A stretch of 64,000 nt of DNA from an uncultured Bacteroidota bacterium (GTDB lineage Bacteria > Bacteroidota > Bacteroidia > Bacteroidales > GWA2-32-17): contig CAILUD010000001.1 in assembly GCA_903837285.1 (NCBI GenBank), positions 1-64,000 on the forward strand, given 5' to 3'. Of the stretch, positions 1 to 64,000 are shown in pieces. The notes under the pieces are model-generated. The model was not told where the DNA came from. It did no database searches and was given only the letters and a program-made list of their open reading frames with translations. Position 1 is the stretch's first letter, and the number at the start of each line of letters is the position of its first letter. The position numbers and the translations under genes are program-made.

Positions 1-636
1 AACAAATAATTTTAGCTCCGAAACTTTTGTAAATCCAAATTTCTTTGCATTTTCTTCATTACGTGCAACGTCATCTTTATACCATTGTGCATTTTGATAT
101 GCTCCCCAGAATTTTCCGTATTGCCCGGTAAAATCTTCATGGTGCAGGTGCAGCCAGTCGTATTTACTTAAATCACCTCGAATAATTTCTTCGTCATAAA
201 TAATTTCATATGGAATTTCTGCATAAGTTAATACAAGCATAACAGCATCATCCCATGGTAATTTGTTAGGAGGAGCGTAAACGGCAATTTTAGGAGCTTT
301 TTCGAGTTTAACAACATCCATATTTATTTCTGGTGTAGAAATTTCTGACAATATATTTCCTGCTTGCCCATCTGCAATAACTTCAATGGTGACGCCTCTA
401 ATAGTGCACTCGTCTTGAATTTCTTTATGATTAATAACTAAAAAACTACCTCCACGGTAATTTAATAACCATTGAACTTCCATTCCATTTTGAAGCATCC
501 AATAAGTAATTCCGTATGCTTTCAAATGATTTTTCTGACTTTCATCCATCGGAATTAAAACATATGAAGCACTTGCTTTAATAGCAAAGCAAAATATTAT
601 AACAAATGAAATAATTATGTTTGAAAATTTAAACAT
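1..636 (-). CDS. Secreted protein of the family often named asparagine synthetase B (3' end cut by window edge)
   Basis: The frame is open from an ATG at 636 to the left edge, giving 212 codons without a stop; the C-terminus lies outside the window. The first ~23 residues form a signal peptide (MFKFSNIIISFVIIFCFA...ASA). The mature part has the sequence landmarks I recall from a conserved Bacteroidota secreted family: IPMDESQKNHLKAYGITYW, LNYRGGSFL, KLPWDDAVMLVLTYAEIPY and WLHLHHEDFTGQYGKFW. Members are often annotated as asparagine synthetase B, but a secreted protein without the glutamine-amidotransferase N-terminus is unlikely to be that enzyme, and the true function is not known to me. 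It is transcribed away from dnaB's 3' end with a 103-bp gap that shows no terminator. Family assignment comes from memory of the motif set; the coding call is firm. Confidence 0.75.
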   Translation of the reverse strand, partial: MFKFSNIIISFVIIFCFAIKASASYVLIPMDESQKNHLKAYGITYWMLQNGMEVQWLLNYRGGSFLVINHKEIQDECTIRGVTIEVIADGQAGNILSEISTPEINMDVVKLEKAPKIAVYAPPNKLPWDDAVMLVLTYAEIPYEIIYDEEIIRGDLSKYDWLHLHHEDFTGQYGKFWGAYQNAQWYKDDVARNEENAKKFGFTKVSELKLFV

Positions 637-739
637 CTGTGTTTTAATTCTACTTAAAAAAAATAATTTTTGTAAAAATAATTGATTTAACCTTCTAAAA
701 GAAAAAATATTATAAGTTAAAGCAAAGATTTAATAATTT

Positions 740-2257
740 TTAATAAGGAGCAACGTTTTGGTCATCAAATGAACGACCAAGTTCCAGTTTTGAAATGTCA
801 TTATTTGTAGTATTCATTCTTGATGGCATAACTACTGCAGGTGCATTAGCATCAGCAATGTTTCCAATACCGAATTCGTCCCAATCTGTAAATTTCGCAA
901 AATTCTCGATGAATTTTAAATCAACGTCGGTAACTGCTCCGTTTCTGTGTTTAGCAATAATTATTTGTGCTAATCCTTTTGTTGAAGCACCTTCTTCGCC
1001 ACTTTCAAGACCATATTTTTCTGGACGGTGAATAAACATTACAATATCTGCATCTTGTTCAATTGCACCTGATTCACGTAAGTCGGAAAGCTGTGGGCGT
1101 TTAGAACCTGACCTTGTTTCAACAGAACGGTTTAACTGCGATAGAGCAATAATTGGAACATTTAAATCTTTTGCCAATGCTTTAAGTGAACGTGAAATTG
1201 TACTAACTTCTTGTTCACGGTTTCCTTTGTTATCGCTAGGCGAACTCATTAATTGCAGGTAATCGATAATTATTAGTTTAACATCTTTTTGAGATACTAA
1301 TCTTCTTGCTTTTGATCGTAATTCAAAAATTGTAATTGCAGGTGTATCGTCAATATAAATATGGCAATCTTCAAGTGTTTTAATTCTAGTTTCTAATATA
1401 CCCCATTCTTGAGGGCTAAGTTTTCCGGTTCTTATAGTTTCTGCTCTTAATTCTGTTTCTGCTATAACCAATCGGTTTACTAGCTGAACTGATGACATTT
1501 CCAAGCTGAAAAATCCAACAGCTTGTTTATGGTTAACTGCAATATTTCTTGCCATTGAGAGTACAAATGCAGTTTTACCCATACTTGGACGAGCAGCAAC
1601 AATAATCAAATCTGAATTTTGCCAGCCAGATGTAACTCTATCGATATCTGAAAAGCCAGATGGTACACCGCTTAATCCATCTTTACGCTCGCCGGCAATT
1701 CTAATTTGTTCAATTGCTTTTTTTAATACTTCATCAATAGGTTGAGTTTCTCTTTTTATTGTACCTTCTGAAAGTCCGAATATTTGATCCTGACTATAAT
1801 CTAACAAATCGTCAATGTCTTCTTCGTCGTCAAAAGCTTTTCTCTCAATGTCTGTAGCAATACGAATAAGTTCTCGTTGAATATATTTTTGGGCAATAAT
1901 TCGTGCATGAAATTCACAGTGAGCAGCAGAAGCAACTCTACCTGTAAGTTTAGTTAAATATAAAGCTCCACCAATTTCATTTAATTGTTTACGTTTAACA
2001 AGTTCATCTTTGACTGTTAAAATGTCTATTGGCTGCATCTCTTTTGACAATGCAGTAATTGCTTCAAATATTTTTTTATTTAAATCGCTATAAAAACTTT
2101 CTGGTTTTAAAATCTCCAGAACTGTGTTAGCAGCATCTTTATCAATCATTATCGCACCTAAAACTGCTTCTTCAAGATCTAATGCCTGAGGTGGAATTTT
2201 ACCTAAATTTGATTCATTTTGAACAACTTGCTTCTTTTTGTAATCTTTTTTCTCCAT
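740..2257 (-). CDS. dnaB: Replicative DNA helicase DnaB
   Basis: This 505-residue protein is the hexameric helicase that unwinds DNA ahead of the replication fork and loads primase. The N-terminal domain (about 20-130) starts with the typical PPQALDLEEAVLGAIMID. The RecA-like C-terminal domain has Walker A (ARPSMGKTAF, about 225), FSLEMS, the Walker B strand LIIIDYLQLM, and SQLNRSVE followed by LRESGAIEQDAD near 400. Length and motif order match the family, and there is no intein in the Walker A or DnaB-loop sites where inteins are often found. The start at 2257 fits a promoter-like element just upstream. The Asn/Met-rich C-terminal tail after about residue 470 is probably flexible. It is the only replication gene here and its neighbours are not functionally related. 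Confidence 0.97.
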   Translation of the reverse strand: MEKKDYKKKQVVQNESNLGKIPPQALDLEEAVLGAIMIDKDAANTVLEILKPESFYSDLNKKIFEAITALSKEMQPIDILTVKDELVKRKQLNEIGGALYLTKLTGRVASAAHCEFHARIIAQKYIQRELIRIATDIERKAFDDEEDIDDLLDYSQDQIFGLSEGTIKRETQPIDEVLKKAIEQIRIAGERKDGLSGVPSGFSDIDRVTSGWQNSDLIIVAARPSMGKTAFVLSMARNIAVNHKQAVGFFSLEMSSVQLVNRLVIAETELRAETIRTGKLSPQEWGILETRIKTLEDCHIYIDDTPAITIFELRSKARRLVSQKDVKLIIIDYLQLMSSPSDNKGNREQEVSTISRSLKALAKDLNVPIIALSQLNRSVETRSGSKRPQLSDLRESGAIEQDADIVMFIHRPEKYGLESGEEGASTKGLAQIIIAKHRNGAVTDVDLKFIENFAKFTDWDEFGIGNIADANAPAVVMPSRMNTTNNDISKLELGRSFDDQNVAPY

Positions 2258-2274
2258 AATCTTTAATTCGGATT

Positions 2275-2307
2275 CAAATTTAAGAATTGATTAATGATGC
2301 TTTGCAA
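2275..2307 (-). promoter_or_regulatory. Candidate dnaB promoter
   Basis: Read on the minus strand, TAAATTTG (complement of 2275-2282) fits the Bacteroidota -7 consensus TAnnTTTG, and a TTG (complement of 2305-2307) lies 22 nt upstream as a -33 element. Transcription would start near 2268, only about ten bases before the dnaB ATG. The spacing is slightly long. Confidence 0.5.
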
Positions 2308-2335
2308 TAATTAATATTTGTTTTTTAACAACTGA

Positions 2336-3700
2336 ATGTTTGATAATTTGTTGAAAAATTCTGAACTTTGTGGTATGCAATTAAATAAGATAATTAGTTT
2401 TAATAACAATATTCTAAATATTAGATTATTTTATATTCTGTTGCTAATTACTTCGTTGTTATATGTTTTATCGTGTAAAAAAGAAAAAAAAGACACTGCT
2501 CCAATTATTAGTTATTCATTTCCACAATCAAATCTTACTTTAAATGCAATAGATAGTGTAAGGATAAAAGCAAATATTTCAGATGATTATGGGCCGTTAA
2601 TTGTTTCTGTTTATATTATTAATGATCAAATGAAAACTTTTACCCAACCGTTGGTAAAAACTTTCTCGGGAAGCGAAATAAATATCGATGAATTTTATTT
2701 TTTCAACAATATGTATTTTGAAACCGGAATATATTATATAGTAATTCGTGCCGAAGATGGTAACAATACAGTGAATGAATTTATTAAGGTTAATATTGTT
2801 GAAATTCCAAAAGTGTTAAATTCTATTTATGTAGGGATTGAGGATTTAAATGGAGTAAAGATTTTTTGTAATGATACTTTAGGGAATTTTAATGAGATTG
2901 GTTATATTTCTTCAACAATTATTAGCGCTTGCGTGAATAGTTATACTAAGCAAATGTCAGTACTCACTTATGATGGAAATTTTATTACTTATTCGATACC
3001 TGATTTTCAGGTTACATGGCAAAAATCTGGATTAACAACCCCAGGTCATTTATTTAAAGGTGAAACAAAAGTTTACGAAAATTTTACATATGTGAATGAT
3101 GCAAATGGGTATATTTATGGATATGATTATTTAGGTAATGTGAGAAATATTAATTCTATTGAAGACGGAGTGCCAATAAGTTTTAATTTTTGTAATAATA
3201 ATATTTTAACTTTTGTTGAATACGATTTTTATAATAGTTATTCAATTCAACAATTATATCCTAATGGAGGTTTGATATCAAAATATCAAATAAATTTTCA
3301 GCCCTTTAAAATTCTGCCAAGTTCATCAATTTCAACAACTATTTGGGGTAAAAGTCAGAACAATACACAAATGTATACCTATTATACTGAAATTAATAAT
3401 TTGCAAACATTTGGCAGCTTAATAAATGAAAATTTTAATGATGTTGTTGTAACACCGGATAATAAATATTTATTATCAGCTGGAAATAATTTAATGACTA
3501 TTGAAAAAACCTATGGTAATACTATGGTTTATGCTTCTGGAAATAGAGCTGATTTTATGAAATTTGAGAGTCTTTCAAATTCACTTTATACAGCTGATAG
3601 TAATATAATGTCGGTTTATAATTATCCTAATTCTTCAAAAATTAACAGTTATACTTTCTTGGGCAAAATTTTATTTTTCGACTTTTTTTACAATAAGTAA
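2336..3700 (+). CDS. Lipoprotein with Ig-like N-terminal domain, unknown function
   Basis: The protein has a hydrophobic segment ending in the lipobox LYVLSC followed by KKEKK, so it should be a lipidated envelope protein. The first ATG (2336) gives an unusually long N-region; the ATG at 2375 (MQLNKII) gives a more normal lipoprotein signal and may be the true start. After the Cys, residues ~55-135 look like an Ig/cadherin-type beta sandwich (SDDYGPLIVSVYI..., TGIYYIVIRAEDGNN). The rest is beta-rich with repeating strand-turn patterns and could be a beta-propeller like those of quinoprotein or SMP-30 type folds, but I see no diagnostic motif. It is convergent with the TPR gene to its right, whose stop codon is one base away. 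No function can be assigned. Confidence 0.8.
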   Translation: MFDNLLKNSELCGMQLNKIISFNNNILNIRLFYILLLITSLLYVLSCKKEKKDTAPIISYSFPQSNLTLNAIDSVRIKANISDDYGPLIVSVYIINDQMKTFTQPLVKTFSGSEINIDEFYFFNNMYFETGIYYIVIRAEDGNNTVNEFIKVNIVEIPKVLNSIYVGIEDLNGVKIFCNDTLGNFNEIGYISSTIISACVNSYTKQMSVLTYDGNFITYSIPDFQVTWQKSGLTTPGHLFKGETKVYENFTYVNDANGYIYGYDYLGNVRNINSIEDGVPISFNFCNNNILTFVEYDFYNSYSIQQLYPNGGLISKYQINFQPFKILPSSSISTTIWGKSQNNTQMYTYYTEINNLQTFGSLINENFNDVVVTPDNKYLLSAGNNLMTIEKTYGNTMVYASGNRADFMKFESLSNSLYTADSNIMSVYNYPNSSKINSYTFLGKILFFDFFYNK

Positions 3701-3701
3701 A

Positions 3702-5705
3702 TTATTTTAGTTTATACCTTTTTGCTTCCATTGCTTTCTGGTAATAGAATTTTGCTTTTAAAGTGTCTTTGCTTACGATAAAATAATTATATAAACTTAT
3801 TGTTCGCTCATAATTCTGAGGATCTATTTCAACAGCTTTTTCCCAGTTTTTAATAGCATTAATTGTATCTTTATTTGATATGTAGTAATAACCTAACCCA
3901 ACATAAGGAATCTCTGAGTTTTTGATCTTTGTTAACATTGTTTCGCAGGTGTTTTTTGCACTATCTGGTAAACCTTGTTTATAATATAAATTAATTATTT
4001 GTTGCCATGTTTTAGTATATGTAGGGTCAATATTAATTGCTAAAGTGTAATATTTTATGGCTTCATTATTCTTTTTCAGCATTTCGTAACATTGTCCAAG
4101 ATTAAATGTAATTTCAAAATTGCTTTGCTTAAAAGAGTATGCCTTTTTAATGTATTCTAAAGCTAATTCAGGTTTGTTGTAAAAATTAATATATAAATTG
4201 CCTACATTATTTAATGCTTTAGGATTGTTAGGGAATAGAGCCAATGTACGGTTATACAAAAAAACTATACTATCCAGACTTGGTTTTAATTCGGTAAAAG
4301 ATTTTTTTAAACTAATTTCTCGCATTATTATATCCATCATTTCCTGAGCAAGAATATCGTTAGCCTTAACTGAATTGTCAAGATATTTTATGTCATTACT
4401 GTAAAGTGTTAGGCCATCTTTCCATGTACTGTTTCTGGCAATAGTTTTAATGGAAAAAACAATCACAATAATAATGACAATATATTTTAAATAATTATTT
4501 AAAGTTTTAAATGATTTAGAATCATTTGCAGTTTTTGTTATTTTAAATAATAAAAAAGTAAAAGTAATTGCAAAGCCAATTGAAGGAGCGTATAAAAATC
4601 TTTCGGCTACTATGCCATTTAGTTCCATAAAATAATTTGAGAATGGAAGAATGCCAAGAAAATAAAACAATGTGCCAAATAATAAAATGGATTTGTTTTT
4701 TAAATATTTAATTGTAAAAAATAAGATTATGGCATGAAGTATTAAAGAGAAAATTACCCAGAAATCGGTTAATTTAACCTCTGGAATTGTAAATTGACCA
4801 TAATAAAATACTAAAGGATGAGGTATAAAAAGCAATTTAATATTTATAAGCATAGCATATGCAGATAAAGATAATCTAGCAGCTATTGAATTATTAAACC
4901 TTAATGGATTTTCAAAAGATAAAAGTTCAAGTTTATCAGTTGGAAAAAACCAATTCGGTATTTTGTATAAAATATAGGTAACTATAAACAATAAAATAAC
5001 TGATAAAATTATTCTGGAATTGTTTTTTATAAAATTTGTAATTGGTTCAACTTTAATATATAAAAACCAAAGTACCATTGGAATAATAAGTGCGAACGAA
5101 ATTGCACTTTGTTTGGTTAAGAAAGAGAGTATATAAAGACTAATTGCAGATAATAAAAAGTACCATTTTTGTTTTTCAATAAAACTGATAAAGTATTTAA
5201 GAGAAAGAAGGCAAAATAATAAATAAAGTAATTCTTCTCTGTTTTTTAAACTGGCAACAACCTCAGTATGGATTGGGTGTAATATCCATATAAGCATTGC
5301 AATTAAAATGAAAGCAGGACCAGTTTTAGGTAAAATAATTTTTATAAGTAATTTTAAAAGTAACGTACAAGTTAATGCAAATAGAAGCACATTTATAAAG
5401 TGGCTTATTTTGGGGCTCTCACCAAAAAACTGATATTCAATTGCAAAAATGGATTTCGTTAATGGCCGATATCCAAAGTTAGAAGTTTTATTCTGAAAAT
5501 ATTGTGTGAAGAAAATTTCTGGAATTGCTTTAATTCCTTGATGTACTTGCTTATTGTTCTTGATTACAAATTCATCATCAAGAGCATAATTATTAAAAAT
5601 AGTATTTCCATAAACCGCAAAAACTAAAAGATAAATATAAAGAGGCCATTTCTTGAAATTTTCAAGAAATGAAATATTTTTTTTTATAATTACTTTTTTA
5701 GCCAT
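3702..5705 (-). CDS. Polytopic membrane protein with C-terminal TPRs, TMTC/GT-C mannosyltransferase-like
   Basis: This 667-residue protein has roughly ten hydrophobic segments over residues 20-420 and about four TPR units over 480-650 (for example ALNNVGNLYINFY, FEITFNLGQCYEMLKKNNEA, IPYVGLGYYYISNKDT). The first loop holds an acidic motif, NNYALDDEFVI, then SNFGYRPLTKSIFAIEYQFF; an acidic first loop plus a YRPLT motif and C-terminal TPRs is the layout of the TMTC family of eukaryotic O-mannosyltransferases and their bacterial relatives (GT-C fold, lipid-linked sugar donor). If that holds, it transfers sugar to exported proteins on the periplasmic face. This is a fold-level inference, as no activity can be read from sequence. 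It stands alone between a lipoprotein and the adhesin cluster. Confidence 0.8.
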   Translation of the reverse strand: MAKKVIIKKNISFLENFKKWPLYIYLLVFAVYGNTIFNNYALDDEFVIKNNKQVHQGIKAIPEIFFTQYFQNKTSNFGYRPLTKSIFAIEYQFFGESPKISHFINVLLFALTCTLLLKLLIKIILPKTGPAFILIAMLIWILHPIHTEVVASLKNREELLYLLFCLLSLKYFISFIEKQKWYFLLSAISLYILSFLTKQSAISFALIIPMVLWFLYIKVEPITNFIKNNSRIILSVILLFIVTYILYKIPNWFFPTDKLELLSFENPLRFNNSIAARLSLSAYAMLINIKLLFIPHPLVFYYGQFTIPEVKLTDFWVIFSLILHAIILFFTIKYLKNKSILLFGTLFYFLGILPFSNYFMELNGIVAERFLYAPSIGFAITFTFLLFKITKTANDSKSFKTLNNYLKYIVIIIVIVFSIKTIARNSTWKDGLTLYSNDIKYLDNSVKANDILAQEMMDIIMREISLKKSFTELKPSLDSIVFLYNRTLALFPNNPKALNNVGNLYINFYNKPELALEYIKKAYSFKQSNFEITFNLGQCYEMLKKNNEAIKYYTLAINIDPTYTKTWQQIINLYYKQGLPDSAKNTCETMLTKIKNSEIPYVGLGYYYISNKDTINAIKNWEKAVEIDPQNYERTISLYNYFIVSKDTLKAKFYYQKAMEAKRYKLK

Positions 5706-5818
5706 TTATCGTATCGGAAACTTAAATGCAAGTTTAATTTTTTTTTCTATATTTACCATAATCTAAATCGAAATAGACAACCATTTGTTTTTTTTTACGT
5801 CTTAAAATAAAAAATTTT

Positions 5819-6457
5819 ATGAAAAGGATATTAATGATTTTTGCTACAGTATTGATAGTTATTGCTATAGGTGATAATTGTTTTGCGCAAAAAACGTCAG
5901 CACCTATACTGAAATTTAATTTAGAAAGTAAAAAAATTATTAATACTGACGTTAGAGACATAGAAAAAATGGTTTTTACTGTCGAAAACCTTAGTTCTGA
6001 TTTAAAAATACAGTGGCAAAAGTCTGTTTTAGAACATGAAATTGTAAAAAAATTATCTTTTACAGATTATGATAATTCTGGAATTCAAAAAGGGGAGTTA
6101 TTACTTACAAAACCAAACAGTTTAAGTGATATTAGAAATATTTTTAATGGTTTTGGTTTAAAAGAGTTTTATGTAGGCGATGTTAGAATTCTAATTAAAA
6201 CTGTTCTTAATAATGAAGAAGCACAAAAAAAAGCTATGGACTATGTATTTAAAGAGTTTGTTTTTACTAAAGAATGTAATGATACTACTTTAATTGATTA
6301 TTATAATTTTCAAGTATATTATTTTGAAACAAAAATACAGTTTATGTGGAGCAATAATTATGCAAAGTACTTATTTGATGGAACTGTAACAACGTTTACG
6401 GAGAATTTAGATAAGATGATTAGTCGTCGCGAAAATTTTAAAAATAATAATAAATAA
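5819..6457 (+). CDS. Small secreted protein of unknown function, first gene of the adhesin cluster
   Basis: A 212-residue protein with a clear signal peptide (MKRILMIFATVLIVIAIGDNCFAQ, cleavage after FAQ). I do not recognise the mature domain. It is mixed alpha/beta with DVRDIEKMVFTVENLSSDLKIQ, and two Cys-free halves; the C-terminus is basic and Asn/Lys rich. The stop codon is only 6 bp before the ATG of the 1,332-residue adhesin, so the two genes are almost certainly co-transcribed and this protein may act with that adhesin, for example in its export or anchoring. No T9SS sorting domain is visible, so it probably stays in the periplasm or is released. Confidence 0.8.
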   Translation: MKRILMIFATVLIVIAIGDNCFAQKTSAPILKFNLESKKIINTDVRDIEKMVFTVENLSSDLKIQWQKSVLEHEIVKKLSFTDYDNSGIQKGELLLTKPNSLSDIRNIFNGFGLKEFYVGDVRILIKTVLNNEEAQKKAMDYVFKEFVFTKECNDTTLIDYYNFQVYYFETKIQFMWSNNYAKYLFDGTVTTFTENLDKMISRRENFKNNNK

Positions 6458-6463
6458 TTTTTT

Positions 6464-9400
6464 ATGAATAAGTTCTTATTTTATTCATTATTCCTTTTTT
6501 TGTTTGCTAATAGCGGACAAATATTTGCTCAAGGAACAAGTTGCAATATTGCAGAGCCTTTTTGCACTGGTGTAACTTATGGTTTTCCATTGAATACTAA
6601 TACTTCAGCAGAGCCTGGTCCAAATTACGGATGTCTTGCTACTCAGCCTAATCCCGTTTGGTATTATATGCTTATTGACCAATCTGGAAATATTACAGTT
6701 AATATGACTTCTCCAACTGGTAACGATATTGATTTTGCTGCATGGGGTCCATTTACTTCTCCTTATGGTCCTTGTGTAGCTTCGCTTACAGCTACAGGTG
6801 CTACTCCAACTGATTGTCCGGCTGCAGGAAATCCGGCACCAGCAGGGTCTTATCCTGCAGGTAATATGATAGATTGTAGCTTTGATATTAATGATGTTGA
6901 AGATTTGCATTTATCCAATGCCGTTTCAGGTCAGTATTATATGTTGTGTATAACTAATTATAGTAATGCTGCTGGTGATATAGTTTTTTCACAATCAAAT
7001 ATAGGTGCTGCGGGTGCTGGTAGTACTAACTGTGCAATTGTTACACCATGTGCTTTTACAAGCGCAACAGCTAATCCATCAGCTTGTACGCCAGGTACTA
7101 ATGCTTATAGTGTTTCTGGTTCAGTTGCATTTCATGATGCACCAACAACAGGTACAATGACTATTTCTGATGGTTCTGGCGCAACTCAAACAGTAAATGC
7201 ACCTTTTGCTAGTCCTTTTGCATATAATTTAACAGGTTTAAATAGTGATGCTACTGTTCATACAATTACTTTTACTTTTTCTGCAAATGCCTTCTGTACT
7301 TATTCTGTAACATATACAGCTCCTGGGCCTTGCAGTGCATGCTCTGCAAGTGCGGGACCAGATGCTTCGGTCTGCGGATTAAGTACGAATTTAGCTGCTG
7401 TTGCAGCTGCCGGTGACTATAATTTAACATGGTCGGGGCCAGCTGGAGTAAGTTTTACACCTACAAATTCAGCAACCGCTTTAGTTACAGCAACTACTTC
7501 TGGTACTTATAATTTAACTTGGACAATTACTAACTCAACAGGGTTAACCTGCTCTGATGTTGTAGCAATTACATTTACTGAAAATCCAACTTCAACTTTT
7601 ACAGCAACTCCTGTAAATTGTTTTGGGCAAAATTCTACTGTTACATTTACAGGTACAGCATCGGCAAGTTCAAGCTGGGGATGGACATTTGGTGGAGGAA
7701 CTGTAGTCTCGGGTACCGGAGTTGGCCCATATACTGTAAATTGGGGGTCTTCAGGATTGCAAGACATAACATTACTTGTTAGTGATAACCACTGTATGAG
7801 TCCTATAACAACGGTTCAGGTAAATAATCCTCCAGATCTTACTTATGTAGTAAACATTGGATCAATTATTTGCGCTGGGTCAACAGGTAATGCAACCCCT
7901 GTTCCCGGTGGTGGAACACCTCCATATGTTTATACTTGGTCTAACGGTACGGGACCACCATTTACGAATGGAAATTATGTTGGTACTGTTACAGATAATT
8001 TAGGCTGTGTAGAAAGTTATCCTTTTACAGTTACATCTCCAAACAATATTACCGTTGTTCCTAATCAAACAAATTTAACTTGTTATAATAATAACTCTGG
8101 AACTGCAAGTGTAGTTGCTAACGGTGGCACTCCTCCTTATACCTATGCTTGGACTGGTGGCGTGAGCACAACTTCAACTGCTTCTAATTTAGCAGCTGGA
8201 AATTATACAATAACAACTTCAGATGATAATGGTTGTTCGGTTACATCAAGTGTAACAATAACTCAGCCAACTCAGGTTAATGTTTCAATTGTTACTACAA
8301 CTAATGCAACATGTTCTGGTATTTGTAATGGAATGGCTACCGTTGCTGCAAATGGAGGTTCGCCTGGTTATAATTATTTATGGCCAAATTCTACAATATT
8401 ACCTTCAGTTTCTGGTTTATGTGCTGGTAGTTATGTTGTTACGGCGATAGACGCTAATTTATGTACTGCAACTAATACTATTAATATTACACAACCATTA
8501 TCTGTTACAGCTTCTATCTCATCTATAACTAATCCATTATGTTTTGGATCATGCACTGGAAGCGCAACAGTTACTGCAATTAATGGAACTGGACCTTATG
8601 CTTATAATTGGTCGAGTGGTTCAGGTATAAGTATTGCAAATAATTTATGTTCAGGAAACTATGTTGTAACAGCTTCTGATGCAAATGGTTGTTCTACAAC
8701 AGCAAGTGTAACAATAACTCAACCATCAATAGTAGCAGCTATAGCTAATAATTTTATAGCTGCAAATTGTTACGGAAGCTGCGATGGTTCTGCAACAGTT
8801 ACAGGTTCGGGTGGTACTCCTCCGTATATGTATAGTTGGGCTTCAGGCACTCAAAACGCGCAGGTAAATAATACCTTATGTGCAGGTACTCATTTCGTAA
8901 CAGTTACAGATGCTAATTTCTGTACTGCATCAACACCTGCTTTTATTTCTCAACCAAGTCAACTTACTATTATTAGTATTTCAAAAATTGATGTCTCATG
9001 TTATGGTTTGAATGATGGATCGCTTGATATTACAATTGGTGGTGGAATTGGTTTTTATACTTATTCTATAGGTTCTCAAACTGATACTGTTGGTCATTTT
9101 GGGAATTTATCTGCCGGTAATTATACTATTACAGTTACAGATTTAAATGGATGTACAACAACAAGTGCAAAATCAATAAACCAACCTTCACAGCTTTTAG
9201 TTTCAGCAATAACTACTCATTCTATTTGTCCTGGTGAATTTGCCTATTTATCTGCTAATGCTGCTGGTGGTACACCTGCCTATACTTATTATTGGAATGG
9301 TGTTGTGTCAAATCCTTCGATTGGGGTTAATCCTTTAACCACAACAAATTACACGGTTTCTGTAACCGATTCGCGAGGTTGTTCAAGTAATTCTGTAATT

Positions 9401-10462
9401 GTTAGTGTGCTTGTTTCATTACCACTTGTTGTTGATGTTATTGCTTCCCCAACTTCTATTTGTCCAGGTGATACTTCACAATTAAGTTTAAGTATAACAA
9501 ATGGTGGTGGTCCTCCTTATTTAATTTATAATACAGCAGGAAATATTTTAATCCCTCCTGTTTATATTTCACCTGCAACTTCAGGTTTGCAATATCTATA
9601 TGTTAAAGATGGTTGTGGTTCAATAGCACATGATTCAGTTTATATAACTGTTAATCCAATTCCCCCTGTAAGTTTTGTTAGCGATACTGTTTCTGGTTGC
9701 GAACCATTAACTGTGGCATTTAACCCTGGATCAGTTCAGGCGGGTCAGACTTATTATTGGAATTTTGGTGATGCCAGTTATAATGCAATTTCATATGATA
9801 TGAATGCTGTTCATGAATTTACTCAGGATGGTATATTTGATGTTTCGTTAACAATTACTACTCCTCAAGGTTGTAGCAGTACATTTATACATCAACAAAT
9901 GATAAGTGTTTGGCCAGCTCCTGATGCTAGATTTATTGCAAATCCTGCATCTGCTAGCTTTATAAAGCCTCAAATATTTTTTACAAACTTATCTGAATAT
10001 GCAAGTACTTATATCTGGTCATTTGGAGATGGTGATTCTTCAAGTATTGAACATCCTATGCATTGGTATTCTGCTATTGGCAGTTATGTGGTGCACCTTG
10101 TTGCGACTACCGATAAGGGTTGTAGTGATACTGTAAATAGTGTTATAGTAATTCGTGATGAATATACTTTTTATGCTCCATCTGCTATATCTCCTGATTT
10201 TGATGACCTAAATGATGTTTTCTATGTTTTAGGAAACGGAATTAGTACAAAAGATTTTCATCTTTTTATATTCGATAGGTGGGGTTCGATAATTTATGAA
10301 ACTGATAAATATGATCCAGAGCAACCTGCAAAATATGGATGGGATGGTAGTGCTAATGGAGGCGCAGTCGTTCCTGTTGGTAGTTATACTTGGTTGGTTA
10401 AATTTTACGATGGCGATCATATAGAACACGATAGGAGTGGGGTTGTAAATGTAATTAGATAA
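6464..10462 (+). CDS. Giant surface adhesin: SprB repeats, PKD domains, gliding-motility-type C-terminal (CHU_C) domain
   Basis: A 1,332-residue exported protein. Signal peptide at 1-24 (ends IFAQ). Residues ~25-180 form a Cys-containing beta domain of the kind found at the N-terminus of many Bacteroidota adhesins. An Ig/PKD-like domain lies near 404 (WGWTFGGGTVV). SprB-type repeats fill ~460-985, each with GGTPPYxYxW, an LxAGNYTxTxxDxNGC step and a TQP linker. Two PKD domains follow (YYWNFGDAS near 1099, YIWSFGDGDSS near 1183). The last ~98 residues (YTFYAPSAISPDFDDLNDVF, LFIFDRWG, WDGS, PVGSYTW) match the CHU_C gliding-motility-associated domain, a type B T9SS sorting signal. It should be exported by T9SS and act in adhesion or gliding. 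It is followed by a hairpin terminator and two paralogues. Confidence 0.92.
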   Translation: MNKFLFYSLFLFLFANSGQIFAQGTSCNIAEPFCTGVTYGFPLNTNTSAEPGPNYGCLATQPNPVWYYMLIDQSGNITVNMTSPTGNDIDFAAWGPFTSPYGPCVASLTATGATPTDCPAAGNPAPAGSYPAGNMIDCSFDINDVEDLHLSNAVSGQYYMLCITNYSNAAGDIVFSQSNIGAAGAGSTNCAIVTPCAFTSATANPSACTPGTNAYSVSGSVAFHDAPTTGTMTISDGSGATQTVNAPFASPFAYNLTGLNSDATVHTITFTFSANAFCTYSVTYTAPGPCSACSASAGPDASVCGLSTNLAAVAAAGDYNLTWSGPAGVSFTPTNSATALVTATTSGTYNLTWTITNSTGLTCSDVVAITFTENPTSTFTATPVNCFGQNSTVTFTGTASASSSWGWTFGGGTVVSGTGVGPYTVNWGSSGLQDITLLVSDNHCMSPITTVQVNNPPDLTYVVNIGSIICAGSTGNATPVPGGGTPPYVYTWSNGTGPPFTNGNYVGTVTDNLGCVESYPFTVTSPNNITVVPNQTNLTCYNNNSGTASVVANGGTPPYTYAWTGGVSTTSTASNLAAGNYTITTSDDNGCSVTSSVTITQPTQVNVSIVTTTNATCSGICNGMATVAANGGSPGYNYLWPNSTILPSVSGLCAGSYVVTAIDANLCTATNTINITQPLSVTASISSITNPLCFGSCTGSATVTAINGTGPYAYNWSSGSGISIANNLCSGNYVVTASDANGCSTTASVTITQPSIVAAIANNFIAANCYGSCDGSATVTGSGGTPPYMYSWASGTQNAQVNNTLCAGTHFVTVTDANFCTASTPAFISQPSQLTIISISKIDVSCYGLNDGSLDITIGGGIGFYTYSIGSQTDTVGHFGNLSAGNYTITVTDLNGCTTTSAKSINQPSQLLVSAITTHSICPGEFAYLSANAAGGTPAYTYYWNGVVSNPSIGVNPLTTTNYTVSVTDSRGCSSNSVIVSVLVSLPLVVDVIASPTSICPGDTSQLSLSITNGGGPPYLIYNTAGNILIPPVYISPATSGLQYLYVKDGCGSIAHDSVYITVNPIPPVSFVSDTVSGCEPLTVAFNPGSVQAGQTYYWNFGDASYNAISYDMNAVHEFTQDGIFDVSLTITTPQGCSSTFIHQQMISVWPAPDARFIANPASASFIKPQIFFTNLSEYASTYIWSFGDGDSSSIEHPMHWYSAIGSYVVHLVATTDKGCSDTVNSVIVIRDEYTFYAPSAISPDFDDLNDVFYVLGNGISTKDFHLFIFDRWGSIIYETDKYDPEQPAKYGWDGSANGGAVVPVGSYTWLVKFYDGDHIEHDRSGVVNVIR

Positions 10463-10489
10463 AAAAATGAATTAATTATAATAATGAAG

Positions 10490-10518
10490 ATGGCTAGTGA
10501 AAATAACTAGCCATTTTT
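10490..10518 (+). terminator. Rho-independent terminator after the first adhesin
   Basis: A perfect 9-bp stem (ATGGCTAGT at 10490-10498 with ACTAGCCAT at 10506-10514) with a 7-nt loop is followed by TTTT. It lies 27 bp after the stop of the first adhesin, so the next paralogue probably has its own promoter. Confidence 0.75.
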
Positions 10519-10541
10519 AATAAACATAAAATGTGTTTTTG

Positions 10542-13500
10542 ATGTTTAATATAAAGAAATATATATTTTTTGTTTTAATATTTTTTTTTAAAACCTTAAT
10601 TGTAAATTCTCAGGTACCTACTGTGCAGGATTGTTTAGGTGCAATACCTATTTGTCAAAATTCCTATACTACTTCAAATTCGTATGTTGGACCTGGAAAT
10701 TATTCCAGTGAAATAAATATTTTCTCTAGTTCCTGTTTGTCATCTGGTGGAGGTGAAAATAATAGTGTTTGGTATACTTTTACATCTCAAACATCTGGCA
10801 ATTTTAATTTTGAAATTAATCCGAACGATGTTTATGATGATTATGATTGGGCTGTTTATAATTTAACTTCTGCAAACTGTGCAGATATCTATAATAATTT
10901 AAGTCTCGAAATAAGTTGTAATTCTTATGGGTCTAATGTTGGAGGATATAATGGTTCTACGGGTGCAAGTAATGCTCAAGGTGGAACTACAAATTCAAAT
11001 GGTCCAGGTGATTTATATGGCCCACCATGGAATGCAAGTATTCCTGTCGTTGCGGGTGGTACTTATGTAATTATGATTGATAATTGGTCAAGTTCTCAAA
11101 ATGGATATAATATTAATTTTAATGGCTCCACTGCAGTTATTTTTGATAATATACCACCTCATATTTTATCCGTAAATAATCAAATTGCTTGTGGGGCTTC
11201 ATCTTTAACGTTAAATTTTTCTGAGAATATTTTATGTAGCACAGCTCAAATTTTAGATTTTACTTTAACCGGACCAGGTGGTCCATATACAATAACTGCA
11301 ATAACTGGTGCTGCATGTAGTATTGGTGGTATTCAGGAAAATACTTTTACAATAAATGTGTCACCTGCTATTGTAACATCTGGTACGTATTCGCTTAATT
11401 TGGTAACTACATCTGGTTCTGTTACTGATTTATGTGGAAATATTGCTCCTGCTGGTAGTTTGGATTTTAATATTAACGCGGTTAGTGCAACGGTGTCTGT
11501 TGTTAATTCAAATTGTGGGCAAAGTAATGGAACTGCAACCGTTATCCCAACTGGTGGTACAGGATCATATTCTTATTTATGGAATACAATTCCTAGTCAA
11601 TCAACAGCAACTTGTACGGGTTTGGCAGCTGGTACCTATTCTGTAACTGTTACTTCTGGGAGTTGTAATGTCGTAAATACTGTTTTAGTAAATAATATAG
11701 GTGGTATTTCGGCTGGTAGTTTTTCAAATAATACTCCTGATTATTGTGAAAATGTAGTAGGATCTGTTACTGTAAATTTTTCGGATGGGCTTTTACCATT
11801 TAATTATTTATGGAATACCGTTCCTGTACAAAATACACAAACAGCTAGTGGTTTATCTGCAGGTAATTACTCTGTTACTGTTACGGATGCTAATGGATGC
11901 TCTTCAATATCAAATACTGCAATTAGCTCAACAAGCCCTTTAACTTTTGTTAGTTCTAAAGTTGATGTTTTATGTTATGGTGGTAATAATGGAACTGCTA
12001 CAATTAATGTTACAAGTGGTGTTGGACCTTTTGTCTATAACTGGAGTGGAGGTGTAAGTATTACCAATGTTGCGACTAGTTTGACCGCAGGAAATTATAA
12101 TGTTACAATTACTGATGCTAATGCTTGTTCGGCTAGTGGTAGTATTGTCATTACTCAACCTACACAGATTAATATAATAACTCAATCATTATCAAATGCA
12201 ACTTGTTTTGGTTTGTGTAATGGAAGTATATCAGTTAATACCAGTGGAGGAACTCCAGGTTATAACTATTTGTGGCCAAATGCTTCTGTATTGAGTTCAC
12301 TAAGTAATTTATGTGCCGGAACTTATATAGTAACAGTTACCGATGCTAATTCTTGTACTTTATCTCATTCTGTTTTAATAACACAACCGTTAGCGTTATC
12401 TGCATCAATAACAAATGTTATTAATCCATTATGTTCAGGCTCTTGTAATGGAAGTGCTACTGTTGTATCTATTAATGGAACTTCACCTTATACTTATTTA
12501 TGGTCTTCTGGTTCGGTTTCTAATAATTCTGTTGGTTTGTGTTCTGGAAATTATATTGTTACAGTTACTGATGGTAATAGTTGTACAGTTTCAACGTCTT
12601 TAACATTAATAGATCCTGCTGTTTTAACTGTTTCTGTAAGTGACGTATATCCTGTTAATTGTTATGGAGGTTGCGATGGGTCTGCAACTATTAATGTTAT
12701 TGGTGGCCTTCAGCCTTATTCTTATGGTTGGATTACAGGTACTGTATCGAGCCAAACTAATAATACTTTATGTGCAGGAAATTATATAGTAACTGTTACA
12801 GATGCATCTCAATGTTCTTCTGTTACTAATGTTTTAATTACTCAGCCTGTTGTTTTTGCTGTAACAAATTTTACTAAAGTAAATGTTTCGTGTTTTGGTC
12901 TTCAAGATGGAAGTATTGATTTTGATGTTGTTGGTGGTATCGCTCCATATACATATTCTATTGGTTCACAAAATAGTTCTGAAAGTTTTTTCGTTGGTTT
13001 AGGTTATGGAAATTATATTTTAACTGTTACAGATGCAAATAATTGTACTGCTACTATTGCATTTGCGATTGAACAGCCGCAGCTTATAGTTTTATCCTCT
13101 CCAACTTCTTATACTATTTGCGAAGGCGAACATGTAATGATAACTCCTACAATTATTGGTGGTACTCCAGGGTATACGTGGTATTGGAATGGCACTGTAA
13201 ATACTGGCTCTTCTATTGATGTTAGTCCTTTGGTACCATCAGTTTATTCTGTTTCTGTTACTGATTCAAAAGGTTGTACTAGTAACTCAGTTACAATTTC
13301 TGTAGATCTTTATAAATCATTAGAAATTGATGTTTTATCGTCTCAATCTTCAATTTGCCCTGGTGAAAGCGTTCAGTTAAATGTTACCTTTAAAAATGGT
13401 GGTGGACCTCCTTATATTATATTTAACCAACAAGGGATGATACTTGTGCCACCAATATCTGTAACACCTAATAATTCTGGCTATATTTATATGTATGTAA

Positions 13501-14357
13501 AGGATGCTTGTAATATACTAGTTCATGATTCGGTATTTGTAACAGTAAATCCAAGTCCTGTTGTGACTTTTGTTAGTGATAAAGTGGAGGGCTGTGAACC
13601 TTTATTAGTTGCCTTTAATCCCAGTCCGATTCAGACAGGATATAGTTATTACTGGAACTTTGGTGATGCAAGTTATAATGCAATTTCTTATTCTACAAAT
13701 CCGATTCATCAATTTACTCAGGATGGTATTTTTAATGTCCTGCTTACAGTAACTTCTTCACAAGGTTGTAGCAGTACTTTTTTGCATCCGCAAATGATAA
13801 ATGTTTGGCCTGCACCTGATGCACGATTTATTTCACTACCTGCAACTGCAAGTATTGTTAAACCTCAGGTTTTATTCACAAATCAATCAGAATTTGCAAG
13901 TACTTATGTATGGTCATTTGGTGATGGCGATTCTTCAGGTATTGAAAATCCAATGCATTGGTATCCTGCTTTAGGTAGTTATGTTGTTTATTTAGTTGCC
14001 ATTACTGATAAAGGATGTAAGGATACAGTGAATAGTGTTATAGAAATACGTGATGAGTATACTTTTTATGCTCCTTCTGCAATCTCTCCTGATTTTGATG
14101 ATATAAATGATGTGTTTTATGTGCTAGGAAATGGAATTAGTACAGAAGGTTTCCATTTATATATTTTTGACAGATGGGGTAGTATAATATATGAAACTGA
14201 AAATTACTCTTCAGATCAACCTGCTAAAAGTGGTTGGGATGGTAGTTTTCAAAATGGGGCTATTGTTCCCGTTGGAAGTTATACTTGGTTTGTTAAATAT
14301 TTTGATGGTGATAACATAAGGCATGAAAAAAGTGGTGTTGTAAATGTTGTTAGATGA
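10542..14357 (+). CDS. Giant surface adhesin, second paralogue: SprB repeats, PKD, CHU_C
   Basis: A 1,271-residue exported protein. I chose the ATG at 10542 over a GTG at 10533 because it starts a compact signal peptide (MFNIKKYIFFVLIFFFKTLIVNSQ). Residues ~24-197 form a PPC-like/adhesin head domain with Trp and Cys residues (NNSVWYTF, YDDYDWAVYNL). Residues ~205-313 look like an SbsA-type Ig domain (LTLNFSENI). SprB repeats cover ~317-847. Then come the Ig-like segment, PKD domains (YYWNFGDAS, YVWSFGDGDSS) and the CHU_C domain (1172-1271), all close to the first paralogue in sequence. T9SS export and a surface adhesive role are inferred. No terminator is visible before the next gene 41 bp downstream, so the second and third paralogues may form one transcript. 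Confidence 0.92.
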   Translation: MFNIKKYIFFVLIFFFKTLIVNSQVPTVQDCLGAIPICQNSYTTSNSYVGPGNYSSEINIFSSSCLSSGGGENNSVWYTFTSQTSGNFNFEINPNDVYDDYDWAVYNLTSANCADIYNNLSLEISCNSYGSNVGGYNGSTGASNAQGGTTNSNGPGDLYGPPWNASIPVVAGGTYVIMIDNWSSSQNGYNINFNGSTAVIFDNIPPHILSVNNQIACGASSLTLNFSENILCSTAQILDFTLTGPGGPYTITAITGAACSIGGIQENTFTINVSPAIVTSGTYSLNLVTTSGSVTDLCGNIAPAGSLDFNINAVSATVSVVNSNCGQSNGTATVIPTGGTGSYSYLWNTIPSQSTATCTGLAAGTYSVTVTSGSCNVVNTVLVNNIGGISAGSFSNNTPDYCENVVGSVTVNFSDGLLPFNYLWNTVPVQNTQTASGLSAGNYSVTVTDANGCSSISNTAISSTSPLTFVSSKVDVLCYGGNNGTATINVTSGVGPFVYNWSGGVSITNVATSLTAGNYNVTITDANACSASGSIVITQPTQINIITQSLSNATCFGLCNGSISVNTSGGTPGYNYLWPNASVLSSLSNLCAGTYIVTVTDANSCTLSHSVLITQPLALSASITNVINPLCSGSCNGSATVVSINGTSPYTYLWSSGSVSNNSVGLCSGNYIVTVTDGNSCTVSTSLTLIDPAVLTVSVSDVYPVNCYGGCDGSATINVIGGLQPYSYGWITGTVSSQTNNTLCAGNYIVTVTDASQCSSVTNVLITQPVVFAVTNFTKVNVSCFGLQDGSIDFDVVGGIAPYTYSIGSQNSSESFFVGLGYGNYILTVTDANNCTATIAFAIEQPQLIVLSSPTSYTICEGEHVMITPTIIGGTPGYTWYWNGTVNTGSSIDVSPLVPSVYSVSVTDSKGCTSNSVTISVDLYKSLEIDVLSSQSSICPGESVQLNVTFKNGGGPPYIIFNQQGMILVPPISVTPNNSGYIYMYVKDACNILVHDSVFVTVNPSPVVTFVSDKVEGCEPLLVAFNPSPIQTGYSYYWNFGDASYNAISYSTNPIHQFTQDGIFNVLLTVTSSQGCSSTFLHPQMINVWPAPDARFISLPATASIVKPQVLFTNQSEFASTYVWSFGDGDSSGIENPMHWYPALGSYVVYLVAITDKGCKDTVNSVIEIRDEYTFYAPSAISPDFDDINDVFYVLGNGISTEGFHLYIFDRWGSIIYETENYSSDQPAKSGWDGSFQNGAIVPVGSYTWFVKYFDGDNIRHEKSGVVNVVR

Positions 14358-14398
14358 TTTTGTTTTAAGTTTGTAAATGATGGTAATTTTAAATTTAA

Positions 14399-17300
14399 AT
14401 GATAATTAAAAAGGGAAACATAATATTTTTAATTTTTCTGTTAATAGCTATTAATTGTAAGTCGCAAGTTGTTATAAATGAATACTCTTGTTCAAATGTT
14501 TCAACTTCAGCCGATAATTATGGTAGTTTTGAAGATTGGATTGAATTGTATAATACAAGTGGTGTTGCAGTTAATCTTGCAGGGTATTATTTAAGCGATA
14601 AAGCTACAAATCCAACTAAATGGCAATTTCCAGCAGGGATTTCAATTGCGGCAAATGGACGATTAACGATTTTTTGCTCTGGCAATGATATCGTTGTTGG
14701 AACAAATATTCATACAAATTTTAAATTAACTCAAACAAAACCAGAAAGTATAGTTTTTTCTAATTCAACTGCTACAATACTAGAGAATATAGTTCTATTA
14801 CCTACTCAAAAAAATCATTCAAGAGGAAGACAAACTGATGGTGCTGCTAGTTGGTCGCTTTTTTTAACGCCAACTTTTGGAACAGTAAATTCTGGAGCAG
14901 TACAGGAATATGTTGCAACTCCTGTTTTTAGTCAGCAGGCAGGGTTTAATGCCGCCGCTGTTACTTTAACTATTTCGTGTGCTACACCTGGTTCTACAAT
15001 AAGATATACTATTGATGGTACTGAGCCAACAGCTGCTTCAACTGTTTATAGTGGAGCATTAAATATTGCTGCTACAACTGTTGTTAGAGCAAAGGCTTTT
15101 AGTGCAACCCCTGGTGTTCCACCAAGTTTTATTCAAAGTAATACCTATTTTATTAATGTTAGTCATAGTATTGCTACCCTTTCGGTATACGGTAATAATG
15201 TAAATACTTTGTTTGGTGGAACTAGTATGGAGCCTGATGCAGCGATAGAATATTTTGATAAAACAAACCAATTTAGAGTTGAAGCAACTGGTGTAGTAAA
15301 TAAGCATGGAAACGACTCATGGGCTTACGATCAAAGAGGAATTGATTTTGTAACAAAAGATCAACAAGGATATGATTATGCATTAAGATATAATCTTTTT
15401 AATTATAAAAACAGAAATGAGTATCAACGTATAATTATAAAAGCTCTTGCAAATGATAATTATCCATTCGAGAATGGAGGGGCACATATTCGCGATCCAT
15501 ACGTTAGTACTTTATCGCAAAGAGGAGAGTTGTTTTTAGATGAAAGAACTTATGAGCCATGTGTGTTATATGTTAATGGTCAGTATTGGGGATTGTACGA
15601 CATGAGAGAAAAAGTTGATGATGCCGATTTTACCGATTTTTATTATAACTCTGATGAAAAAGGTGTGCAGATGTTAAAAACATGGGGTGGCACCTGGAGC
15701 GAGTATGGGGGTGCTCAAGCACAAACAGATTGGGATAATCTCATGAATTATATACTTACTAATAATATGGCAGTTGCTGCGAATTATAATTATGTAGAAA
15801 ATTTATATAACACAAAAAGTTTAGTTGATTATTTTATTTTAAATTCTTATGTAGTATGTTCTGATTGGCTTAATTGGAATACTGAATGGTGGCGAGGTAT
15901 TAATCCAAATGCAGATAAAAAGAAATGGCGTTACTGTTTATGGGACGAAGATGCTACTTTTGGTCATTATATAAATTACACTGGTATTCCTGATCAAAGC
16001 GCTCAGGCAGATCCTTGCAATCCGGAACAATTAGGTGACCAGGGAGGGCAGGGACATGTGCCAATACTTAATGCGCTTTTAAATAATCAAACTTTCCGGC
16101 AATACTACGTTTCAAGATACGCTGACTTATCAAATACAGTTTTCTCATGTGTTAATATGCAATTTGTTTTGGATAGTTTAATTGCATTGTCAGCTCCGGA
16201 AATGCCAAGGCAAATTGCTCGCTGGGGTGGAAATATGGCTCAATGGCAGGCAAATGTTCAATCACTTAAAACATTTATCGATACCAGGTGTGCAGCAATG
16301 TCGCAAGGAATGGTTGATTGTTATAATTTAACCGGACCGTATAATATTAATTTTCAGGTTGACCCCCCTAATACTGGTATTATTAATGTGAATTCAATTT
16401 TGGTTCCAACATATCCTTGGAATGCTATTTATTATGGAAATATTGAAACTATATTACAAGCAACAGCAACTGCTCCGAATTATACTTTTGATTATTGGGA
16501 GTTAGTTGATCCTGTAACACCAAACACAACAGCCGATTCTGTTAATACTACTTTTACAGGAAGTCAAACAGTAATTGCGCATTTTAAAACAACAATTCCT
16601 CCAATAGTTGTTACTGGAGTTCCTACAAATTCACCTTGTTATGGAGATAATGTTGGTTCAATAGATATAACCGTATCAGGTGGAACCACAGCTACAGGAA
16701 CATTTAATTATATTTGGTCAAATGGTGCAACAACACAGGATATTTATTTTTTAGTTCCTGGAAATTATTCTGTTACAGTAACTGATGATTCTGCGGGTGT
16801 TGAAGTTGCGTCATTTGTTATAACACAGCCATCTCAACTTGGATTAACTACTTCTCCTGATTTGCAGCTTTGTATTGGTGCTTCTGCAAATATTAATGCA
16901 TACCCCACAGGAGATACTCCTCCTTATTATTATCAATGGAGCAACGGGAATATTACCTCTGGTTTTACAGTTAGTCCATTGTCTGATATTACATATTTTG
17001 TTACAGTTACTGGTAGTAATGGTTGTCCTGGTAAAATTGATTCTGTTCATGTAATTGTTAGTTCAGGGGTAGATTTAACTTTGATTGCAAATAAATATAA
17101 CATTTGTCCATATGAAACTGTACAGCTAAGTGTAAGTATGAGTGGTGGAGGTGGCCCACCTTATCTGGTTTATAATTCTAGTGGGGCCATTGTTACGCCT
17201 CCAATATTTATTAATCCTATTTTAACCGGTTTCCAATTTTTATATGTACAGGATGGCTGTGGTTCTATTGCTCATGATTCAGTATTAATAACTGTCAACC

Positions 17301-18106
17301 CAAATCCTAATCCTGCCTTTGTAAGTAATATAAATGAAGGTTGCGAACCATTAACTGTAACATTTAATCCTGTATCAGCAGTAGCCGGACAAACATATAG
17401 TTGGAATTTTGGTGATTTAAATTATAATTCTGTTTCATTTAATACAAATCCAACTCATGAATTTTCGCATGATGGAATATTTGATGTTACATTAACAGTA
17501 ACTTCTTCTTCTGGATGCGATAGTACAAAAGTATTTGCTGATATGATTAATGTTTTTAATACTCACGAAGCTAGATTTATTGCTAACCCAAATATTGTAA
17601 GTATTGTTAAACCTCAGATAATTTTTGCAAATCTTTCTGAATATGCTCTTACTTATATGTGGTCGTTTGGTGATGGTGATTCTTCAAGTATTACTAATCC
17701 TATGCATTGGTATCAAATGTTGGGAGAATATAATGTTAAATTAATAGCAGTTTCTGATAAAGGTTGTAAGGATACAGTAAATAGTTCAATTGTTATTAGA
17801 GATGAATATACCTTTTATACTCCTAATGCAATAACACCAGATGGTGATAAAAATAATGATGTGTTTTATGTTATGGGTAATGAAATAAGTGCTAAAAATT
17901 TCCATTTATATATTTTAGACAGGTGGGGAGGCGTTATTTTTGAAACAGATAAATATGATAAAGATCAACCAGCAAAATATGGGTGGAATGGAAGTTTGAA
18001 AGATGGCAGCACCGTATCAATTGGAAGCTACACATGGTTTGTGAAGTATTTAGATGGTGATGGAATTGAGCATGATAAGAGCGGAGTTATAAATGTAATA
18101 CGATAA
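14399..18106 (+). CDS. Surface protein with lamin-tail, chitobiase-like and CotH kinase domains joined to SprB/PKD/CHU_C
   Basis: A 1,235-residue exported protein with signal peptide MIIKKGNIIFLIFLLIAINC. Domains in order: lamin-tail domain ~24-134 (VVINEYSCSN, DWIELYN, LAGYYLSD); chitobiase/FN3-like C-terminal domain ~174-237 (STIRYTIDGTEPT); CotH kinase domain ~261-631 with DQRGIDF, YVNGQYWGLYDMREKVD and the acidic WDEDATFG; a glycine-poor InlB-like repeat ~653-731; one SprB repeat ~735-811; then the Ig-like/PKD/CHU_C cassette shared with the two genes before it. CotH proteins are atypical protein kinases; the acidic motif is where metal-binding Asp residues sit in that family. Here the kinase would be delivered to the cell surface by T9SS. 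Substrate unknown. The stop is followed by a bidirectional terminator. Confidence 0.92.
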   Translation: MIIKKGNIIFLIFLLIAINCKSQVVINEYSCSNVSTSADNYGSFEDWIELYNTSGVAVNLAGYYLSDKATNPTKWQFPAGISIAANGRLTIFCSGNDIVVGTNIHTNFKLTQTKPESIVFSNSTATILENIVLLPTQKNHSRGRQTDGAASWSLFLTPTFGTVNSGAVQEYVATPVFSQQAGFNAAAVTLTISCATPGSTIRYTIDGTEPTAASTVYSGALNIAATTVVRAKAFSATPGVPPSFIQSNTYFINVSHSIATLSVYGNNVNTLFGGTSMEPDAAIEYFDKTNQFRVEATGVVNKHGNDSWAYDQRGIDFVTKDQQGYDYALRYNLFNYKNRNEYQRIIIKALANDNYPFENGGAHIRDPYVSTLSQRGELFLDERTYEPCVLYVNGQYWGLYDMREKVDDADFTDFYYNSDEKGVQMLKTWGGTWSEYGGAQAQTDWDNLMNYILTNNMAVAANYNYVENLYNTKSLVDYFILNSYVVCSDWLNWNTEWWRGINPNADKKKWRYCLWDEDATFGHYINYTGIPDQSAQADPCNPEQLGDQGGQGHVPILNALLNNQTFRQYYVSRYADLSNTVFSCVNMQFVLDSLIALSAPEMPRQIARWGGNMAQWQANVQSLKTFIDTRCAAMSQGMVDCYNLTGPYNINFQVDPPNTGIINVNSILVPTYPWNAIYYGNIETILQATATAPNYTFDYWELVDPVTPNTTADSVNTTFTGSQTVIAHFKTTIPPIVVTGVPTNSPCYGDNVGSIDITVSGGTTATGTFNYIWSNGATTQDIYFLVPGNYSVTVTDDSAGVEVASFVITQPSQLGLTTSPDLQLCIGASANINAYPTGDTPPYYYQWSNGNITSGFTVSPLSDITYFVTVTGSNGCPGKIDSVHVIVSSGVDLTLIANKYNICPYETVQLSVSMSGGGGPPYLVYNSSGAIVTPPIFINPILTGFQFLYVQDGCGSIAHDSVLITVNPNPNPAFVSNINEGCEPLTVTFNPVSAVAGQTYSWNFGDLNYNSVSFNTNPTHEFSHDGIFDVTLTVTSSSGCDSTKVFADMINVFNTHEARFIANPNIVSIVKPQIIFANLSEYALTYMWSFGDGDSSSITNPMHWYQMLGEYNVKLIAVSDKGCKDTVNSSIVIRDEYTFYTPNAITPDGDKNNDVFYVMGNEISAKNFHLYILDRWGGVIFETDKYDKDQPAKYGWNGSLKDGSTVSIGSYTWFVKYLDGDGIEHDKSGVINVIR

Positions 18107-18122
18107 AAAATTTTAAGTAAAT

Positions 18123-18156
18123 AAAAAAGGTTGAACAAATTGTTCAACCTTTTTTT
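18123..18156. terminator. Bidirectional terminator between the CotH adhesin and ppdK
   Basis: The stem AGGTTGAACA / TGTTCAACCT (10 bp, 3-nt loop AAT) is flanked by an A-run on the left and a T-run on the right that extend the pairing, so it can stop transcription from both convergent genes. Confidence 0.9.
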
Positions 18157-18176
18157 ATTTACAGAAATAGTAAAAA

Positions 18177-20936
18177 CTATTTTTTAGCTTTTGGAGCAAA
18201 TTTAATTGCAGCTTGTGCAGCAGCTAATCTTGCAATAGGAACTCTGAATGGAGAGCAACTTACATAAGATAATCCAGTTTTGTAACAGAATTCAACTGAT
18301 GCAGGGTCGCCACCTTGTTCGCCACAAATGCCAACTTTTAAATCTTTTCTTGTAGCACGACCTTTTGTTACGGCCATCTCAATTAATTGTCCAACGCCAT
18401 CCTGATCGATAGTCTGGAATGGATCAGCAGCTAATATTTTTTGGTCTAAATATTCATTCATAAAACCACCAATGTCATCGCGGCTAAAGCCAAATGTCAT
18501 CTGGGTTAAATCGTTTGTTCCAAATGAGAAGAACTGTGCAGTTTTTGCCATTTTATCTCCAAGTAAACAAGCGCGTGGAATTTCAATCATAGTACCATAT
18601 AAATAACTAATAGATTTTACTTTGAATTTTTTGCAAACTTCATCATAAATTCTATCAGCAATTTTCTTCGTAGAATCTAATTCAGCAACCTCAGAAGTAA
18701 CAGGAACCATAATTTCAGGTTTTGGATGTTTTCCTTCTTTTAGTAATTCTAAAGTTGATTCGAAAATTGCGCGGAACTGCATTTCAGAAACTTCAGGATA
18801 AGTAATGCTTAATCTAACACCACGATGTCCCATCATTGGGTTGTTTTCGTGTAAAGCTTCGCCACGTTTTACAATGTCGGCAACTTTAATTTTTAATTCT
18901 TTTGCAAGTTCAGCTTGTTTATCCGGACTTTGTGGAACGAATTCGTGTAAAGGTGGATCTAATAAGCGGAATGTTACAGGAAGATTATCCATTGCTAATA
19001 AAGTAGCTTTGATATCTTTCTTAACAAAAGGATATAATTCATTTAATGCTTTAACTCTTTCGGCTAAAGTATTACTTAAAATCATTTTGCGAAGCGCCAA
19101 CAAAGGTTTTTCAGAACCACCACCATAAAACATATGTTCTGTACGGAAAAGTCCGATTCCTTCTGCACCGTAATCGCGAGCAATTTTTGCATCTTCTGGT
19201 GTTTCAGCGTTTGTGCGAACTCCCATTGTACGGAATTTGTCAACAATAGCCATGAATTGTTTGAAACGTGGATTTTCTGTTGCATCCATTAATTTCAATG
19301 CAGTTTGATAAACATGACCTTTTGTTCCGTTTAATGTTACGAAATCGCCTTCTTTTAAAATAACTTTTGATCCCTCAACTTTTGCAGTCTTTGAAGCAGC
19401 ATCAACATGAAGTTTTCCTGCACCAACAATGCAACATTTTCCCCAACCACGTGCAACAAGTGCAGCGTGTGAAGTCATACCACCACGAGCAGTAAGAATA
19501 CCAACTGCAGCACGCATTCCTTCTACGTCTTCAGGATTTGTTTCTTCGCGAAGAAGAATTACTTTTTTGCCTTTACGTTCCCAAGCAACTGCATCTTCTG
19601 CAGTAAACACTAATTGTCCAACAGCAGCACCAGGACCAGCAGGTAATCCTTTTACAAGAACTTCAACTTTCTTTTCTTCTTTTGGATCACAAATAGGGTG
19701 GAGCAATTCATCTAATTGAGCAGGCTCAACGCGCATAACTGCAACTTTTTCAGTGATAAGTTTTTCTTTAAGCATGTCCATTGCCATGTTTAAAGCAGCT
19801 GTACCGGTACGTTTACCAGCACGACATTGAAGCATGTACAATTTTCCTTCCTGAATTGTGAACTCGATATCTAACATATCTGTAAAGTTCTTTTCAAGAA
19901 TAGCACGAATATTACAAAGTTCTTTATAGGTTTTTGGCATAGCTTCCTGCATACTGTGCAAGTGCTTGTTTTGCTCATTTTTTGTATCGTTATTTAAAGG
20001 ACTTGGAGTACGAATACCAGCAACAACGTCTTCGCCCTGTGCATTTACTAGCCATTCACCATAAAATAAATTTTCACCGGTTGCTGGGTTACGAGTAAAA
20101 GCAACACCGGTAGCTGATGAGTCGCCCATGTTTCCAAATACCATTGCCTGTACGTTTACAGCAGTACCCCATTCGTCTGGAATACCTTCAATACGGCGAT
20201 AAGAAACAGCTTTTTTACCGTTCCAACTTTTGAAAACAGCTTTAATACCACCAAACAATTGTTCTTTTGCGTCATCTGGGAAAGCAGTTCCAAGTTCTTT
20301 TTTTACTTTTTTCTTGAATTCTTCTGCAAGAATTTTTAAATCGTCAGCAGATAATTGAGTATCTTCTTTTACTTTTTTAGATTTTTTGTATGTGTCAAGC
20401 ATATCGTCTAATTGCTTGCGGATGTTCTTGTCTAGGCCTTCTGCTTTATCCATAACAACGTCTGCATACATCATAATTAAACGACGATATGAATCCCAAA
20501 CAAAACGAGGATTATTTGTCTTTTTTATTAAACCAGGAATAGTTGCTGTACATAATCCAACATTAAGCACAGTATCCATCATTCCAGGCATTGAGCTTCT
20601 TGCGCCAGAACGACATGATAATAATAATGGGTTTTTTGGATCGCCATATTTCATGCCCATTTCGGTTTCTGCTTTTTTCATTCCAGCCCAAACTTCATCA
20701 TAAAGTGATTTTGGAAGTTCACAATTATTTGCATAATAATCGGTACAACATTCTGTTGTTATCGACAGACCCGCTGGAACTGGAAGTCCAAGATTTACCA
20801 TCTCAGCAAGGTTAGCGCCTTTGCCACCTAAAAGGTTTTTCATGTCGGCTTTGCCTTCAGCTTTTTTGCCACCAAAGTAATAAACGTACTTTTTAGCTTG
20901 CTTTTTTGTTGTTGGTTTTGAATTTGTTTTTGCCAT
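18177..20936 (-). CDS. ppdK: Pyruvate, phosphate dikinase
   Basis: A 919-residue cytosolic enzyme that interconverts pyruvate + ATP + Pi and PEP + AMP + PPi. The N-terminal nucleotide-binding domain starts after a Lys-rich stretch with VYYFGGKKAEGKADMKNLLGG and GGKGANLAEMVNLGLPVPAG. The phosphohistidine swivel domain has TARGGMTSHAALVARGWGK near 480. The C-terminal PEP/pyruvate TIM barrel has GLFRTEHMF, MIEIPRACLLGDKMA, FSFGTNDLTQMTFGFSRDD and the catalytic-Cys region VGICGEQGGDPASVEF. The length fits PPDK and exceeds PEP synthase. The N-terminal 12 residues and the tail are basic and probably disordered. It is a single-gene unit between a shared terminator and xerD, with 155 bp of AT-rich leader in which I saw no good promoter match. 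Confidence 0.97.
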   Translation of the reverse strand: MAKTNSKPTTKKQAKKYVYYFGGKKAEGKADMKNLLGGKGANLAEMVNLGLPVPAGLSITTECCTDYYANNCELPKSLYDEVWAGMKKAETEMGMKYGDPKNPLLLSCRSGARSSMPGMMDTVLNVGLCTATIPGLIKKTNNPRFVWDSYRRLIMMYADVVMDKAEGLDKNIRKQLDDMLDTYKKSKKVKEDTQLSADDLKILAEEFKKKVKKELGTAFPDDAKEQLFGGIKAVFKSWNGKKAVSYRRIEGIPDEWGTAVNVQAMVFGNMGDSSATGVAFTRNPATGENLFYGEWLVNAQGEDVVAGIRTPSPLNNDTKNEQNKHLHSMQEAMPKTYKELCNIRAILEKNFTDMLDIEFTIQEGKLYMLQCRAGKRTGTAALNMAMDMLKEKLITEKVAVMRVEPAQLDELLHPICDPKEEKKVEVLVKGLPAGPGAAVGQLVFTAEDAVAWERKGKKVILLREETNPEDVEGMRAAVGILTARGGMTSHAALVARGWGKCCIVGAGKLHVDAASKTAKVEGSKVILKEGDFVTLNGTKGHVYQTALKLMDATENPRFKQFMAIVDKFRTMGVRTNAETPEDAKIARDYGAEGIGLFRTEHMFYGGGSEKPLLALRKMILSNTLAERVKALNELYPFVKKDIKATLLAMDNLPVTFRLLDPPLHEFVPQSPDKQAELAKELKIKVADIVKRGEALHENNPMMGHRGVRLSITYPEVSEMQFRAIFESTLELLKEGKHPKPEIMVPVTSEVAELDSTKKIADRIYDEVCKKFKVKSISYLYGTMIEIPRACLLGDKMAKTAQFFSFGTNDLTQMTFGFSRDDIGGFMNEYLDQKILAADPFQTIDQDGVGQLIEMAVTKGRATRKDLKVGICGEQGGDPASVEFCYKTGLSYVSCSPFRVPIARLAAAQAAIKFAPKAKK

Positions 20937-21091
20937 TTTATTTATAATTCAAGTGAATAATTCAATATTTAAATAACCTTTCAAAAGTGCGAATTTTTTT
21001 AAAAAATTCAATAAATATATTATAAAAACTTTTTATGTCACTAAACATATTTGAGGTTATAATAAGTTATCGGTCTAACAATATGCAGTAA

Positions 21092-21991
21092 TCATGCTCT
21101 CGGGTGAAATCTTAATATTGTATCTCGTAAATATGCACGATCTAAATGAGTATAAATTTCTGTTGTAATTATTGATTCATGTCCCAGCATTTCCTGAACT
21201 GCTCTTAAATCTGCTCCACCTTCTACTAAATGTGTTGCAAATGAATGCCGGAAAGTATGCGGACTTATATTTTTACTTAAATTAATTGCTTTTGCTAAAC
21301 CTTTTATAATTGTAAAAATCATTACTCGTGAAAGTTTTTTTCCTCTACGATTTAGAAACACAAAATTTTCGTGACCTTTTTGTATTTTTTGATGATTTCT
21401 GGTTTTTTCAAAATAATGTTTTATTTCATGAATTGCTTTTTTGCTTATAGGTACAAGCCTTTCTTTGTTTCCTTTTCCAATAACTTTGATAAAAAGCTCG
21501 TCAAAATACAAACTTGATATTTTTAATTCTACAAGTTCGGTAACTCGCAATCCACAACTGTACAATGTTTCGAGCATTGCTTTATTTCTGTGACCTTCAT
21601 TTGTGCTAAGATCAATCGCCCCTAGTAACTGATCAATTTCTTCAATATTTAAAAATATTGGGAGTTTTCTTCCTAATCTCGGAGCTTCTAGCAAAGCAGT
21701 TGGATCAATATCTAAATATTCACTTAAAATTAAAAATCTATAAAACGCTTTAATTCCAGAAATCATTCTAGCTTGTGATCTTGGGTGAATACCCATATCA
21801 TTTACCCATGCAATGAATTTTTCGAGCAAAAGTAAATCTACTTCATCTGGTAATATTGAAATTTTAGTGTAGTTTAGAAAATTATTGAATTGAATTATAT
21901 CATGCAAATAAGCATCAATAGAATTTTTAGAAAGCGACTTTTCGAGCTTTAAATATGATTTAAATTCTTTTATTGTAATTTCCCAATTCAC
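21092..21991 (-). CDS. xerD: Tyrosine recombinase XerD
   Basis: A 299-residue site-specific recombinase that resolves chromosome dimers at dif together with XerC. The N-terminal SAM-like core-binding domain spans ~1-90 (FKSYLKLEKSLSKNSIDAYLHD). The catalytic domain has the first Arg in LYSCGLRVTELVELK near 150, a Lys in the beta-hairpin (VIGKGNKERLVPI), HTFRHSFATHLVEGGADLRA, LGHESIITTEIYTHLD with the His and the nucleophile Tyr. Length and the GADLRAVQEMLGHESI motif favour XerD over a mobile-element integrase; no attachment-site repeats or phage genes are nearby. It is divergent from aroQ, with 72 bp between. Confidence 0.95.
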   Translation of the reverse strand: MNWEITIKEFKSYLKLEKSLSKNSIDAYLHDIIQFNNFLNYTKISILPDEVDLLLLEKFIAWVNDMGIHPRSQARMISGIKAFYRFLILSEYLDIDPTALLEAPRLGRKLPIFLNIEEIDQLLGAIDLSTNEGHRNKAMLETLYSCGLRVTELVELKISSLYFDELFIKVIGKGNKERLVPISKKAIHEIKHYFEKTRNHQKIQKGHENFVFLNRRGKKLSRVMIFTIIKGLAKAINLSKNISPHTFRHSFATHLVEGGADLRAVQEMLGHESIITTEIYTHLDRAYLRDTILRFHPRA

Positions 21992-22063
21992 AACTTTAAC
22001 TTTTGAAATATAATTATGCGAATTTCAGAAAAATTCACGTAATTTGACTAAACAATTACAAAA

Positions 22064-22477
22064 ATGAAAATTGCAGTTATTAACGGTCCTAATTTAAATT
22101 TGTTAGGCAGAAGAGAACCTGAAATTTACGGTAAAAAATCATTTGACGATTTTTCTTTAGAACTAGTGAAAATGTTTCCTGAAGTTCAGTTTAGCTTTTT
22201 TCAGTCGAATGTTGAGGGTATTTTAATTAACACCATTCAGAATGAAGGATATTTAGTTGATGGAATAATTTTAAATGTTGGTGGATATTCACATACTTCA
22301 ATAGCAATAGCTGATGCAGTTTCTGCAATTTCTTGTCCGGTTATTGAAGTGCATTTATCTAATATTTTTGCACGCGAAAGTTATCGCCATTTTTCAATTG
22401 TAGGAAGCAAATGCAAAGGATCAATATCCGGATTTGGCCTGAATTCCTATGTTTTAGCAGTTAAAGCTTTACTCTGA
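22064..22477 (+). CDS. aroQ: 3-dehydroquinate dehydratase, type II
   Basis: A 137-residue enzyme of the shikimate pathway that removes water from 3-dehydroquinate; type II enzymes are dodecamers unrelated to type I AroD. Motifs: INGPNLNLLGRREPEIYG at the N-terminus with the Arg and catalytic Tyr of the lid loop, the substrate-binding NVGGYSHTSIAIADA with the catalytic His, and VIEVHLSNIFARESYRHFS. The usual NPGAYTHTS is NVGGYSHTS here, a mild variation. The length is slightly short of the usual ~145 because the C-terminal helix is trimmed. It converges on a lipoprotein gene only 7 bp away. Confidence 0.96.
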   Translation: MKIAVINGPNLNLLGRREPEIYGKKSFDDFSLELVKMFPEVQFSFFQSNVEGILINTIQNEGYLVDGIILNVGGYSHTSIAIADAVSAISCPVIEVHLSNIFARESYRHFSIVGSKCKGSISGFGLNSYVLAVKALL

Positions 22478-22484
22478 TTTTTTT

Positions 22485-23039
22485 CTAGAAAGCTGATACG
22501 CGATACCTTTTTAGTTCATAGTCAATGGTTCTTATACCATTTACAACTTTATAGCATTTAATCCGTCCGATATTTTTAGCATAAGCAGAAAATACAGACA
22601 TTGTGTCGTTAAAATAATAATATACCAAAGCATTAAAATACATTGTAGTATCAGCAATTACTGTATCCATAAATAAGGTAGGAAGAGTTGGTGGAACAGT
22701 AAAAACTGCTGGAGTTAAGCCGTCATAAATGCTTGCATTTTCTACACAGGTTGTTCCAGAATGAAATAATTTACCCGCTGTTACATTGGTGAATTGTAGG
22801 TCATACTCAAACCGGTATTTATCGCAATTGTTATCAGGCTTTGTAGCTTCTCTTGTTATACTTCTTAAGATTATACTGTCGTTAGAGTTTGTAATTTGAT
22901 TTTTATAAACCCACGAACTTCCTTCCTGGAATAAAAAATAGCCTTTATATTCTTCGGGAATATCTTTGTAATTATCAGCTTTTTTGCAACTTGCAATGGA
23001 AATAGCAATTAAGAATATAAGTGTAATTTTAAGTTTCAT
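22485..23039 (-). CDS. Lipoprotein, unknown function
   Basis: A 184-residue protein with an N-terminal lipobox (MKLKITLIFLIAISIASC, Cys at 18) followed by KK. The mature part is beta-rich (EGSSWVYKNQITNSNDSIILRSI, FEYDLQFTN) and contains two further Cys that could form a disulfide. The phrase 'fqeGssWvYkn' near the N-terminus is common to many small Bacteroidota lipoproteins, but I know no function. It is downstream of the HupE-like gene by 80 bp on the same strand and may share its transcript. Confidence 0.8.
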   Translation of the reverse strand: MKLKITLIFLIAISIASCKKADNYKDIPEEYKGYFLFQEGSSWVYKNQITNSNDSIILRSITREATKPDNNCDKYRFEYDLQFTNVTAGKLFHSGTTCVENASIYDGLTPAVFTVPPTLPTLFMDTVIADTTMYFNALVYYYFNDTMSVFSAYAKNIGRIKCYKVVNGIRTIDYELKRYRVSAF

Positions 23040-23119
23040 ATAAAATTAGAATAATTTGTAAATTTAAAAAGAACCTGTTAATTTACAATTTTTAAGTAGA
23101 ATTTTATCTAATAATAAAC

Positions 23120-23704
23120 TTACCAAGGAAATCTGTCTATCATAAGGGTTAGTGAAACTCCTAAACCTGCTCCCGAAAAAATAAAAACCCAGTCGCGACG
23201 GGCAACTTTAAACCATGAAGTAATAATGTAACTTATAAATAGAATAATACTAACAATTAGAATTTGCCCAATTTCAATACCTACATTAAAAGATAATAGT
23301 GGCATTAAAATATTGTTTTCGCTTCCTAAAAGAGTTTGCAAATAATTTGAAAAACCCATTCCGTGAATTAATCCAAAAATTATAGCAGTAAAATATTTTA
23401 CCCAGTGTGTTCTTAAGTTTACTCCGTCTTGCTTCGAAAACAAATTCCAAAATGCAGTAATAAAAACTGTTAATGGAATTAAAAATTCAACTAAATTAAT
23501 CGGAATTGAAAATATTTTAAATGTAGAAAGGATTAAAGATGTGGTGTGCCCAATAGTAAAAGCCGTTATAAGTATTAAAATTTGCTTCCATTGCTTTACA
23601 AGATAAACAGCACAAAGGCATGTGATAAATAAAATATGATCATAACTTCTTAAATCGTCAATATGTTGAATTCCAAGATTTAAATAAAGCTGAAAGATGC
23701 TCAT
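23120..23704 (-). CDS. HupE/UreJ-like integral membrane protein
   Basis: A 194-residue protein with about six membrane segments. The motif YLNLGIQHIDDLRSYDHILFI at the N-terminus, AFTIGHTTSLIL, and IIFGLIHGMGFSNYL match the second HupE/UreJ family (acidic/His-rich loops in the membrane), whose characterised relatives HupE and UreJ are linked to nickel or metal uptake. There are no hydrogenase or urease genes in the window, so the metal and role here are open. It is divergent from the DUF6702 protein gene, an arrangement I recall from other Bacteroidota, which suggests a functional link. Confidence 0.82.
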   Translation of the reverse strand: MSIFQLYLNLGIQHIDDLRSYDHILFITCLCAVYLVKQWKQILILITAFTIGHTTSLILSTFKIFSIPINLVEFLIPLTVFITAFWNLFSKQDGVNLRTHWVKYFTAIIFGLIHGMGFSNYLQTLLGSENNILMPLLSFNVGIEIGQILIVSIILFISYIITSWFKVARRDWVFIFSGAGLGVSLTLMIDRFPW

Positions 23705-23725
23705 TTTTAACGCTTTTTAATTTAT

Positions 23726-23733
23726 CAAAAATA
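23726..23733 (-). promoter_or_regulatory. Candidate -7 element for the HupE/UreJ-like gene
   Basis: TATTTTTG on the minus strand fits TAnnTTTG and lies about 22 bp before the ATG at 23704. No TTTG -33 element is visible at the right distance, so the call is weak. Confidence 0.35.
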
Positions 23734-23767
23734 GAAAAATGTTGTAACTTTATTGATTATTTAATTT

Positions 23768-24274
23768 ATGCTTAAAAGAAGTCTTTATATTGTGGTAATT
23801 GCTTTTATTTTAATGGGTAATGCTATGCACCCCGTTCATGTTACTGTTACAAATATTGACTTTAATTCTAAACAAAAAGCATTTGATATTTCGACTAAAC
23901 TTTTTTTAGATGATTTTCAGAGCGTAATTTTAAAAAATTCTAAAGTTGATTTAAACCTTGGAAAACCAAATGTATTATTAAATGCTGATGAATATATTAA
24001 GGATTACATAAGTGATAACATAAGAATTACAATTAATAAAAATAAGTTATCTTCTAAAAAACTAATATTTATAAGAAAAGAAATATCTGAAGGAGCTATT
24101 TGGCTTTATTATTCTTATCAACTTTCTGGAAAAATTGAATCAATTGAGGTTGAAAATAATCTTTTAAATGACTATTATTCTGATATGACTAATTTAGTGA
24201 TTATAAAATATAATGAACTAGAAAGCGGTTATTCTTTAAATAAAAACAATACAACTATAAAAATCTCATCCTAA
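23768..24274 (+). CDS. DUF6702 family secreted protein
   Basis: A 168-residue protein with an N-terminal hydrophobic signal (MLKRSLYIVVIAFILMGNAMHP). The mature start HPVHVTVTNIDFNSKQKAFDIS with the later LFLDDFQSVI is characteristic of DUF6702, a secreted Bacteroidota family of unknown function found next to HupE/UreJ-like and M1 peptidase genes. No catalytic motif is visible. The stop is 2 bp before the ATG of the following CHU_C protein, so the two are one operon. Confidence 0.8.
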   Translation: MLKRSLYIVVIAFILMGNAMHPVHVTVTNIDFNSKQKAFDISTKLFLDDFQSVILKNSKVDLNLGKPNVLLNADEYIKDYISDNIRITINKNKLSSKKLIFIRKEISEGAIWLYYSYQLSGKIESIEVENNLLNDYYSDMTNLVIIKYNELESGYSLNKNNTTIKISS

Positions 24275-24276
24275 TT

Positions 24277-26889
24277 ATGAAATATTGTTTATTGTTAATA
24301 ATTATTATTTTATCTATTGTTAATGCGTTTGCAACACATAATAGGGCAGGTGAGATACGTTATAGACATATTTCTGGTTATACTTATGAGATTACAATGG
24401 TAACTTATACATATGCACCTTCAAGCGCAGATAGGCCTGACTTAAAGGTAGGTTGGGGTGATGGAAATTCTACTATTGTTTATCGCATTTCACAAATTGT
24501 TTTATCTGATGATTATTTAAAAAATACTTATCAAGGTTCACATACATATCCAGGACCAGGTGTTTACGTGATTTCAATGGAAGACCAGAATAGGAATTTG
24601 GGCGTAGAAAATATTCCTAATTCTGTTGAGGTACCTTTTGCAATTAGAACTATTTTAAATATAAATTCAGCAGTTGGTAGTAATTCTACTCCAGTATTAA
24701 CATATCCTCCTATTGATAAGGCAAAACTTTATTCTGTTTTTGTGCATAATCCTGGTGCCTGGGATCCTGATGGCGATAGCATTTCATATAAATTAACGGT
24801 TTGTTTGGGAGATAGCGCTCAACCAATACCTGGCTATTCAATTCCATATGCAAGTACTCAGTTGATTGTAAATCCAATTACAGGTGATTTAATATGGGAT
24901 TCGCCACAACAAACAGGTATTTATAATGTTGCAATGTTAATTGAAGAATGGAGATTAAATAAAATAACAAACACATATATAAAAATAGGTGAAATTTTAA
25001 GAGATATTCAGATTGAGGTTGTTCAATCATATAATATTCCACCTTTACTTTCTCCTTTAAAAGATTTATGTGTTGAAGCAAATACATTAATTAATTTCCC
25101 CGTATCTGCAACAGATATAAATAACGATAGAATTACACTTAACGCATATGGTGGTCCTTTTCAGGTTTCCAATAGTCCGGCCAATTTTGATACTGTATAT
25201 GGATATGGTAGTGTTACTAATAATTTTATATGGCAAACAAATTGCACGCATGTAAAAAAATTCCCTTATTTAGTTGTTTTCAGAGCAAAAGATAATTATT
25301 CTGATTTGAATTTAGTAGGACAACAAAAAGTTTATATACGAATAATAAGTCCTGCTCCACATAATTTAACTTTAATTCCAACAACAAATTCTATAATGTT
25401 AAACTGGTGGCATAGTCCGTGCACTCAAGCTATTCGTTATGATATTTATAGGAGAAATGGTCCTTCGGGATGGAATCCTGATTCTTGCGAAACAGGAGTT
25501 CCTGATTCGCTTTTTGTGAAAATTGGAAGTACTTATAGTGTTAATGATACAACTTTTTTAGATAATAACGATGGAATTGGTTTACCCATGGGTTATGAAT
25601 ATTGTTATAGAGTTGTTGCTGTTTTTTCTGACGAAGCCGAGAGTTATGCGTCAAATGAAGCATGTACAGAATTAGTTAAAGGAATACCTGTAATAACCCA
25701 TGTTAGTATTAATAAAACAGATATTAATAATGGAAAAGTATATGTTGAATGGTCAAAGCCAACAGAATTTGATACAATTGCAGCCCCAGGACCTTATAAG
25801 TATTTAATTTATCGTTCTCCTGATTATTGGGGACAATCATTACAGCTTATTGATTCGTTAATGGATATTAATGATACTATTTACAACGATTCTTTAATTA
25901 ACACTGAAGCAACTTCGTTTTCATATAAAGTAGAGTTCTATAACAATACTCCAGGAAATACTTTTTTAATAGGTACTCCAAATGTAGCTTCATCGCCATT
26001 TATTAATGTTATTCCTGATGATAACAGTGTGCAAATTAATATAAATAAAAATGTGCCATGGCTAAATTTGCGATATGATATTTATAGATTGAATCAAATT
26101 ACGTTAATGTTCGATTCTGTTGGCAATACGCCATCTTTGCAATTTATTGATTCCGATCTTGTAAATGGTACTAACTATTGTTATAAAGTTAAAACTATTG
26201 GCGATTATTTAACAGGAAATTTTGTTTCACCAATTATTAATTATTCTCAGGAAATTTGTGCAACTCCAATAGATACTACTCCACCTTGTTCTCCCATTTT
26301 GAGTATACATTCAAATTGTAGTTTATATGTTAATAATTTAATTTGGAATAATCCTAATAATGAGTGTGCAGACGATGTTATTGGTTATAGAATTTATTTT
26401 TCACCTACTTTAACCGGTAATATGATTTTAATTGCCACAAAAAATAATGCAAATGATACAACTTTTGAAGATAATAGAATAGATTCATTATCTCTAGCAG
26501 GATGTTATGTCGTTGCAGCTGTAGATTCTTTTTATAACGAAAGCAGATCGAGAGTTAGAATCTGTATTGATGAATGTACTTATTACGAATTGCCTAATAT
26601 TTTTACTCCAGATGAAAATGGACAAAATGACCTTTTTATTCCTGGTCCATATAAATTTGTGGATAGAGTTGATATGAAAATTTTTAATCGCTGGGGTAAA
26701 TTAGTTTTTCAAACAGATAATCCCGATATAAAGTGGGATGGTAGAGATGTTGATACAAAAAAAATCGTATCAACAGGAGTTTATTATTATATATGTGATG
26801 TTTACGAAAGAAGACTTTCAGGAATTGAACTTAGAAGTCTTGCTGGTTTTATTCATGTTACATATTCAAAAAAATCCAACAACGAATAA
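24277..26889 (+). CDS. Surface protein with FN3-like domains and CHU_C T9SS sorting domain
   Basis: An 870-residue exported protein. The signal peptide is short (MKYCLLLIIIILSIVNAFA). The N-terminal ~250 residues begin THNRAGEIRYRHISGYTYEITM, a head domain that recurs in Bacteroidota surface proteins, with an acidic DPDGDSISYKLTV cadherin/Ig-like motif near 165. FN3-like domains fill ~360-720 (repeated YDIYR/YCYKV steps). The CHU_C sorting domain is at ~770-870 (PNIFTPDENGQNDLFIPG, MKIFNRWGKLVFQT, KWDGRD, VSTGVYYYICDV). Expected to be attached to the surface by T9SS. The stop codon TAA overlaps the ATG of the next gene by one base (26889), so translation is coupled. Confidence 0.9.
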   Translation: MKYCLLLIIIILSIVNAFATHNRAGEIRYRHISGYTYEITMVTYTYAPSSADRPDLKVGWGDGNSTIVYRISQIVLSDDYLKNTYQGSHTYPGPGVYVISMEDQNRNLGVENIPNSVEVPFAIRTILNINSAVGSNSTPVLTYPPIDKAKLYSVFVHNPGAWDPDGDSISYKLTVCLGDSAQPIPGYSIPYASTQLIVNPITGDLIWDSPQQTGIYNVAMLIEEWRLNKITNTYIKIGEILRDIQIEVVQSYNIPPLLSPLKDLCVEANTLINFPVSATDINNDRITLNAYGGPFQVSNSPANFDTVYGYGSVTNNFIWQTNCTHVKKFPYLVVFRAKDNYSDLNLVGQQKVYIRIISPAPHNLTLIPTTNSIMLNWWHSPCTQAIRYDIYRRNGPSGWNPDSCETGVPDSLFVKIGSTYSVNDTTFLDNNDGIGLPMGYEYCYRVVAVFSDEAESYASNEACTELVKGIPVITHVSINKTDINNGKVYVEWSKPTEFDTIAAPGPYKYLIYRSPDYWGQSLQLIDSLMDINDTIYNDSLINTEATSFSYKVEFYNNTPGNTFLIGTPNVASSPFINVIPDDNSVQININKNVPWLNLRYDIYRLNQITLMFDSVGNTPSLQFIDSDLVNGTNYCYKVKTIGDYLTGNFVSPIINYSQEICATPIDTTPPCSPILSIHSNCSLYVNNLIWNNPNNECADDVIGYRIYFSPTLTGNMILIATKNNANDTTFEDNRIDSLSLAGCYVVAAVDSFYNESRSRVRICIDECTYYELPNIFTPDENGQNDLFIPGPYKFVDRVDMKIFNRWGKLVFQTDNPDIKWDGRDVDTKKIVSTGVYYYICDVYERRLSGIELRSLAGFIHVTYSKKSNNE

Positions 26890-28094
26890 TGAAAAAGATT
26901 TTGTTGTTTATTCTGATTTTTAATCTCTCTTATACTTTTGCTCAAAGTGATTTTGATTTGTTTGTAGAATCTAAAATATTTGAGGATAAAGGAAAAATTG
27001 ATACTTCTATTTATCTTATTTCTCATGCAATATCTATTAGTCCGGAGCAGATTTATTTACTACATCGTGGACAACTATATTTTAAATCAAAAAAATATAA
27101 TGAAGCTTTAAATGATTTTATTCTTTTAAAAGATAGCAATAATAATGAAATTGATTATAAAATTGCATGTTGTTATGCTGCTTTGGATAATTTTGACGAA
27201 ACAGATATTTGGTTAAGAAAATATTTGAATCTAAATAATAAACTGCCATCAAATGTAATTAAATCAGAAGCAATTTTTTCGAAATTTAAAACAACAACTC
27301 AGTGGACTGAAATATGGAATAAAAACTGGTATTCTAATTACGAGAATTATATTTCTGAAATGTGTTATTTGTATTCTAAAGGATTATATTCTGAAATTTT
27401 TGATGTTGTAGATAGTGCGCTCAAATATTTTCCAGAAAAAGATGAGCTATGGCTATGGAGAGCTAAAGCATTTAAATTTGGAAATAATCCAAAAGAAGAA
27501 ATGATAAGTTTAGATAAAGCTTTAAAAATAAATTCAACAAGGGTAGATATTCTTTTAATTAGAGCAAATTTATTAAGAAAAGATGGGAAGAGTAAAAAAG
27601 CAATTGTTGATTATTCTTCGGCTTTAGAAATTCAACCTTGGAATGTAAAATTATTTAAAGAGAGAGGAATTTCTAAGATTGAATCTTACGACTACAATGG
27701 AGCAATAGTTGATTTTTTAAAATATTTCTCTTATGATATAAATGATGGCTCAGCTTTATACTATGCCGGACATGCTGCTTTCTTAAAGGGAGATTACAAA
27801 AAAGCGATAGAGCTATTTACAAATGCAATAAAACTTGAATCAAATTTAGTTGAATGTTATTTTGAGCGTGGACGTTGTTATTTAGATTTACTTAATTATG
27901 AAACTGCTTTTACCGATTTCTGCATGGCTATTGATCTTAAACCAAATAATGGAGAAATTTTTTGTTTTCGTGGATTATCATATTTTGGATTGAAAAATAA
28001 ATTAGGTGCATGCCATGACTGGCAAAAAGCAAAAACACTTGAATATCCTAAAGCAGAAGAATATTTACTTAGATTTTGCAGCGATTTAAAATAA
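26889..28094 (+). CDS. Secreted TPR-repeat protein
   Basis: A 401-residue protein with a signal peptide (MKKILLFILIFNLSYTFAQ) and about eight TPR units covering most of the chain: for example SPEQIYLLHRGQLYFKSKKY near 55, LWLWRAKAFKFGNNPKEE near 190, and GSALYYAGHAAFLKGDYKKA plus ECYFERGRCYLDLLNYETA near 300-345. TPRs act as protein-binding scaffolds; the probable place is the periplasm. It follows the CHU_C protein with a one-base overlap and may help its export or assembly. The partner cannot be read from the sequence. Confidence 0.85.
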   Translation: MKKILLFILIFNLSYTFAQSDFDLFVESKIFEDKGKIDTSIYLISHAISISPEQIYLLHRGQLYFKSKKYNEALNDFILLKDSNNNEIDYKIACCYAALDNFDETDIWLRKYLNLNNKLPSNVIKSEAIFSKFKTTTQWTEIWNKNWYSNYENYISEMCYLYSKGLYSEIFDVVDSALKYFPEKDELWLWRAKAFKFGNNPKEEMISLDKALKINSTRVDILLIRANLLRKDGKSKKAIVDYSSALEIQPWNVKLFKERGISKIESYDYNGAIVDFLKYFSYDINDGSALYYAGHAAFLKGDYKKAIELFTNAIKLESNLVECYFERGRCYLDLLNYETAFTDFCMAIDLKPNNGEIFCFRGLSYFGLKNKLGACHDWQKAKTLEYPKAEEYLLRFCSDLK

Positions 28095-28138
28095 TTATTT
28101 AGCAAGTATTTATACTGTATTAATAATAACTCTTTATT

Positions 28139-28146
28139 TATATTTG
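28139..28146 (+). promoter_or_regulatory. Candidate -7 element before the SPOR-like gene
   Basis: TATATTTG matches TAnnTTTG, 30 bp before the ATG at 28177. No convincing -33 TTTG at the expected distance. Confidence 0.35.
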
Positions 28147-28176
28147 CGTATATTGTAGTGAGCAAAGTTGTAAAAA

Positions 28177-28917
28177 ATGAATATGAAAAATTTAATCCTA
28201 TTTATTTTTTTAATACTAAAATTTACAACTTTTATAGTTGCTCAAAACTCAATTAAAATAAATATTGAGACTCCTGATAATGTTAATGCAGGATCAGAAT
28301 TTACCGTAAATATAGATATCAATAAAAATAATATTTTAGGTTTTGCAAAACTAGAACTTTATTTGCCTGTAGGGTTTATGCCTAAAGTAATTGAAGTAGC
28401 TGGTTCTACAGTTATTAATCAAGATCAGCTTTTAAAATTTATTTGGATAGAACTCCCTGAAAAAAACAAATTTAATATTTCGTTTATTGTTAAGGTAGAT
28501 TATCGTATTATGGGATATAAAGAGATTTATGGGAATTTTCACTACTTGTTAAATGGTCAACGAAAAAAACATCCTATAGCTGTTTTACCATTAAATATTA
28601 TTAATGAAATCAGTTTACGTGATAAAATTTCCACTGAAAATATAGTTTCAAGAAAAGTATATCCCGAAAAAATTACAAATCTAAATACGGTATTCAGGGT
28701 TCAAATTGCTGCAAATAAAAGAAGAATAAATAAGGAAATATTACAGGAATTATATATTGTACTTGCTGCTATTAAAGAAGAAACAATTGATGGTTTATAT
28801 AAATATACAATAGGTGATTTTGCAACAAAAGAAGATGCAGATATTTTTAGAATAAATTGTGGCGTTACAGGTGCATTTATACTCAGTTATGAGAATGGTG
28901 TTAGGGTAAAAAAATAA
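28177..28917 (+). CDS. Secreted protein with cohesin-like N-domain and SPOR-like C-domain
   Basis: A 246-residue protein; signal peptide ends near IVAQ (residue 24). Residues ~27-145 are a beta sandwich with the pattern of cohesin/adhesive Ig-like folds (ETPDNVNAGSEFTVNIDI, GFAKLELYLPVGF, FNISFIVKVDY). Residues ~170-246 look like a SPOR domain: it opens with VFRVQIAANKRRINKE and ends KYTIGDFATKEDADIFRIN, close to the VQVGAF...YKVRIGPF pattern of SPOR. SPOR domains bind denuded peptidoglycan, so the protein could be a periplasmic linker to the wall. Two start codons are possible (28177, 28183). Domain names are from pattern similarity only. Confidence 0.75.
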   Translation: MNMKNLILFIFLILKFTTFIVAQNSIKINIETPDNVNAGSEFTVNIDINKNNILGFAKLELYLPVGFMPKVIEVAGSTVINQDQLLKFIWIELPEKNKFNISFIVKVDYRIMGYKEIYGNFHYLLNGQRKKHPIAVLPLNIINEISLRDKISTENIVSRKVYPEKITNLNTVFRVQIAANKRRINKEILQELYIVLAAIKEETIDGLYKYTIGDFATKEDADIFRINCGVTGAFILSYENGVRVKK

Positions 28918-28972
28918 TTAATCAGAAAAAATATCAGTAAAAGTGATACTCTAAAAAGTAAAAAGATTTTTT

Positions 28973-29575
28973 TTAGAACCCTGATTTTTCGCCTTTTTTA
29001 TTTGAAATAAGTGCGCCAATACAACCTTTACTAGTGCAGGTTTCATTAACAGAAATTGAAATAATAAGATTCATCGTTTCGGCAGGGGTAAAAGCAAAGA
29101 ATGTCTTAGGGCTATATGAAGCTTGATCAATTTCCTGCTGAGATTTTTCAATTTCGAGTTTTAAATTATTTATATCTGCATCAATTTGAATTCTCTTTTT
29201 TCCAGTTTTAATTTTAATTTTCTGGTTTTCCAATGAAAGCATAAATTGCCTTTTCGATTCCAAATCTTTTTTCTTATTGTTATCAACGCCAAGTGTAAAG
29301 TATTCTTTTCCGTTTTCATCGGTTACTTTTATACTTGCAAACTTTAAAATAGCAGATGATGCAAGAAATGAGATTTTATAGTCTTTACCTTCATTGCAAA
29401 CTACGTTTATCTGGGAAGATTTTCCGCCAATAAATAAGCCGCATTTGCTTTGTACATCATATTTCCAAGGATACCTAATGCCAGATTTCTGTATATTAAG
29501 AAACTCTTGACAGTTTTGTGAAATTGCAGCAAATGGAAGTGCAAATAATATTATTAATAAGATTTTGTTTTTCAT
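28973..29575 (-). CDS. Secreted protein of unknown function
   Basis: A 200-residue protein with a signal peptide (MKNKILLIILFALPFAAISQ). Residues ~30-100 are beta-rich with Cys residues (YDVQSKCGLFIGGKSSQINVVCNE), then a predicted helical coiled coil (~110-150, many Lys/Glu/Gln with KLEIEKSQQEI), then a Cys pair near the end (ETCTSKGCIGALIS). No family recognised. It lies 12 bp after the lipoprotein gene upstream on the same strand, so the two are co-transcribed from the promoter at 30506-30537. Confidence 0.78.
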   Translation of the reverse strand: MKNKILLIILFALPFAAISQNCQEFLNIQKSGIRYPWKYDVQSKCGLFIGGKSSQINVVCNEGKDYKISFLASSAILKFASIKVTDENGKEYFTLGVDNNKKKDLESKRQFMLSLENQKIKIKTGKKRIQIDADINNLKLEIEKSQQEIDQASYSPKTFFAFTPAETMNLIISISVNETCTSKGCIGALISNKKGEKSGF

Positions 29576-29587
29576 AACATTTTAGTG

Positions 29588-30484
29588 TTAAGACATTTTG
29601 ATAATAAGGCTTCTGAGATTATTTATTTCTTTAATAAAAGACTCAAACATCTCTTTAGTGAAAATATATTTACTTTTTTGGCCAATTACAACTGAAGAAG
29701 TATCAATTTTAGAAACAGAATTTTGTTCTAATACTTCTTTTGTAACTTTATCGTAAATTGCTTTAATGTTTTCAAATTTAGCTAGCTGTTCACTAACTTC
29801 TGGTTGATCTTTATACTTTTCAAGATTTAGAATTAAATTGTTGAAAGTAATTTTTTGACTAGCTATTCTTTGAATGTTTGGGTCTTTGTCTGAATATGCT
29901 CCAACTAAATTTGTAGCAATATACATGCTTTCTATCCATCCACCCGACATAATCAAAGCAAGGGTTTTTCCATTTCCACTTTCTTCTAGTTTTTGAACTA
30001 CACTATAATATGAATTATTTGTAATATCAAGAAGCGAATCAGCATTAGCAATGTTATTTTCTAATCGACTGTATGTTTCATTACCAATAGCAGTTGAAAG
30101 ACCCATTTGATCGCTCATGCTTTTTACCTTTCCAAAATACTTTAAACTAGGTTGAAATTTTTCGAATGCAGCTAAATACGCTAAATCTGCAGCATAAATA
30201 CCTAAATTAAGTTCTTGAGCTGTTTTTGATTCATAAACTGATTTTTCAGAATTCATTAAATTATCTCTGAATTTACAGCCAGAATTTTTTATTAGTGCAA
30301 AAAGCTCGTCAGGAGCAGGTACCTGAAATACTAAATCTGGCATTTGATCATCCATTGAAACAGAATCAGTTTCTAAACTGTCTGTCATGTTTTCTGTCGT
30401 ACTGCTTGAATCTGAATTACATGCTGTAAATACAGCAGATGTAAAAACCATTATAATAAATGAAATGCGCTTGATAGTTTTCAT
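29588..30484 (-). CDS. Lipoprotein, helical, unknown function
   Basis: The open frame extends to 30532, but a strong promoter (30506-30537) overlaps that extension, and MKTIKRISFIIMVFTSAVFTAC from the ATG at 30484 is a classic lipoprotein signal. I therefore place the start at 30484 (298 residues). After the lipid-bearing Cys there is a Ser/Thr/Asp-rich linker (NSDSSSTTENMTDSLETDS), then a mostly helical domain: EKSVYESKTAQELNLGIYAA, KVKSMSDQMGLSTAIG, and a long Lys/Glu-rich stretch with GGWIESMYIATNLVGAY in the middle. I know no function. It is first in a two-gene operon with the secreted protein downstream. Confidence 0.82.
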   Translation of the reverse strand: MKTIKRISFIIMVFTSAVFTACNSDSSSTTENMTDSLETDSVSMDDQMPDLVFQVPAPDELFALIKNSGCKFRDNLMNSEKSVYESKTAQELNLGIYAADLAYLAAFEKFQPSLKYFGKVKSMSDQMGLSTAIGNETYSRLENNIANADSLLDITNNSYYSVVQKLEESGNGKTLALIMSGGWIESMYIATNLVGAYSDKDPNIQRIASQKITFNNLILNLEKYKDQPEVSEQLAKFENIKAIYDKVTKEVLEQNSVSKIDTSSVVIGQKSKYIFTKEMFESFIKEINNLRSLIIKMS

Positions 30485-30505
30485 AGTTAAACTATTAAAA
30501 TTTAG

Positions 30506-30537
30506 CAAACCTACATTTTTTTTTAAAAACATACAAA
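30506..30537 (-). promoter_or_regulatory. Promoter of the lipoprotein operon
   Basis: On the minus strand TTTG (complement of 30534-30537), 20 nt, then TAGGTTTG (complement of 30506-30513) fits the Bacteroidota consensus TTTG-N20-TAnnTTTG. Transcription would start near 30499, 15 nt before the ATG at 30484, which decides the start codon of that gene. Confidence 0.7.
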
Positions 30538-30620
30538 TTCAAAACTTAATTTTCTGAAATAATTAAAAGCCAATACCGTTTTTATTATATTCGTAAAAAA
30601 TTAAATTAATAACTTAATAC

Positions 30621-32549
30621 ATGATTATTAAATTTCAATTTCTGTTGATTTTAAGCTTTTGTGTACTTTTTCCATTACAAAATTTTGCACAAAAAAATAA
30701 AAAATCAACTGAAAAATATGAGAATGCAAAGAAGTTATTGCAAAGGGGTGATTTTGAAAACGGCAATAAAGCTTTAAACCAATTAATAATAGATGATAGT
30801 ACTTATGCTCAGCCATATTTATTGCTAGCAGAATTATTTTATAATGCACAAGATTATAAAGGTATGATTCCAATTTATGAAAGGTGCGCTTTAAATTGTG
30901 CAAAAACTTATCCTAATATTTTTGTGTTATTAGGAAATAGCTTGGTGTATGTTGGGGAAGTAAAAAAAGCTAAGTTGAATTTCGAGAAATTTATAAAAAT
31001 TAAAGATACAAATCCGGAGTTAAAAGCTATGGCCGAAGAAGAATTAAAGAAATGTGATTTTTCTTTGGATTTAATGTCTAAACCGGTTCCTTTTAATCCT
31101 CAAAATTTAGGAAATCTTGTTAATTCAATATGTGATGAGTATTATCCAAATCTATCTCCCGATGAATTAACAATGATTTTTACCAGAAAAATTCCAAAGT
31201 ATTCTGGTGCTGATCCTGCTTCTGAAAACACACAAGAAGATTTTTATATCAGTAGTTTTTTAAATGGAAACTGGACTAAAGCAATACCTATTCCTGGAAG
31301 CGTAAATACTGCAAATAATGAAGGTGCTCAAACTATTTCAGGAGATGGACAATTGATGATTTTTGCAGCTTGTAACAGACTAGACGGAATGGGACAATGT
31401 GATTTATATTTTTCTAAAAAAGTAAATGGAAAATGGAATACTTCAAAAAATATTGGGAACGTTGTTAATACTGTAAATTGGGAGTCTCAACCTAGTATCT
31501 CTTCTGATGGACGAACTATTTATTTTTCAAGCGAACGTCCTGGTGGAAACGGACAGTCTGATATCTGGAAAACCACAATGAACGAATATAACAAATGGGC
31601 AACTCCGGTTAATCTGGGTAATGTTATTAATACAAGAGGTGCTGAAACATCACCATTTATTCATCAAGATGGGAAAACATTATATTTTTGTTCTAACGGA
31701 CTAATGGGTGTCGGAGGTTTTGATATTTATTTTTCAAAACTTAACGAAGAAGGTAAATGGTCAGAACCTAAAAATCTTGGATATCCTATAAATACAACAA
31801 AAGATGAAATTGGATTGGTCGTAAATGCTCAAGGTAATAAAGCATACATTACATCATCACGAGATGGTGGCACTGGACTTCAGGATTTATATTTTTTTGA
31901 ACTTTATAAGGAGGCCAGGCCCGAATCGGTAACATATATAAAAGGAAAGGTTTTCGATAAAGAAACAAAAAAAGCTTTAAAAGCTGAATTTGAATTAAAG
32001 GATCTTAAAACAGGGTTAAGTGTTACAAAATCGTTTAGCGATGAATCTGATGGTAGTTTTATGATTTGTATAACACCAGGCAAAGATTATGGTTTATTTG
32101 TTTCTTCAGAAGGGCATATGTTTTACTCAGAAAATATTAATCTTACTTCAATTTCTCCTTCGCAAAAGCCATTTGAAATTGAAATTCCAATTGAACAAAT
32201 TAAAAAAGGAAGTAAAATTATTTTAAAAAATATATTTTTTAATACTGATTCATTTGATATAAAAAACAATTCCGAATCAGAATTAAATAAACTCATTTCA
32301 TTTATGAATTCTAATATCTCAATTAAAATTGAGGTGGGCGGGCATACCGATAACAAAGGAAAACCTGCATATAATCTAGATTTATCACAAAAACGAGCTA
32401 AAGCAGTGTATGATTTTCTTGTTAAAAAGGGTGTAGTAGCAGCTCGTTTAAAATTTAAAGGTTTTGGAGATACCGTGCCAATTTCAACAAATGACACAGA
32501 AGAGGGCAGGGCCTTGAACAGAAGAACAGAAATGAAAATTGTTGAATGA
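30621..32549 (+). CDS. TPR / PD40 propeller / carboxypeptidase-regulatory / OmpA-domain protein (PorE-like architecture)
   Basis: A 642-residue envelope protein with signal peptide (MIIKFQFLLILSFCVLFPLQNFAQ). Order of domains: TPR ~30-150 (YENAKKLLQRGDFENG, YAQPYLLLAELFYNAQDYKG); WD40-like PD40 propeller ~165-425 with repeated YFSSxRPGG/SDIW, and DIYFSKLNEEGKWSEPKNLG; carboxypeptidase-regulatory-like domain ~435-520 (YIKGKVFDKETKKALKAEFE); OmpA C-terminal domain ~530-642 with IEVGGHTDNKGKPAYNLDLS and the KRAKAVYDFLV helix. The OmpA domain binds peptidoglycan. The same four-domain order is known for PorE of the Porphyromonas T9SS, which is a lipoprotein; this one lacks a lipobox. Unlike typical family members it is not next to a PorP/SprF gene. 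Confidence 0.88.
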   Translation: MIIKFQFLLILSFCVLFPLQNFAQKNKKSTEKYENAKKLLQRGDFENGNKALNQLIIDDSTYAQPYLLLAELFYNAQDYKGMIPIYERCALNCAKTYPNIFVLLGNSLVYVGEVKKAKLNFEKFIKIKDTNPELKAMAEEELKKCDFSLDLMSKPVPFNPQNLGNLVNSICDEYYPNLSPDELTMIFTRKIPKYSGADPASENTQEDFYISSFLNGNWTKAIPIPGSVNTANNEGAQTISGDGQLMIFAACNRLDGMGQCDLYFSKKVNGKWNTSKNIGNVVNTVNWESQPSISSDGRTIYFSSERPGGNGQSDIWKTTMNEYNKWATPVNLGNVINTRGAETSPFIHQDGKTLYFCSNGLMGVGGFDIYFSKLNEEGKWSEPKNLGYPINTTKDEIGLVVNAQGNKAYITSSRDGGTGLQDLYFFELYKEARPESVTYIKGKVFDKETKKALKAEFELKDLKTGLSVTKSFSDESDGSFMICITPGKDYGLFVSSEGHMFYSENINLTSISPSQKPFEIEIPIEQIKKGSKIILKNIFFNTDSFDIKNNSESELNKLISFMNSNISIKIEVGGHTDNKGKPAYNLDLSQKRAKAVYDFLVKKGVVAARLKFKGFGDTVPISTNDTEEGRALNRRTEMKIVE

Positions 32550-32567
32550 TTTATTGTTTGTATATTT

Positions 32568-32601
32568 ATTGTAAGGTTGCAATGCATTGCAACCTTACAA
32601 T
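32568..32601. repeat. Perfect 34-nt palindrome downstream of the OmpA-type gene
   Basis: The centre GCAATG/CATTGC is flanked by GTAAGGTT and AACCTTAC, with perfect pairing over two 17-nt arms and no loop. A short T-run follows on the plus strand. It sits in the convergent gap and may act as a terminator for the plus gene. Confidence 0.75.
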
Positions 32602-32613
32602 TTTTCAATTACC

Positions 32614-32636
32614 GTGGTCTGTGACACACAGACCAC
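32614..32636. repeat. 10-bp hairpin, REP-like
   Basis: GTGGTCTGTG (32614-32623), loop ACA, CACAGACCAC (32627-32636). A perfect 10-bp stem with no T-run, so it is not a classical terminator. It is the middle of three hairpins within 110 bp. Confidence 0.6.
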
Positions 32637-32649
32637 AGGAGAATAATGC

Positions 32650-32676
32650 AGTCAGGTCTTTCGACCTAACTTTTTT
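32650..32676 (+). terminator. Hairpin with poly-T tail
   Basis: AGTCAGGTC (32650-32658), loop TTTC, GACCTAACT (32663-32671), one C-A mismatch in the stem, followed by TTTTTT (32671-32676). It has the form of a plus-strand terminator for the OmpA-type gene, though the cluster may also be a dispersed repeat. Confidence 0.6.
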
Positions 32677-32681
32677 AAAAC

Positions 32682-33047
32682 TTAAAATGGCAAATCGCCG
32701 GTTGAATCAGTAAAATTAGGTAAGTCAGAAATATCTGGCATCGGATTATTAGGTTCTGAGCCTGAAGAATTTGATGTAGCACCAGAAGCTAGTTCAATTT
32801 TCCAAGCTTTTACATCGGTATACCATTTACCATTAAATTCGCGACTTTCAACATCAAATGAAACATCAATTTCATTTCCTATTTGTAATGCACTTGTACT
32901 TATTTTATCGCCCCAAATGGCTATGCAAACTTTTTTAGGATATTGCCCTTTTGTTTCAATAATAATGTCTTGTTTTTTCCATTCGCCATTTTTACCAGTT
33001 CCGGTCTGTAGTGGTAGCAATTGTATCAAATTCCCAATAATATTCAT
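32682..33047 (-). CDS. DUF3127 domain protein
   Basis: A 121-residue cytosolic protein with no signal peptide. MNIIGNLIQLLPLQTGTGKNGEW, KQDIIIETKGQYPKKVCIAIWGDK and EIDVSFDVESREFNGKWYTDVKAW are landmarks of DUF3127, a small OB-fold-like family of Bacteroidota whose role is not established; the fold and small size recall single-stranded DNA-binding proteins. The C-terminal ~30 residues (Ser/Asn/Pro and acidic, ending DLPNFTDSTGDLPF) form a flexible acidic tail like that of SSB. It stands alone, divergent from the lamin-tail protein. Confidence 0.88.
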   Translation of the reverse strand: MNIIGNLIQLLPLQTGTGKNGEWKKQDIIIETKGQYPKKVCIAIWGDKISTSALQIGNEIDVSFDVESREFNGKWYTDVKAWKIELASGATSNSSGSEPNNPMPDISDLPNFTDSTGDLPF

Positions 33048-33162
33048 ATAGTGTTTTATTAATTGATTTTAATTTTAAATAATTTGTAAAATTAAACTTT
33101 AATAAATCTCAAAAAAATATTTCACTAAAAATTATCGGCAAAGATTAATGATTTTTTTAAAT

Positions 33163-33193
33163 TTTGTATTCAGTCTATTTTTATTTACTTTTA
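33163..33193 (+). promoter_or_regulatory. Candidate promoter of the lamin-tail surface protein
   Basis: TTTG (33163-33166), 19 nt, then TACTTTTA (33186-33193), one mismatch from TAnnTTTG. Transcription would start near 33200, giving a short leader before the ATG at 33213. Confidence 0.45.
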
Positions 33194-33212
33194 ATTCAAT
33201 ATATATACTTTT

Positions 33213-36200
33213 ATGAAAATTGATAAGCTGCTGATATTAACAATTTTATTCTTTTCGAATATCTCTTTTAGTTTTGGACAAATTGCTGCGTGGGATTTTT
33301 TTGGCGTAACTACTGCAATACCAACTTATGCTGCAACAACTTTTGATGCTAATTTAAGCTCTTCAAACCTGATAACCAGAGGAGCTGGTGCTAGTGCTAG
33401 TTCCGCTTCAAATTCATTTAGGACTGCGGGTTTTAAAAATGAGGGAATATCAACTTCAAATACTGATTATTTTCAAATAACTATTTCACCTGCTATTGGA
33501 TATAATTTATCATTAAGTACAATTGATGCAAAATTTGGTGGTACTGCTTCATATTATGCTCCTCCTGGCGTTACTTCTCAATTTTCATATAGTCTTGATG
33601 GAACAAATTTCACTCTTATTGGTTTGCCCGATCAAACAACTAATACAACAATGGCTCAGATTGATTTGACTTCGATTTCTGCTTTGCAAAATGTTGCTAC
33701 GGGTACAATTGTAACAATCAGATACTATGCCAGTGGGCAAACAACAACAGGTGGGTGGGGTTTTTATTCGTCTGCGGCAGGAACGAATGGGTTAGCAATT
33801 GGGGGAACTTTAACTGTTGCAAATCCAAATAATAATGATTCTTATGTTCAAAGCCCGGTAACGCAAATTAATACAGGTAGCATTTCTTCTCTTGCAACTT
33901 CTCTAGCACTAGCTGTACCAGTATTTAAAGCCACTGTTAATGATGCCGGTACAAGCGATGGTTTGCCAACAAATATTACACAAATTACTTTAAAAAATGC
34001 AAATCCTGTAAATTCTGCCGATTGGCAATCAGCAATACAAGGTGTTACTGTTAAAAATGGATTAAATGTAGTAGCTATTCAGCAAGTTGTTATTAATTCT
34101 GGGTCAATTGTGTTAAATATTAATTCAGGAGATTTGGTTATTTCAAATGGTGGCTCTGCAGAACTTACAATTGAGATTTTTTTAAACCAAACTGGATTAG
34201 TAGACGGATCTCAGCTTCAGTTTTTAGTTAATCATTTATCGCATGGTTGGAGTTCTGATATGAATGGTTCTGGTTTTAGTCCAACTTTTGTGTCTGATGT
34301 TATTTCAAATATATTTTCAATTGATGTAACAGCCACAAAACTCGAATTTACTTCAGTGCCAACTTCAGTATGGGCAAATCAAAATTTCGGTATTTCTGTA
34401 AATGCTACTGATGTATATAATAATCTTGACTTATCTGCTAATAATCAAATAACATTAAGCAAAGGTATTGGTAGTGGCACTTTATCTTCTGTTACAGGGT
34501 TGACTCAAAATCTTTCAGGAGGAATTTATAATTGGGTTGATGTAAAATATGATACACCCAGTTATTTGTCACTTTCTGTAAGTGAGCAAGCTTCTCTGAT
34601 ATCCTCAACAACAACAGGATTAATAAACTGTATGCCTACGGGGCAAATTTTAAATGAGTCTTTTACTGATGGTGATTTAAATTCAAATCCAACTTGGTTT
34701 GGAGAAACAGGCGATTTTATTATTAATACTGATTTACAGCTTCAGTTATTTACCACAACTCCGGCAGCAGATACTTCCTATTTAGTAACTCCTTTATGGT
34801 TAACATTAGACAGTATTGAATGGCAAATGTATATTAAACTAGGTTTTGATCCTTCTGATAATAACTTTTCTAGGTTTTATTTGATGAGTGATAATGAAAA
34901 TTTAAAGAATGCATTAAACGGGTATTATTTGAAATTTGGAGAAAATGGATCAAGTGATGCTGTTCAACTGTTTTATCAGAATGGAACAACTATAACATCT
35001 GTTTGTCGTGCGATAGATGGTCAAATTGCATATTCTCCAGCAGTAAGAGTTAAAGTTGTTAGAACAATGGCTGGGTTATGGAAATTATTTGTTGATCCAA
35101 CAGGAGGTTCTAGTTTTGAACTACAAGCTCAGGGAATTGAAACTTCTTTTTTGCAAAACGGTTTCTATACTGGGGTGTATAATAGATATACTAGTACAAA
35201 TGATGAAGGAAAATTTAATTTCGACGATTTTTATTGTGGTCCAATTCAGGTTGATTCCATTGCACCAACATTTGTTGATCTTTCTGTAGTTGATTCTCTG
35301 CATTTAGATTTACATTTTTCAGAAGGAATTTCATTAAGTACTGCACAAAATGTTTTAAACTTTGTTATTAATAATGGAATTGGAAATCCAACCTCGGCTA
35401 TAAGGGATGCTCTAGATTATAAAGTAATTCATCTTACATTTTCATCTCCTTTTATATCCGGAACAACATACACAATAATTGCAAGTAGTCTTAAGGATTT
35501 TTCAAGTAATCTAATATCTCAACCAGTTAATCAAACCTTTGTTTGGTATAAGGCTATTCCATTTGATATACAAATAAACGAAATAATGGCTGATCCAACT
35601 CCTCTTGTTGGTTTACCTGATGTGGAATACATTGAATTGTATAATCGTTCGGTTTATGATATTGATTTAACTGATTGGACTTTAAAAATTGGTACAAGTA
35701 CTTCTGTTTTTCCATCAGTAAAAATTCCTGCAAATGATTATTTAATTGTATGTACACAAATTGCACAAACAGGTTTGCAAACTTTTGGAAATACAGTTGG
35801 AATTATCTCTTCATCGTCTTCACTAACAAATGCAGGTACTACTATTACCCTCAAAAATAAAGAAGATCAAACAATCTCATTAATTCAATATTCCGAATCA
35901 TGGTATAGAAATACCAATAAAAAAGATGGTGGTTGGAGTTTAGAACAAATTGATCCAATGAATCCATGCGGTGAAGAGGCAAATTGGATTGCCTCAAAAG
36001 ATATAAAAGGTGGAACACCCGGAAAAGTAAATTCTTATATTGGTTCGAATCCGGATAATATTAACCCTGAACTTTTAAGAGCAGTACTTACATTACCAGA
36101 TACTTTGTTATTGACTTTTAGTGAAACGATATTTGCAAATGATACTTTAAATAATTCAGATTTCTTAGTAAACCATAATATAGGTTCGCCAATTAGTGCC

Positions 36201-37196
36201 GTTTTTAAAGATGCCACTAAGAAAAAGGTAGTTTTAGTTTTTAATCAGATTTTTATAAAAGATACAATTTACGAGGTTACTGTAGTCGGTCAGCTTAAAG
36301 ATTGTGCTGGTAATTTAGTTGCAATTTCTAATAAAGCCTTGTTCGCCATTCCTGATACAATTATTCCAGGGTCATTTGTTATAAATGAAGTACTCTTTAA
36401 TCCGAATACTGGTGGTGTAGATTATGTTGAACTTTATAACAATACTTCAAAAATTTATAATTTAAAAGATGCTGAGTTATCAAATGTAAATGATACTTCA
36501 TTTAATAGTATTGCTCCTGAAGGATTTTATATGTTTCCGGGAGACTTTGCAGTTTTAACAACTGACCCAACAAAAGTTTATCCGTTTTATTCTTGTCCAA
36601 ATAAAAAGGCTTTTGTGAAAATTACATCTATGCCAACTTTTAATAATTCTGATGGTAGAGTTTATATTTCAAATAAATCTTATCAGGTTGTTGATGATTT
36701 TAGCTATACTGAAAGCATGCATTTTCAATTGTTAAATTCGTTTCAGGGAGTTTCTTTAGAACGTATTCATCCTGATTTTGTAACACAAGTTAATAAAAAT
36801 TGGCATTCTGCTGCCGAAAGTGCAGGGTTTGGAACACCGGGTTATCAGAATTCTCAGTATTCACAATTTGAACAAATTGATGCTTCTATAACAATTGAAC
36901 CTGAATTATTTTCACCTGATAATGATGGTTATAATGATGTTTTAAATATTAGGTATAAATTTGACGAACCTGGTTATGTGGCTAATGTTACAATTTTTGA
37001 TGCTAGAGGAAGAAAAGTAAAATCATTAGTTTCAAATGAATTGTTATCAATTGATGGATATTTTACATGGGATGGGCTTAACGATGAAAACCAGAAAGCA
37101 GCAATAGGTGTTTATGTTGTCTTTGTTGAAGTGTTTAATTTAAATGGAAATGTTAAGCACTTTAAAAAGGCTTGCGTTGTTGCAAGTAAATTGTAG
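33213..37196 (+). CDS. Large surface protein with lamin-tail and Ig-like domains, FlgD-like C-terminus
   Basis: A 1,327-residue exported protein. The signal peptide ends in SFGQ (~23). Residues ~24-200 hold a jelly-roll domain (AAWDFFGV..., YFQITISPAIGYNLSLSTID). Two lamin-tail domains are visible: ~785-885 (DIQINEIMADPTPLVGLPD, VEYIELYNRS, DIDLTDWTLKIGT) and ~1055-1120 (FVINEVLFNP, VDYVELYNNTS). SbsA-type Ig domains stand before each (DLHFSEGISL; LLLTFSETIF). The last ~100 residues (FSPDNDGYNDVLNIRYKFDE, VTIFDARGRKV, FTWDGLNDENQ, AAIGVYVVFVEVFN) resemble a FlgD-like/CHU_C-type sorting domain for T9SS. Lamin-tail proteins often carry nucleases, but I see no nuclease motif. It is a monocistronic gene. 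Confidence 0.88.
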   Translation: MKIDKLLILTILFFSNISFSFGQIAAWDFFGVTTAIPTYAATTFDANLSSSNLITRGAGASASSASNSFRTAGFKNEGISTSNTDYFQITISPAIGYNLSLSTIDAKFGGTASYYAPPGVTSQFSYSLDGTNFTLIGLPDQTTNTTMAQIDLTSISALQNVATGTIVTIRYYASGQTTTGGWGFYSSAAGTNGLAIGGTLTVANPNNNDSYVQSPVTQINTGSISSLATSLALAVPVFKATVNDAGTSDGLPTNITQITLKNANPVNSADWQSAIQGVTVKNGLNVVAIQQVVINSGSIVLNINSGDLVISNGGSAELTIEIFLNQTGLVDGSQLQFLVNHLSHGWSSDMNGSGFSPTFVSDVISNIFSIDVTATKLEFTSVPTSVWANQNFGISVNATDVYNNLDLSANNQITLSKGIGSGTLSSVTGLTQNLSGGIYNWVDVKYDTPSYLSLSVSEQASLISSTTTGLINCMPTGQILNESFTDGDLNSNPTWFGETGDFIINTDLQLQLFTTTPAADTSYLVTPLWLTLDSIEWQMYIKLGFDPSDNNFSRFYLMSDNENLKNALNGYYLKFGENGSSDAVQLFYQNGTTITSVCRAIDGQIAYSPAVRVKVVRTMAGLWKLFVDPTGGSSFELQAQGIETSFLQNGFYTGVYNRYTSTNDEGKFNFDDFYCGPIQVDSIAPTFVDLSVVDSLHLDLHFSEGISLSTAQNVLNFVINNGIGNPTSAIRDALDYKVIHLTFSSPFISGTTYTIIASSLKDFSSNLISQPVNQTFVWYKAIPFDIQINEIMADPTPLVGLPDVEYIELYNRSVYDIDLTDWTLKIGTSTSVFPSVKIPANDYLIVCTQIAQTGLQTFGNTVGIISSSSSLTNAGTTITLKNKEDQTISLIQYSESWYRNTNKKDGGWSLEQIDPMNPCGEEANWIASKDIKGGTPGKVNSYIGSNPDNINPELLRAVLTLPDTLLLTFSETIFANDTLNNSDFLVNHNIGSPISAVFKDATKKKVVLVFNQIFIKDTIYEVTVVGQLKDCAGNLVAISNKALFAIPDTIIPGSFVINEVLFNPNTGGVDYVELYNNTSKIYNLKDAELSNVNDTSFNSIAPEGFYMFPGDFAVLTTDPTKVYPFYSCPNKKAFVKITSMPTFNNSDGRVYISNKSYQVVDDFSYTESMHFQLLNSFQGVSLERIHPDFVTQVNKNWHSAAESAGFGTPGYQNSQYSQFEQIDASITIEPELFSPDNDGYNDVLNIRYKFDEPGYVANVTIFDARGRKVKSLVSNELLSIDGYFTWDGLNDENQKAAIGVYVVFVEVFNLNGNVKHFKKACVVASKL

Positions 37197-37268
37197 AATA
37201 AGTCATCACAATATTTTGCTAAACTGATAGAGGTAACTCCAACATGGGCGATGAAGGAATTTAAGACT

Positions 37269-37330
37269 AGATGCTTCATTTCATTCAGCATGACAAATCA
37301 CAATGTCATTCTGAGCAACGCGAAGAATCT
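37269..37330. repeat. Imperfect inverted repeat, possible dispersed element
   Basis: Arms of 27 nt at 37269-37295 (starts AGATGCTTC, ends CATGACA) and 37304-37330 (starts TGTCATTC, ends GAATCT) pair with roughly 70% complementarity around an 8-nt spacer. The right arm contains TTCTGAGC and GCGAAGAATCT, a motif I recall as a recurring intergenic repeat in Bacteroidota genomes. The surrounding gap (37197-37376) has no gene. Confidence 0.6.
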
Positions 37331-37376
37331 ATTATGAGATACTTAATTATTTTATACTTTATTTAAGAGTGCATAC

Positions 37377-38105
37377 TTAATACTTAAAATGCAAATAAAA
37401 ATCTTTAGTCATTTCTTTGTATTCATTTGTATAGTGATGACGAACTCCAGTTTCAATTGTTATTTCTGATTCTATTGTACAATTTGTTTTACCTGGTGTG
37501 GCTAATGAAAACTCCATTAGAAATCTGTGTGTTAGTTTTGATGGATTAGGATTTACTTTACATAATCTGTTGCAAAATAATCCATTTTTATTCGAAATAT
37601 TTATAAACTCTTTTGCAAGGTCGGTGGGGTAAATAATTGCAAGTTTGCCATCTGGAGTTAAATTGTTTTCACAAAAAGATAAAATATCTTGTTGGCTTAA
37701 TTTATCTGTATGCCTTGCAATAGTTCTCGATTCATCAGGTGCTTTTAATGAATTTTGAAAAAATGGTGGATTTAAAATAATAAAATCAAATTTTATTTCG
37801 GGTGATTTAAATTCTTGTAATGATAAATTTAAAAGTTTTATCCTATGCTTCCATGGTGAATTGTTAATATTTTCTTTTGCTTGTTCTATTGCTTGCTCGT
37901 CAATATCTATTGCAGTAATCTCTGCATTGCATTTTTGTGCAATCATTAATGCTAAAATTCCAGTTCCCGTTCCAATATCTAATGCAGTTTTTGATTCGGA
38001 ACAATTTGCCCATGCACCAAGTAAAATAGAATCAGTACCAATTTTCATGGCACATTTATCTTGCTCTACTTTAAATTGTTTAAACTGAAACCAATTGTTT
38101 GGCAT
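37377..38105 (-). CDS. trmN6: tRNA1(Val) (adenine-37-N6)-methyltransferase
   Basis: A 242-residue class I SAM-dependent methyltransferase of the YfiC/TrmN6 family, which methylates adenine 37 of tRNA-Val in characterised enterobacterial enzymes. The N-terminus FQFKQFKVEQDKCAMKIGTDSILLGAW is typical for the family; motif I is ALDIGTGTGILALMIAQKC (~40-58), and the N6-adenine catalytic motif NPPF is in FIILNPPFFQNS near 108. Length is normal. The protein is cytosolic. It is downstream of the 1,645-residue protease gene by 30 bp on the same strand, so it could be read through, although functions are unrelated. Confidence 0.9.
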   Translation of the reverse strand: MPNNWFQFKQFKVEQDKCAMKIGTDSILLGAWANCSESKTALDIGTGTGILALMIAQKCNAEITAIDIDEQAIEQAKENINNSPWKHRIKLLNLSLQEFKSPEIKFDFIILNPPFFQNSLKAPDESRTIARHTDKLSQQDILSFCENNLTPDGKLAIIYPTDLAKEFINISNKNGLFCNRLCKVNPNPSKLTHRFLMEFSLATPGKTNCTIESEITIETGVRHHYTNEYKEMTKDFYLHFKY

Positions 38106-38135
38106 TTGTAAGAAAAAGAATTAATGTTGTGTTTT

Positions 38136-41100
38136 CTACCTCAAAATATACATTTTCCCAAATCCCTCTTTAAAGAATTTGTCGGCATCTGTTGCTCTGT
38201 GTTCAATAGTTTCACTATTTAGTTTTGCAATAACTTTGAAGAAATATACTCCATTTGCTAATTTGTCGCCATACATATCGGTACCATCCCAGGCAAATTG
38301 TGTAATGTTATTGCCAATATGAATTAAGCCTAATTCGTTTAATCCAATTTCTCTTACAAATTTACCTGTAACAGTTATTATTTGTATTCTAAAGTCATCA
38401 GGAATTTCAGAACCGGTTAAGGTAAATACAAATCTGGTTGAAGTACTGAAAGGGTTAGGGTAATTATAAACATTTGTTATTGTTGATTTGTTAATCACTT
38501 CAAAATTTATTCGGTAGTCATTACTTCCGCTTTCGTTATTCGAAATATCTTTTGCTTGTATACGCAATTGATATTTACCATCATCAAGTGTTGGTCTGTA
38601 TTCAATAATACAACTGTTGTTAGGTAATAGTGCCGGTGTCCATTGAAGTTCTGATAAGGTGCTGTTAAAGTAAATCCTCTTTTCAATGCCGGTTGATTTA
38701 CTTGTTAGATAAATTCCAAAAAGTGCAGTATCATTTAGTCCTAAGAATTTATTTTCGTCTTTTAAATTTGTTAAGATATATGGTTTAGCTGATACAATAT
38801 CGCCATTCATAATATGAATTCCATCAAATGTAACATCGAGCAATGGATTTGTTTTATCGTTCAGTACTACAAATGGCTTTTCTGCATAATTATTAAAATG
38901 GTATTGCTCAACTTGGTCATATGCGCCTGTGTTAGTATCTGTCGGATTAACTTCATACCAGATGTGATTTAAACCAGTATGGCCTGAAGTGTTAAATGTT
39001 ATGGTGTCAATTAATATATCGCCAGCTGGATGAGGTCTTAATTTGCGATAACCTAAATCTAATAGTTGATTGTTTTTATCCTGTAACCAATATCTTACTC
39101 TCAAACTATCCATATTATACTGACTAATGTTTTCTGTAGCAACAGCGAATTTCATAATATCGCCTTCCTGTAAAGTATCGTAGTGAAAAAACAATCCTTT
39201 TGAAGGATTAATAGCAGTTTCAGGGGCTTCGTCATAAGTAATTTGCCAGTGAGATAACTGTGCAGGTGTCTCTAATGAATCATCTTTAGTATTAAATGAA
39301 AGCCTTAAATATGGAAATTGACTAGCGTCTGCGTAATTATAAAGATCGTTAATGTTGTAATTTGTTGTAGGAATATATGGTATGACTAAACTGCTATCAT
39401 TATTTGGTTTAAAAGCTGTTGTTTCTAGGTGAACCTGATCTTTAGTAGGGTTTTCTATTGCACTTTGTTTCCAATGTAAAGTTTTCCAATAGGTAGATGG
39501 GCCAATTAAAGTGGAACGAACATGACCGGAATTATAATGAGTAGGAATTTGAACGTATAAATCAATTGTATCATGATTATTATCACCCCATTCTTCACGA
39601 ACAGTGCTTACATCACCTTTTTTAGCATAAAAGATATAAGGAATATCATTTGCTAATGTTCTGACCTTTGTTGCGCCTAATGCTTCAAATGATTGATATG
39701 TTGCTTCAGGCCATGTTTGAAAAGCGCCATAATTAAAACTATAAGCTAAAATATAAAAACTATCAGGTACTTGTGTTAAAAACGTTGCAAGATTGTCAAT
39801 GTAAGGCGCTGAAACATGAAATACAAAATATTTATCTAGCCTTGTTCTGCTTGGGCAAGAAGAGCTACCTTGAAAACTTGGCCAATTTACCTGACCATAA
39901 TTTCTTGAAAATTCACTTTCCCATGGAACAAGTGTAGTTGGATCAATAACAACAAGTAACATAGCGCCATTTGGGCCACATGACGAGTAGTCTGTTACTG
40001 CATCAAGGTAATACCTAATGCTAAAGTATTCGGCAGGATTTGGAAGTCCTTTGTTATGGCATCTTAGTTCTTTTGGGGAGCTTACAAAATCTAATTTTCT
40101 GTTAGTTCTATTGTAGTCAATATCTGAAAAACCATCTTTTTTAAGCTGAAAGAAATGTGCTTGGGACCAACCTGTTTTCCCTGGAATATAAGTGAATGAA
40201 CTTTCTTTCCAGTTATAACTACCACTACCTTGTGGTACAGGACTGACCCTCCAGAAGTATACCGTGCTATCTGTTAAAGTTAAGTTTGGTGTCCACGAAA
40301 CTATTCCACCAGAATGATTAACAAAACCTGATTCTAATGGGGCCATAAATAAATCTGTAGTATCTATTTCAAATGCATAGTTTTGTATTCCAATAAAAGG
40401 ATAGCCTGTTGATGCCATTAATGTAACAGTATTGTTAGGATGTATGGCAAATTCGTAAGGGAATATAGGGGTAAGATCACCTGAGCGTATTGTTAAATCT
40501 GTGCAAGATGAGTTATTTGTCTCACTCATTTCTGCAATCCAGTTTTCCGAATCAACGTTTACGCAGAAATGATTTATTCCAGGTCCGTTAACAAAATCTA
40601 ATGGAACTTTAATATATAAAGTATCTTTAAAATGACAACCAAATGCAAATTTTGTATAAGTAAATGTAGTTCCGTTTGGCAAAGTTCTGGTTAATGTTAC
40701 TGCAAAAGTATCGTTTATTGCTTTACCAATGTTTGTAATAATTATTTTGACATCAAATGAATCGCTAGCTGCCGAAACCGTAACGATTTCAGGGACAAAG
40801 CTTATTGAACTTGAGTTAATTGTTAAATCAGGTAAAGGGAAAGATTTTAAGTTCACTGCAGGGTCGCCATGTAAAGTAAATTCAAGGCATGTTTTTAACA
40901 TATAATCGCCGTAATCGTTATATATAGTTCGGTTTCCGTCTTTTATGCATTTTCCGATTGGCTTGGTGTAATTTTTATATGCAAATTGTTTGTATAATTC
41001 TGTTGTGTACAAATTTAAATTCCAGGGATAACCTAAGTCAACAGTAGCCAGAAATCCAATTGCTCCTTTTTGCTGAGAGAAGATCCATCTTTCACTTACT

Positions 41101-43073
41101 TTTCGTGGGGCTGGTAAATGAATGTCGCCTGTTAAACATGAATTAGCAATAAGAAGTGGATATTTGTTATTGTTAAAATAATTGTCTGGTTCTTCAATGT
41201 TTTGGTCAAAACCATCAGTATAGCCATGACCAAAAAATGTAATTAATGAAGTTCCATCATTAATTAAATTTCTAACTGAATCTGATACTGTAATCTGTAT
41301 TGGAAGACTTGTGTTTTTTAAAAAAGTATTTACATTTCCACCAAAAAGAGTGTCAGAAATTATTGCGCCAAAATTATTTAAATAGCCAGCATATTCACGT
41401 TGTTGAGTAGTGTCGGTTCCGCCACCAAAATGTATAATTCTTTTCATCCATTCTGCTGGAACCAATCCTTCATGTGCTATAATTTTTGAAAGATATATGT
41501 TAACTTCATTGTTATTTGTTGCAGCAATTCTGCCAATAGGTATATCCTGAGTTTCGTTATTTGATAAAATTTTTGTTGTAAGTAAATTATCGCAAGAAGG
41601 ACTACCATATGAGGGAACAAGAGTATTTGCAAAATTAGAGCTGTTCTTTCTAAAGCTCTCATTATATAACCAAGTACCTGAATGGATATTTTTCCCGATC
41701 AGAAATACGTATTTTGTTGCACTATCATAATTTGTTGAAATAAATTTCAGAAAATTTTTAATAGCTAAAGGATGTTTTTTTACTCCGTAGGCAAATTGAT
41801 CATATAATTGTTCCACATCGTAACAGTATGCATTAAATCCGGTTGTGTTTCTGTAATCCCTATAGGCATTAGCACCTGAATTTAATAAAGGATTAGTTAT
41901 AATTATATAATCTGAATTAAAGCCTGATGTTAAATAATTTGTATAAATTTTTAATTTTAAGGAGCTAACTTGATAAACTGTATCTGCAATATAACAAGTT
42001 TTTTCGCCCGTACCATTAGGCACAATTGCATTTAAAAAACCTCCTTGTAAAACTGTTGTTATCTTTCTGTGATTTGTTATATCCCATAACACAGTGGTTG
42101 GTGTTCCAAACTGACTTATTTGTAATAAAGATTTACTTCCATTACTATTTGGAATTCTAAAATTTTGACGAAATAAACTATTAAAATCAAGATTTCTGGC
42201 ATAGGTCATAAATAGATATGCTACTTGCATATTATCTGTTGGAGCCCCTATATCGTTAATACTGCTAAATGAAATATTCGTTGTTGATAGAATTGTAGCT
42301 GTTGTTGAATATGTGTTTTTAACAGAAGTTTTTTCAGAAAAAGTTGTATCAAAAAACACAGTATTTCCTAATAAAACATTTAAGTGATGACCATTACTTG
42401 AATTTGTTGCAATTGAAACTTTTATTGTGGAAGGTGTTATTCCTGCTACGTAACCAGGGGTAAATAAATACTTAGTAGTTGTTTGTCCCAAACCAAAAGA
42501 TGATTCGAACCAACCTTCTCCTTTTAAATAGCGAGGCCCGTTATCTGCATTGTAAAAATATTGTGGATTATTATAAAGAACATCAACCATGCAGTAATTT
42601 GCAAGAAATGAGGAATATGCGCTAAAGTTAATATCAGTTTCAAATGATGCTCTGCGGTTATTTAATGAATTATTATAGGTAAGAAAATAATACGCAGTAT
42701 CGGTATACATGCTGTAAAAAGGATTTGTAATGTCGGTAATCGGTTCAAACAAAGCAGAATCTAACCACCCATCATTCCCTTTTGCATAAAATTCAATAAA
42801 ATCTTGAGTGTGAAAAATACCGTCATTTTCTCCCTGAAGATAAATATATTGTTCTTGTCCACGATAAAAAATCTGAATATTTCTAGGGTCATAACTATTA
42901 ATAGGATACCCCGAATTTTCAAGTGTTGATCTTGAAATTCTATAAATTCCTTCTTTGGTAATTGGTATTTTGTAATATTTCTGACTATAATTAATCCACT
43001 CGTTACCAAATGGTTGTGCGAATGTAAAAGTAGCACTAAATAGTATGATAATAAAAATTAAATGCTTTCTCAT
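38136..43073 (-). CDS. C25-family cysteine protease, PorU2-like (T9SS sortase family)
   Basis: The start chosen is the ATG at 43073 because MRKHLIFIIILFSATFTFAQ is a compact signal peptide; an upstream ATG at 43094 would add 7 residues. The 1,645-residue protein has the C25 (gingipain/PorU) catalytic signature: His in SLITFFGHGYTDG near 614 and Cys in PLLIANSCLTGDIH near 644. Before it are N-terminal strands typical of PorU (ITKEGIYRISRSTLENSGY); after it a CARDB-like domain (~750-860, IIITNIGKAINDTFAVTL, HFCVNVDSENWIAEMSETNN). The C-terminus (~1535-1645) is FlgD-like (NYPNPFSTSTRFVFTL, WDGTDMYGDKLANGVYFFKV). PorU removes T9SS C-terminal signals and attaches cargo to A-LPS; this longer paralogue, called PorU2 in annotations I recall, may do a related step. 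Substrate not known. Confidence 0.85.
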   Translation of the reverse strand: MRKHLIFIIILFSATFTFAQPFGNEWINYSQKYYKIPITKEGIYRISRSTLENSGYPINSYDPRNIQIFYRGQEQYIYLQGENDGIFHTQDFIEFYAKGNDGWLDSALFEPITDITNPFYSMYTDTAYYFLTYNNSLNNRRASFETDINFSAYSSFLANYCMVDVLYNNPQYFYNADNGPRYLKGEGWFESSFGLGQTTTKYLFTPGYVAGITPSTIKVSIATNSSNGHHLNVLLGNTVFFDTTFSEKTSVKNTYSTTATILSTTNISFSSINDIGAPTDNMQVAYLFMTYARNLDFNSLFRQNFRIPNSNGSKSLLQISQFGTPTTVLWDITNHRKITTVLQGGFLNAIVPNGTGEKTCYIADTVYQVSSLKLKIYTNYLTSGFNSDYIIITNPLLNSGANAYRDYRNTTGFNAYCYDVEQLYDQFAYGVKKHPLAIKNFLKFISTNYDSATKYVFLIGKNIHSGTWLYNESFRKNSSNFANTLVPSYGSPSCDNLLTTKILSNNETQDIPIGRIAATNNNEVNIYLSKIIAHEGLVPAEWMKRIIHFGGGTDTTQQREYAGYLNNFGAIISDTLFGGNVNTFLKNTSLPIQITVSDSVRNLINDGTSLITFFGHGYTDGFDQNIEEPDNYFNNNKYPLLIANSCLTGDIHLPAPRKVSERWIFSQQKGAIGFLATVDLGYPWNLNLYTTELYKQFAYKNYTKPIGKCIKDGNRTIYNDYGDYMLKTCLEFTLHGDPAVNLKSFPLPDLTINSSSISFVPEIVTVSAASDSFDVKIIITNIGKAINDTFAVTLTRTLPNGTTFTYTKFAFGCHFKDTLYIKVPLDFVNGPGINHFCVNVDSENWIAEMSETNNSSCTDLTIRSGDLTPIFPYEFAIHPNNTVTLMASTGYPFIGIQNYAFEIDTTDLFMAPLESGFVNHSGGIVSWTPNLTLTDSTVYFWRVSPVPQGSGSYNWKESSFTYIPGKTGWSQAHFFQLKKDGFSDIDYNRTNRKLDFVSSPKELRCHNKGLPNPAEYFSIRYYLDAVTDYSSCGPNGAMLLVVIDPTTLVPWESEFSRNYGQVNWPSFQGSSSCPSRTRLDKYFVFHVSAPYIDNLATFLTQVPDSFYILAYSFNYGAFQTWPEATYQSFEALGATKVRTLANDIPYIFYAKKGDVSTVREEWGDNNHDTIDLYVQIPTHYNSGHVRSTLIGPSTYWKTLHWKQSAIENPTKDQVHLETTAFKPNNDSSLVIPYIPTTNYNINDLYNYADASQFPYLRLSFNTKDDSLETPAQLSHWQITYDEAPETAINPSKGLFFHYDTLQEGDIMKFAVATENISQYNMDSLRVRYWLQDKNNQLLDLGYRKLRPHPAGDILIDTITFNTSGHTGLNHIWYEVNPTDTNTGAYDQVEQYHFNNYAEKPFVVLNDKTNPLLDVTFDGIHIMNGDIVSAKPYILTNLKDENKFLGLNDTALFGIYLTSKSTGIEKRIYFNSTLSELQWTPALLPNNSCIIEYRPTLDDGKYQLRIQAKDISNNESGSNDYRINFEVINKSTITNVYNYPNPFSTSTRFVFTLTGSEIPDDFRIQIITVTGKFVREIGLNELGLIHIGNNITQFAWDGTDMYGDKLANGVYFFKVIAKLNSETIEHRATDADKFFKEGFGKMYILR

Positions 43074-43143
43074 TTTGTAATAATGATGTTGCAAGATACA
43101 AAATATTTTAGTTTTGTATATAGTTTTATACCAACTATATTAG

Positions 43144-43213
43144 AAAATAGCCCTACCTATTGTCCATCTTTTTTTAAGAGGGTAAGGAGATGAATAAAAA
43201 AATGGGCTATTTT
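43144..43213. repeat. Long inverted repeat between porP and the C25 protease
   Basis: Outer arms AAAATAGCCC (43144-43153) and GGGCTATTTT (43204-43213) are a perfect 10-bp pair; an inner pair CATCT (43165-43169) and AGATG (43188-43192) lies within the loop. It occupies the gap between two same-strand genes and may form an RNA hairpin that limits read-through or stabilises the upstream mRNA. Confidence 0.55.
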
Positions 43214-43260
43214 AAAGTTCACCGTGGCGTATAAATGGCGTTAATTCACCATTTAACTAA

Positions 43261-44268
43261 TCAATACTTTGGACAAGGAATAATTACTTTTCTGGTTTTT
43301 TTACGAAGTTTCTGATCCTGATTAAATTCGTAAATTACTGAGATTTCGTGTGAGCCAAGTGTGTTTGCAATTAACCTCGAAATAGTAATGTCGTATGTGT
43401 AGCCTACTTTAAATTCTTTCCATTGATATCCAAAAAGTAATATGATTGCATCATTATTCATATACCCATGTTTGTATGCTTTAAAAAGAGGTATTCCACG
43501 ATACCAGGCTCCAAGGATTATGGGAATCCTTGTCCAGTACATTCCTAAATCCATTTGATCAAATTTACCTTGCGAACGAATATTTACAGCAGCGGTTATA
43601 CTTTCTTCATTATAATTGCTGGTTTTTCCGTTAAGAAAAAATTTGCCACCTCCATGAATTGTGTATTTTGTTGGAACTAAACTAACACCGTCAATTATCG
43701 ATTGATTTGGGGTTGTTAAATGGTCAATTACAAGTCCGCCCCAATATTTTTCGGAATAAATAAGTATTGAAGTTGCAAAATCAGTGTACCTTACTTTTTT
43801 TAATGGTGGTACTTCAATTGAACTAGATGCAGCTCCCGAAAGTGAGAGTTGGTCGTTAAAAACTAATTTGTTAAAATCTATACTTCTCGTACTTCTGTAA
43901 AAATGCATTCCTGGTCTTACTTGAATCCTTTTACTGATTTTAAATTGATATGTATATTGTACTCCAATATTGGTGTTTTTTAAATGTCCTATTCCAGCTC
44001 TGTCTTGCATAACAAGTAATCCAAATCCACTACTGAATTGTGGTACAAAGTGATCAAAAGAAAATGCTGTAGTCATGTATGTGCCTGGAATTGCTGGCCA
44101 TTGGTCTCGAAAATTTAATATGGCACGACTGCCATTTGTTGAGCCTGCAAGCGATGGCGAAAGGTAAAGAGGAGAGGCGTAAAACTGCGAAAATTGAGGA
44201 TCCTGAGCTTTTGCTACAAAGTTCAAAATAATTATAAAAAAGAGTAGTATGTTAAGAAATCTTTTCAT
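43261..44268 (-). CDS. PorP/SprF family outer-membrane protein
   Basis: A 335-residue beta-barrel protein; signal peptide ends near VAKA (21). QDPQFSQFYASPLYLSPSLAG at the mature N-terminus is the defining PorP/SprF motif, followed by alternating strands (YQFKISKRIQVRPGMHFY, VGYTYDITISRLI). Family members are outer-membrane partners that work with T9SS to attach or export specific adhesins; SprF is required for SprB in Flavobacterium johnsoniae. Its ATG overlaps the stop of the upstream TPR/PD40 gene by 4 bp, so translation is coupled; with the PKD adhesin upstream this is a three-gene cargo module in the known order of adhesin, propeller protein, SprF. Confidence 0.92.
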   Translation of the reverse strand: MKRFLNILLFFIIILNFVAKAQDPQFSQFYASPLYLSPSLAGSTNGSRAILNFRDQWPAIPGTYMTTAFSFDHFVPQFSSGFGLLVMQDRAGIGHLKNTNIGVQYTYQFKISKRIQVRPGMHFYRSTRSIDFNKLVFNDQLSLSGAASSSIEVPPLKKVRYTDFATSILIYSEKYWGGLVIDHLTTPNQSIIDGVSLVPTKYTIHGGGKFFLNGKTSNYNEESITAAVNIRSQGKFDQMDLGMYWTRIPIILGAWYRGIPLFKAYKHGYMNNDAIILLFGYQWKEFKVGYTYDITISRLIANTLGSHEISVIYEFNQDQKLRKKTRKVIIPCPKY

Positions 44269-45929
44269 TCATTTATTTTCTTTAAACTTATTGATTTAAA
44301 TAAATCATCTAGCGAAAGTTTTGTAGTCATATCAATTTCTGTAGAGAATGGATAATAACCTTCAGATTCAATTAATACTTTATATTTTTTTCGTGGTAAC
44401 ACAACTAAAATATATCTGCCATTTTTGCCTGTTCTGTATATTCCTTGTAATTCTTTTGTGTCAAAATCTATTATTGTTATAACAGCTTTTACCGGCATAA
44501 ACACGGGTTCGTTTGTTGTAACAGTTCCTTTTAAAATTATTTGGCTGGTTTGTGGGTCAAGAATTTCACCTTTGTAAATATCCATATTGCCTTTTCCGTC
44601 ATCTCTGTTTGATGAAAAATAAATTTGTCTGCCGTCAAATGTTGCAATAAAATAAATATCATCCATAACTGAATTTATAGGGAATCCAAGGTTTTCTGCA
44701 GCTGACCATTGACCATTCTCATTTTTAGTGGTTTTAAAGATATCATATCCACCCATATTTTTATTGCCTTTTGAGCTAAAATAAAGAGTAATTCCGTCAG
44801 GATGAATAAAAGGAGCATCCTCGTCGTATGGTGTGTTAATTGTTGGGCCAAGGTTTAATGGTCTGCTCCAGGTACTGTCAGGCATTTTTGTTACTCTGTA
44901 TATGTCTTTGCCACCATAACCACCATTCCTATTACTGGAAAAATAAATTGTTGACTGATCTGGAGCAATACTTATACTTGATTCTGCGCTGTTTTCGGAG
45001 TTAATATGAGCATCAAATAATATTGGTTCAGACCATTTGCCATCATTGTTTTGAGATACAAAAATATGACCTGTAATTTGGTCTTTACTTGTTCTGTATG
45101 TAAACAATTGCTGTCCATCTTTGGATAATGTTACACATGCGTCATGAGTTTCTGTATTTAATGGTGCCCCAATGTTAATAGGTGTATTCCATGTTGTTCC
45201 TGTTTTTTCTGAAACGTAAATGTCCTCAAAATATTCATAGTAAGGATCTAATAAATCACCTATACTTCCTTTTCTTCTACTTGTAAAAAAAAGTTTTGTT
45301 TCTTCTGGATTTAGTAATGGAACATATTCTGCGTATGGTGTGTTTATGCCATTATTGAAATTTGTTACAGAAGCGTTGGATTTTGTTAAAATCATTTCTT
45401 TTGCAACTACTGATTTTTGCATTAAATAATCTACTTCTTCAATTGAGATATCTGGTTTCTCACCATTATTTTTAAATTCCATATATGACTCAAGTGCTTT
45501 GTCGAACATCATTTTACGATGATAAATCTGACCTAAATAATAATATGCTTCAGAGTAATCATTTTTAGATTTTTCAAATAATGGTAGTGATTCTAATGAT
45601 TGTCTGCGAACTTTAAAAAGACAAGCTCCTAATTTGTAACATACTTCATTATTAGAGGAATCCATTGCATGCAATTCGTTATAAATAGGTAAAGCTAAAT
45701 GAAAGTTGTTATCATTATAATGCAGGTTTGCAGATTCAAGCTTTTTATTAAAAAGCTTATTGTTTTCAAAAGTTTGTGAATTACTTTCTAGTGATGTCAG
45801 TATTAATAAGATTGATAAAAATGTTATTATTGATTTTCTAATCCAAATATGATTTATTTTTTCATATTCGGATTGAATTTGCATATTTAAATGCAAGTTT
45901 TTTTTGTTAATAAAACATGCTATATTCAT
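44265..45929 (-). CDS. TPR / PD40 propeller / carboxypeptidase-regulatory protein without OmpA domain
   Basis: A 554-residue envelope protein. The start at 45929 is 4 bp after the stop of the adhesin; an internal ATG (45884) is an alternative. A hydrophobic segment at ~32-48 (SIITFLSILLILTSL) is the signal peptide. TPRs ~55-180 (NDNNFHLALPIYNELHAMDS); PD40 propeller ~190-460 with TKLFFTSRRKGSIGD, TIYFSSNRNGGYGGKDIYR, ITLYFSSKGNKNMGGYDIF; carboxypeptidase-regulatory-like domain ~465-550 (LKGTVTTNEPVFMPVKAV). It has the same order as the OmpA protein at 30621-32549 but stops before the OmpA domain, so it cannot grip peptidoglycan by that route. Likely an accessory for the adhesin and PorP/SprF encoded beside it. 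Confidence 0.88.
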   Translation of the reverse strand: MNIACFINKKNLHLNMQIQSEYEKINHIWIRKSIITFLSILLILTSLESNSQTFENNKLFNKKLESANLHYNDNNFHLALPIYNELHAMDSSNNEVCYKLGACLFKVRRQSLESLPLFEKSKNDYSEAYYYLGQIYHRKMMFDKALESYMEFKNNGEKPDISIEEVDYLMQKSVVAKEMILTKSNASVTNFNNGINTPYAEYVPLLNPEETKLFFTSRRKGSIGDLLDPYYEYFEDIYVSEKTGTTWNTPINIGAPLNTETHDACVTLSKDGQQLFTYRTSKDQITGHIFVSQNNDGKWSEPILFDAHINSENSAESSISIAPDQSTIYFSSNRNGGYGGKDIYRVTKMPDSTWSRPLNLGPTINTPYDEDAPFIHPDGITLYFSSKGNKNMGGYDIFKTTKNENGQWSAAENLGFPINSVMDDIYFIATFDGRQIYFSSNRDDGKGNMDIYKGEILDPQTSQIILKGTVTTNEPVFMPVKAVITIIDFDTKELQGIYRTGKNGRYILVVLPRKKYKVLIESEGYYPFSTEIDMTTKLSLDDLFKSISLKKINE

Positions 45930-45933
45930 AATG

Positions 45934-48900
45934 TTATCTTATTAATGTTACATCACCTGCTTTAAAAAATGATTGGCCGTCAATAAATTTACCTTTTGCT
46001 TTCCATACATAAACATCTTGTTTACATAATTGTTCTCTGTAGTAACCATCCCATCCTATGTTAGGTTCCTTTGTTTCAAATATTAATTCACCCCAACGGT
46101 TGTATATTGTTAATTCGTACGAATCAACACCTACAAAGACTGGATGAAATACATCATTGTTGTAATCTCCAGGATTGAAATGACCACCATTCGAGCCCGA
46201 AGGATTAGGAGAAAATGCAGAAGGGAAATCGATTTGTCCAGCTGATTTAGCTACAACAGCTCTGAATACTGTTAAAGTATCTGCACATTGGTGTATTGTT
46301 GAAACAAATAACGTGATAGTATATTCGCCTTCTTGTGTATATTTATGCGTAGGGTCTTTTAAGTTAGAAGTATTTCCGTCACCAAAATTCCATAAATAGC
46401 TATCTGCATTTACTGAATTGTTTATGCATTCAATAGCTTGATCGGGAATAAAGACCACAGTTGGAGTAACAGTAAATAATGCAGTTGGTTTTTCGTAAAC
46501 ATGTACAATTCCGCCTCCAATTGAGTCTTGTCCACCTGGCCCCGATACTGAAAGTTGAACATGATAATCTCCTGCATTATAATATGTGTAAATTGGGTTT
46601 TTATCATGAGAAATACCGCCATCACCAAAATCCCAGATATAACTAGATGAGTATAAGCTTTGATTTGAAAATTGAATGGTAAGTGGTTCGCATCCATATT
46701 CATTTATCGAGAAAGCTGCAATTGGAGTTGGAGCATTTATTACAATTGAATCAATATATAAATCGGAACAATGAGCAGAGTATACTAAAAGAGAAATGTT
46801 ATATTGCCCAAAAGTATTATAAGTATGGTTTAATGGTTCAATAATAATGGATGTATCACCATCACCAAAATTCCAGTTGTAATTCCATGGGCCTAATTGA
46901 CTAGTGTTATCAATTGTTATTGTGCCATTGGGAAGTATTTGTGTGTATGGTGTTACGGTAAATGATGCATTTGGTTTTGCCCAAACTTGAATATTTAAAG
47001 AGTATGTATCCGAACATCCATATGCAGAATATGCTATTAAAGTAGCAACAAATGTTTGATCAGTTGAGGTGGAGTTAATATAGTTATGAGTAGGTTGAAA
47101 CTGAGTTGCACTTGATCCATCTCCAAAATTCCATTGATATGAAACTGCCCCCATAGATAGATTTGTGAATTGAGAATTAAGTGGGGAACAATTGGCTGTA
47201 TCTGCAATAAATATTGCGTTTACTTCAGGGTTAACAGTTACTGAAAATGATGAACTATCCCTGCAGTTATAGGAATTCGAAATTATTAATGTTGTATTAT
47301 AAGTTACAGGGTTATTTGTTATATTTGTAAAAATATGATTCACAATTGCACTCGAAGATGCGCTGGTAGTATTATCTCCAAAATTCCAGTTAAACGTATT
47401 TGCTCCAGTAGAAGTATTGTTAAATTGCGCTGAAAATGGTGTGCAACCTGTAGCTTGAAGCATGTTTAAGTTTGCAGTAGGTTTTGGGTAAACAGTTAAT
47501 TGGCCAACGGTGGTATCATTACAGCCATAAACAGATGATGCAATAAGTGAAATGTTAAAATTAATTGCAATCAAAGTTGTATTAACAAAAATATGATCTG
47601 GGTTTGTTTGTGTAGAAGTTGTGCCATCGTTAAAATTCCAGTTAAATGTTACAGCTCCGTATGACTGATTCTGGAATTGTACCGAAATTGGAGAACAACC
47701 TACCGTGTCGGCAATAAATATCGATTGAACTCCTGGATACACTACAATTGGTAGTGAAGTAGAATCTGAACATCCTTGGCTATTATAAACTACTAAACTA
47801 ATATAAATTGTTAAAGGAATATTTGTCGTATTAATAAATGAATGACTAATATTTGTGTTATTTTGAATTTCATTTGTTCCATCTCCCCAATACCATTTGC
47901 AAATTGTTGCACCAGTTGAGTTGTTTGTAAAATTAAATGTTGCAGGTGAGCAACCTGATGAGTTTTGAACAGAAATAGCGGCAGTAGGTTTTGGTCTGAT
48001 TACAACTTGGCTTAATGATGTATCAATACAACCAAAAAAGGATGTTCCTATTAACTGAATAATAAAAGTCTGGTCATTACTTCCTGTATTAGCATATGGA
48101 TGATTAATTGTAAATCCTGCAGATTGTGAAGTTCCATCTCCAAACGTCCATAAATATGAACTAGCACCTGGTTGAGTTATGAATTGAATATTTGCAGGAT
48201 GGCAAGCAGTATCGGGTGTTACTGTAATAGTGTAATTTGGATCAGGATACACTGTAACGTATTTTGTAGATGTATCAGGGCATCCAAAAGAATTAAATGC
48301 AATAAGCTTTACCTCGTAATATTGAATAAGAGTTGTACTGTTAATAAAAGTGTGATTTGGGTTATTTGTTATTATAATAGGCGTTCCGTCTCCAAAATCC
48401 CAAACGTAATTAGTGGCTCCTGATGAAAAATTTGTAAATTCTACTGTAACCGGACTGCATGAAGGAACACCGTTATGTAAAAAATTAGAAATAGGAAGTG
48501 GATGCACAGTTAATTGATGGGTAATTGAATCTTTACATCCATAAGTAGAAGTTGCAGTCAATTTAATCTGATAAACAATATCTGTTGTTCCGGAATTTGA
48601 AAAAACATGAGTAGGATTAATATTTGTTGATTGCCCACCATCACTATATTGCCATAGATATGATGCACCCCCTATTGTTGAATTAGTATGGGTTACAGAA
48701 AAAGGAGGGCACCCGCTTGTGTCAATAGGGGAAAAATTTGGATTTGGAACAACATCAAAACTAATATTAACTGTATCTGCATCAATACACCCATTTGAAT
48801 TGTTCTCATGCCACTGGTATGAGTACATTCCAAAAGTATTTACGCTGATATTTGTTATTGGAGTAGTTGTACTTCCGAAATTAGTTACACCCGGTCCGGC

Positions 48901-50889
48901 AATTTGCAACCAATAGCCTGCTCCTGCTGATGGAAATGCTTGAAGTGTTGTTGACATTCCACATAAAGTGTCATCTGTTCCTGCATTTGAAATAGGTTGT
49001 TGTATAAATGTTATTTCAACTGTATCGAAATCTGTGCAGGAAGGGCCAAATGTTTCTTGCCATCTGATATTATATGTTCCATATTGAGATGCCGTAACAT
49101 TACTTGAAGCTGAGCTGGCCAATGTGAAATTTAATGTCCCTGGTCCATTTATCAAAGTCCATAAACCCGCTCCAAAGCTAGGTGTAGAATTTAATGTATA
49201 AGTTGTTCCACAAATACTATCGTCAACTCCGGCATTTGCTATTGGAACAGGAAAAACTGTAATAGAGATATTGTCACTTCCTATGCAGCCATTATTGTCT
49301 GAAACTGTATATGTAAGGTTATAGGTTCCAGTAATGGTGCAATTAAATATTGGATTTTGAATGTTTGCGGAATTTATAAAGGTAGTATTTCCACTCCATA
49401 AATGCGAACTATAAGTTCCAGTTCCTCCAGTTGGATTGCCGTTTAATTGAAAATTTATACCTGCACATGCCTGTGCTGGATCTGGTGTTATATTAGCAGA
49501 TACTTGTGTAACATTAATTACCATATTTTGTTGCCGATTACACCCATTTGAATCAGTAACTCTATAGGTTAAATTATAAGTTCCTGGAGTATTTGTAGTG
49601 AAATAAGGAGTTTGAATATTTGTAGAACTTAACGGACCTGTATTGCCTGTCCATAAATGTGTTATAATTGTTCCGTCTCCTGGGGTTGGGTTGCCGTTAA
49701 GGAATAAAGTATCGCCTGGACAAACTTGTAAATTTGTGCCAGGTAAAATATTAATTGTTGGTCTAGCCCAAACTATAATGTTAATTGTTCCAACACCTGC
49801 ACAACCATTTGCATTTACAACAGTGTATGTTATTGTATGTGTTCCGGGGCCTGCAACTGAAGGGCTAAATTGACCAGTTGTAGTATTTGTTATTCCGGTT
49901 CCAGACCATAATCCACCGGGTGTTGCTGCAGTTAAATTAACTGGCAATGCGTTTGAGCAGAATGGTCCGACTGGTTGAATTGTTGCATCTGGATAAGGAA
50001 CTATTAAAACCATCGCTGTTGTAATTATCGGAGCGTAATCACCATTAATTAAATCAACTGGTGGACCAGGAACATTTGGATCATCATAAGGGTTACAATA
50101 ATTCCAGTTTCTTAAAGTTACTTCAAAAAATTGGTTTACTAATGCTGTGTTAGGTGAATATACCGGTAAACTTGTATTATTTGGAGGTTGAGGGCCAAGA
50201 ACTGGTCCTGTTGCCGGTACAACTGCGCCCCAGAATGGGTATGCGTGTGGGACTCCTCCAACTAAAACATTATTTATTGTGTAATTTGTTCCGTATATCC
50301 ATTGTGTCCATCTTGTAGGGTCGTTTGGATTATCAAGTTCTACTGGTGGAACACAATTCCATAAACTTACATCTTGAAATGTTACAGTACCGTCATTTCC
50401 AACACAAATAGGAAAAATAACAGGAGTAATCTCTAAATGTCCTCCATTGTGGTCGTCAGTATCCCAAACTGTTACATTTTGTTGCTGAATAGAACTAGTG
50501 CATAAAACTCCGTTAACCATTAAAGTTGCTTCTGGTAAATAATTGCATAAAGGACCATTTTGCGGGTAAATATGTGTAATTGTGGCTTTCCATTCTCTAA
50601 CAATGGGGCTTGGATTAGTGTTTATTGCAGCAACTATTTGAACAGGATTTCCATCGTCCCAGTTAAATTGAATATTTACAGGCGTTCCATTGTTATTTAC
50701 TCCTCTATATGTGACTTCCCAAACAACAGTTACGGGAGCACAAAGCTTGTCTGGTAAAATATCATTTGCTTTTGAAACAATATTGCAGTCCTGAGAAAAA
50801 AGAAAGTTAGAATTTAATGAAAGTATAAAAAAAAGAAAAAAAGTCTTTAAAGTATGTTTAATAAAAAATGGTTGGAATAGCTTCTTCAT
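45934..50889 (-). CDS. Giant PKD-repeat adhesin with CHU_C domain, first gene of the SprF-type operon
   Basis: The start is placed at 50889 (MKKLFQPFFIKHTLKTFF, signal peptide ending FLFSQ); an upstream ATG at 50925 adds 12 residues. The 1,651-residue protein begins with a Cys-rich domain (~35-290), then Ig-like segments (~300-720) with WSGTGITN and LWTGNTGPL repeated. Ten PKD domains follow (~720-1560), each with a W-F-G-D-G core such as YVWDFGDGT, YLWTFGDGT and YIWDFGDGG. The CHU_C domain closes the chain (PSAFSPNPSGSNGG, ELTIYNRWGELIFET, GWDGYYREQL). It is 4 bp before the TPR/PD40 gene and in one operon with PorP/SprF, so it is the most likely cargo of that pair. Role in adhesion or gliding is by family inference. 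Confidence 0.92.
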   Translation of the reverse strand: MKKLFQPFFIKHTLKTFFLFFILSLNSNFLFSQDCNIVSKANDILPDKLCAPVTVVWEVTYRGVNNNGTPVNIQFNWDDGNPVQIVAAINTNPSPIVREWKATITHIYPQNGPLCNYLPEATLMVNGVLCTSSIQQQNVTVWDTDDHNGGHLEITPVIFPICVGNDGTVTFQDVSLWNCVPPVELDNPNDPTRWTQWIYGTNYTINNVLVGGVPHAYPFWGAVVPATGPVLGPQPPNNTSLPVYSPNTALVNQFFEVTLRNWNYCNPYDDPNVPGPPVDLINGDYAPIITTAMVLIVPYPDATIQPVGPFCSNALPVNLTAATPGGLWSGTGITNTTTGQFSPSVAGPGTHTITYTVVNANGCAGVGTINIIVWARPTINILPGTNLQVCPGDTLFLNGNPTPGDGTIITHLWTGNTGPLSSTNIQTPYFTTNTPGTYNLTYRVTDSNGCNRQQNMVINVTQVSANITPDPAQACAGINFQLNGNPTGGTGTYSSHLWSGNTTFINSANIQNPIFNCTITGTYNLTYTVSDNNGCIGSDNISITVFPVPIANAGVDDSICGTTYTLNSTPSFGAGLWTLINGPGTLNFTLASSASSNVTASQYGTYNIRWQETFGPSCTDFDTVEITFIQQPISNAGTDDTLCGMSTTLQAFPSAGAGYWLQIAGPGVTNFGSTTTPITNISVNTFGMYSYQWHENNSNGCIDADTVNISFDVVPNPNFSPIDTSGCPPFSVTHTNSTIGGASYLWQYSDGGQSTNINPTHVFSNSGTTDIVYQIKLTATSTYGCKDSITHQLTVHPLPISNFLHNGVPSCSPVTVEFTNFSSGATNYVWDFGDGTPIIITNNPNHTFINSTTLIQYYEVKLIAFNSFGCPDTSTKYVTVYPDPNYTITVTPDTACHPANIQFITQPGASSYLWTFGDGTSQSAGFTINHPYANTGSNDQTFIIQLIGTSFFGCIDTSLSQVVIRPKPTAAISVQNSSGCSPATFNFTNNSTGATICKWYWGDGTNEIQNNTNISHSFINTTNIPLTIYISLVVYNSQGCSDSTSLPIVVYPGVQSIFIADTVGCSPISVQFQNQSYGAVTFNWNFNDGTTSTQTNPDHIFVNTTLIAINFNISLIASSVYGCNDTTVGQLTVYPKPTANLNMLQATGCTPFSAQFNNTSTGANTFNWNFGDNTTSASSSAIVNHIFTNITNNPVTYNTTLIISNSYNCRDSSSFSVTVNPEVNAIFIADTANCSPLNSQFTNLSMGAVSYQWNFGDGSSATQFQPTHNYINSTSTDQTFVATLIAYSAYGCSDTYSLNIQVWAKPNASFTVTPYTQILPNGTITIDNTSQLGPWNYNWNFGDGDTSIIIEPLNHTYNTFGQYNISLLVYSAHCSDLYIDSIVINAPTPIAAFSINEYGCEPLTIQFSNQSLYSSSYIWDFGDGGISHDKNPIYTYYNAGDYHVQLSVSGPGGQDSIGGGIVHVYEKPTALFTVTPTVVFIPDQAIECINNSVNADSYLWNFGDGNTSNLKDPTHKYTQEGEYTITLFVSTIHQCADTLTVFRAVVAKSAGQIDFPSAFSPNPSGSNGGHFNPGDYNNDVFHPVFVGVDSYELTIYNRWGELIFETKEPNIGWDGYYREQLCKQDVYVWKAKGKFIDGQSFFKAGDVTLIR

Positions 50890-50978
50890 GCCAGTTTTTA
50901 TTTTTATTATATTATACGACTTCATGGTGCTAAAGTTAGTTGTTTATTTTACGTTTTTTAAATTGGCATTCAAATTTT

Positions 50979-50986
50979 TAATTTTG
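50979..50986 (+). promoter_or_regulatory. Candidate -7 element of recG
   Basis: TAATTTTG matches TAnnTTTG and lies 35 bp before the recG GTG. The TTG at 50963-50965 is only 13 nt upstream, too close for a standard -33 box, so only the -7 part is supported. Confidence 0.4.
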
Positions 50987-51021
50987 TAAAATGCTTTACC
51001 TTTATCGCAATATTTAATTAA

Positions 51022-53124
51022 GTGTCTTCTATAAACGATAACATACAATTTGTTTCAGGAGTTGGTCCTAAAAGAGCAGAGCAAATTACTGCTGAATTAG
51101 GAATTAGTACAATTGAAGAAATGATGTACTATTTTCCTTATAAATATATAGATAGAACTAAAGTTTATAGTATTTCAGAAATTCATCCTGATTTACAGTA
51201 TATTCAGCTGAGAGGTAGGATATTAGAGTTTAAGTATATTGGTGCTGGAAAAGGAAAACGATTGACTGCCAGATTTTACGACAAGACTGGTGCCATCGAA
51301 TTAGTTTGGTTTAAAGGTTTAACTTGGATTACAAAGACCTATAAAACAAATGTAGAATATGTAATTTTTGGTAAGCCAACACTTTTTAGCAATAATATTA
51401 ATATTACTCATCCTGAAATTGAAGATGCAGTTAGATTTGAAAAAAGTTTAACTACATCTTTGCAGCCACAATATAGCGTTTCAGAAAAATTAAAAGCGCA
51501 ATTTGTTACCTCGAAAACAATTAGGTTAATTCAAGAAAATATTTTCAAGCAATTTGTTTCACATATTCATGAAAGTTTACCAGATTTTCTTCTAGATAAA
51601 TTAAAGCTTACTTCATTGAAAGATGCTCTTTTTCAAGCGCATTTTCCTCAATCACCTGAAAAATTAAGAAATGCACAATTCAGGTTGAAATTTGAAGAAC
51701 TTTTTTATATTCAAATTAACTTACTTAAACAAAAAGCATTTAGAAAGGGAAAGTCAAATTGTTTTGTTTTTAAAAAGGAGAAAGATAATTTAACCAAGCA
51801 ACTATATAAAAACCTGCCATTTCAGCTTACTAATGCACAAATTAGAGTACTCGGAGAAATTCGAGTTGATTTTATCTCAGGTAAGCAAATGAACAGGCTT
51901 TTGCAAGGTGATGTAGGAAGTGGTAAAACTTTGGTTGCATTGTTATCAATGCTAATGGCTGTTGATAATGGGTTTCAGGCTTGCATCATGGCGCCGACAG
52001 AAATATTGGCAAATCAGCATTTTAAAACGATTTCAAGATTTTGCGGAGAGATAGGTGTTGTTGTTAGACTTTTAACTGGTTCAACAAAAAAATCAGTGCG
52101 AAAAGAATTGCATGAAAAGTTACAAAAAAATGAAGTGAATTTATTGATAGGCACTCACGCTCTAATTGAAGATGAAGTTAAATTCTCGAATTTGGGATTA
52201 GTGGTTATAGATGAACAGCACAGATTTGGTGTGGCGCAACGCGCTAGGCTTTGGCAGAAAAACGAAATTGAACCGCATATTTTAGTAATGACAGCAACGC
52301 CAATCCCAAGAACCTTGGCTATGACTCTTTATGGCGATTTGGATATTTCTGTAATTGATGAACTGCCACCTGGAAGAAAGCCAATAAAAACAATGCATTT
52401 CTTCGAAAATTCAACATTAAGTGTATTTGGTTTTTTAAGAAAAGAAATTGCAAAAGGCAGGCAGGTTTATGTTGTTTTTCCATTAATAAAAGAATCTGAG
52501 AAATTAGATTATAAAGATTTAGAAGATGGATATGCAGGTTATAGTCGTGATTTTTCTCCACCAGAATATTTAATATCAGTTGTTCATGGAAAAATGAAAC
52601 CTGCTGAGAAAGAAATTGCAATGAATCTTTTTGCTAAAGGGAAAGCTAATATTTTAATTTCAACAACTGTTATTGAGGTAGGAGTTGATGTTCCAAATGC
52701 ATCAGTAATGGTAATCGAAAGTGCTGAGCGTTTTGGGTTATCTCAATTACACCAGTTGCGCGGTAGGGTTGGGAGAGGAGCAGATCAATCATATTGTATA
52801 TTAATGTCTGGCGATAAACTTTCTAATGATGCACGAAAAAGACTAGAAATTATGGTCGAAACAAATAACGGTTTTGAAATTGCAGATAAAGATATGGAAA
52901 TAAGAGGTCCCGGAGATATTGAAGGAACTCAACAAAGTGGTTTACCATTTCAATTAAAAATTGCCGATTTAGGAACTGATGGAAGAATTCTTCAAACTGC
53001 AAGACATGAAGCAGAAATGATTTTAAAACATGATTTATTTTTAAAATTACCTCAAAATCAAATAATAGTTAATCAGATAAATAAACTTTCTAATAACGAA
53101 ATCAACTGGAGTAGAATAAGTTAA
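51022..53124 (+). CDS. recG: ATP-dependent DNA helicase RecG
   Basis: A 700-residue helicase that regresses stalled replication forks and migrates Holliday junctions. The start is GTG (51022). The N-terminal wedge/OB domain has FVSGVGPKRAEQITAELGIS (HhH) and YFPYKYIDR. The helicase core has Walker A (LQGDVGSGKT near 295), APTEILANQH, GTHALIEDEVKF, the DEQH box in VIDEQHRFGVAQRARL, MTATPIPRTLAMTLYGDLD and, near the C-terminus, QLRGRVGRGADQSYC. Length matches the family. It is divergent from the PKD adhesin operon across a 132-bp AT-rich gap. Confidence 0.97.
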   Translation: MSSINDNIQFVSGVGPKRAEQITAELGISTIEEMMYYFPYKYIDRTKVYSISEIHPDLQYIQLRGRILEFKYIGAGKGKRLTARFYDKTGAIELVWFKGLTWITKTYKTNVEYVIFGKPTLFSNNINITHPEIEDAVRFEKSLTTSLQPQYSVSEKLKAQFVTSKTIRLIQENIFKQFVSHIHESLPDFLLDKLKLTSLKDALFQAHFPQSPEKLRNAQFRLKFEELFYIQINLLKQKAFRKGKSNCFVFKKEKDNLTKQLYKNLPFQLTNAQIRVLGEIRVDFISGKQMNRLLQGDVGSGKTLVALLSMLMAVDNGFQACIMAPTEILANQHFKTISRFCGEIGVVVRLLTGSTKKSVRKELHEKLQKNEVNLLIGTHALIEDEVKFSNLGLVVIDEQHRFGVAQRARLWQKNEIEPHILVMTATPIPRTLAMTLYGDLDISVIDELPPGRKPIKTMHFFENSTLSVFGFLRKEIAKGRQVYVVFPLIKESEKLDYKDLEDGYAGYSRDFSPPEYLISVVHGKMKPAEKEIAMNLFAKGKANILISTTVIEVGVDVPNASVMVIESAERFGLSQLHQLRGRVGRGADQSYCILMSGDKLSNDARKRLEIMVETNNGFEIADKDMEIRGPGDIEGTQQSGLPFQLKIADLGTDGRILQTARHEAEMILKHDLFLKLPQNQIIVNQINKLSNNEINWSRIS

Positions 53125-53191
53125 TTGCTTAGTCTATTTTACTCGTATGTTAAAAAATTATGTTTTATAGCATTTAATTTATTTTTTTGTT

Positions 53192-53199
53192 TATTTTTG
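53192..53199 (+). promoter_or_regulatory. Candidate -7 element before the DUF2271 gene
   Basis: TATTTTTG fits TAnnTTTG, 22 bp before the ATG at 53222. No clear -33 element. Confidence 0.35.
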
Positions 53200-53221
53200 T
53201 ATCAATAATAATTTAAATTTT

Positions 53222-54751
53222 ATGCTTATGAAAAAGTCGATACTTTTTATTTCATTAACAGTTATGTTGTTTCTAGTTAAAACTGGAATTTCACAAACTG
53301 CAGGAACTTTAACTTTTACTTTTACTCAACCTCAACCAGGAACTGCAACAAAAAATGTTATAGCAGTTTGGATTGAAAATGGTTCTGGAACTTTTATAAA
53401 AACTAAATTTCGTTACTGGGGAAGTGGTAGTAACGATCATTTACCTACATGGGTAACTAAATCTGCTCAGAATGTTACCGATGCTTCAACTGGAGCTACA
53501 AGAACTGCTACTACTACTCCTACTGCTTGGGGAACAAAAACTTTTACTTGGGACGCAAAAAATGTAAATGGTGCTGTAAATGGAAGTGTTGTAACAGATG
53601 GAGTTTATAAAATATGGATTGAAAGTGCGTATTCTCCATATCAGGATAATCCAAATGGAAACCATAATATGATTACATCTTATAGTTTTAATAAGACTTC
53701 TGCTGCAGAATATTTAACTCCTGCAAATACTACTTTAATTACAGGAGTTATTATTGATTGGGTGCCTGTAAGTTCAGCTGTTGCACCAGTAGCTAGTTTT
53801 TCGGCAGCAAATACAACTATTTGTCAAAATAATTCAGTAACATTTACTGATCAAAGTACAAATATTCCTACTTCATGGGCATGGAATTTTGGTGATGGAC
53901 AAACATCTACTTCTCAGAATCCAAGTCACACTTTTGCAACTGCTGGAACATATACTGTTGCTTTAACTGCTACAAATACTGGTGGTTCTAATACTTCAAC
54001 TATGACAAATTATATTACAGTTAATGCTTCTGTAGTTCCTGCTGTAGGTATTTCTTCAAGTGCAACTACTGTTTGTCCAGGAACATCTGTTTTACTTACT
54101 GCAAATCCAACTAACGGCGGAACTCCTACTTATTCATGGACAGTAGATGGTTCTGTTGTTGGAACTGCAGATACATATTCAGCAGTTTTTACAAATGGTC
54201 AGGCAGTTGTTTGTACTATGACTTCAAACGCAGCATGTGCAAGTACTACAACTGCAACATCTGCAACATTTAATACTGGTGTTTATACAGTTGCTCCTGT
54301 TACCATTACTGAAATAACTGGAAACTTAAATTCTAGCGCTACTTCGGGAAATCAATGGTTCGAACAATCAACTGGAATTATTGTATCTGCTACAGGTGCA
54401 TCATACACTCCAACTGCAACTGGTAATTACTATTCTATTGTTACGGATGCTAACGGCTGTAATGCAACTTCAAATGTTTTGAATTTTATATACACAGATG
54501 TAATTGAAAATTCTTTAAATTATCCAATAAGAGTATATCCAAATCCTTCTATTGGAATGGTTAATATTTCTTTTCAAAATTCAGTTAATGGTTTGCTAAA
54601 AATAGAAGATTATACAGGCAAAGTAGTTTATAATGAAAAAATAAATCAGAAAAATGGTTCAGCAATAACAATTGATATGAGTGATTTTTCTAACGGAATA
54701 TATTTTATAAATTTAGATAATCAGAAATATAAGATTATACTAAATAAGTAA
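53222..54751 (+). CDS. DUF2271 and PKD domain protein with type A T9SS sorting domain
   Basis: A 509-residue exported protein; signal peptide ends ...GISQ (~25), with ATGs at 53222 and 53228. Residues ~27-185 match DUF2271 (TLTFTFTQPQPGTATKNVIA, VWIENGSGTFIKTKFRYWGS, TFTWDAKNVNG, GVYKIWIESAYS). A PKD domain lies at ~192-270 (WAWNFGDGQTSTSQNPSHTF), then two Ig-like segments (ISSSATTVCPGTSVLLTANP). The last ~75 residues (YPIRVYPNPSIGMVNISF, LLKIEDYTGKVVYNEKIN, FSNGIYFINLDNQKYKIILN) are a type A T9SS sorting domain. DUF2271 genes often occur with redox and flavin-modification genes; here the next genes encode cupredoxins. It ends at a 20-bp bidirectional terminator. Confidence 0.88.
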   Translation: MLMKKSILFISLTVMLFLVKTGISQTAGTLTFTFTQPQPGTATKNVIAVWIENGSGTFIKTKFRYWGSGSNDHLPTWVTKSAQNVTDASTGATRTATTTPTAWGTKTFTWDAKNVNGAVNGSVVTDGVYKIWIESAYSPYQDNPNGNHNMITSYSFNKTSAAEYLTPANTTLITGVIIDWVPVSSAVAPVASFSAANTTICQNNSVTFTDQSTNIPTSWAWNFGDGQTSTSQNPSHTFATAGTYTVALTATNTGGSNTSTMTNYITVNASVVPAVGISSSATTVCPGTSVLLTANPTNGGTPTYSWTVDGSVVGTADTYSAVFTNGQAVVCTMTSNAACASTTTATSATFNTGVYTVAPVTITEITGNLNSSATSGNQWFEQSTGIIVSATGASYTPTATGNYYSIVTDANGCNATSNVLNFIYTDVIENSLNYPIRVYPNPSIGMVNISFQNSVNGLLKIEDYTGKVVYNEKINQKNGSAITIDMSDFSNGIYFINLDNQKYKIILNK

Positions 54752-54765
54752 ATTTAAGACATCTC

Positions 54766-54808
54766 ATTAATCAAAAAAGGTTGCCAATGGCAACCTTTTT
54801 TGATTAAT
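54766..54808. terminator. Bidirectional terminator
   Basis: A perfect 20-bp stem (54766-54785 with 54789-54808) and a 3-nt loop AAT; A-run on the left and T-run on the right are within the stem. It separates the convergent DUF2271 and cupredoxin genes and shares the AGGTTG/CAACCT core with two other palindromes of this window. Confidence 0.92.
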
Positions 54809-54821
54809 GAAAAAAATAACA

Positions 54822-55418
54822 TTACTCAACTATAACTTTAGTAATATATGATTTTTTATCTGCGATTATTTCTAATAGATAAATGCCTTTAGGGTATGCA
54901 GAAAAGTCGATTTCGTCTGATAAGAATTGATTATAGACTATTTTTTCTCCTGTAATATTGTATATTGTTAAAATGCTATTTAGATTATCTGTTTTAAAGT
55001 TAGTTTGAATTGATATTTTGCTATTTGTTGGATTTGGAAATGCTGCAAAAAAGTATTTATTATTAAAATTAATATTTTCACCAGCAACATTATTGACGTA
55101 AACTCTTCCTTTCATTCCCATAAAAGCATGGTTAGTGCAAACATAATAATGCATTCCAGCCGTTAATCCAGTAATTTGACCTCCAGTAAATGGAGTCGAA
55201 AAACCTTCTGGAAGCGCTGAAGTTCCATTTAAATTCCATGTAGTTTGACTAACTTCCACCGCATTATGTATTGAACCAAGTTGAAAAATTAATGTGTCTC
55301 CTAAGTTTAAACTAATACTATCTGGTGAAAAAACAAAACCAGAATTAATTATTGTTACTTTATTGCTAAATGCTACTCCGGAATAAAGTGCAAAAGCTAT
55401 TAAAATTATTTTTTTCAT
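54822..55418 (-). CDS. Cupredoxin (plastocyanin/pseudoazurin-like) with type A T9SS sorting domain
   Basis: I place the start at 55418 (MKKIILIAFALYSGVAFSN, signal peptide); the longer frame to 55487 overlaps the 3' end of the upstream cupredoxin gene. Residues ~22-120 form a cupredoxin fold: FVFSPDSISLNLGDTLIFQL, with a copper His in GSIHNAVEVS and the loop YYVCTNHAFMGMKGRVYV carrying Cys, His and Met ligands. Met is 8 positions after Cys, as in pseudoazurin/plastocyanin. Residues ~125-198 are a type A T9SS sorting domain (FAAFPNPTNSKISIQ, ILTIYNITGEKIVYNQ, KGIYLLEIIADKKSYI). So this is a blue-copper electron carrier or copper-binder displayed on the surface. It follows the small cupredoxin by 23 bp. 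Confidence 0.88.
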   Translation of the reverse strand: MKKIILIAFALYSGVAFSNKVTIINSGFVFSPDSISLNLGDTLIFQLGSIHNAVEVSQTTWNLNGTSALPEGFSTPFTGGQITGLTAGMHYYVCTNHAFMGMKGRVYVNNVAGENINFNNKYFFAAFPNPTNSKISIQTNFKTDNLNSILTIYNITGEKIVYNQFLSDEIDFSAYPKGIYLLEIIADKKSYITKVIVE

Positions 55419-55441
55419 TTGAAAATTGTTATTAATTATTA

Positions 55442-55765
55442 TTATTGAACGATTACTTTTCCTTTCATGTTGTTGTGATAAATGCATCGGTATGGATATG
55501 TGCCAATTGTATTGAATGTATAAGAAAATGTTTGGTCTTTAGACATATCACCACTATTAAATATTAAACTATCGCTTGTTACAGAATGTGTTATCGATTC
55601 TTTATTCGTCCAAGTTAGTGTTGTGCCTTTTGTGATTGTAATAGAAGCCGGATCGAATGCAGAATTTATTATATAAACTTCATTTGGTGATGTTGGTTTT
55701 TCTTTTTTACAGCTAGTAAAAATGATAATTAAAAACGCAAATAATAAAAAACTATATTTGTACAT
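55442..55765 (-). CDS. Lipoprotein cupredoxin (amicyanin-like)
   Basis: A 107-residue protein with lipobox (MYKYSFLLFAFLIIIFTSC, then KK). The rest is one cupredoxin domain: SAFDPASITITKGTTLTWTN, the first copper His in SITHSVTSDS, and YPYRCIYHNNMKGKVIV with Cys, His and Met. Met follows Cys by 6 positions, the short-loop form seen in amicyanin. The protein should carry a type 1 copper and shuttle electrons in the envelope, with the redox partner unknown. It is co-transcribed with the T9SS-cargo cupredoxin from a good promoter (55792-55822). Confidence 0.9.
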   Translation of the reverse strand: MYKYSFLLFAFLIIIFTSCKKEKPTSPNEVYIINSAFDPASITITKGTTLTWTNKESITHSVTSDSLIFNSGDMSKDQTFSYTFNTIGTYPYRCIYHNNMKGKVIVQ

Positions 55766-55791
55766 AAGATCTATAATTTAGTAAATTAAAT

Positions 55792-55822
55792 CAAAGATAA
55801 TTAATTGAAATGCTTGAAACAA
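55792..55822 (-). promoter_or_regulatory. Promoter of the cupredoxin operon
   Basis: On the minus strand TTG (complement of 55820-55822), 20 nt, TATCTTTG (complement of 55792-55799) fits the Bacteroidota consensus. Transcription would start near 55785, about 20 nt before the ATG at 55765. Confidence 0.65.
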
Positions 55823-55945
55823 GTAATTAGGTATTAAAATAGTTAAATTAATTTAAAACACTTAATTTTGATAAAAAATATTATGAATTATTGATGTAAA
55901 GGATTGTTATTTTTAATTATTAATCAAATCGAGGCGTGTATTGTG

Positions 55946-55974
55946 ATGTATATTAGTACTATATGTATATTAGT
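55946..55974. repeat. 12-bp direct repeat upstream of the giant-adhesin promoter
   Basis: ATGTATATTAGT occurs at 55946-55957 and 55963-55974, a 17-bp period with the spacer ACTAT. It ends 28 bp before the -33 element, a position suited to binding of an activator, but no protein is known. Confidence 0.6.
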
Positions 55975-56002
55975 GAAATGAATAGATAGGATTAAAAAAA
56001 TA

Positions 56003-56034
56003 TTTGCAAAAGAAATAAAATTAACGTATTTTTG
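56003..56034 (+). promoter_or_regulatory. Promoter of the giant-adhesin operon
   Basis: TTTG (56003-56006), 20 nt, TATTTTTG (56027-56034): a full match to TTTG-N20-TAnnTTTG. Start of transcription would be near 56041. Confidence 0.7.
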
Positions 56035-56040
56035 CTTGCG

Positions 56041-56255
56041 TAATTTGTTTTGTGGTAATATAAGAAATTGATATATAGGCAGATAAAGATAGCGAACATG
56101 TTGGGTTTTGATAAGTGTTTTTACTTGTTCTATGGTTGTAGTTCGTTAGTTTTTTGTTATAGACTAATAGTTATTCTGCTATGTGTTGATAACCAGTGTC
56201 TCAGTGAGCGTATCGTTATAGTAAATTAATTCAAAAATAAACAACAAGCAAAAAT
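56041..56255 (+). other. Long 5' leader of the giant-adhesin operon
   Basis: If the promoter call is right, the transcript has about 215 nt before the first ATG. It contains short possible stems, e.g. ATAAC/GTTAT around 56190-56220, and no open frame of note. It is far longer than the 15-25 nt leaders inferred for other genes here, so an RNA element that controls translation is possible. Nothing in it matches a riboswitch I know. Confidence 0.45.
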
Positions 56256-56597
56256 ATGAAAATTCAAATCTTTTTAATTGCATTATTTTTAATGCCAATA
56301 TTGACTTATTCTCAGCAAAATGAAGAAAAAAGTAATGTTTTAAAAAAAGAAACATCCGTAAAAACTGTTAAAAGAGCTGATTTAAATCAACTTCAGAATC
56401 AAAACACAAATCCATCTCAAATGATAAAACCATGCAGTGAGGCTGAAAGGATATCAAATGGTATTCCTGATGATTTTCCACGTTGTTTAAATACTGGTAA
56501 CAAAAGACAAGACGAAGATAACTATTATAAGGCTCAAGAGGTATGGATTAAGAATAATCCTGAAAGATTTAAAAAAATAAAAAATACCTCTTTGTAA
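56256..56597 (+). CDS. Small secreted protein before the giant adhesin, unknown function
   Basis: A 113-residue protein with signal peptide (MKIQIFLIALFLMPILTYSQ). The mature part is polar: a Lys/Asn/Gln-rich segment (~20-55), then a short region with two Cys (MIKPCSEAERISNG, DDFPRCLNTGNKRQDED) and a basic helix at the end (YKAQEVWIKNNPERFKKI). No family is recognised. It is 33 bp before the giant adhesin and shares its promoter and leader. Confidence 0.78.
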   Translation: MKIQIFLIALFLMPILTYSQQNEEKSNVLKKETSVKTVKRADLNQLQNQNTNPSQMIKPCSEAERISNGIPDDFPRCLNTGNKRQDEDNYYKAQEVWIKNNPERFKKIKNTSL

Positions 56598-56630
56598 ATT
56601 TAAAATATTATAACAAGAAACCAATTGAAC

Positions 56631-59600
56631 ATGAAAACAAATATATTTTCACTTACAAAAATTATTTTTATTGTTATTGCTTTATTTAGCATTTTGAATA
56701 AAGGTTATGGGCAAACAGTAATAATTTCTCCAACCGGCGATGGTGGATTTGAAACAGGAGCTACTTTGGCAGCAAATGGATGGACTGGTGTCACCGGTGC
56801 AAATGGAGGATGGTATTTTAATACCGTTGCGGTTAATAATAATGCATATACATTTATGCCAACAGGTGCAAGGTCTTTATATTTTTCAAATAATTCTGGC
56901 ACAAATTGGAAATATGACCCGAATATTAATCCTCCTGGTTGTGCACATTTTTACAGAAATGTTACGTTCCCAGCTGGCGAAACAAATATCGATTTGTCTT
57001 TTAGATGGAATGCAAATGGTGAAAGTTCATGGGATATTTTATATGTTTATCTTTGTCCAACAACTTTAACACCTGCTGCAAATAGTCCTTCAGGTAGTTC
57101 TTCAGTGCCAACTTGGACTGGTACAGGAACTCCAGTTTTATTAGGTTCTTATAATTTATTATCACCTGGAACAGGTACAGCATCAACTATAAATATTCCG
57201 GCTTCATATGCTGGAACTACTCAACGTTTAGTCTTTTCTTGGAAAAGCGATGATACATTTGGTAATGAACCACCAGCTGCAATAGATCAGATTAATCTTA
57301 CTTCTTCAACACCTTCTGTACCCAATAATACTCCTTGCACCGCAGTTAGTCTAACTCCAGGAAATTGCACGCCTACCCAAGGTGATGTTTTAGGTGCAAC
57401 TCAATCTTATGCTGGTTGTACAGGTAATGCAAATGATGATGTTTGGTATTCATTTGTTGCAACATCTTCAGCACATGAAATTTTAGTTACCCCGTCAGTT
57501 AATTTTAATGCAGTATGGGAAATATATGTGGGTGCTGCTTGTGGTTCTGTTTCAAGTGCAGGATTATGTGTAAATGGTTATTCAACTGGAATACCTGAAG
57601 ATGTTATTGTTACTGGCTTTACAGCTGGAACAAGGTATTATATAAGGGTTTATGATTCTCTTGCAGTTATGCCCGCAACTACAACTTTTGATATTAGTGT
57701 TGATAAACCATATCTTCTTAATGCTACCTTAAATGGCACCACAATTACTGAGTGTTGTACTAAAATTTATGATAGTGGTGGCGGATCTGCAGATTATGCA
57801 AATAATGAAAATTATACTGTCACATATCAATCTGGTGGAGCTGGTCAGAGAATAAGAATGACTTTTTGGGAATTTGCAACACAGTTAAATACAGATTTTC
57901 TTTGGATTTATGATGGTCCATCAACTGCTAGCCCTTTATTATTTAAATATTCAGGAACGCCTACTTATTTACCAGATGCAGTTTCATCTGGTCAATATCT
58001 TACTATTCAATTTACTTCAAATAATAGCACCAGAGCTGCTGGTTTTACAGCTGATTTGAAATGTGAAAACATACCTCCAGCTCCGGGGCTTTGTAATGGT
58101 AATACACCAGCTAGTGATAATTGCGCAAGTGCAACACAAATTTGTGACCCTAATGGTTATTGCGGAAATACAAGTAGTTATTATACACCGGATTTGCCTG
58201 GAAACATGTGTTCTGGATGTGGTCTTTTTGGTGGAAGTATTGAAAATAATTCCTGGATATCATTTACTGCTGCTGCAACTACTGCAACACTTCAATTTAA
58301 TACCGACAATTGTGCAAATAACTGGGGTATACAGTTTGGAATTTATTCAGGTACTAATTGTAATACTTATGTTTTATTAACAGATCCTTTAAAGACCCAA
58401 AACGCTCAAATTGGGTTACAAAATATAACTGCCACTGGGTTAACTATAGGAAATACATATTATATAATGGTTGATGGTTTTGCGGGTGATGTTTGTAATT
58501 ATACTATTGATGTATTAGCCGGTATCATGCAGGGAACTGTTAGTGGTTCAAATACTATTTGTTATGGAGCTGCAGGTGTTACTTATACCATGGGTGCTGT
58601 TGCAACAGGTTATAATTGGACAGTTCCTGCAGGTGCTTCTATTACAGCTGGAGCTGGAACAAGTACCATTACTGTGAATTGGGGAACTGCTACTTCTGGC
58701 AATGTTACATGTACTGCCACTGCAGGTACTTGTAATGGTGCGTCCGATACTTATCCTGTAACAGTTACTCCAATTGTTGGTACTCCGGTATTTACTTTAG
58801 GCGCAACATCAACCCGTTGTCAGGGAGCTGGATCAGTAACTTATGGCGCAACTGCAACAAATACAACAGGTATAACTTATAGTTTAGATGCAGCAAGTTT
58901 AGGTGCTGGGAATACAATTAATTCTGGAACTGGTGCCGTTTCATATGTAGCAGGATGGAGTGGAACGTCAACAATTACTGCTAGCGCAGCAGGTTGTGGT
59001 GGTCCAAAAACAGCAACTCATGTAGTAACAATTACACCAACTGTAACAATAAATGCATTTTCTCCAGCAACATCAACTCGTTGCCAGGGTGCAGGAACAG
59101 TAACAACTACAACAACTGCAACAAATTCAACAGGTATAACATATAGTATAGACGCTGCAAGTATAGCTGGTAGTGTTACAATAGTAGCCGGAACAGGTGC
59201 TGTAACGTATCCAGCAGGTTGGAGTGGAACGACAACAATAACTGCAAGTGCTGCAGGTTGTAATGGTCCGGTAACAACAACACATGTAGTGACAATTACT
59301 CCTACTGTGGGACTTCCAGTGTTTACTTTAGGTGCAACATCAACCCGTTGTCAAGGTGCAGGATCAGTAACTTATGGTGCAACTGCAACAAATACAACAG
59401 GAATAACTTATACTTTAGATGCTGCAAGTATAGCAGGAAGTGTTACTATAGTTGCCGGAACAGGCGTTGTAACATATCCTGCAAGTTGGAGTGGAACAAC
59501 AACAATAACTGCAAGTGCAGCTGGTTGTAATGGTCCACGAACTTCAACGCATGTAGTAACAATAACCCCAACTGTAACAATAAACGCATTTTCTCCAGCA

Positions 59601-62600
59601 ACATCAACTCGTTGCCAGGGTGCAGGAACAGTAACAACTACAACAACTGCAAATAATTCAACAGGAATAACATATAGTATAGATGCTGCAAGTTTAGCAG
59701 GTAGTGTTACAATAGTAGCCGGAACAGGTGCTGTAACATATCCAGCAAGCTGGAGTGGAACAACCACAATAACTGCAAGTGCTGCAGGTTGTAATGGTCC
59801 AGCAACTACAACTCATGTAGTAACAATTACTCCAACTGTAACAATAAATGCATTTGCTCCGGCAACATCGACACGTTGTCAAGGTGCAGGAACAGTTACA
59901 ACTACAACAACAGCAAATAATTCAACAGGAATAACTTATACTTTAGATGCTGCAAGTATAGCAGGTAGCGTAACAATAGTAGCCGGAACAGGCGCAGTAA
60001 CATATCCAGCAGGTTGGAGTGGAACAACAACAATAACTGCAAGTGCAGCAGGCTGTAATGGTCCTGCAACAACAACTCATGTAGTAACAATTACACCAAC
60101 TGTAACAATAAACGCATTTTCTCCGGCAACATCAACTCGTTGCCAGGGTGCAGGAACAGTAACAACTACAACAACTGCAACAAATTCAACTGGTATAACA
60201 TATAGTATTGATGCAGCAAGTTCTGGTGCAGGTAACACAATAGTTGCTGGAACTGGAGCACTAACCTATGTAGCAGGTTGGAGTGGAACAACAACAATAA
60301 CTGCAAGTGCAGCTGGTTGTAATGGTCCGGTAACAACAACCCATGTAGTAACAATTACTCCTACTGTAGGACTTCCAGTATTTACATTAGGTGCAACATC
60401 AACCCGTTGTCAGGGTGCAGGATCAGTAACTTATGGTGCAACTGCAACAAATACAACAGGAATAACTTATACTTTAGATGCTGCAAGTATAGCAGGAAGC
60501 GTTACAATAGTAGCCGGAACAGGCGCTGTAACATATCCAGCAGGTTGGAGTGGGACAACAACAATTACTGCAAGTGCAGCAGGTTGTAATGGCCCAAGAA
60601 CTTCAACACATGTAGTAACAATAACCCCAACTGTAACAATAAACGCATTTTCTCCTGCAACATCAACTCGTTGCCAGGGTGCAGGAACAGTAACAACTAC
60701 AACAACTGCAACAAATTCAACTGGTATAACATATAGTATAGATGCTGCAAGTATAGCCGGTAGTGTAACAATAGTAGCCGGAACAGGCGCTGTAACATAT
60801 CCTGCTAGTTGGAGTGGGACAACAACAATAACTGCAAGTGCTGCAGGTTGTAATGGTCCTGCAACAACAACACATGTTGTGACAATTACTCCTACTGTGG
60901 GACTTCCAGTGTTTACTTTAGGTGCAACATCAACTCGTTGTCAGGGTGCAGGATCAGTAACTTATGGTGCAACTGCAACAAATTCAACTGGTATAACATA
61001 TGGTATAGATGCTGCAAGTATCGCAGGTAGTGTTACTATAGTAGCCGGAACAGGCGCTGTAACATATCCAGCTAGTTGGAGTGGAACAACCACAATTACT
61101 GCAAGTGCAGCTGGTTGTAATGGTCCACGAACTTCAACACATGTAGTAACAATAACCCCAACTGTAACAATAAACGCATTTTCTCCAGCAACATCAACTC
61201 GTTGCCAGGGTGCAGGAACAGTAACAACTACAACAACTGCAAATAATTCAACAGGAATAACATATAGTATAAATGCAGCAAGTATAGCTGGTGGTGTTAC
61301 TGTAGTAGCCGGAACAGGCGCTGTAACATATCCAGCAGGTTGGAGTGGGACAACAACAATTACTGCAAGTGCAGCAGGTTGTAATGGCCCTGCAACAACA
61401 ACCCATGTAGTAACAATTACACCTACTGTTGGTACACCAATTTTTACTTTAGGCACAACTTCTTCACGTTGTCAAGGTGCGGGTATAGTAACATATGCTG
61501 CAACTGCAACAAATTCAACAGGTATTTCTTATAGTTTAGATGCAGCAAGTATAGCTGGAGGTGTTACAATTATTGCCGCTACAGGTGATGTGACATACCC
61601 GGCAAACTGGAGTGGAACAACAATAATTACAGCAAGTGCAACAGGTTGTAATGGTCCAGTAGTTTCAACTCATACAGTTACTGTAAATGCTTTAGCTGTA
61701 ATAAGCTCAGTGGTTAAAACAAATGTTACAATTTGTTCTGGTTCTGATGGTACAATTACTATTACTGCAACAGGTTCAACTCCTCTTACTTATTCTATAA
61801 ATGGAGGAACTTCATTTATAGCAAATGGAGGAATATTTACTGGTTTACCTAGTGCAACTTATAATATTGCAGTTAAAAATAGTTTTGGTTGTATTACTTA
61901 TGGAAGTGCTATAACTATTAGTGATGGTGGTGCTCCAGCTGCCCCAGTAGCCGGAACAAATGCTACATATTGTACAGGTGCTGCATTAGCGAATTTAACA
62001 GCAACAGCTTCTGCAGGTGGAACTTTAACTTGGTATTCAAATCCTGGCTTAACAACTGTAATTACAAATGGAACAATTTTAGCTCCTTTTAATACTATAG
62101 GTGTATCAAATTATTATATTACAGAAACTGTTGCAGGTTGTCAGAGTGCTGCTACAATGCTTACAGTAACAATTACTCCTTCTGTAACAATAAACGCATT
62201 TTCTCCAGCAACATCAACCCGTTGTCAGGGAGCAGGTACTGTAACAACTACAACAACTGCAAATAATTCAACAGGAATAACTTATAGTTTAGATGCAGCG
62301 AGTATAGCAGGTAGTGTTTCAATAGTAGCCGGAACAGGTGCTGTGACATATCCAGCAGGTTGGAGTGGAACAACAACAATAACTGCAAGTGCAGCAGGCT
62401 GTAATGGTCCAGCAACAACAACTCATGTAGTAACAGTTACTCCAACTGTAACAATAAATGCATTTACACCAGCAACATCGACACGTTGTCAAGGTGCAGG
62501 TACAGTAACAACTACAACAACCGCAAATAATTCAACAGGTATAACTTATAGTATAGATGCAGCGAGTATAGCTGGCGGTGTAACTATAGTTGCCGGAACA

Positions 62601-64000
62601 GGTGCTGTAACATATCCAGCAGGCTGGAGTGGAACAACAACAATAACTGCAAGTGCAGCAGGATGTAATGGTCCCGCAATAACAACTCATATAGTAACAA
62701 TAACTCCTACTGTAACAATAAACGCATTTACACCAGCAACTTCAATTCGTTGTCAGGGTGCAGGAACTGTAACAACTACAACAACTGCAACAAATTCAAC
62801 TGGAATTACATATAGTATAGATGCGACGAGTATAGCTGGTGGTGTTTCAATAGTTGCCGGAACAGGTGCTGTAACATATCCAGCAGGCTGGAGTGGAACA
62901 ACAACAATAACTGCAAGTGCAGCAGGCTGTAATGGTCCAGCAACAACAACTCATGTAGTAACAATAACTCCTACTGTAACAATAAACGCATTTTCTCCAG
63001 CAACATCAACTCGTTGTCAGGGTGCAGGAACTGTAACAACTACAACAACTGCAACAAATTCAACAGGCATTACTTATAGTATAGATGCTGCAAGTATAAC
63101 AGGTGGAGTTACTATAGTAGCTGGAACCGGTGCTGTAACATATCCAGCAGGTTGGAGTGGTACAACAACAATAACTGCAAGTGCAGCAGGCTGTAATGGT
63201 CCAGCAACAACAGCACATGTAGTAACAATAACTCCAACTGTAACAATAAACGCATTTACACCAGCAACCTCAATTCGTTGTCAGGGTGCAGGAACAGTAA
63301 CAACTACTACAACTGCATCAAATTCAACAGGTATAACATATAGTATAGATGCAGCAAGCTCTGGTGCGGGTAACACTATTGTTGCTGCAACAGGTGCATT
63401 GACATATGTAGCAGGTTGGAGTGGAACAACAACAATAACCGCAAGTGCAGCAGGTTGTAATGGCCCAGCGACAACAACTCATGTGGTAACAATTACTCCT
63501 TCTGTTTTTGTTAATCCTTTTGCTCTTGCGACCTCTTCTCGTTGTCAGGGTGCAGGTACAGTAACTTATTCAACTACTGCAATAAATAATTTAAGTTTAA
63601 TATATAGTATTGATGCTGCTAGTATAGCAGGTGGTGTTACAATAGTTTCAGGAACAGGTGCTGTAACTTATCCAGCAGGCTGGAGTGGAATAACAACTAT
63701 TACTGCAACTGCAACAGGATGTAATGGTCCAGTTAATACAATACATACAGTTACTGTAAATCCTTTACCTGTTGCTTCTTCAACTACATCAGGTATTTTA
63801 TGTAATGGACAATCTACAACTGTTTCTGTTTCTGGTATAGGTGGAACTTTACCTTATTCAGGAATTGGATCTTTTACAGAATTTGTAGGAACATATAATT
63901 ATATTATTACTGATGCAAATGGGTGTACAGCATCTACTAGTATTACACTTACCGAACCTGCAGTTTTAGTTGCAAGTTCATCATCAACACCTATATTATG
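56631..64000 (+). CDS. Giant repeat adhesin, 3' end beyond the window
   Basis: The frame stays open from the ATG at 56631 to the right edge, 2,456 codons, with the same frame at both ends of the repeat array. Signal peptide ~1-28 (MKTNIFSLTKIIFIVIALFS, ends YGQ). Head: jelly-roll domain ~30-227; PPC-like domain ~237-358 (NDDVWYSFVATSSAHEILV); CUB-like domain ~367-478 (CCTKIYDSGGGS, DFLWIYDGPSTASPLLF); second PPC-like domain ~484-633; PKD-like domain ~635-716. Then 11 copies of an 88/89-residue repeat (716-1687), an Ig/SprB-like spacer, 6 more copies (1852-2378) and a SprB-type repeat that is cut by the edge. Repeat signature: STRCQGAG ... GITYSIDAASIAG ... TYPAGWSGTTTITASAAGCNGP ... THVVTITPT. 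Two Cys per unit probably pair. A CHU_C or type A sorting domain is expected downstream. Surface adhesion is inferred. Confidence 0.92.
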   Translation, partial: MKTNIFSLTKIIFIVIALFSILNKGYGQTVIISPTGDGGFETGATLAANGWTGVTGANGGWYFNTVAVNNNAYTFMPTGARSLYFSNNSGTNWKYDPNINPPGCAHFYRNVTFPAGETNIDLSFRWNANGESSWDILYVYLCPTTLTPAANSPSGSSSVPTWTGTGTPVLLGSYNLLSPGTGTASTINIPASYAGTTQRLVFSWKSDDTFGNEPPAAIDQINLTSSTPSVPNNTPCTAVSLTPGNCTPTQGDVLGATQSYAGCTGNANDDVWYSFVATSSAHEILVTPSVNFNAVWEIYVGAACGSVSSAGLCVNGYSTGIPEDVIVTGFTAGTRYYIRVYDSLAVMPATTTFDISVDKPYLLNATLNGTTITECCTKIYDSGGGSADYANNENYTVTYQSGGAGQRIRMTFWEFATQLNTDFLWIYDGPSTASPLLFKYSGTPTYLPDAVSSGQYLTIQFTSNNSTRAAGFTADLKCENIPPAPGLCNGNTPASDNCASATQICDPNGYCGNTSSYYTPDLPGNMCSGCGLFGGSIENNSWISFTAAATTATLQFNTDNCANNWGIQFGIYSGTNCNTYVLLTDPLKTQNAQIGLQNITATGLTIGNTYYIMVDGFAGDVCNYTIDVLAGIMQGTVSGSNTICYGAAGVTYTMGAVATGYNWTVPAGASITAGAGTSTITVNWGTATSGNVTCTATAGTCNGASDTYPVTVTPIVGTPVFTLGATSTRCQGAGSVTYGATATNTTGITYSLDAASLGAGNTINSGTGAVSYVAGWSGTSTITASAAGCGGPKTATHVVTITPTVTINAFSPATSTRCQGAGTVTTTTTATNSTGITYSIDAASIAGSVTIVAGTGAVTYPAGWSGTTTITASAAGCNGPVTTTHVVTITPTVGLPVFTLGATSTRCQGAGSVTYGATATNTTGITYTLDAASIAGSVTIVAGTGVVTYPASWSGTTTITASAAGCNGPRTSTHVVTITPTVTINAFSPATSTRCQGAGTVTTTTTANNSTGITYSIDAASLAGSVTIVAGTGAVTYPASWSGTTTITASAAGCNGPATTTHVVTITPTVTINAFAPATSTRCQGAGTVTTTTTANNSTGITYTLDAASIAGSVTIVAGTGAVTYPAGWSGTTTITASAAGCNGPATTTHVVTITPTVTINAFSPATSTRCQGAGTVTTTTTATNSTGITYSIDAASSGAGNTIVAGTGALTYVAGWSGTTTITASAAGCNGPVTTTHVVTITPTVGLPVFTLGATSTRCQGAGSVTYGATATNTTGITYTLDAASIAGSVTIVAGTGAVTYPAGWSGTTTITASAAGCNGPRTSTHVVTITPTVTINAFSPATSTRCQGAGTVTTTTTATNSTGITYSIDAASIAGSVTIVAGTGAVTYPASWSGTTTITASAAGCNGPATTTHVVTITPTVGLPVFTLGATSTRCQGAGSVTYGATATNSTGITYGIDAASIAGSVTIVAGTGAVTYPASWSGTTTITASAAGCNGPRTSTHVVTITPTVTINAFSPATSTRCQGAGTVTTTTTANNSTGITYSINAASIAGGVTVVAGTGAVTYPAGWSGTTTITASAAGCNGPATTTHVVTITPTVGTPIFTLGTTSSRCQGAGIVTYAATATNSTGISYSLDAASIAGGVTIIAATGDVTYPANWSGTTIITASATGCNGPVVSTHTVTVNALAVISSVVKTNVTICSGSDGTITITATGSTPLTYSINGGTSFIANGGIFTGLPSATYNIAVKNSFGCITYGSAITISDGGAPAAPVAGTNATYCTGAALANLTATASAGGTLTWYSNPGLTTVITNGTILAPFNTIGVSNYYITETVAGCQSAATMLTVTITPSVTINAFSPATSTRCQGAGTVTTTTTANNSTGITYSLDAASIAGSVSIVAGTGAVTYPAGWSGTTTITASAAGCNGPATTTHVVTVTPTVTINAFTPATSTRCQGAGTVTTTTTANNSTGITYSIDAASIAGGVTIVAGTGAVTYPAGWSGTTTITASAAGCNGPAITTHIVTITPTVTINAFTPATSIRCQGAGTVTTTTTATNSTGITYSIDATSIAGGVSIVAGTGAVTYPAGWSGTTTITASAAGCNGPATTTHVVTITPTVTINAFSPATSTRCQGAGTVTTTTTATNSTGITYSIDAASITGGVTIVAGTGAVTYPAGWSGTTTITASAAGCNGPATTAHVVTITPTVTINAFTPATSIRCQGAGTVTTTTTASNSTGITYSIDAASSGAGNTIVAATGALTYVAGWSGTTTITASAAGCNGPATTTHVVTITPSVFVNPFALATSSRCQGAGTVTYSTTAINNLSLIYSIDAASIAGGVTIVSGTGAVTYPAGWSGITTITATATGCNGPVNTIHTVTVNPLPVASSTTSGILCNGQSTTVSVSGIGGTLPYSGIGSFTEFVGTYNYIITDANGCTASTSITLTEPAVLVASSSSTPIL
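58776..61690 (+). repeat. Tandem array 1: 11 units of 264/267 bp
   Basis: The CGT codon of the TRCQGAG motif lies at 58815, 59079, 59346, 59610, 59874, 60138, 60405, 60669, 60936, 61200 and 61467. The step is 264 bp when the next unit is type A (VTINAFSPATS start) and 267 when it is type B (VGTPVFTLGATS start). The order is B A B A A A B A B A B. Units are very similar at DNA level. Confidence 0.95.
62184..63765 (+). repeat. Tandem array 2: 6 units of 264 bp
   Basis: The same codon lies at 62220, 62484, 62748, 63012, 63276 and 63540, always 264 bp apart. All are type A, the last being divergent (VFVNPFALATSSRCQ). A 493-bp spacer with two Ig/SprB-like segments (ICSGSDGTITITATGS; TYCTGAALANLTATAS) separates this array from array 1. 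Confidence 0.93.

Follow-up and report, generated by a model that had tools for sequence, protein, structure and literature searches.

Background

Giant proteins which combine SprB repeats with a T9SS signal are the closest described counterparts of the locus considered here. SprB is a type B adhesin, and PorP/SprF-like proteins are believed to anchor type B T9SS proteins, SprB included, to the cell surface (PMC9143113); SprB adhesins are about 200 nm in length (PMC12635249). GhpA, from Aureispira sp. CCB-QB1, is likewise a giant surface protein of the Bacteroidota, and is represented in the PDB by entries 9flp and 9fly. The window analyzed in the present work, a stretch of 64,000 nucleotides from an uncultured Bacteroidota bacterium, contains part of a gene for a giant protein in which 17 repeated units precede the SprB repeats. 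It is likely that this array forms the rod of a T9SS surface protein, probably an adhesin, and that its mosaic composition arose by internal gene conversion. The array is a clear case of intragenic gene conversion, in which both the kind of protein and the process are already known.

Architecture of the array protein and its surroundings

The array lies within an open reading frame (ORF) of 3559 amino acids, which has no internal stop and ends at contig position 67304, beyond the window. Its N-terminus bears a hydrophobic stretch which, judged by eye, resembles a signal peptide, and its domains follow in the order CUB, PKD_6, 11 units, a spacer composed of an SprB-like module and Ig_7, 6 units, about 11 SprB repeats and CHU_C. 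The features outside the units are as follows.

56625..64000, plus strand: part of the ORF inside the window, starting at TTG 56625 or ATG 56631
57792..58052, plus strand: CUB domain (PF00431), E 9.8e-07
58527..58754, plus strand: PKD_6 domain (PF19408), immediately before the array, E 2.1e-13
61695..62183, plus strand: spacer of 163 amino acids (SprB-like module and Ig_7) between units 11 and 12
61935-62180, plus strand: Ig_7 domain match (PF19081) in the spacer
63768..64000, plus strand: beginning of the SprB-repeat stalk, which continues past the window
contig 67023-67292, plus strand: CHU_C (PF13585), C-terminal T9SS signal, E 1.1e-16

The SprB repeats (PF13573) after the array occupy 11 stretches (E 4.6e-68), and since they are combined with CHU_C at the C-terminus, the product is probably a type B T9SS giant protein, probably located on the cell surface. 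The same genome codes for SprA of the T9SS translocon (SprA_N, E 3e-171), and contains 19 matches to PorP/SprF and about 50 to CHU_C. An adjoining PorP/SprF partner is common among type B T9SS proteins, without strictly defining them; none adjoins the array gene on either side, and the nearest, at 43261-44268, is close to a different CHU_C gene. This PorP/SprF gene forms part of a row on the minus strand (38136-50925), in which a C25 peptidase (PorU-like), the PorP/SprF gene, a PD40/TPR gene (PorE-like) and a gene with PKD and CHU_C domains are found together, and which resembles the PorE-PorP-type B cargo set (PMC9143113).

The next gene downstream of the array gene (contig 67619-77569; L139:620-10570) codes for another giant SprB-repeat/CHU_C protein of 3316 amino acids, the first 2460 of which were covered by the domain scan. 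In G004, an array from the same genus, an SprB-repeat-rich ORF of 3346 amino acids likewise follows the array ORF. Elsewhere in the window, a pair of small cupredoxin-like genes overlap at 54822-55765 on the minus strand, one of which has a T9SS sorting tail, and three consecutive long ORFs of 1332, 1274 and 1235 amino acids, each of which has CHU_C as its last domain, occupy 6464-18106 on the plus strand. Rfam and tRNA scans returned nothing.

Layout of the array

The 17 units, of 88 or 89 amino acids, span 58776-63767. A preliminary sequence-only reading had placed the array at 58776-63765; its start is confirmed, and the true end lies two bases further. The number of repeats, their order, the two types of middle and the right ends were all found as that reading had described them, and the two cysteines that it attributed to every unit are present in 17 of 17. 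The units are arranged as follows.

58776..59042, plus strand: unit 1, B, variant of the N-type middle
59043..59306, plus strand: unit 2, A
59307..59573, plus strand: unit 3, B
59574..59837, plus strand: unit 4, A
59838..60101, plus strand: unit 5, A
60102..60365, plus strand: unit 6, A, SGAGN..YV middle
60366..60632, plus strand: unit 7, B
60633..60896, plus strand: unit 8, A
60897..61163, plus strand: unit 9, B
61164..61427, plus strand: unit 10, A
61428..61694, plus strand: unit 11, divergent B, end of block 1
62184..62447, plus strand: unit 12, A
62448..62711, plus strand: unit 13, A
62712..62975, plus strand: unit 14, A
62976..63239, plus strand: unit 15, A
63240..63503, plus strand: unit 16, A, SGAGN..YV middle
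63504..63767, plus strand: unit 17, divergent A, end of the array

The order is thus B A B A A A B A B A B, followed by the spacer of 163 amino acids and six A units. The B units (1, 3, 7, 9 and 11) have 89 amino acids, and the A units, which comprise all the others, have 88, being one codon shorter after codon 8. Each block is closed by a divergent unit, a B unit (11) in the first and an A unit (17) in the second, with 66-77% DNA identity to the other units. The second, N-type middle occurs in units 6 and 16, and a variant of it in unit 1, while the right end GPRTST is confined to B units 3, 7 and 9. Tandem Repeats Finder (TRF) reports two arrays with a period of 264 bp.

Mosaicism and its origin

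The mosaicism is real at the DNA level, whereby middles have been exchanged between two persisting end-types. Units 3, 7 and 9 show fixed DNA differences from nine A units (2, 4, 5, 8, 10 and 12-15) at 25 sites, which is the highest count among 220 unit triples, the runner-up having 1. All 25 sites lie within codons 2-25 and 78-87, and none was found among the 48 variable sites of codons 26-77 (hypergeometric P 9e-10). Units 6 and 16 are set apart from the rest of the core solely at codons 42-58. The fourfold sites follow the same division: identity between B and A units is 67% in the left end and 56% in the right, compared to 85% and 76% among A units, whereas in the middle the two values are 68% and 67%.

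Phylogenies of the left, middle and right segments are incongruent between the middle and the ends. In AU tests, the middle data reject the left tree (p 6e-11) and the right tree (p 9e-7), the left data reject the middle tree (p 9e-40), and the right data reject both the left tree (p 8e-7) and the middle tree (p 7e-9). A PHI-type test at 40 nt gives p 0.001 whether it is applied to all units, the 14 core units or the A units alone, and at 100 nt is significant for the all-unit set only. Segment distances of left and right ends are correlated (Mantel r 0.74, p 0.0002 for all units; 0.67 for the core), whereas those of left and middle are not (r 0.21, p 0.10; core -0.03), and no two segments are correlated when the A units are taken by themselves. 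The segment trees, the positions of the fixed sites and the fourfold sites thus support the exchange within the array that had been proposed from the sequence, yet the independent assortment of all three segments, which had also been proposed, is not borne out: the left and right ends are linked, and the middle alone moves.

These patterns are probably accounted for by two old, interleaved unit classes, A and B, distinguished by codons 2-25 and 78-87. Gene conversion would have copied the B middle (codons about 26-77, with V46..P58) into most of the A units, and the older N-type middle would have been left behind in units 1, 6 and 16. Unequal crossing-over of out-of-register units, which changes unit number and involves no conversion, is a rather unlikely explanation of the whole pattern and could be the source of part of it. 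The number of units does vary, with 11 and 6 in the window and 11 after the same spacer in the sister-genus array G006, and the right end of a unit is weakly correlated with the left end of the following one (r 0.34). In addition, an exact repeat of 132 bp, longer than any other in the array, ties the end of units 3 and 9 to the start of units 4 and 10, and its position across the 3/4 and 9/10 junctions indicates that longer tracts moved as well. The right end, however, follows its own left end (r 0.70) more closely than that of the next unit. Moreover, in units 3, 7 and 9 the B ends flank, on both sides, a middle common to the A units, which places two breakpoints inside one unit, and conversion therefore fits better than a single unequal crossing-over.

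A more elaborate form of exchange, for which we hold out little hope, is an in-gene cassette system, in which fixed end-types would preserve register and the packing of neighbours while the middles continually swap. The swapped surface would then lie around residues 42-58, in coupled V46/P58 or N46 states, and a population would carry rods of differing faces and lengths.

The mosaic is still less likely to be an artefact of assembly, created by short-read chimeras between near-identical units. The genome is split into 233 contigs, the contig considered here was probably assembled from metagenomic or short-read data, and the arrays of several relatives are cut at contig ends. Chimeric joins between units are nevertheless unlikely, because the exact repeats are short (at most 88 bp apart from that of 132 bp) and because the last three units of G004 carry the middles V/P, N/V and V/P, the same series as units 15-17. 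The class switches also fall within single 88-codon units, and the reading frame is open throughout the array. Least credible of all is the absence of any exchange, with selection keeping the middle fixed and A and B units hence alike there, since, despite a strong constraint on the protein (about 80-81% identity to the A units of G006, with fourfold sites at about 38%), protein selection would not equalize synonymous sites, at which in the middle, unlike either end, the similarity of A to B equals that found within the A class, and since the A and B middles differ in G006.

Among 22 other arrays, most show little signal in the PHI-type test, with z of -5.1 in L071, about -3 in L077, L091 and L086, and weak values in the others. 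The mosaic signal is therefore mainly particular to the array in the window, or has been erased elsewhere by saturation of the DNA.

Direction and age of the exchange

In G006, which belongs to a sister genus of the same family, two of the three B units have the V46..P58 middle and all 16 A units lack it, yet in the window it is carried by 10 of the 12 A units. The A units thus most likely received this middle from B units, to judge by its distribution in the two arrays. The N-type middle of units 1, 6 and 16 has most likely been retained, and N-type prevails elsewhere. Over 402 units, residues 46 and 58 (B numbering) are V with P in 21, most of these V/P units coming from the window's own lineage, N without P in 346 and V without P in 2, a covariation which suggests that the two residues are in structural contact.

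The A units of the window share 91.5% identity in protein, 88.3% in DNA and 71.7% at fourfold sites. Fourfold identity to the same-genus array G004 is lower, at 58.4% (49.5% for the C-terminal flank), which argues that the units were homogenized or spread after the split from the G004 species. This was not recent: the recent expansion suggested by the sequence-only reading is contradicted by fourfold sites which are 72% identical among A units, a synonymous difference of 28%. In G006, the fourfold identity is 39.6% within the array and 38.3% to the window, with 81% identity in protein, and comparison with Flavobacterium, Lutibacter and Gillisia gives identities of 85-89% for the protein and 31-38% for the fourfold sites. 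The combination of a conserved protein with saturated synonymous sites points to long-term selection on the sequence of the unit.

Identity, fold and distribution of the unit

No Pfam or NCBIfam model reaches its cut-off with any of the 17 units of the window, and the Pfam cut-off of PKD_6 (25 bits) is likewise reached by none of them. Scans of the units and 83 diverse relatives against Pfam, NCBIfam and PHROGs gave, besides PKD_6, scattered chance matches, PDB sequence searches with unit profiles returned nothing credible, and a literature search for the unit motif string found no match. Short matches to antibody frameworks in the PDB search were discounted.

A distant kinship is nonetheless evident in a one-to-one comparison by hhalign, in which the unit profile matches PKD_6, from a set cleaned of units, with a probability of 91.6 (E 8e-07), compared to 3.7 for SprB and 4.1 for Ig_7 as controls, the Ig_7 profile being shallow (3 sequences). 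Four units of the L086 and L080 arrays score above the PKD_6 cut-off (30-41 bits) and are located beside B-type units. Of note is the region L086:6504-11255, where PKD_6-scoring and B-type units are mixed, a composition that naturally links one type of domain to the other. The absence of a named domain for the repeat, as originally supposed, therefore holds for the family models, and the unit is best called a putative divergent branch near PKD_6, as yet uncatalogued.

The Ig-like fold which had been anticipated is predicted with high confidence. In the AlphaFold2 models the unit is a beta-sandwich that includes a single short helix, with pLDDT of 97.2 for a model of three units and 96.5 for a model of one. 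Cadherin EC and further Ig-like domains are nearest to it in topology, and the predicted fold matches the cadherin EC domain with Z of about 10-11 and an rmsd of about 2 over 83-87 residues. The phi-29 capsid Ig domain and cadherins, which top the fold lists, were read as sharing a common topology and not as kin.

A disulfide between Cys15 and Cys74 of each unit is plausible. Among the related units, both cysteines are present in 370 of 402, and the second alone in 24 of 402, most of which close their array; this lone cysteine may pair elsewhere. The last detected unit often lacks the first cysteine (L084, L107, L092, L091, L077, L085, L099, L110 and L106).

The unit is widespread in the Bacteroidota, with 402 full copies at about 75-77 loci and up to 29 per array. 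Its loci are found in Flavobacterium, Gillisia, Lutibacter, Tenacibaculum, Lacihabitans and Segetibacter, as well as in Saprospiraceae, Prolixibacter, Hymenobacter, Pedobacter and many metagenome-assembled genomes. Matches occur in 9 of 60 genomes of near relatives, including the window's own and one whose match contains stop codons and is probably spurious, and in 6 of 395 genomes sampled across the phylum, again including the window's own. The spacer of G006 has an equivalent position with respect to the end block and is 69% identical, at 162 amino acids compared to 163. Since the unit is common yet has no Pfam or NCBIfam model, the proteins which bear it are under-annotated, and the present alignment and fold suffice to build a family model.

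Proposed function

Each unit would fold into a single cadherin/Ig-like beta-sandwich that probably contains one disulfide, and the 17 units, arranged in a row, would form an extended rod. Such a rod would hold the CUB-bearing N-terminal tip off the cell, atop the SprB-repeat stalk. By analogy with described proteins of this kind, the role of the protein is probably adhesion.

Alternatively, the rod may be no adhesin at all and serve passively as a spacer, or as a surface coat which does not adhere, a reading which we regard as possible and on balance doubtful. It draws on the units themselves, which are near-identical, rich in T, S, G and A and devoid of an obvious binding site, such that a ligand-binding appearance is limited to the CUB and flanking domains. 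Against this, the gliding adhesin SprB is among the giant SprB-repeat proteins with CHU_C that have been studied to date (PMC9143113), and GhpA is a grappling hook and, by its PDB annotation, a related giant surface protein.

Comparison with known systems

The protein in which the array is carried, for which adhesion is the favoured role, resembles SprB of Flavobacterium johnsoniae in its giant size, its SprB repeats and its CHU_C-type T9SS signal, and differs from it in having a CUB/PKD_6 tip and a 17-unit array before the repeats, and no sprF neighbour. With GhpA the likeness is concentrated in the spacer (61695-62183), which aligns to many GhpA repeats (E 3.5e-30), and a structural match to the GhpA base was found; the 88-amino-acid units do not match the GhpA sequence. 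At the level of the single unit, PKD_6 is both the neighbouring domain in the ORF and the profile-profile match, yet the units have their own strongly conserved motifs, TSTRCQGAG, GITYSLDAAS, TGAVTYxAGWSG and ASAAGCNGP. Compared to the cadherin EC domain, which is similar in predicted fold, sequence identity is 12-24%, evidence of calcium sites is absent, and the pair of cysteines is not a cadherin feature.

The array, for which outgroups provide the polarity, cleanly illustrates how giant T9SS surface proteins of the Bacteroidota grow and diversify: tandem Ig-like units remain under strong selection at the protein level while their DNA saturates, and conversion is restricted to their middles. 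Repeats within one gene are likewise homogenized in spider silk genes (PMC3933166). Set beside the silk type of concerted evolution, exchange in the array is limited to the unit middle, and two classes of ends persist.
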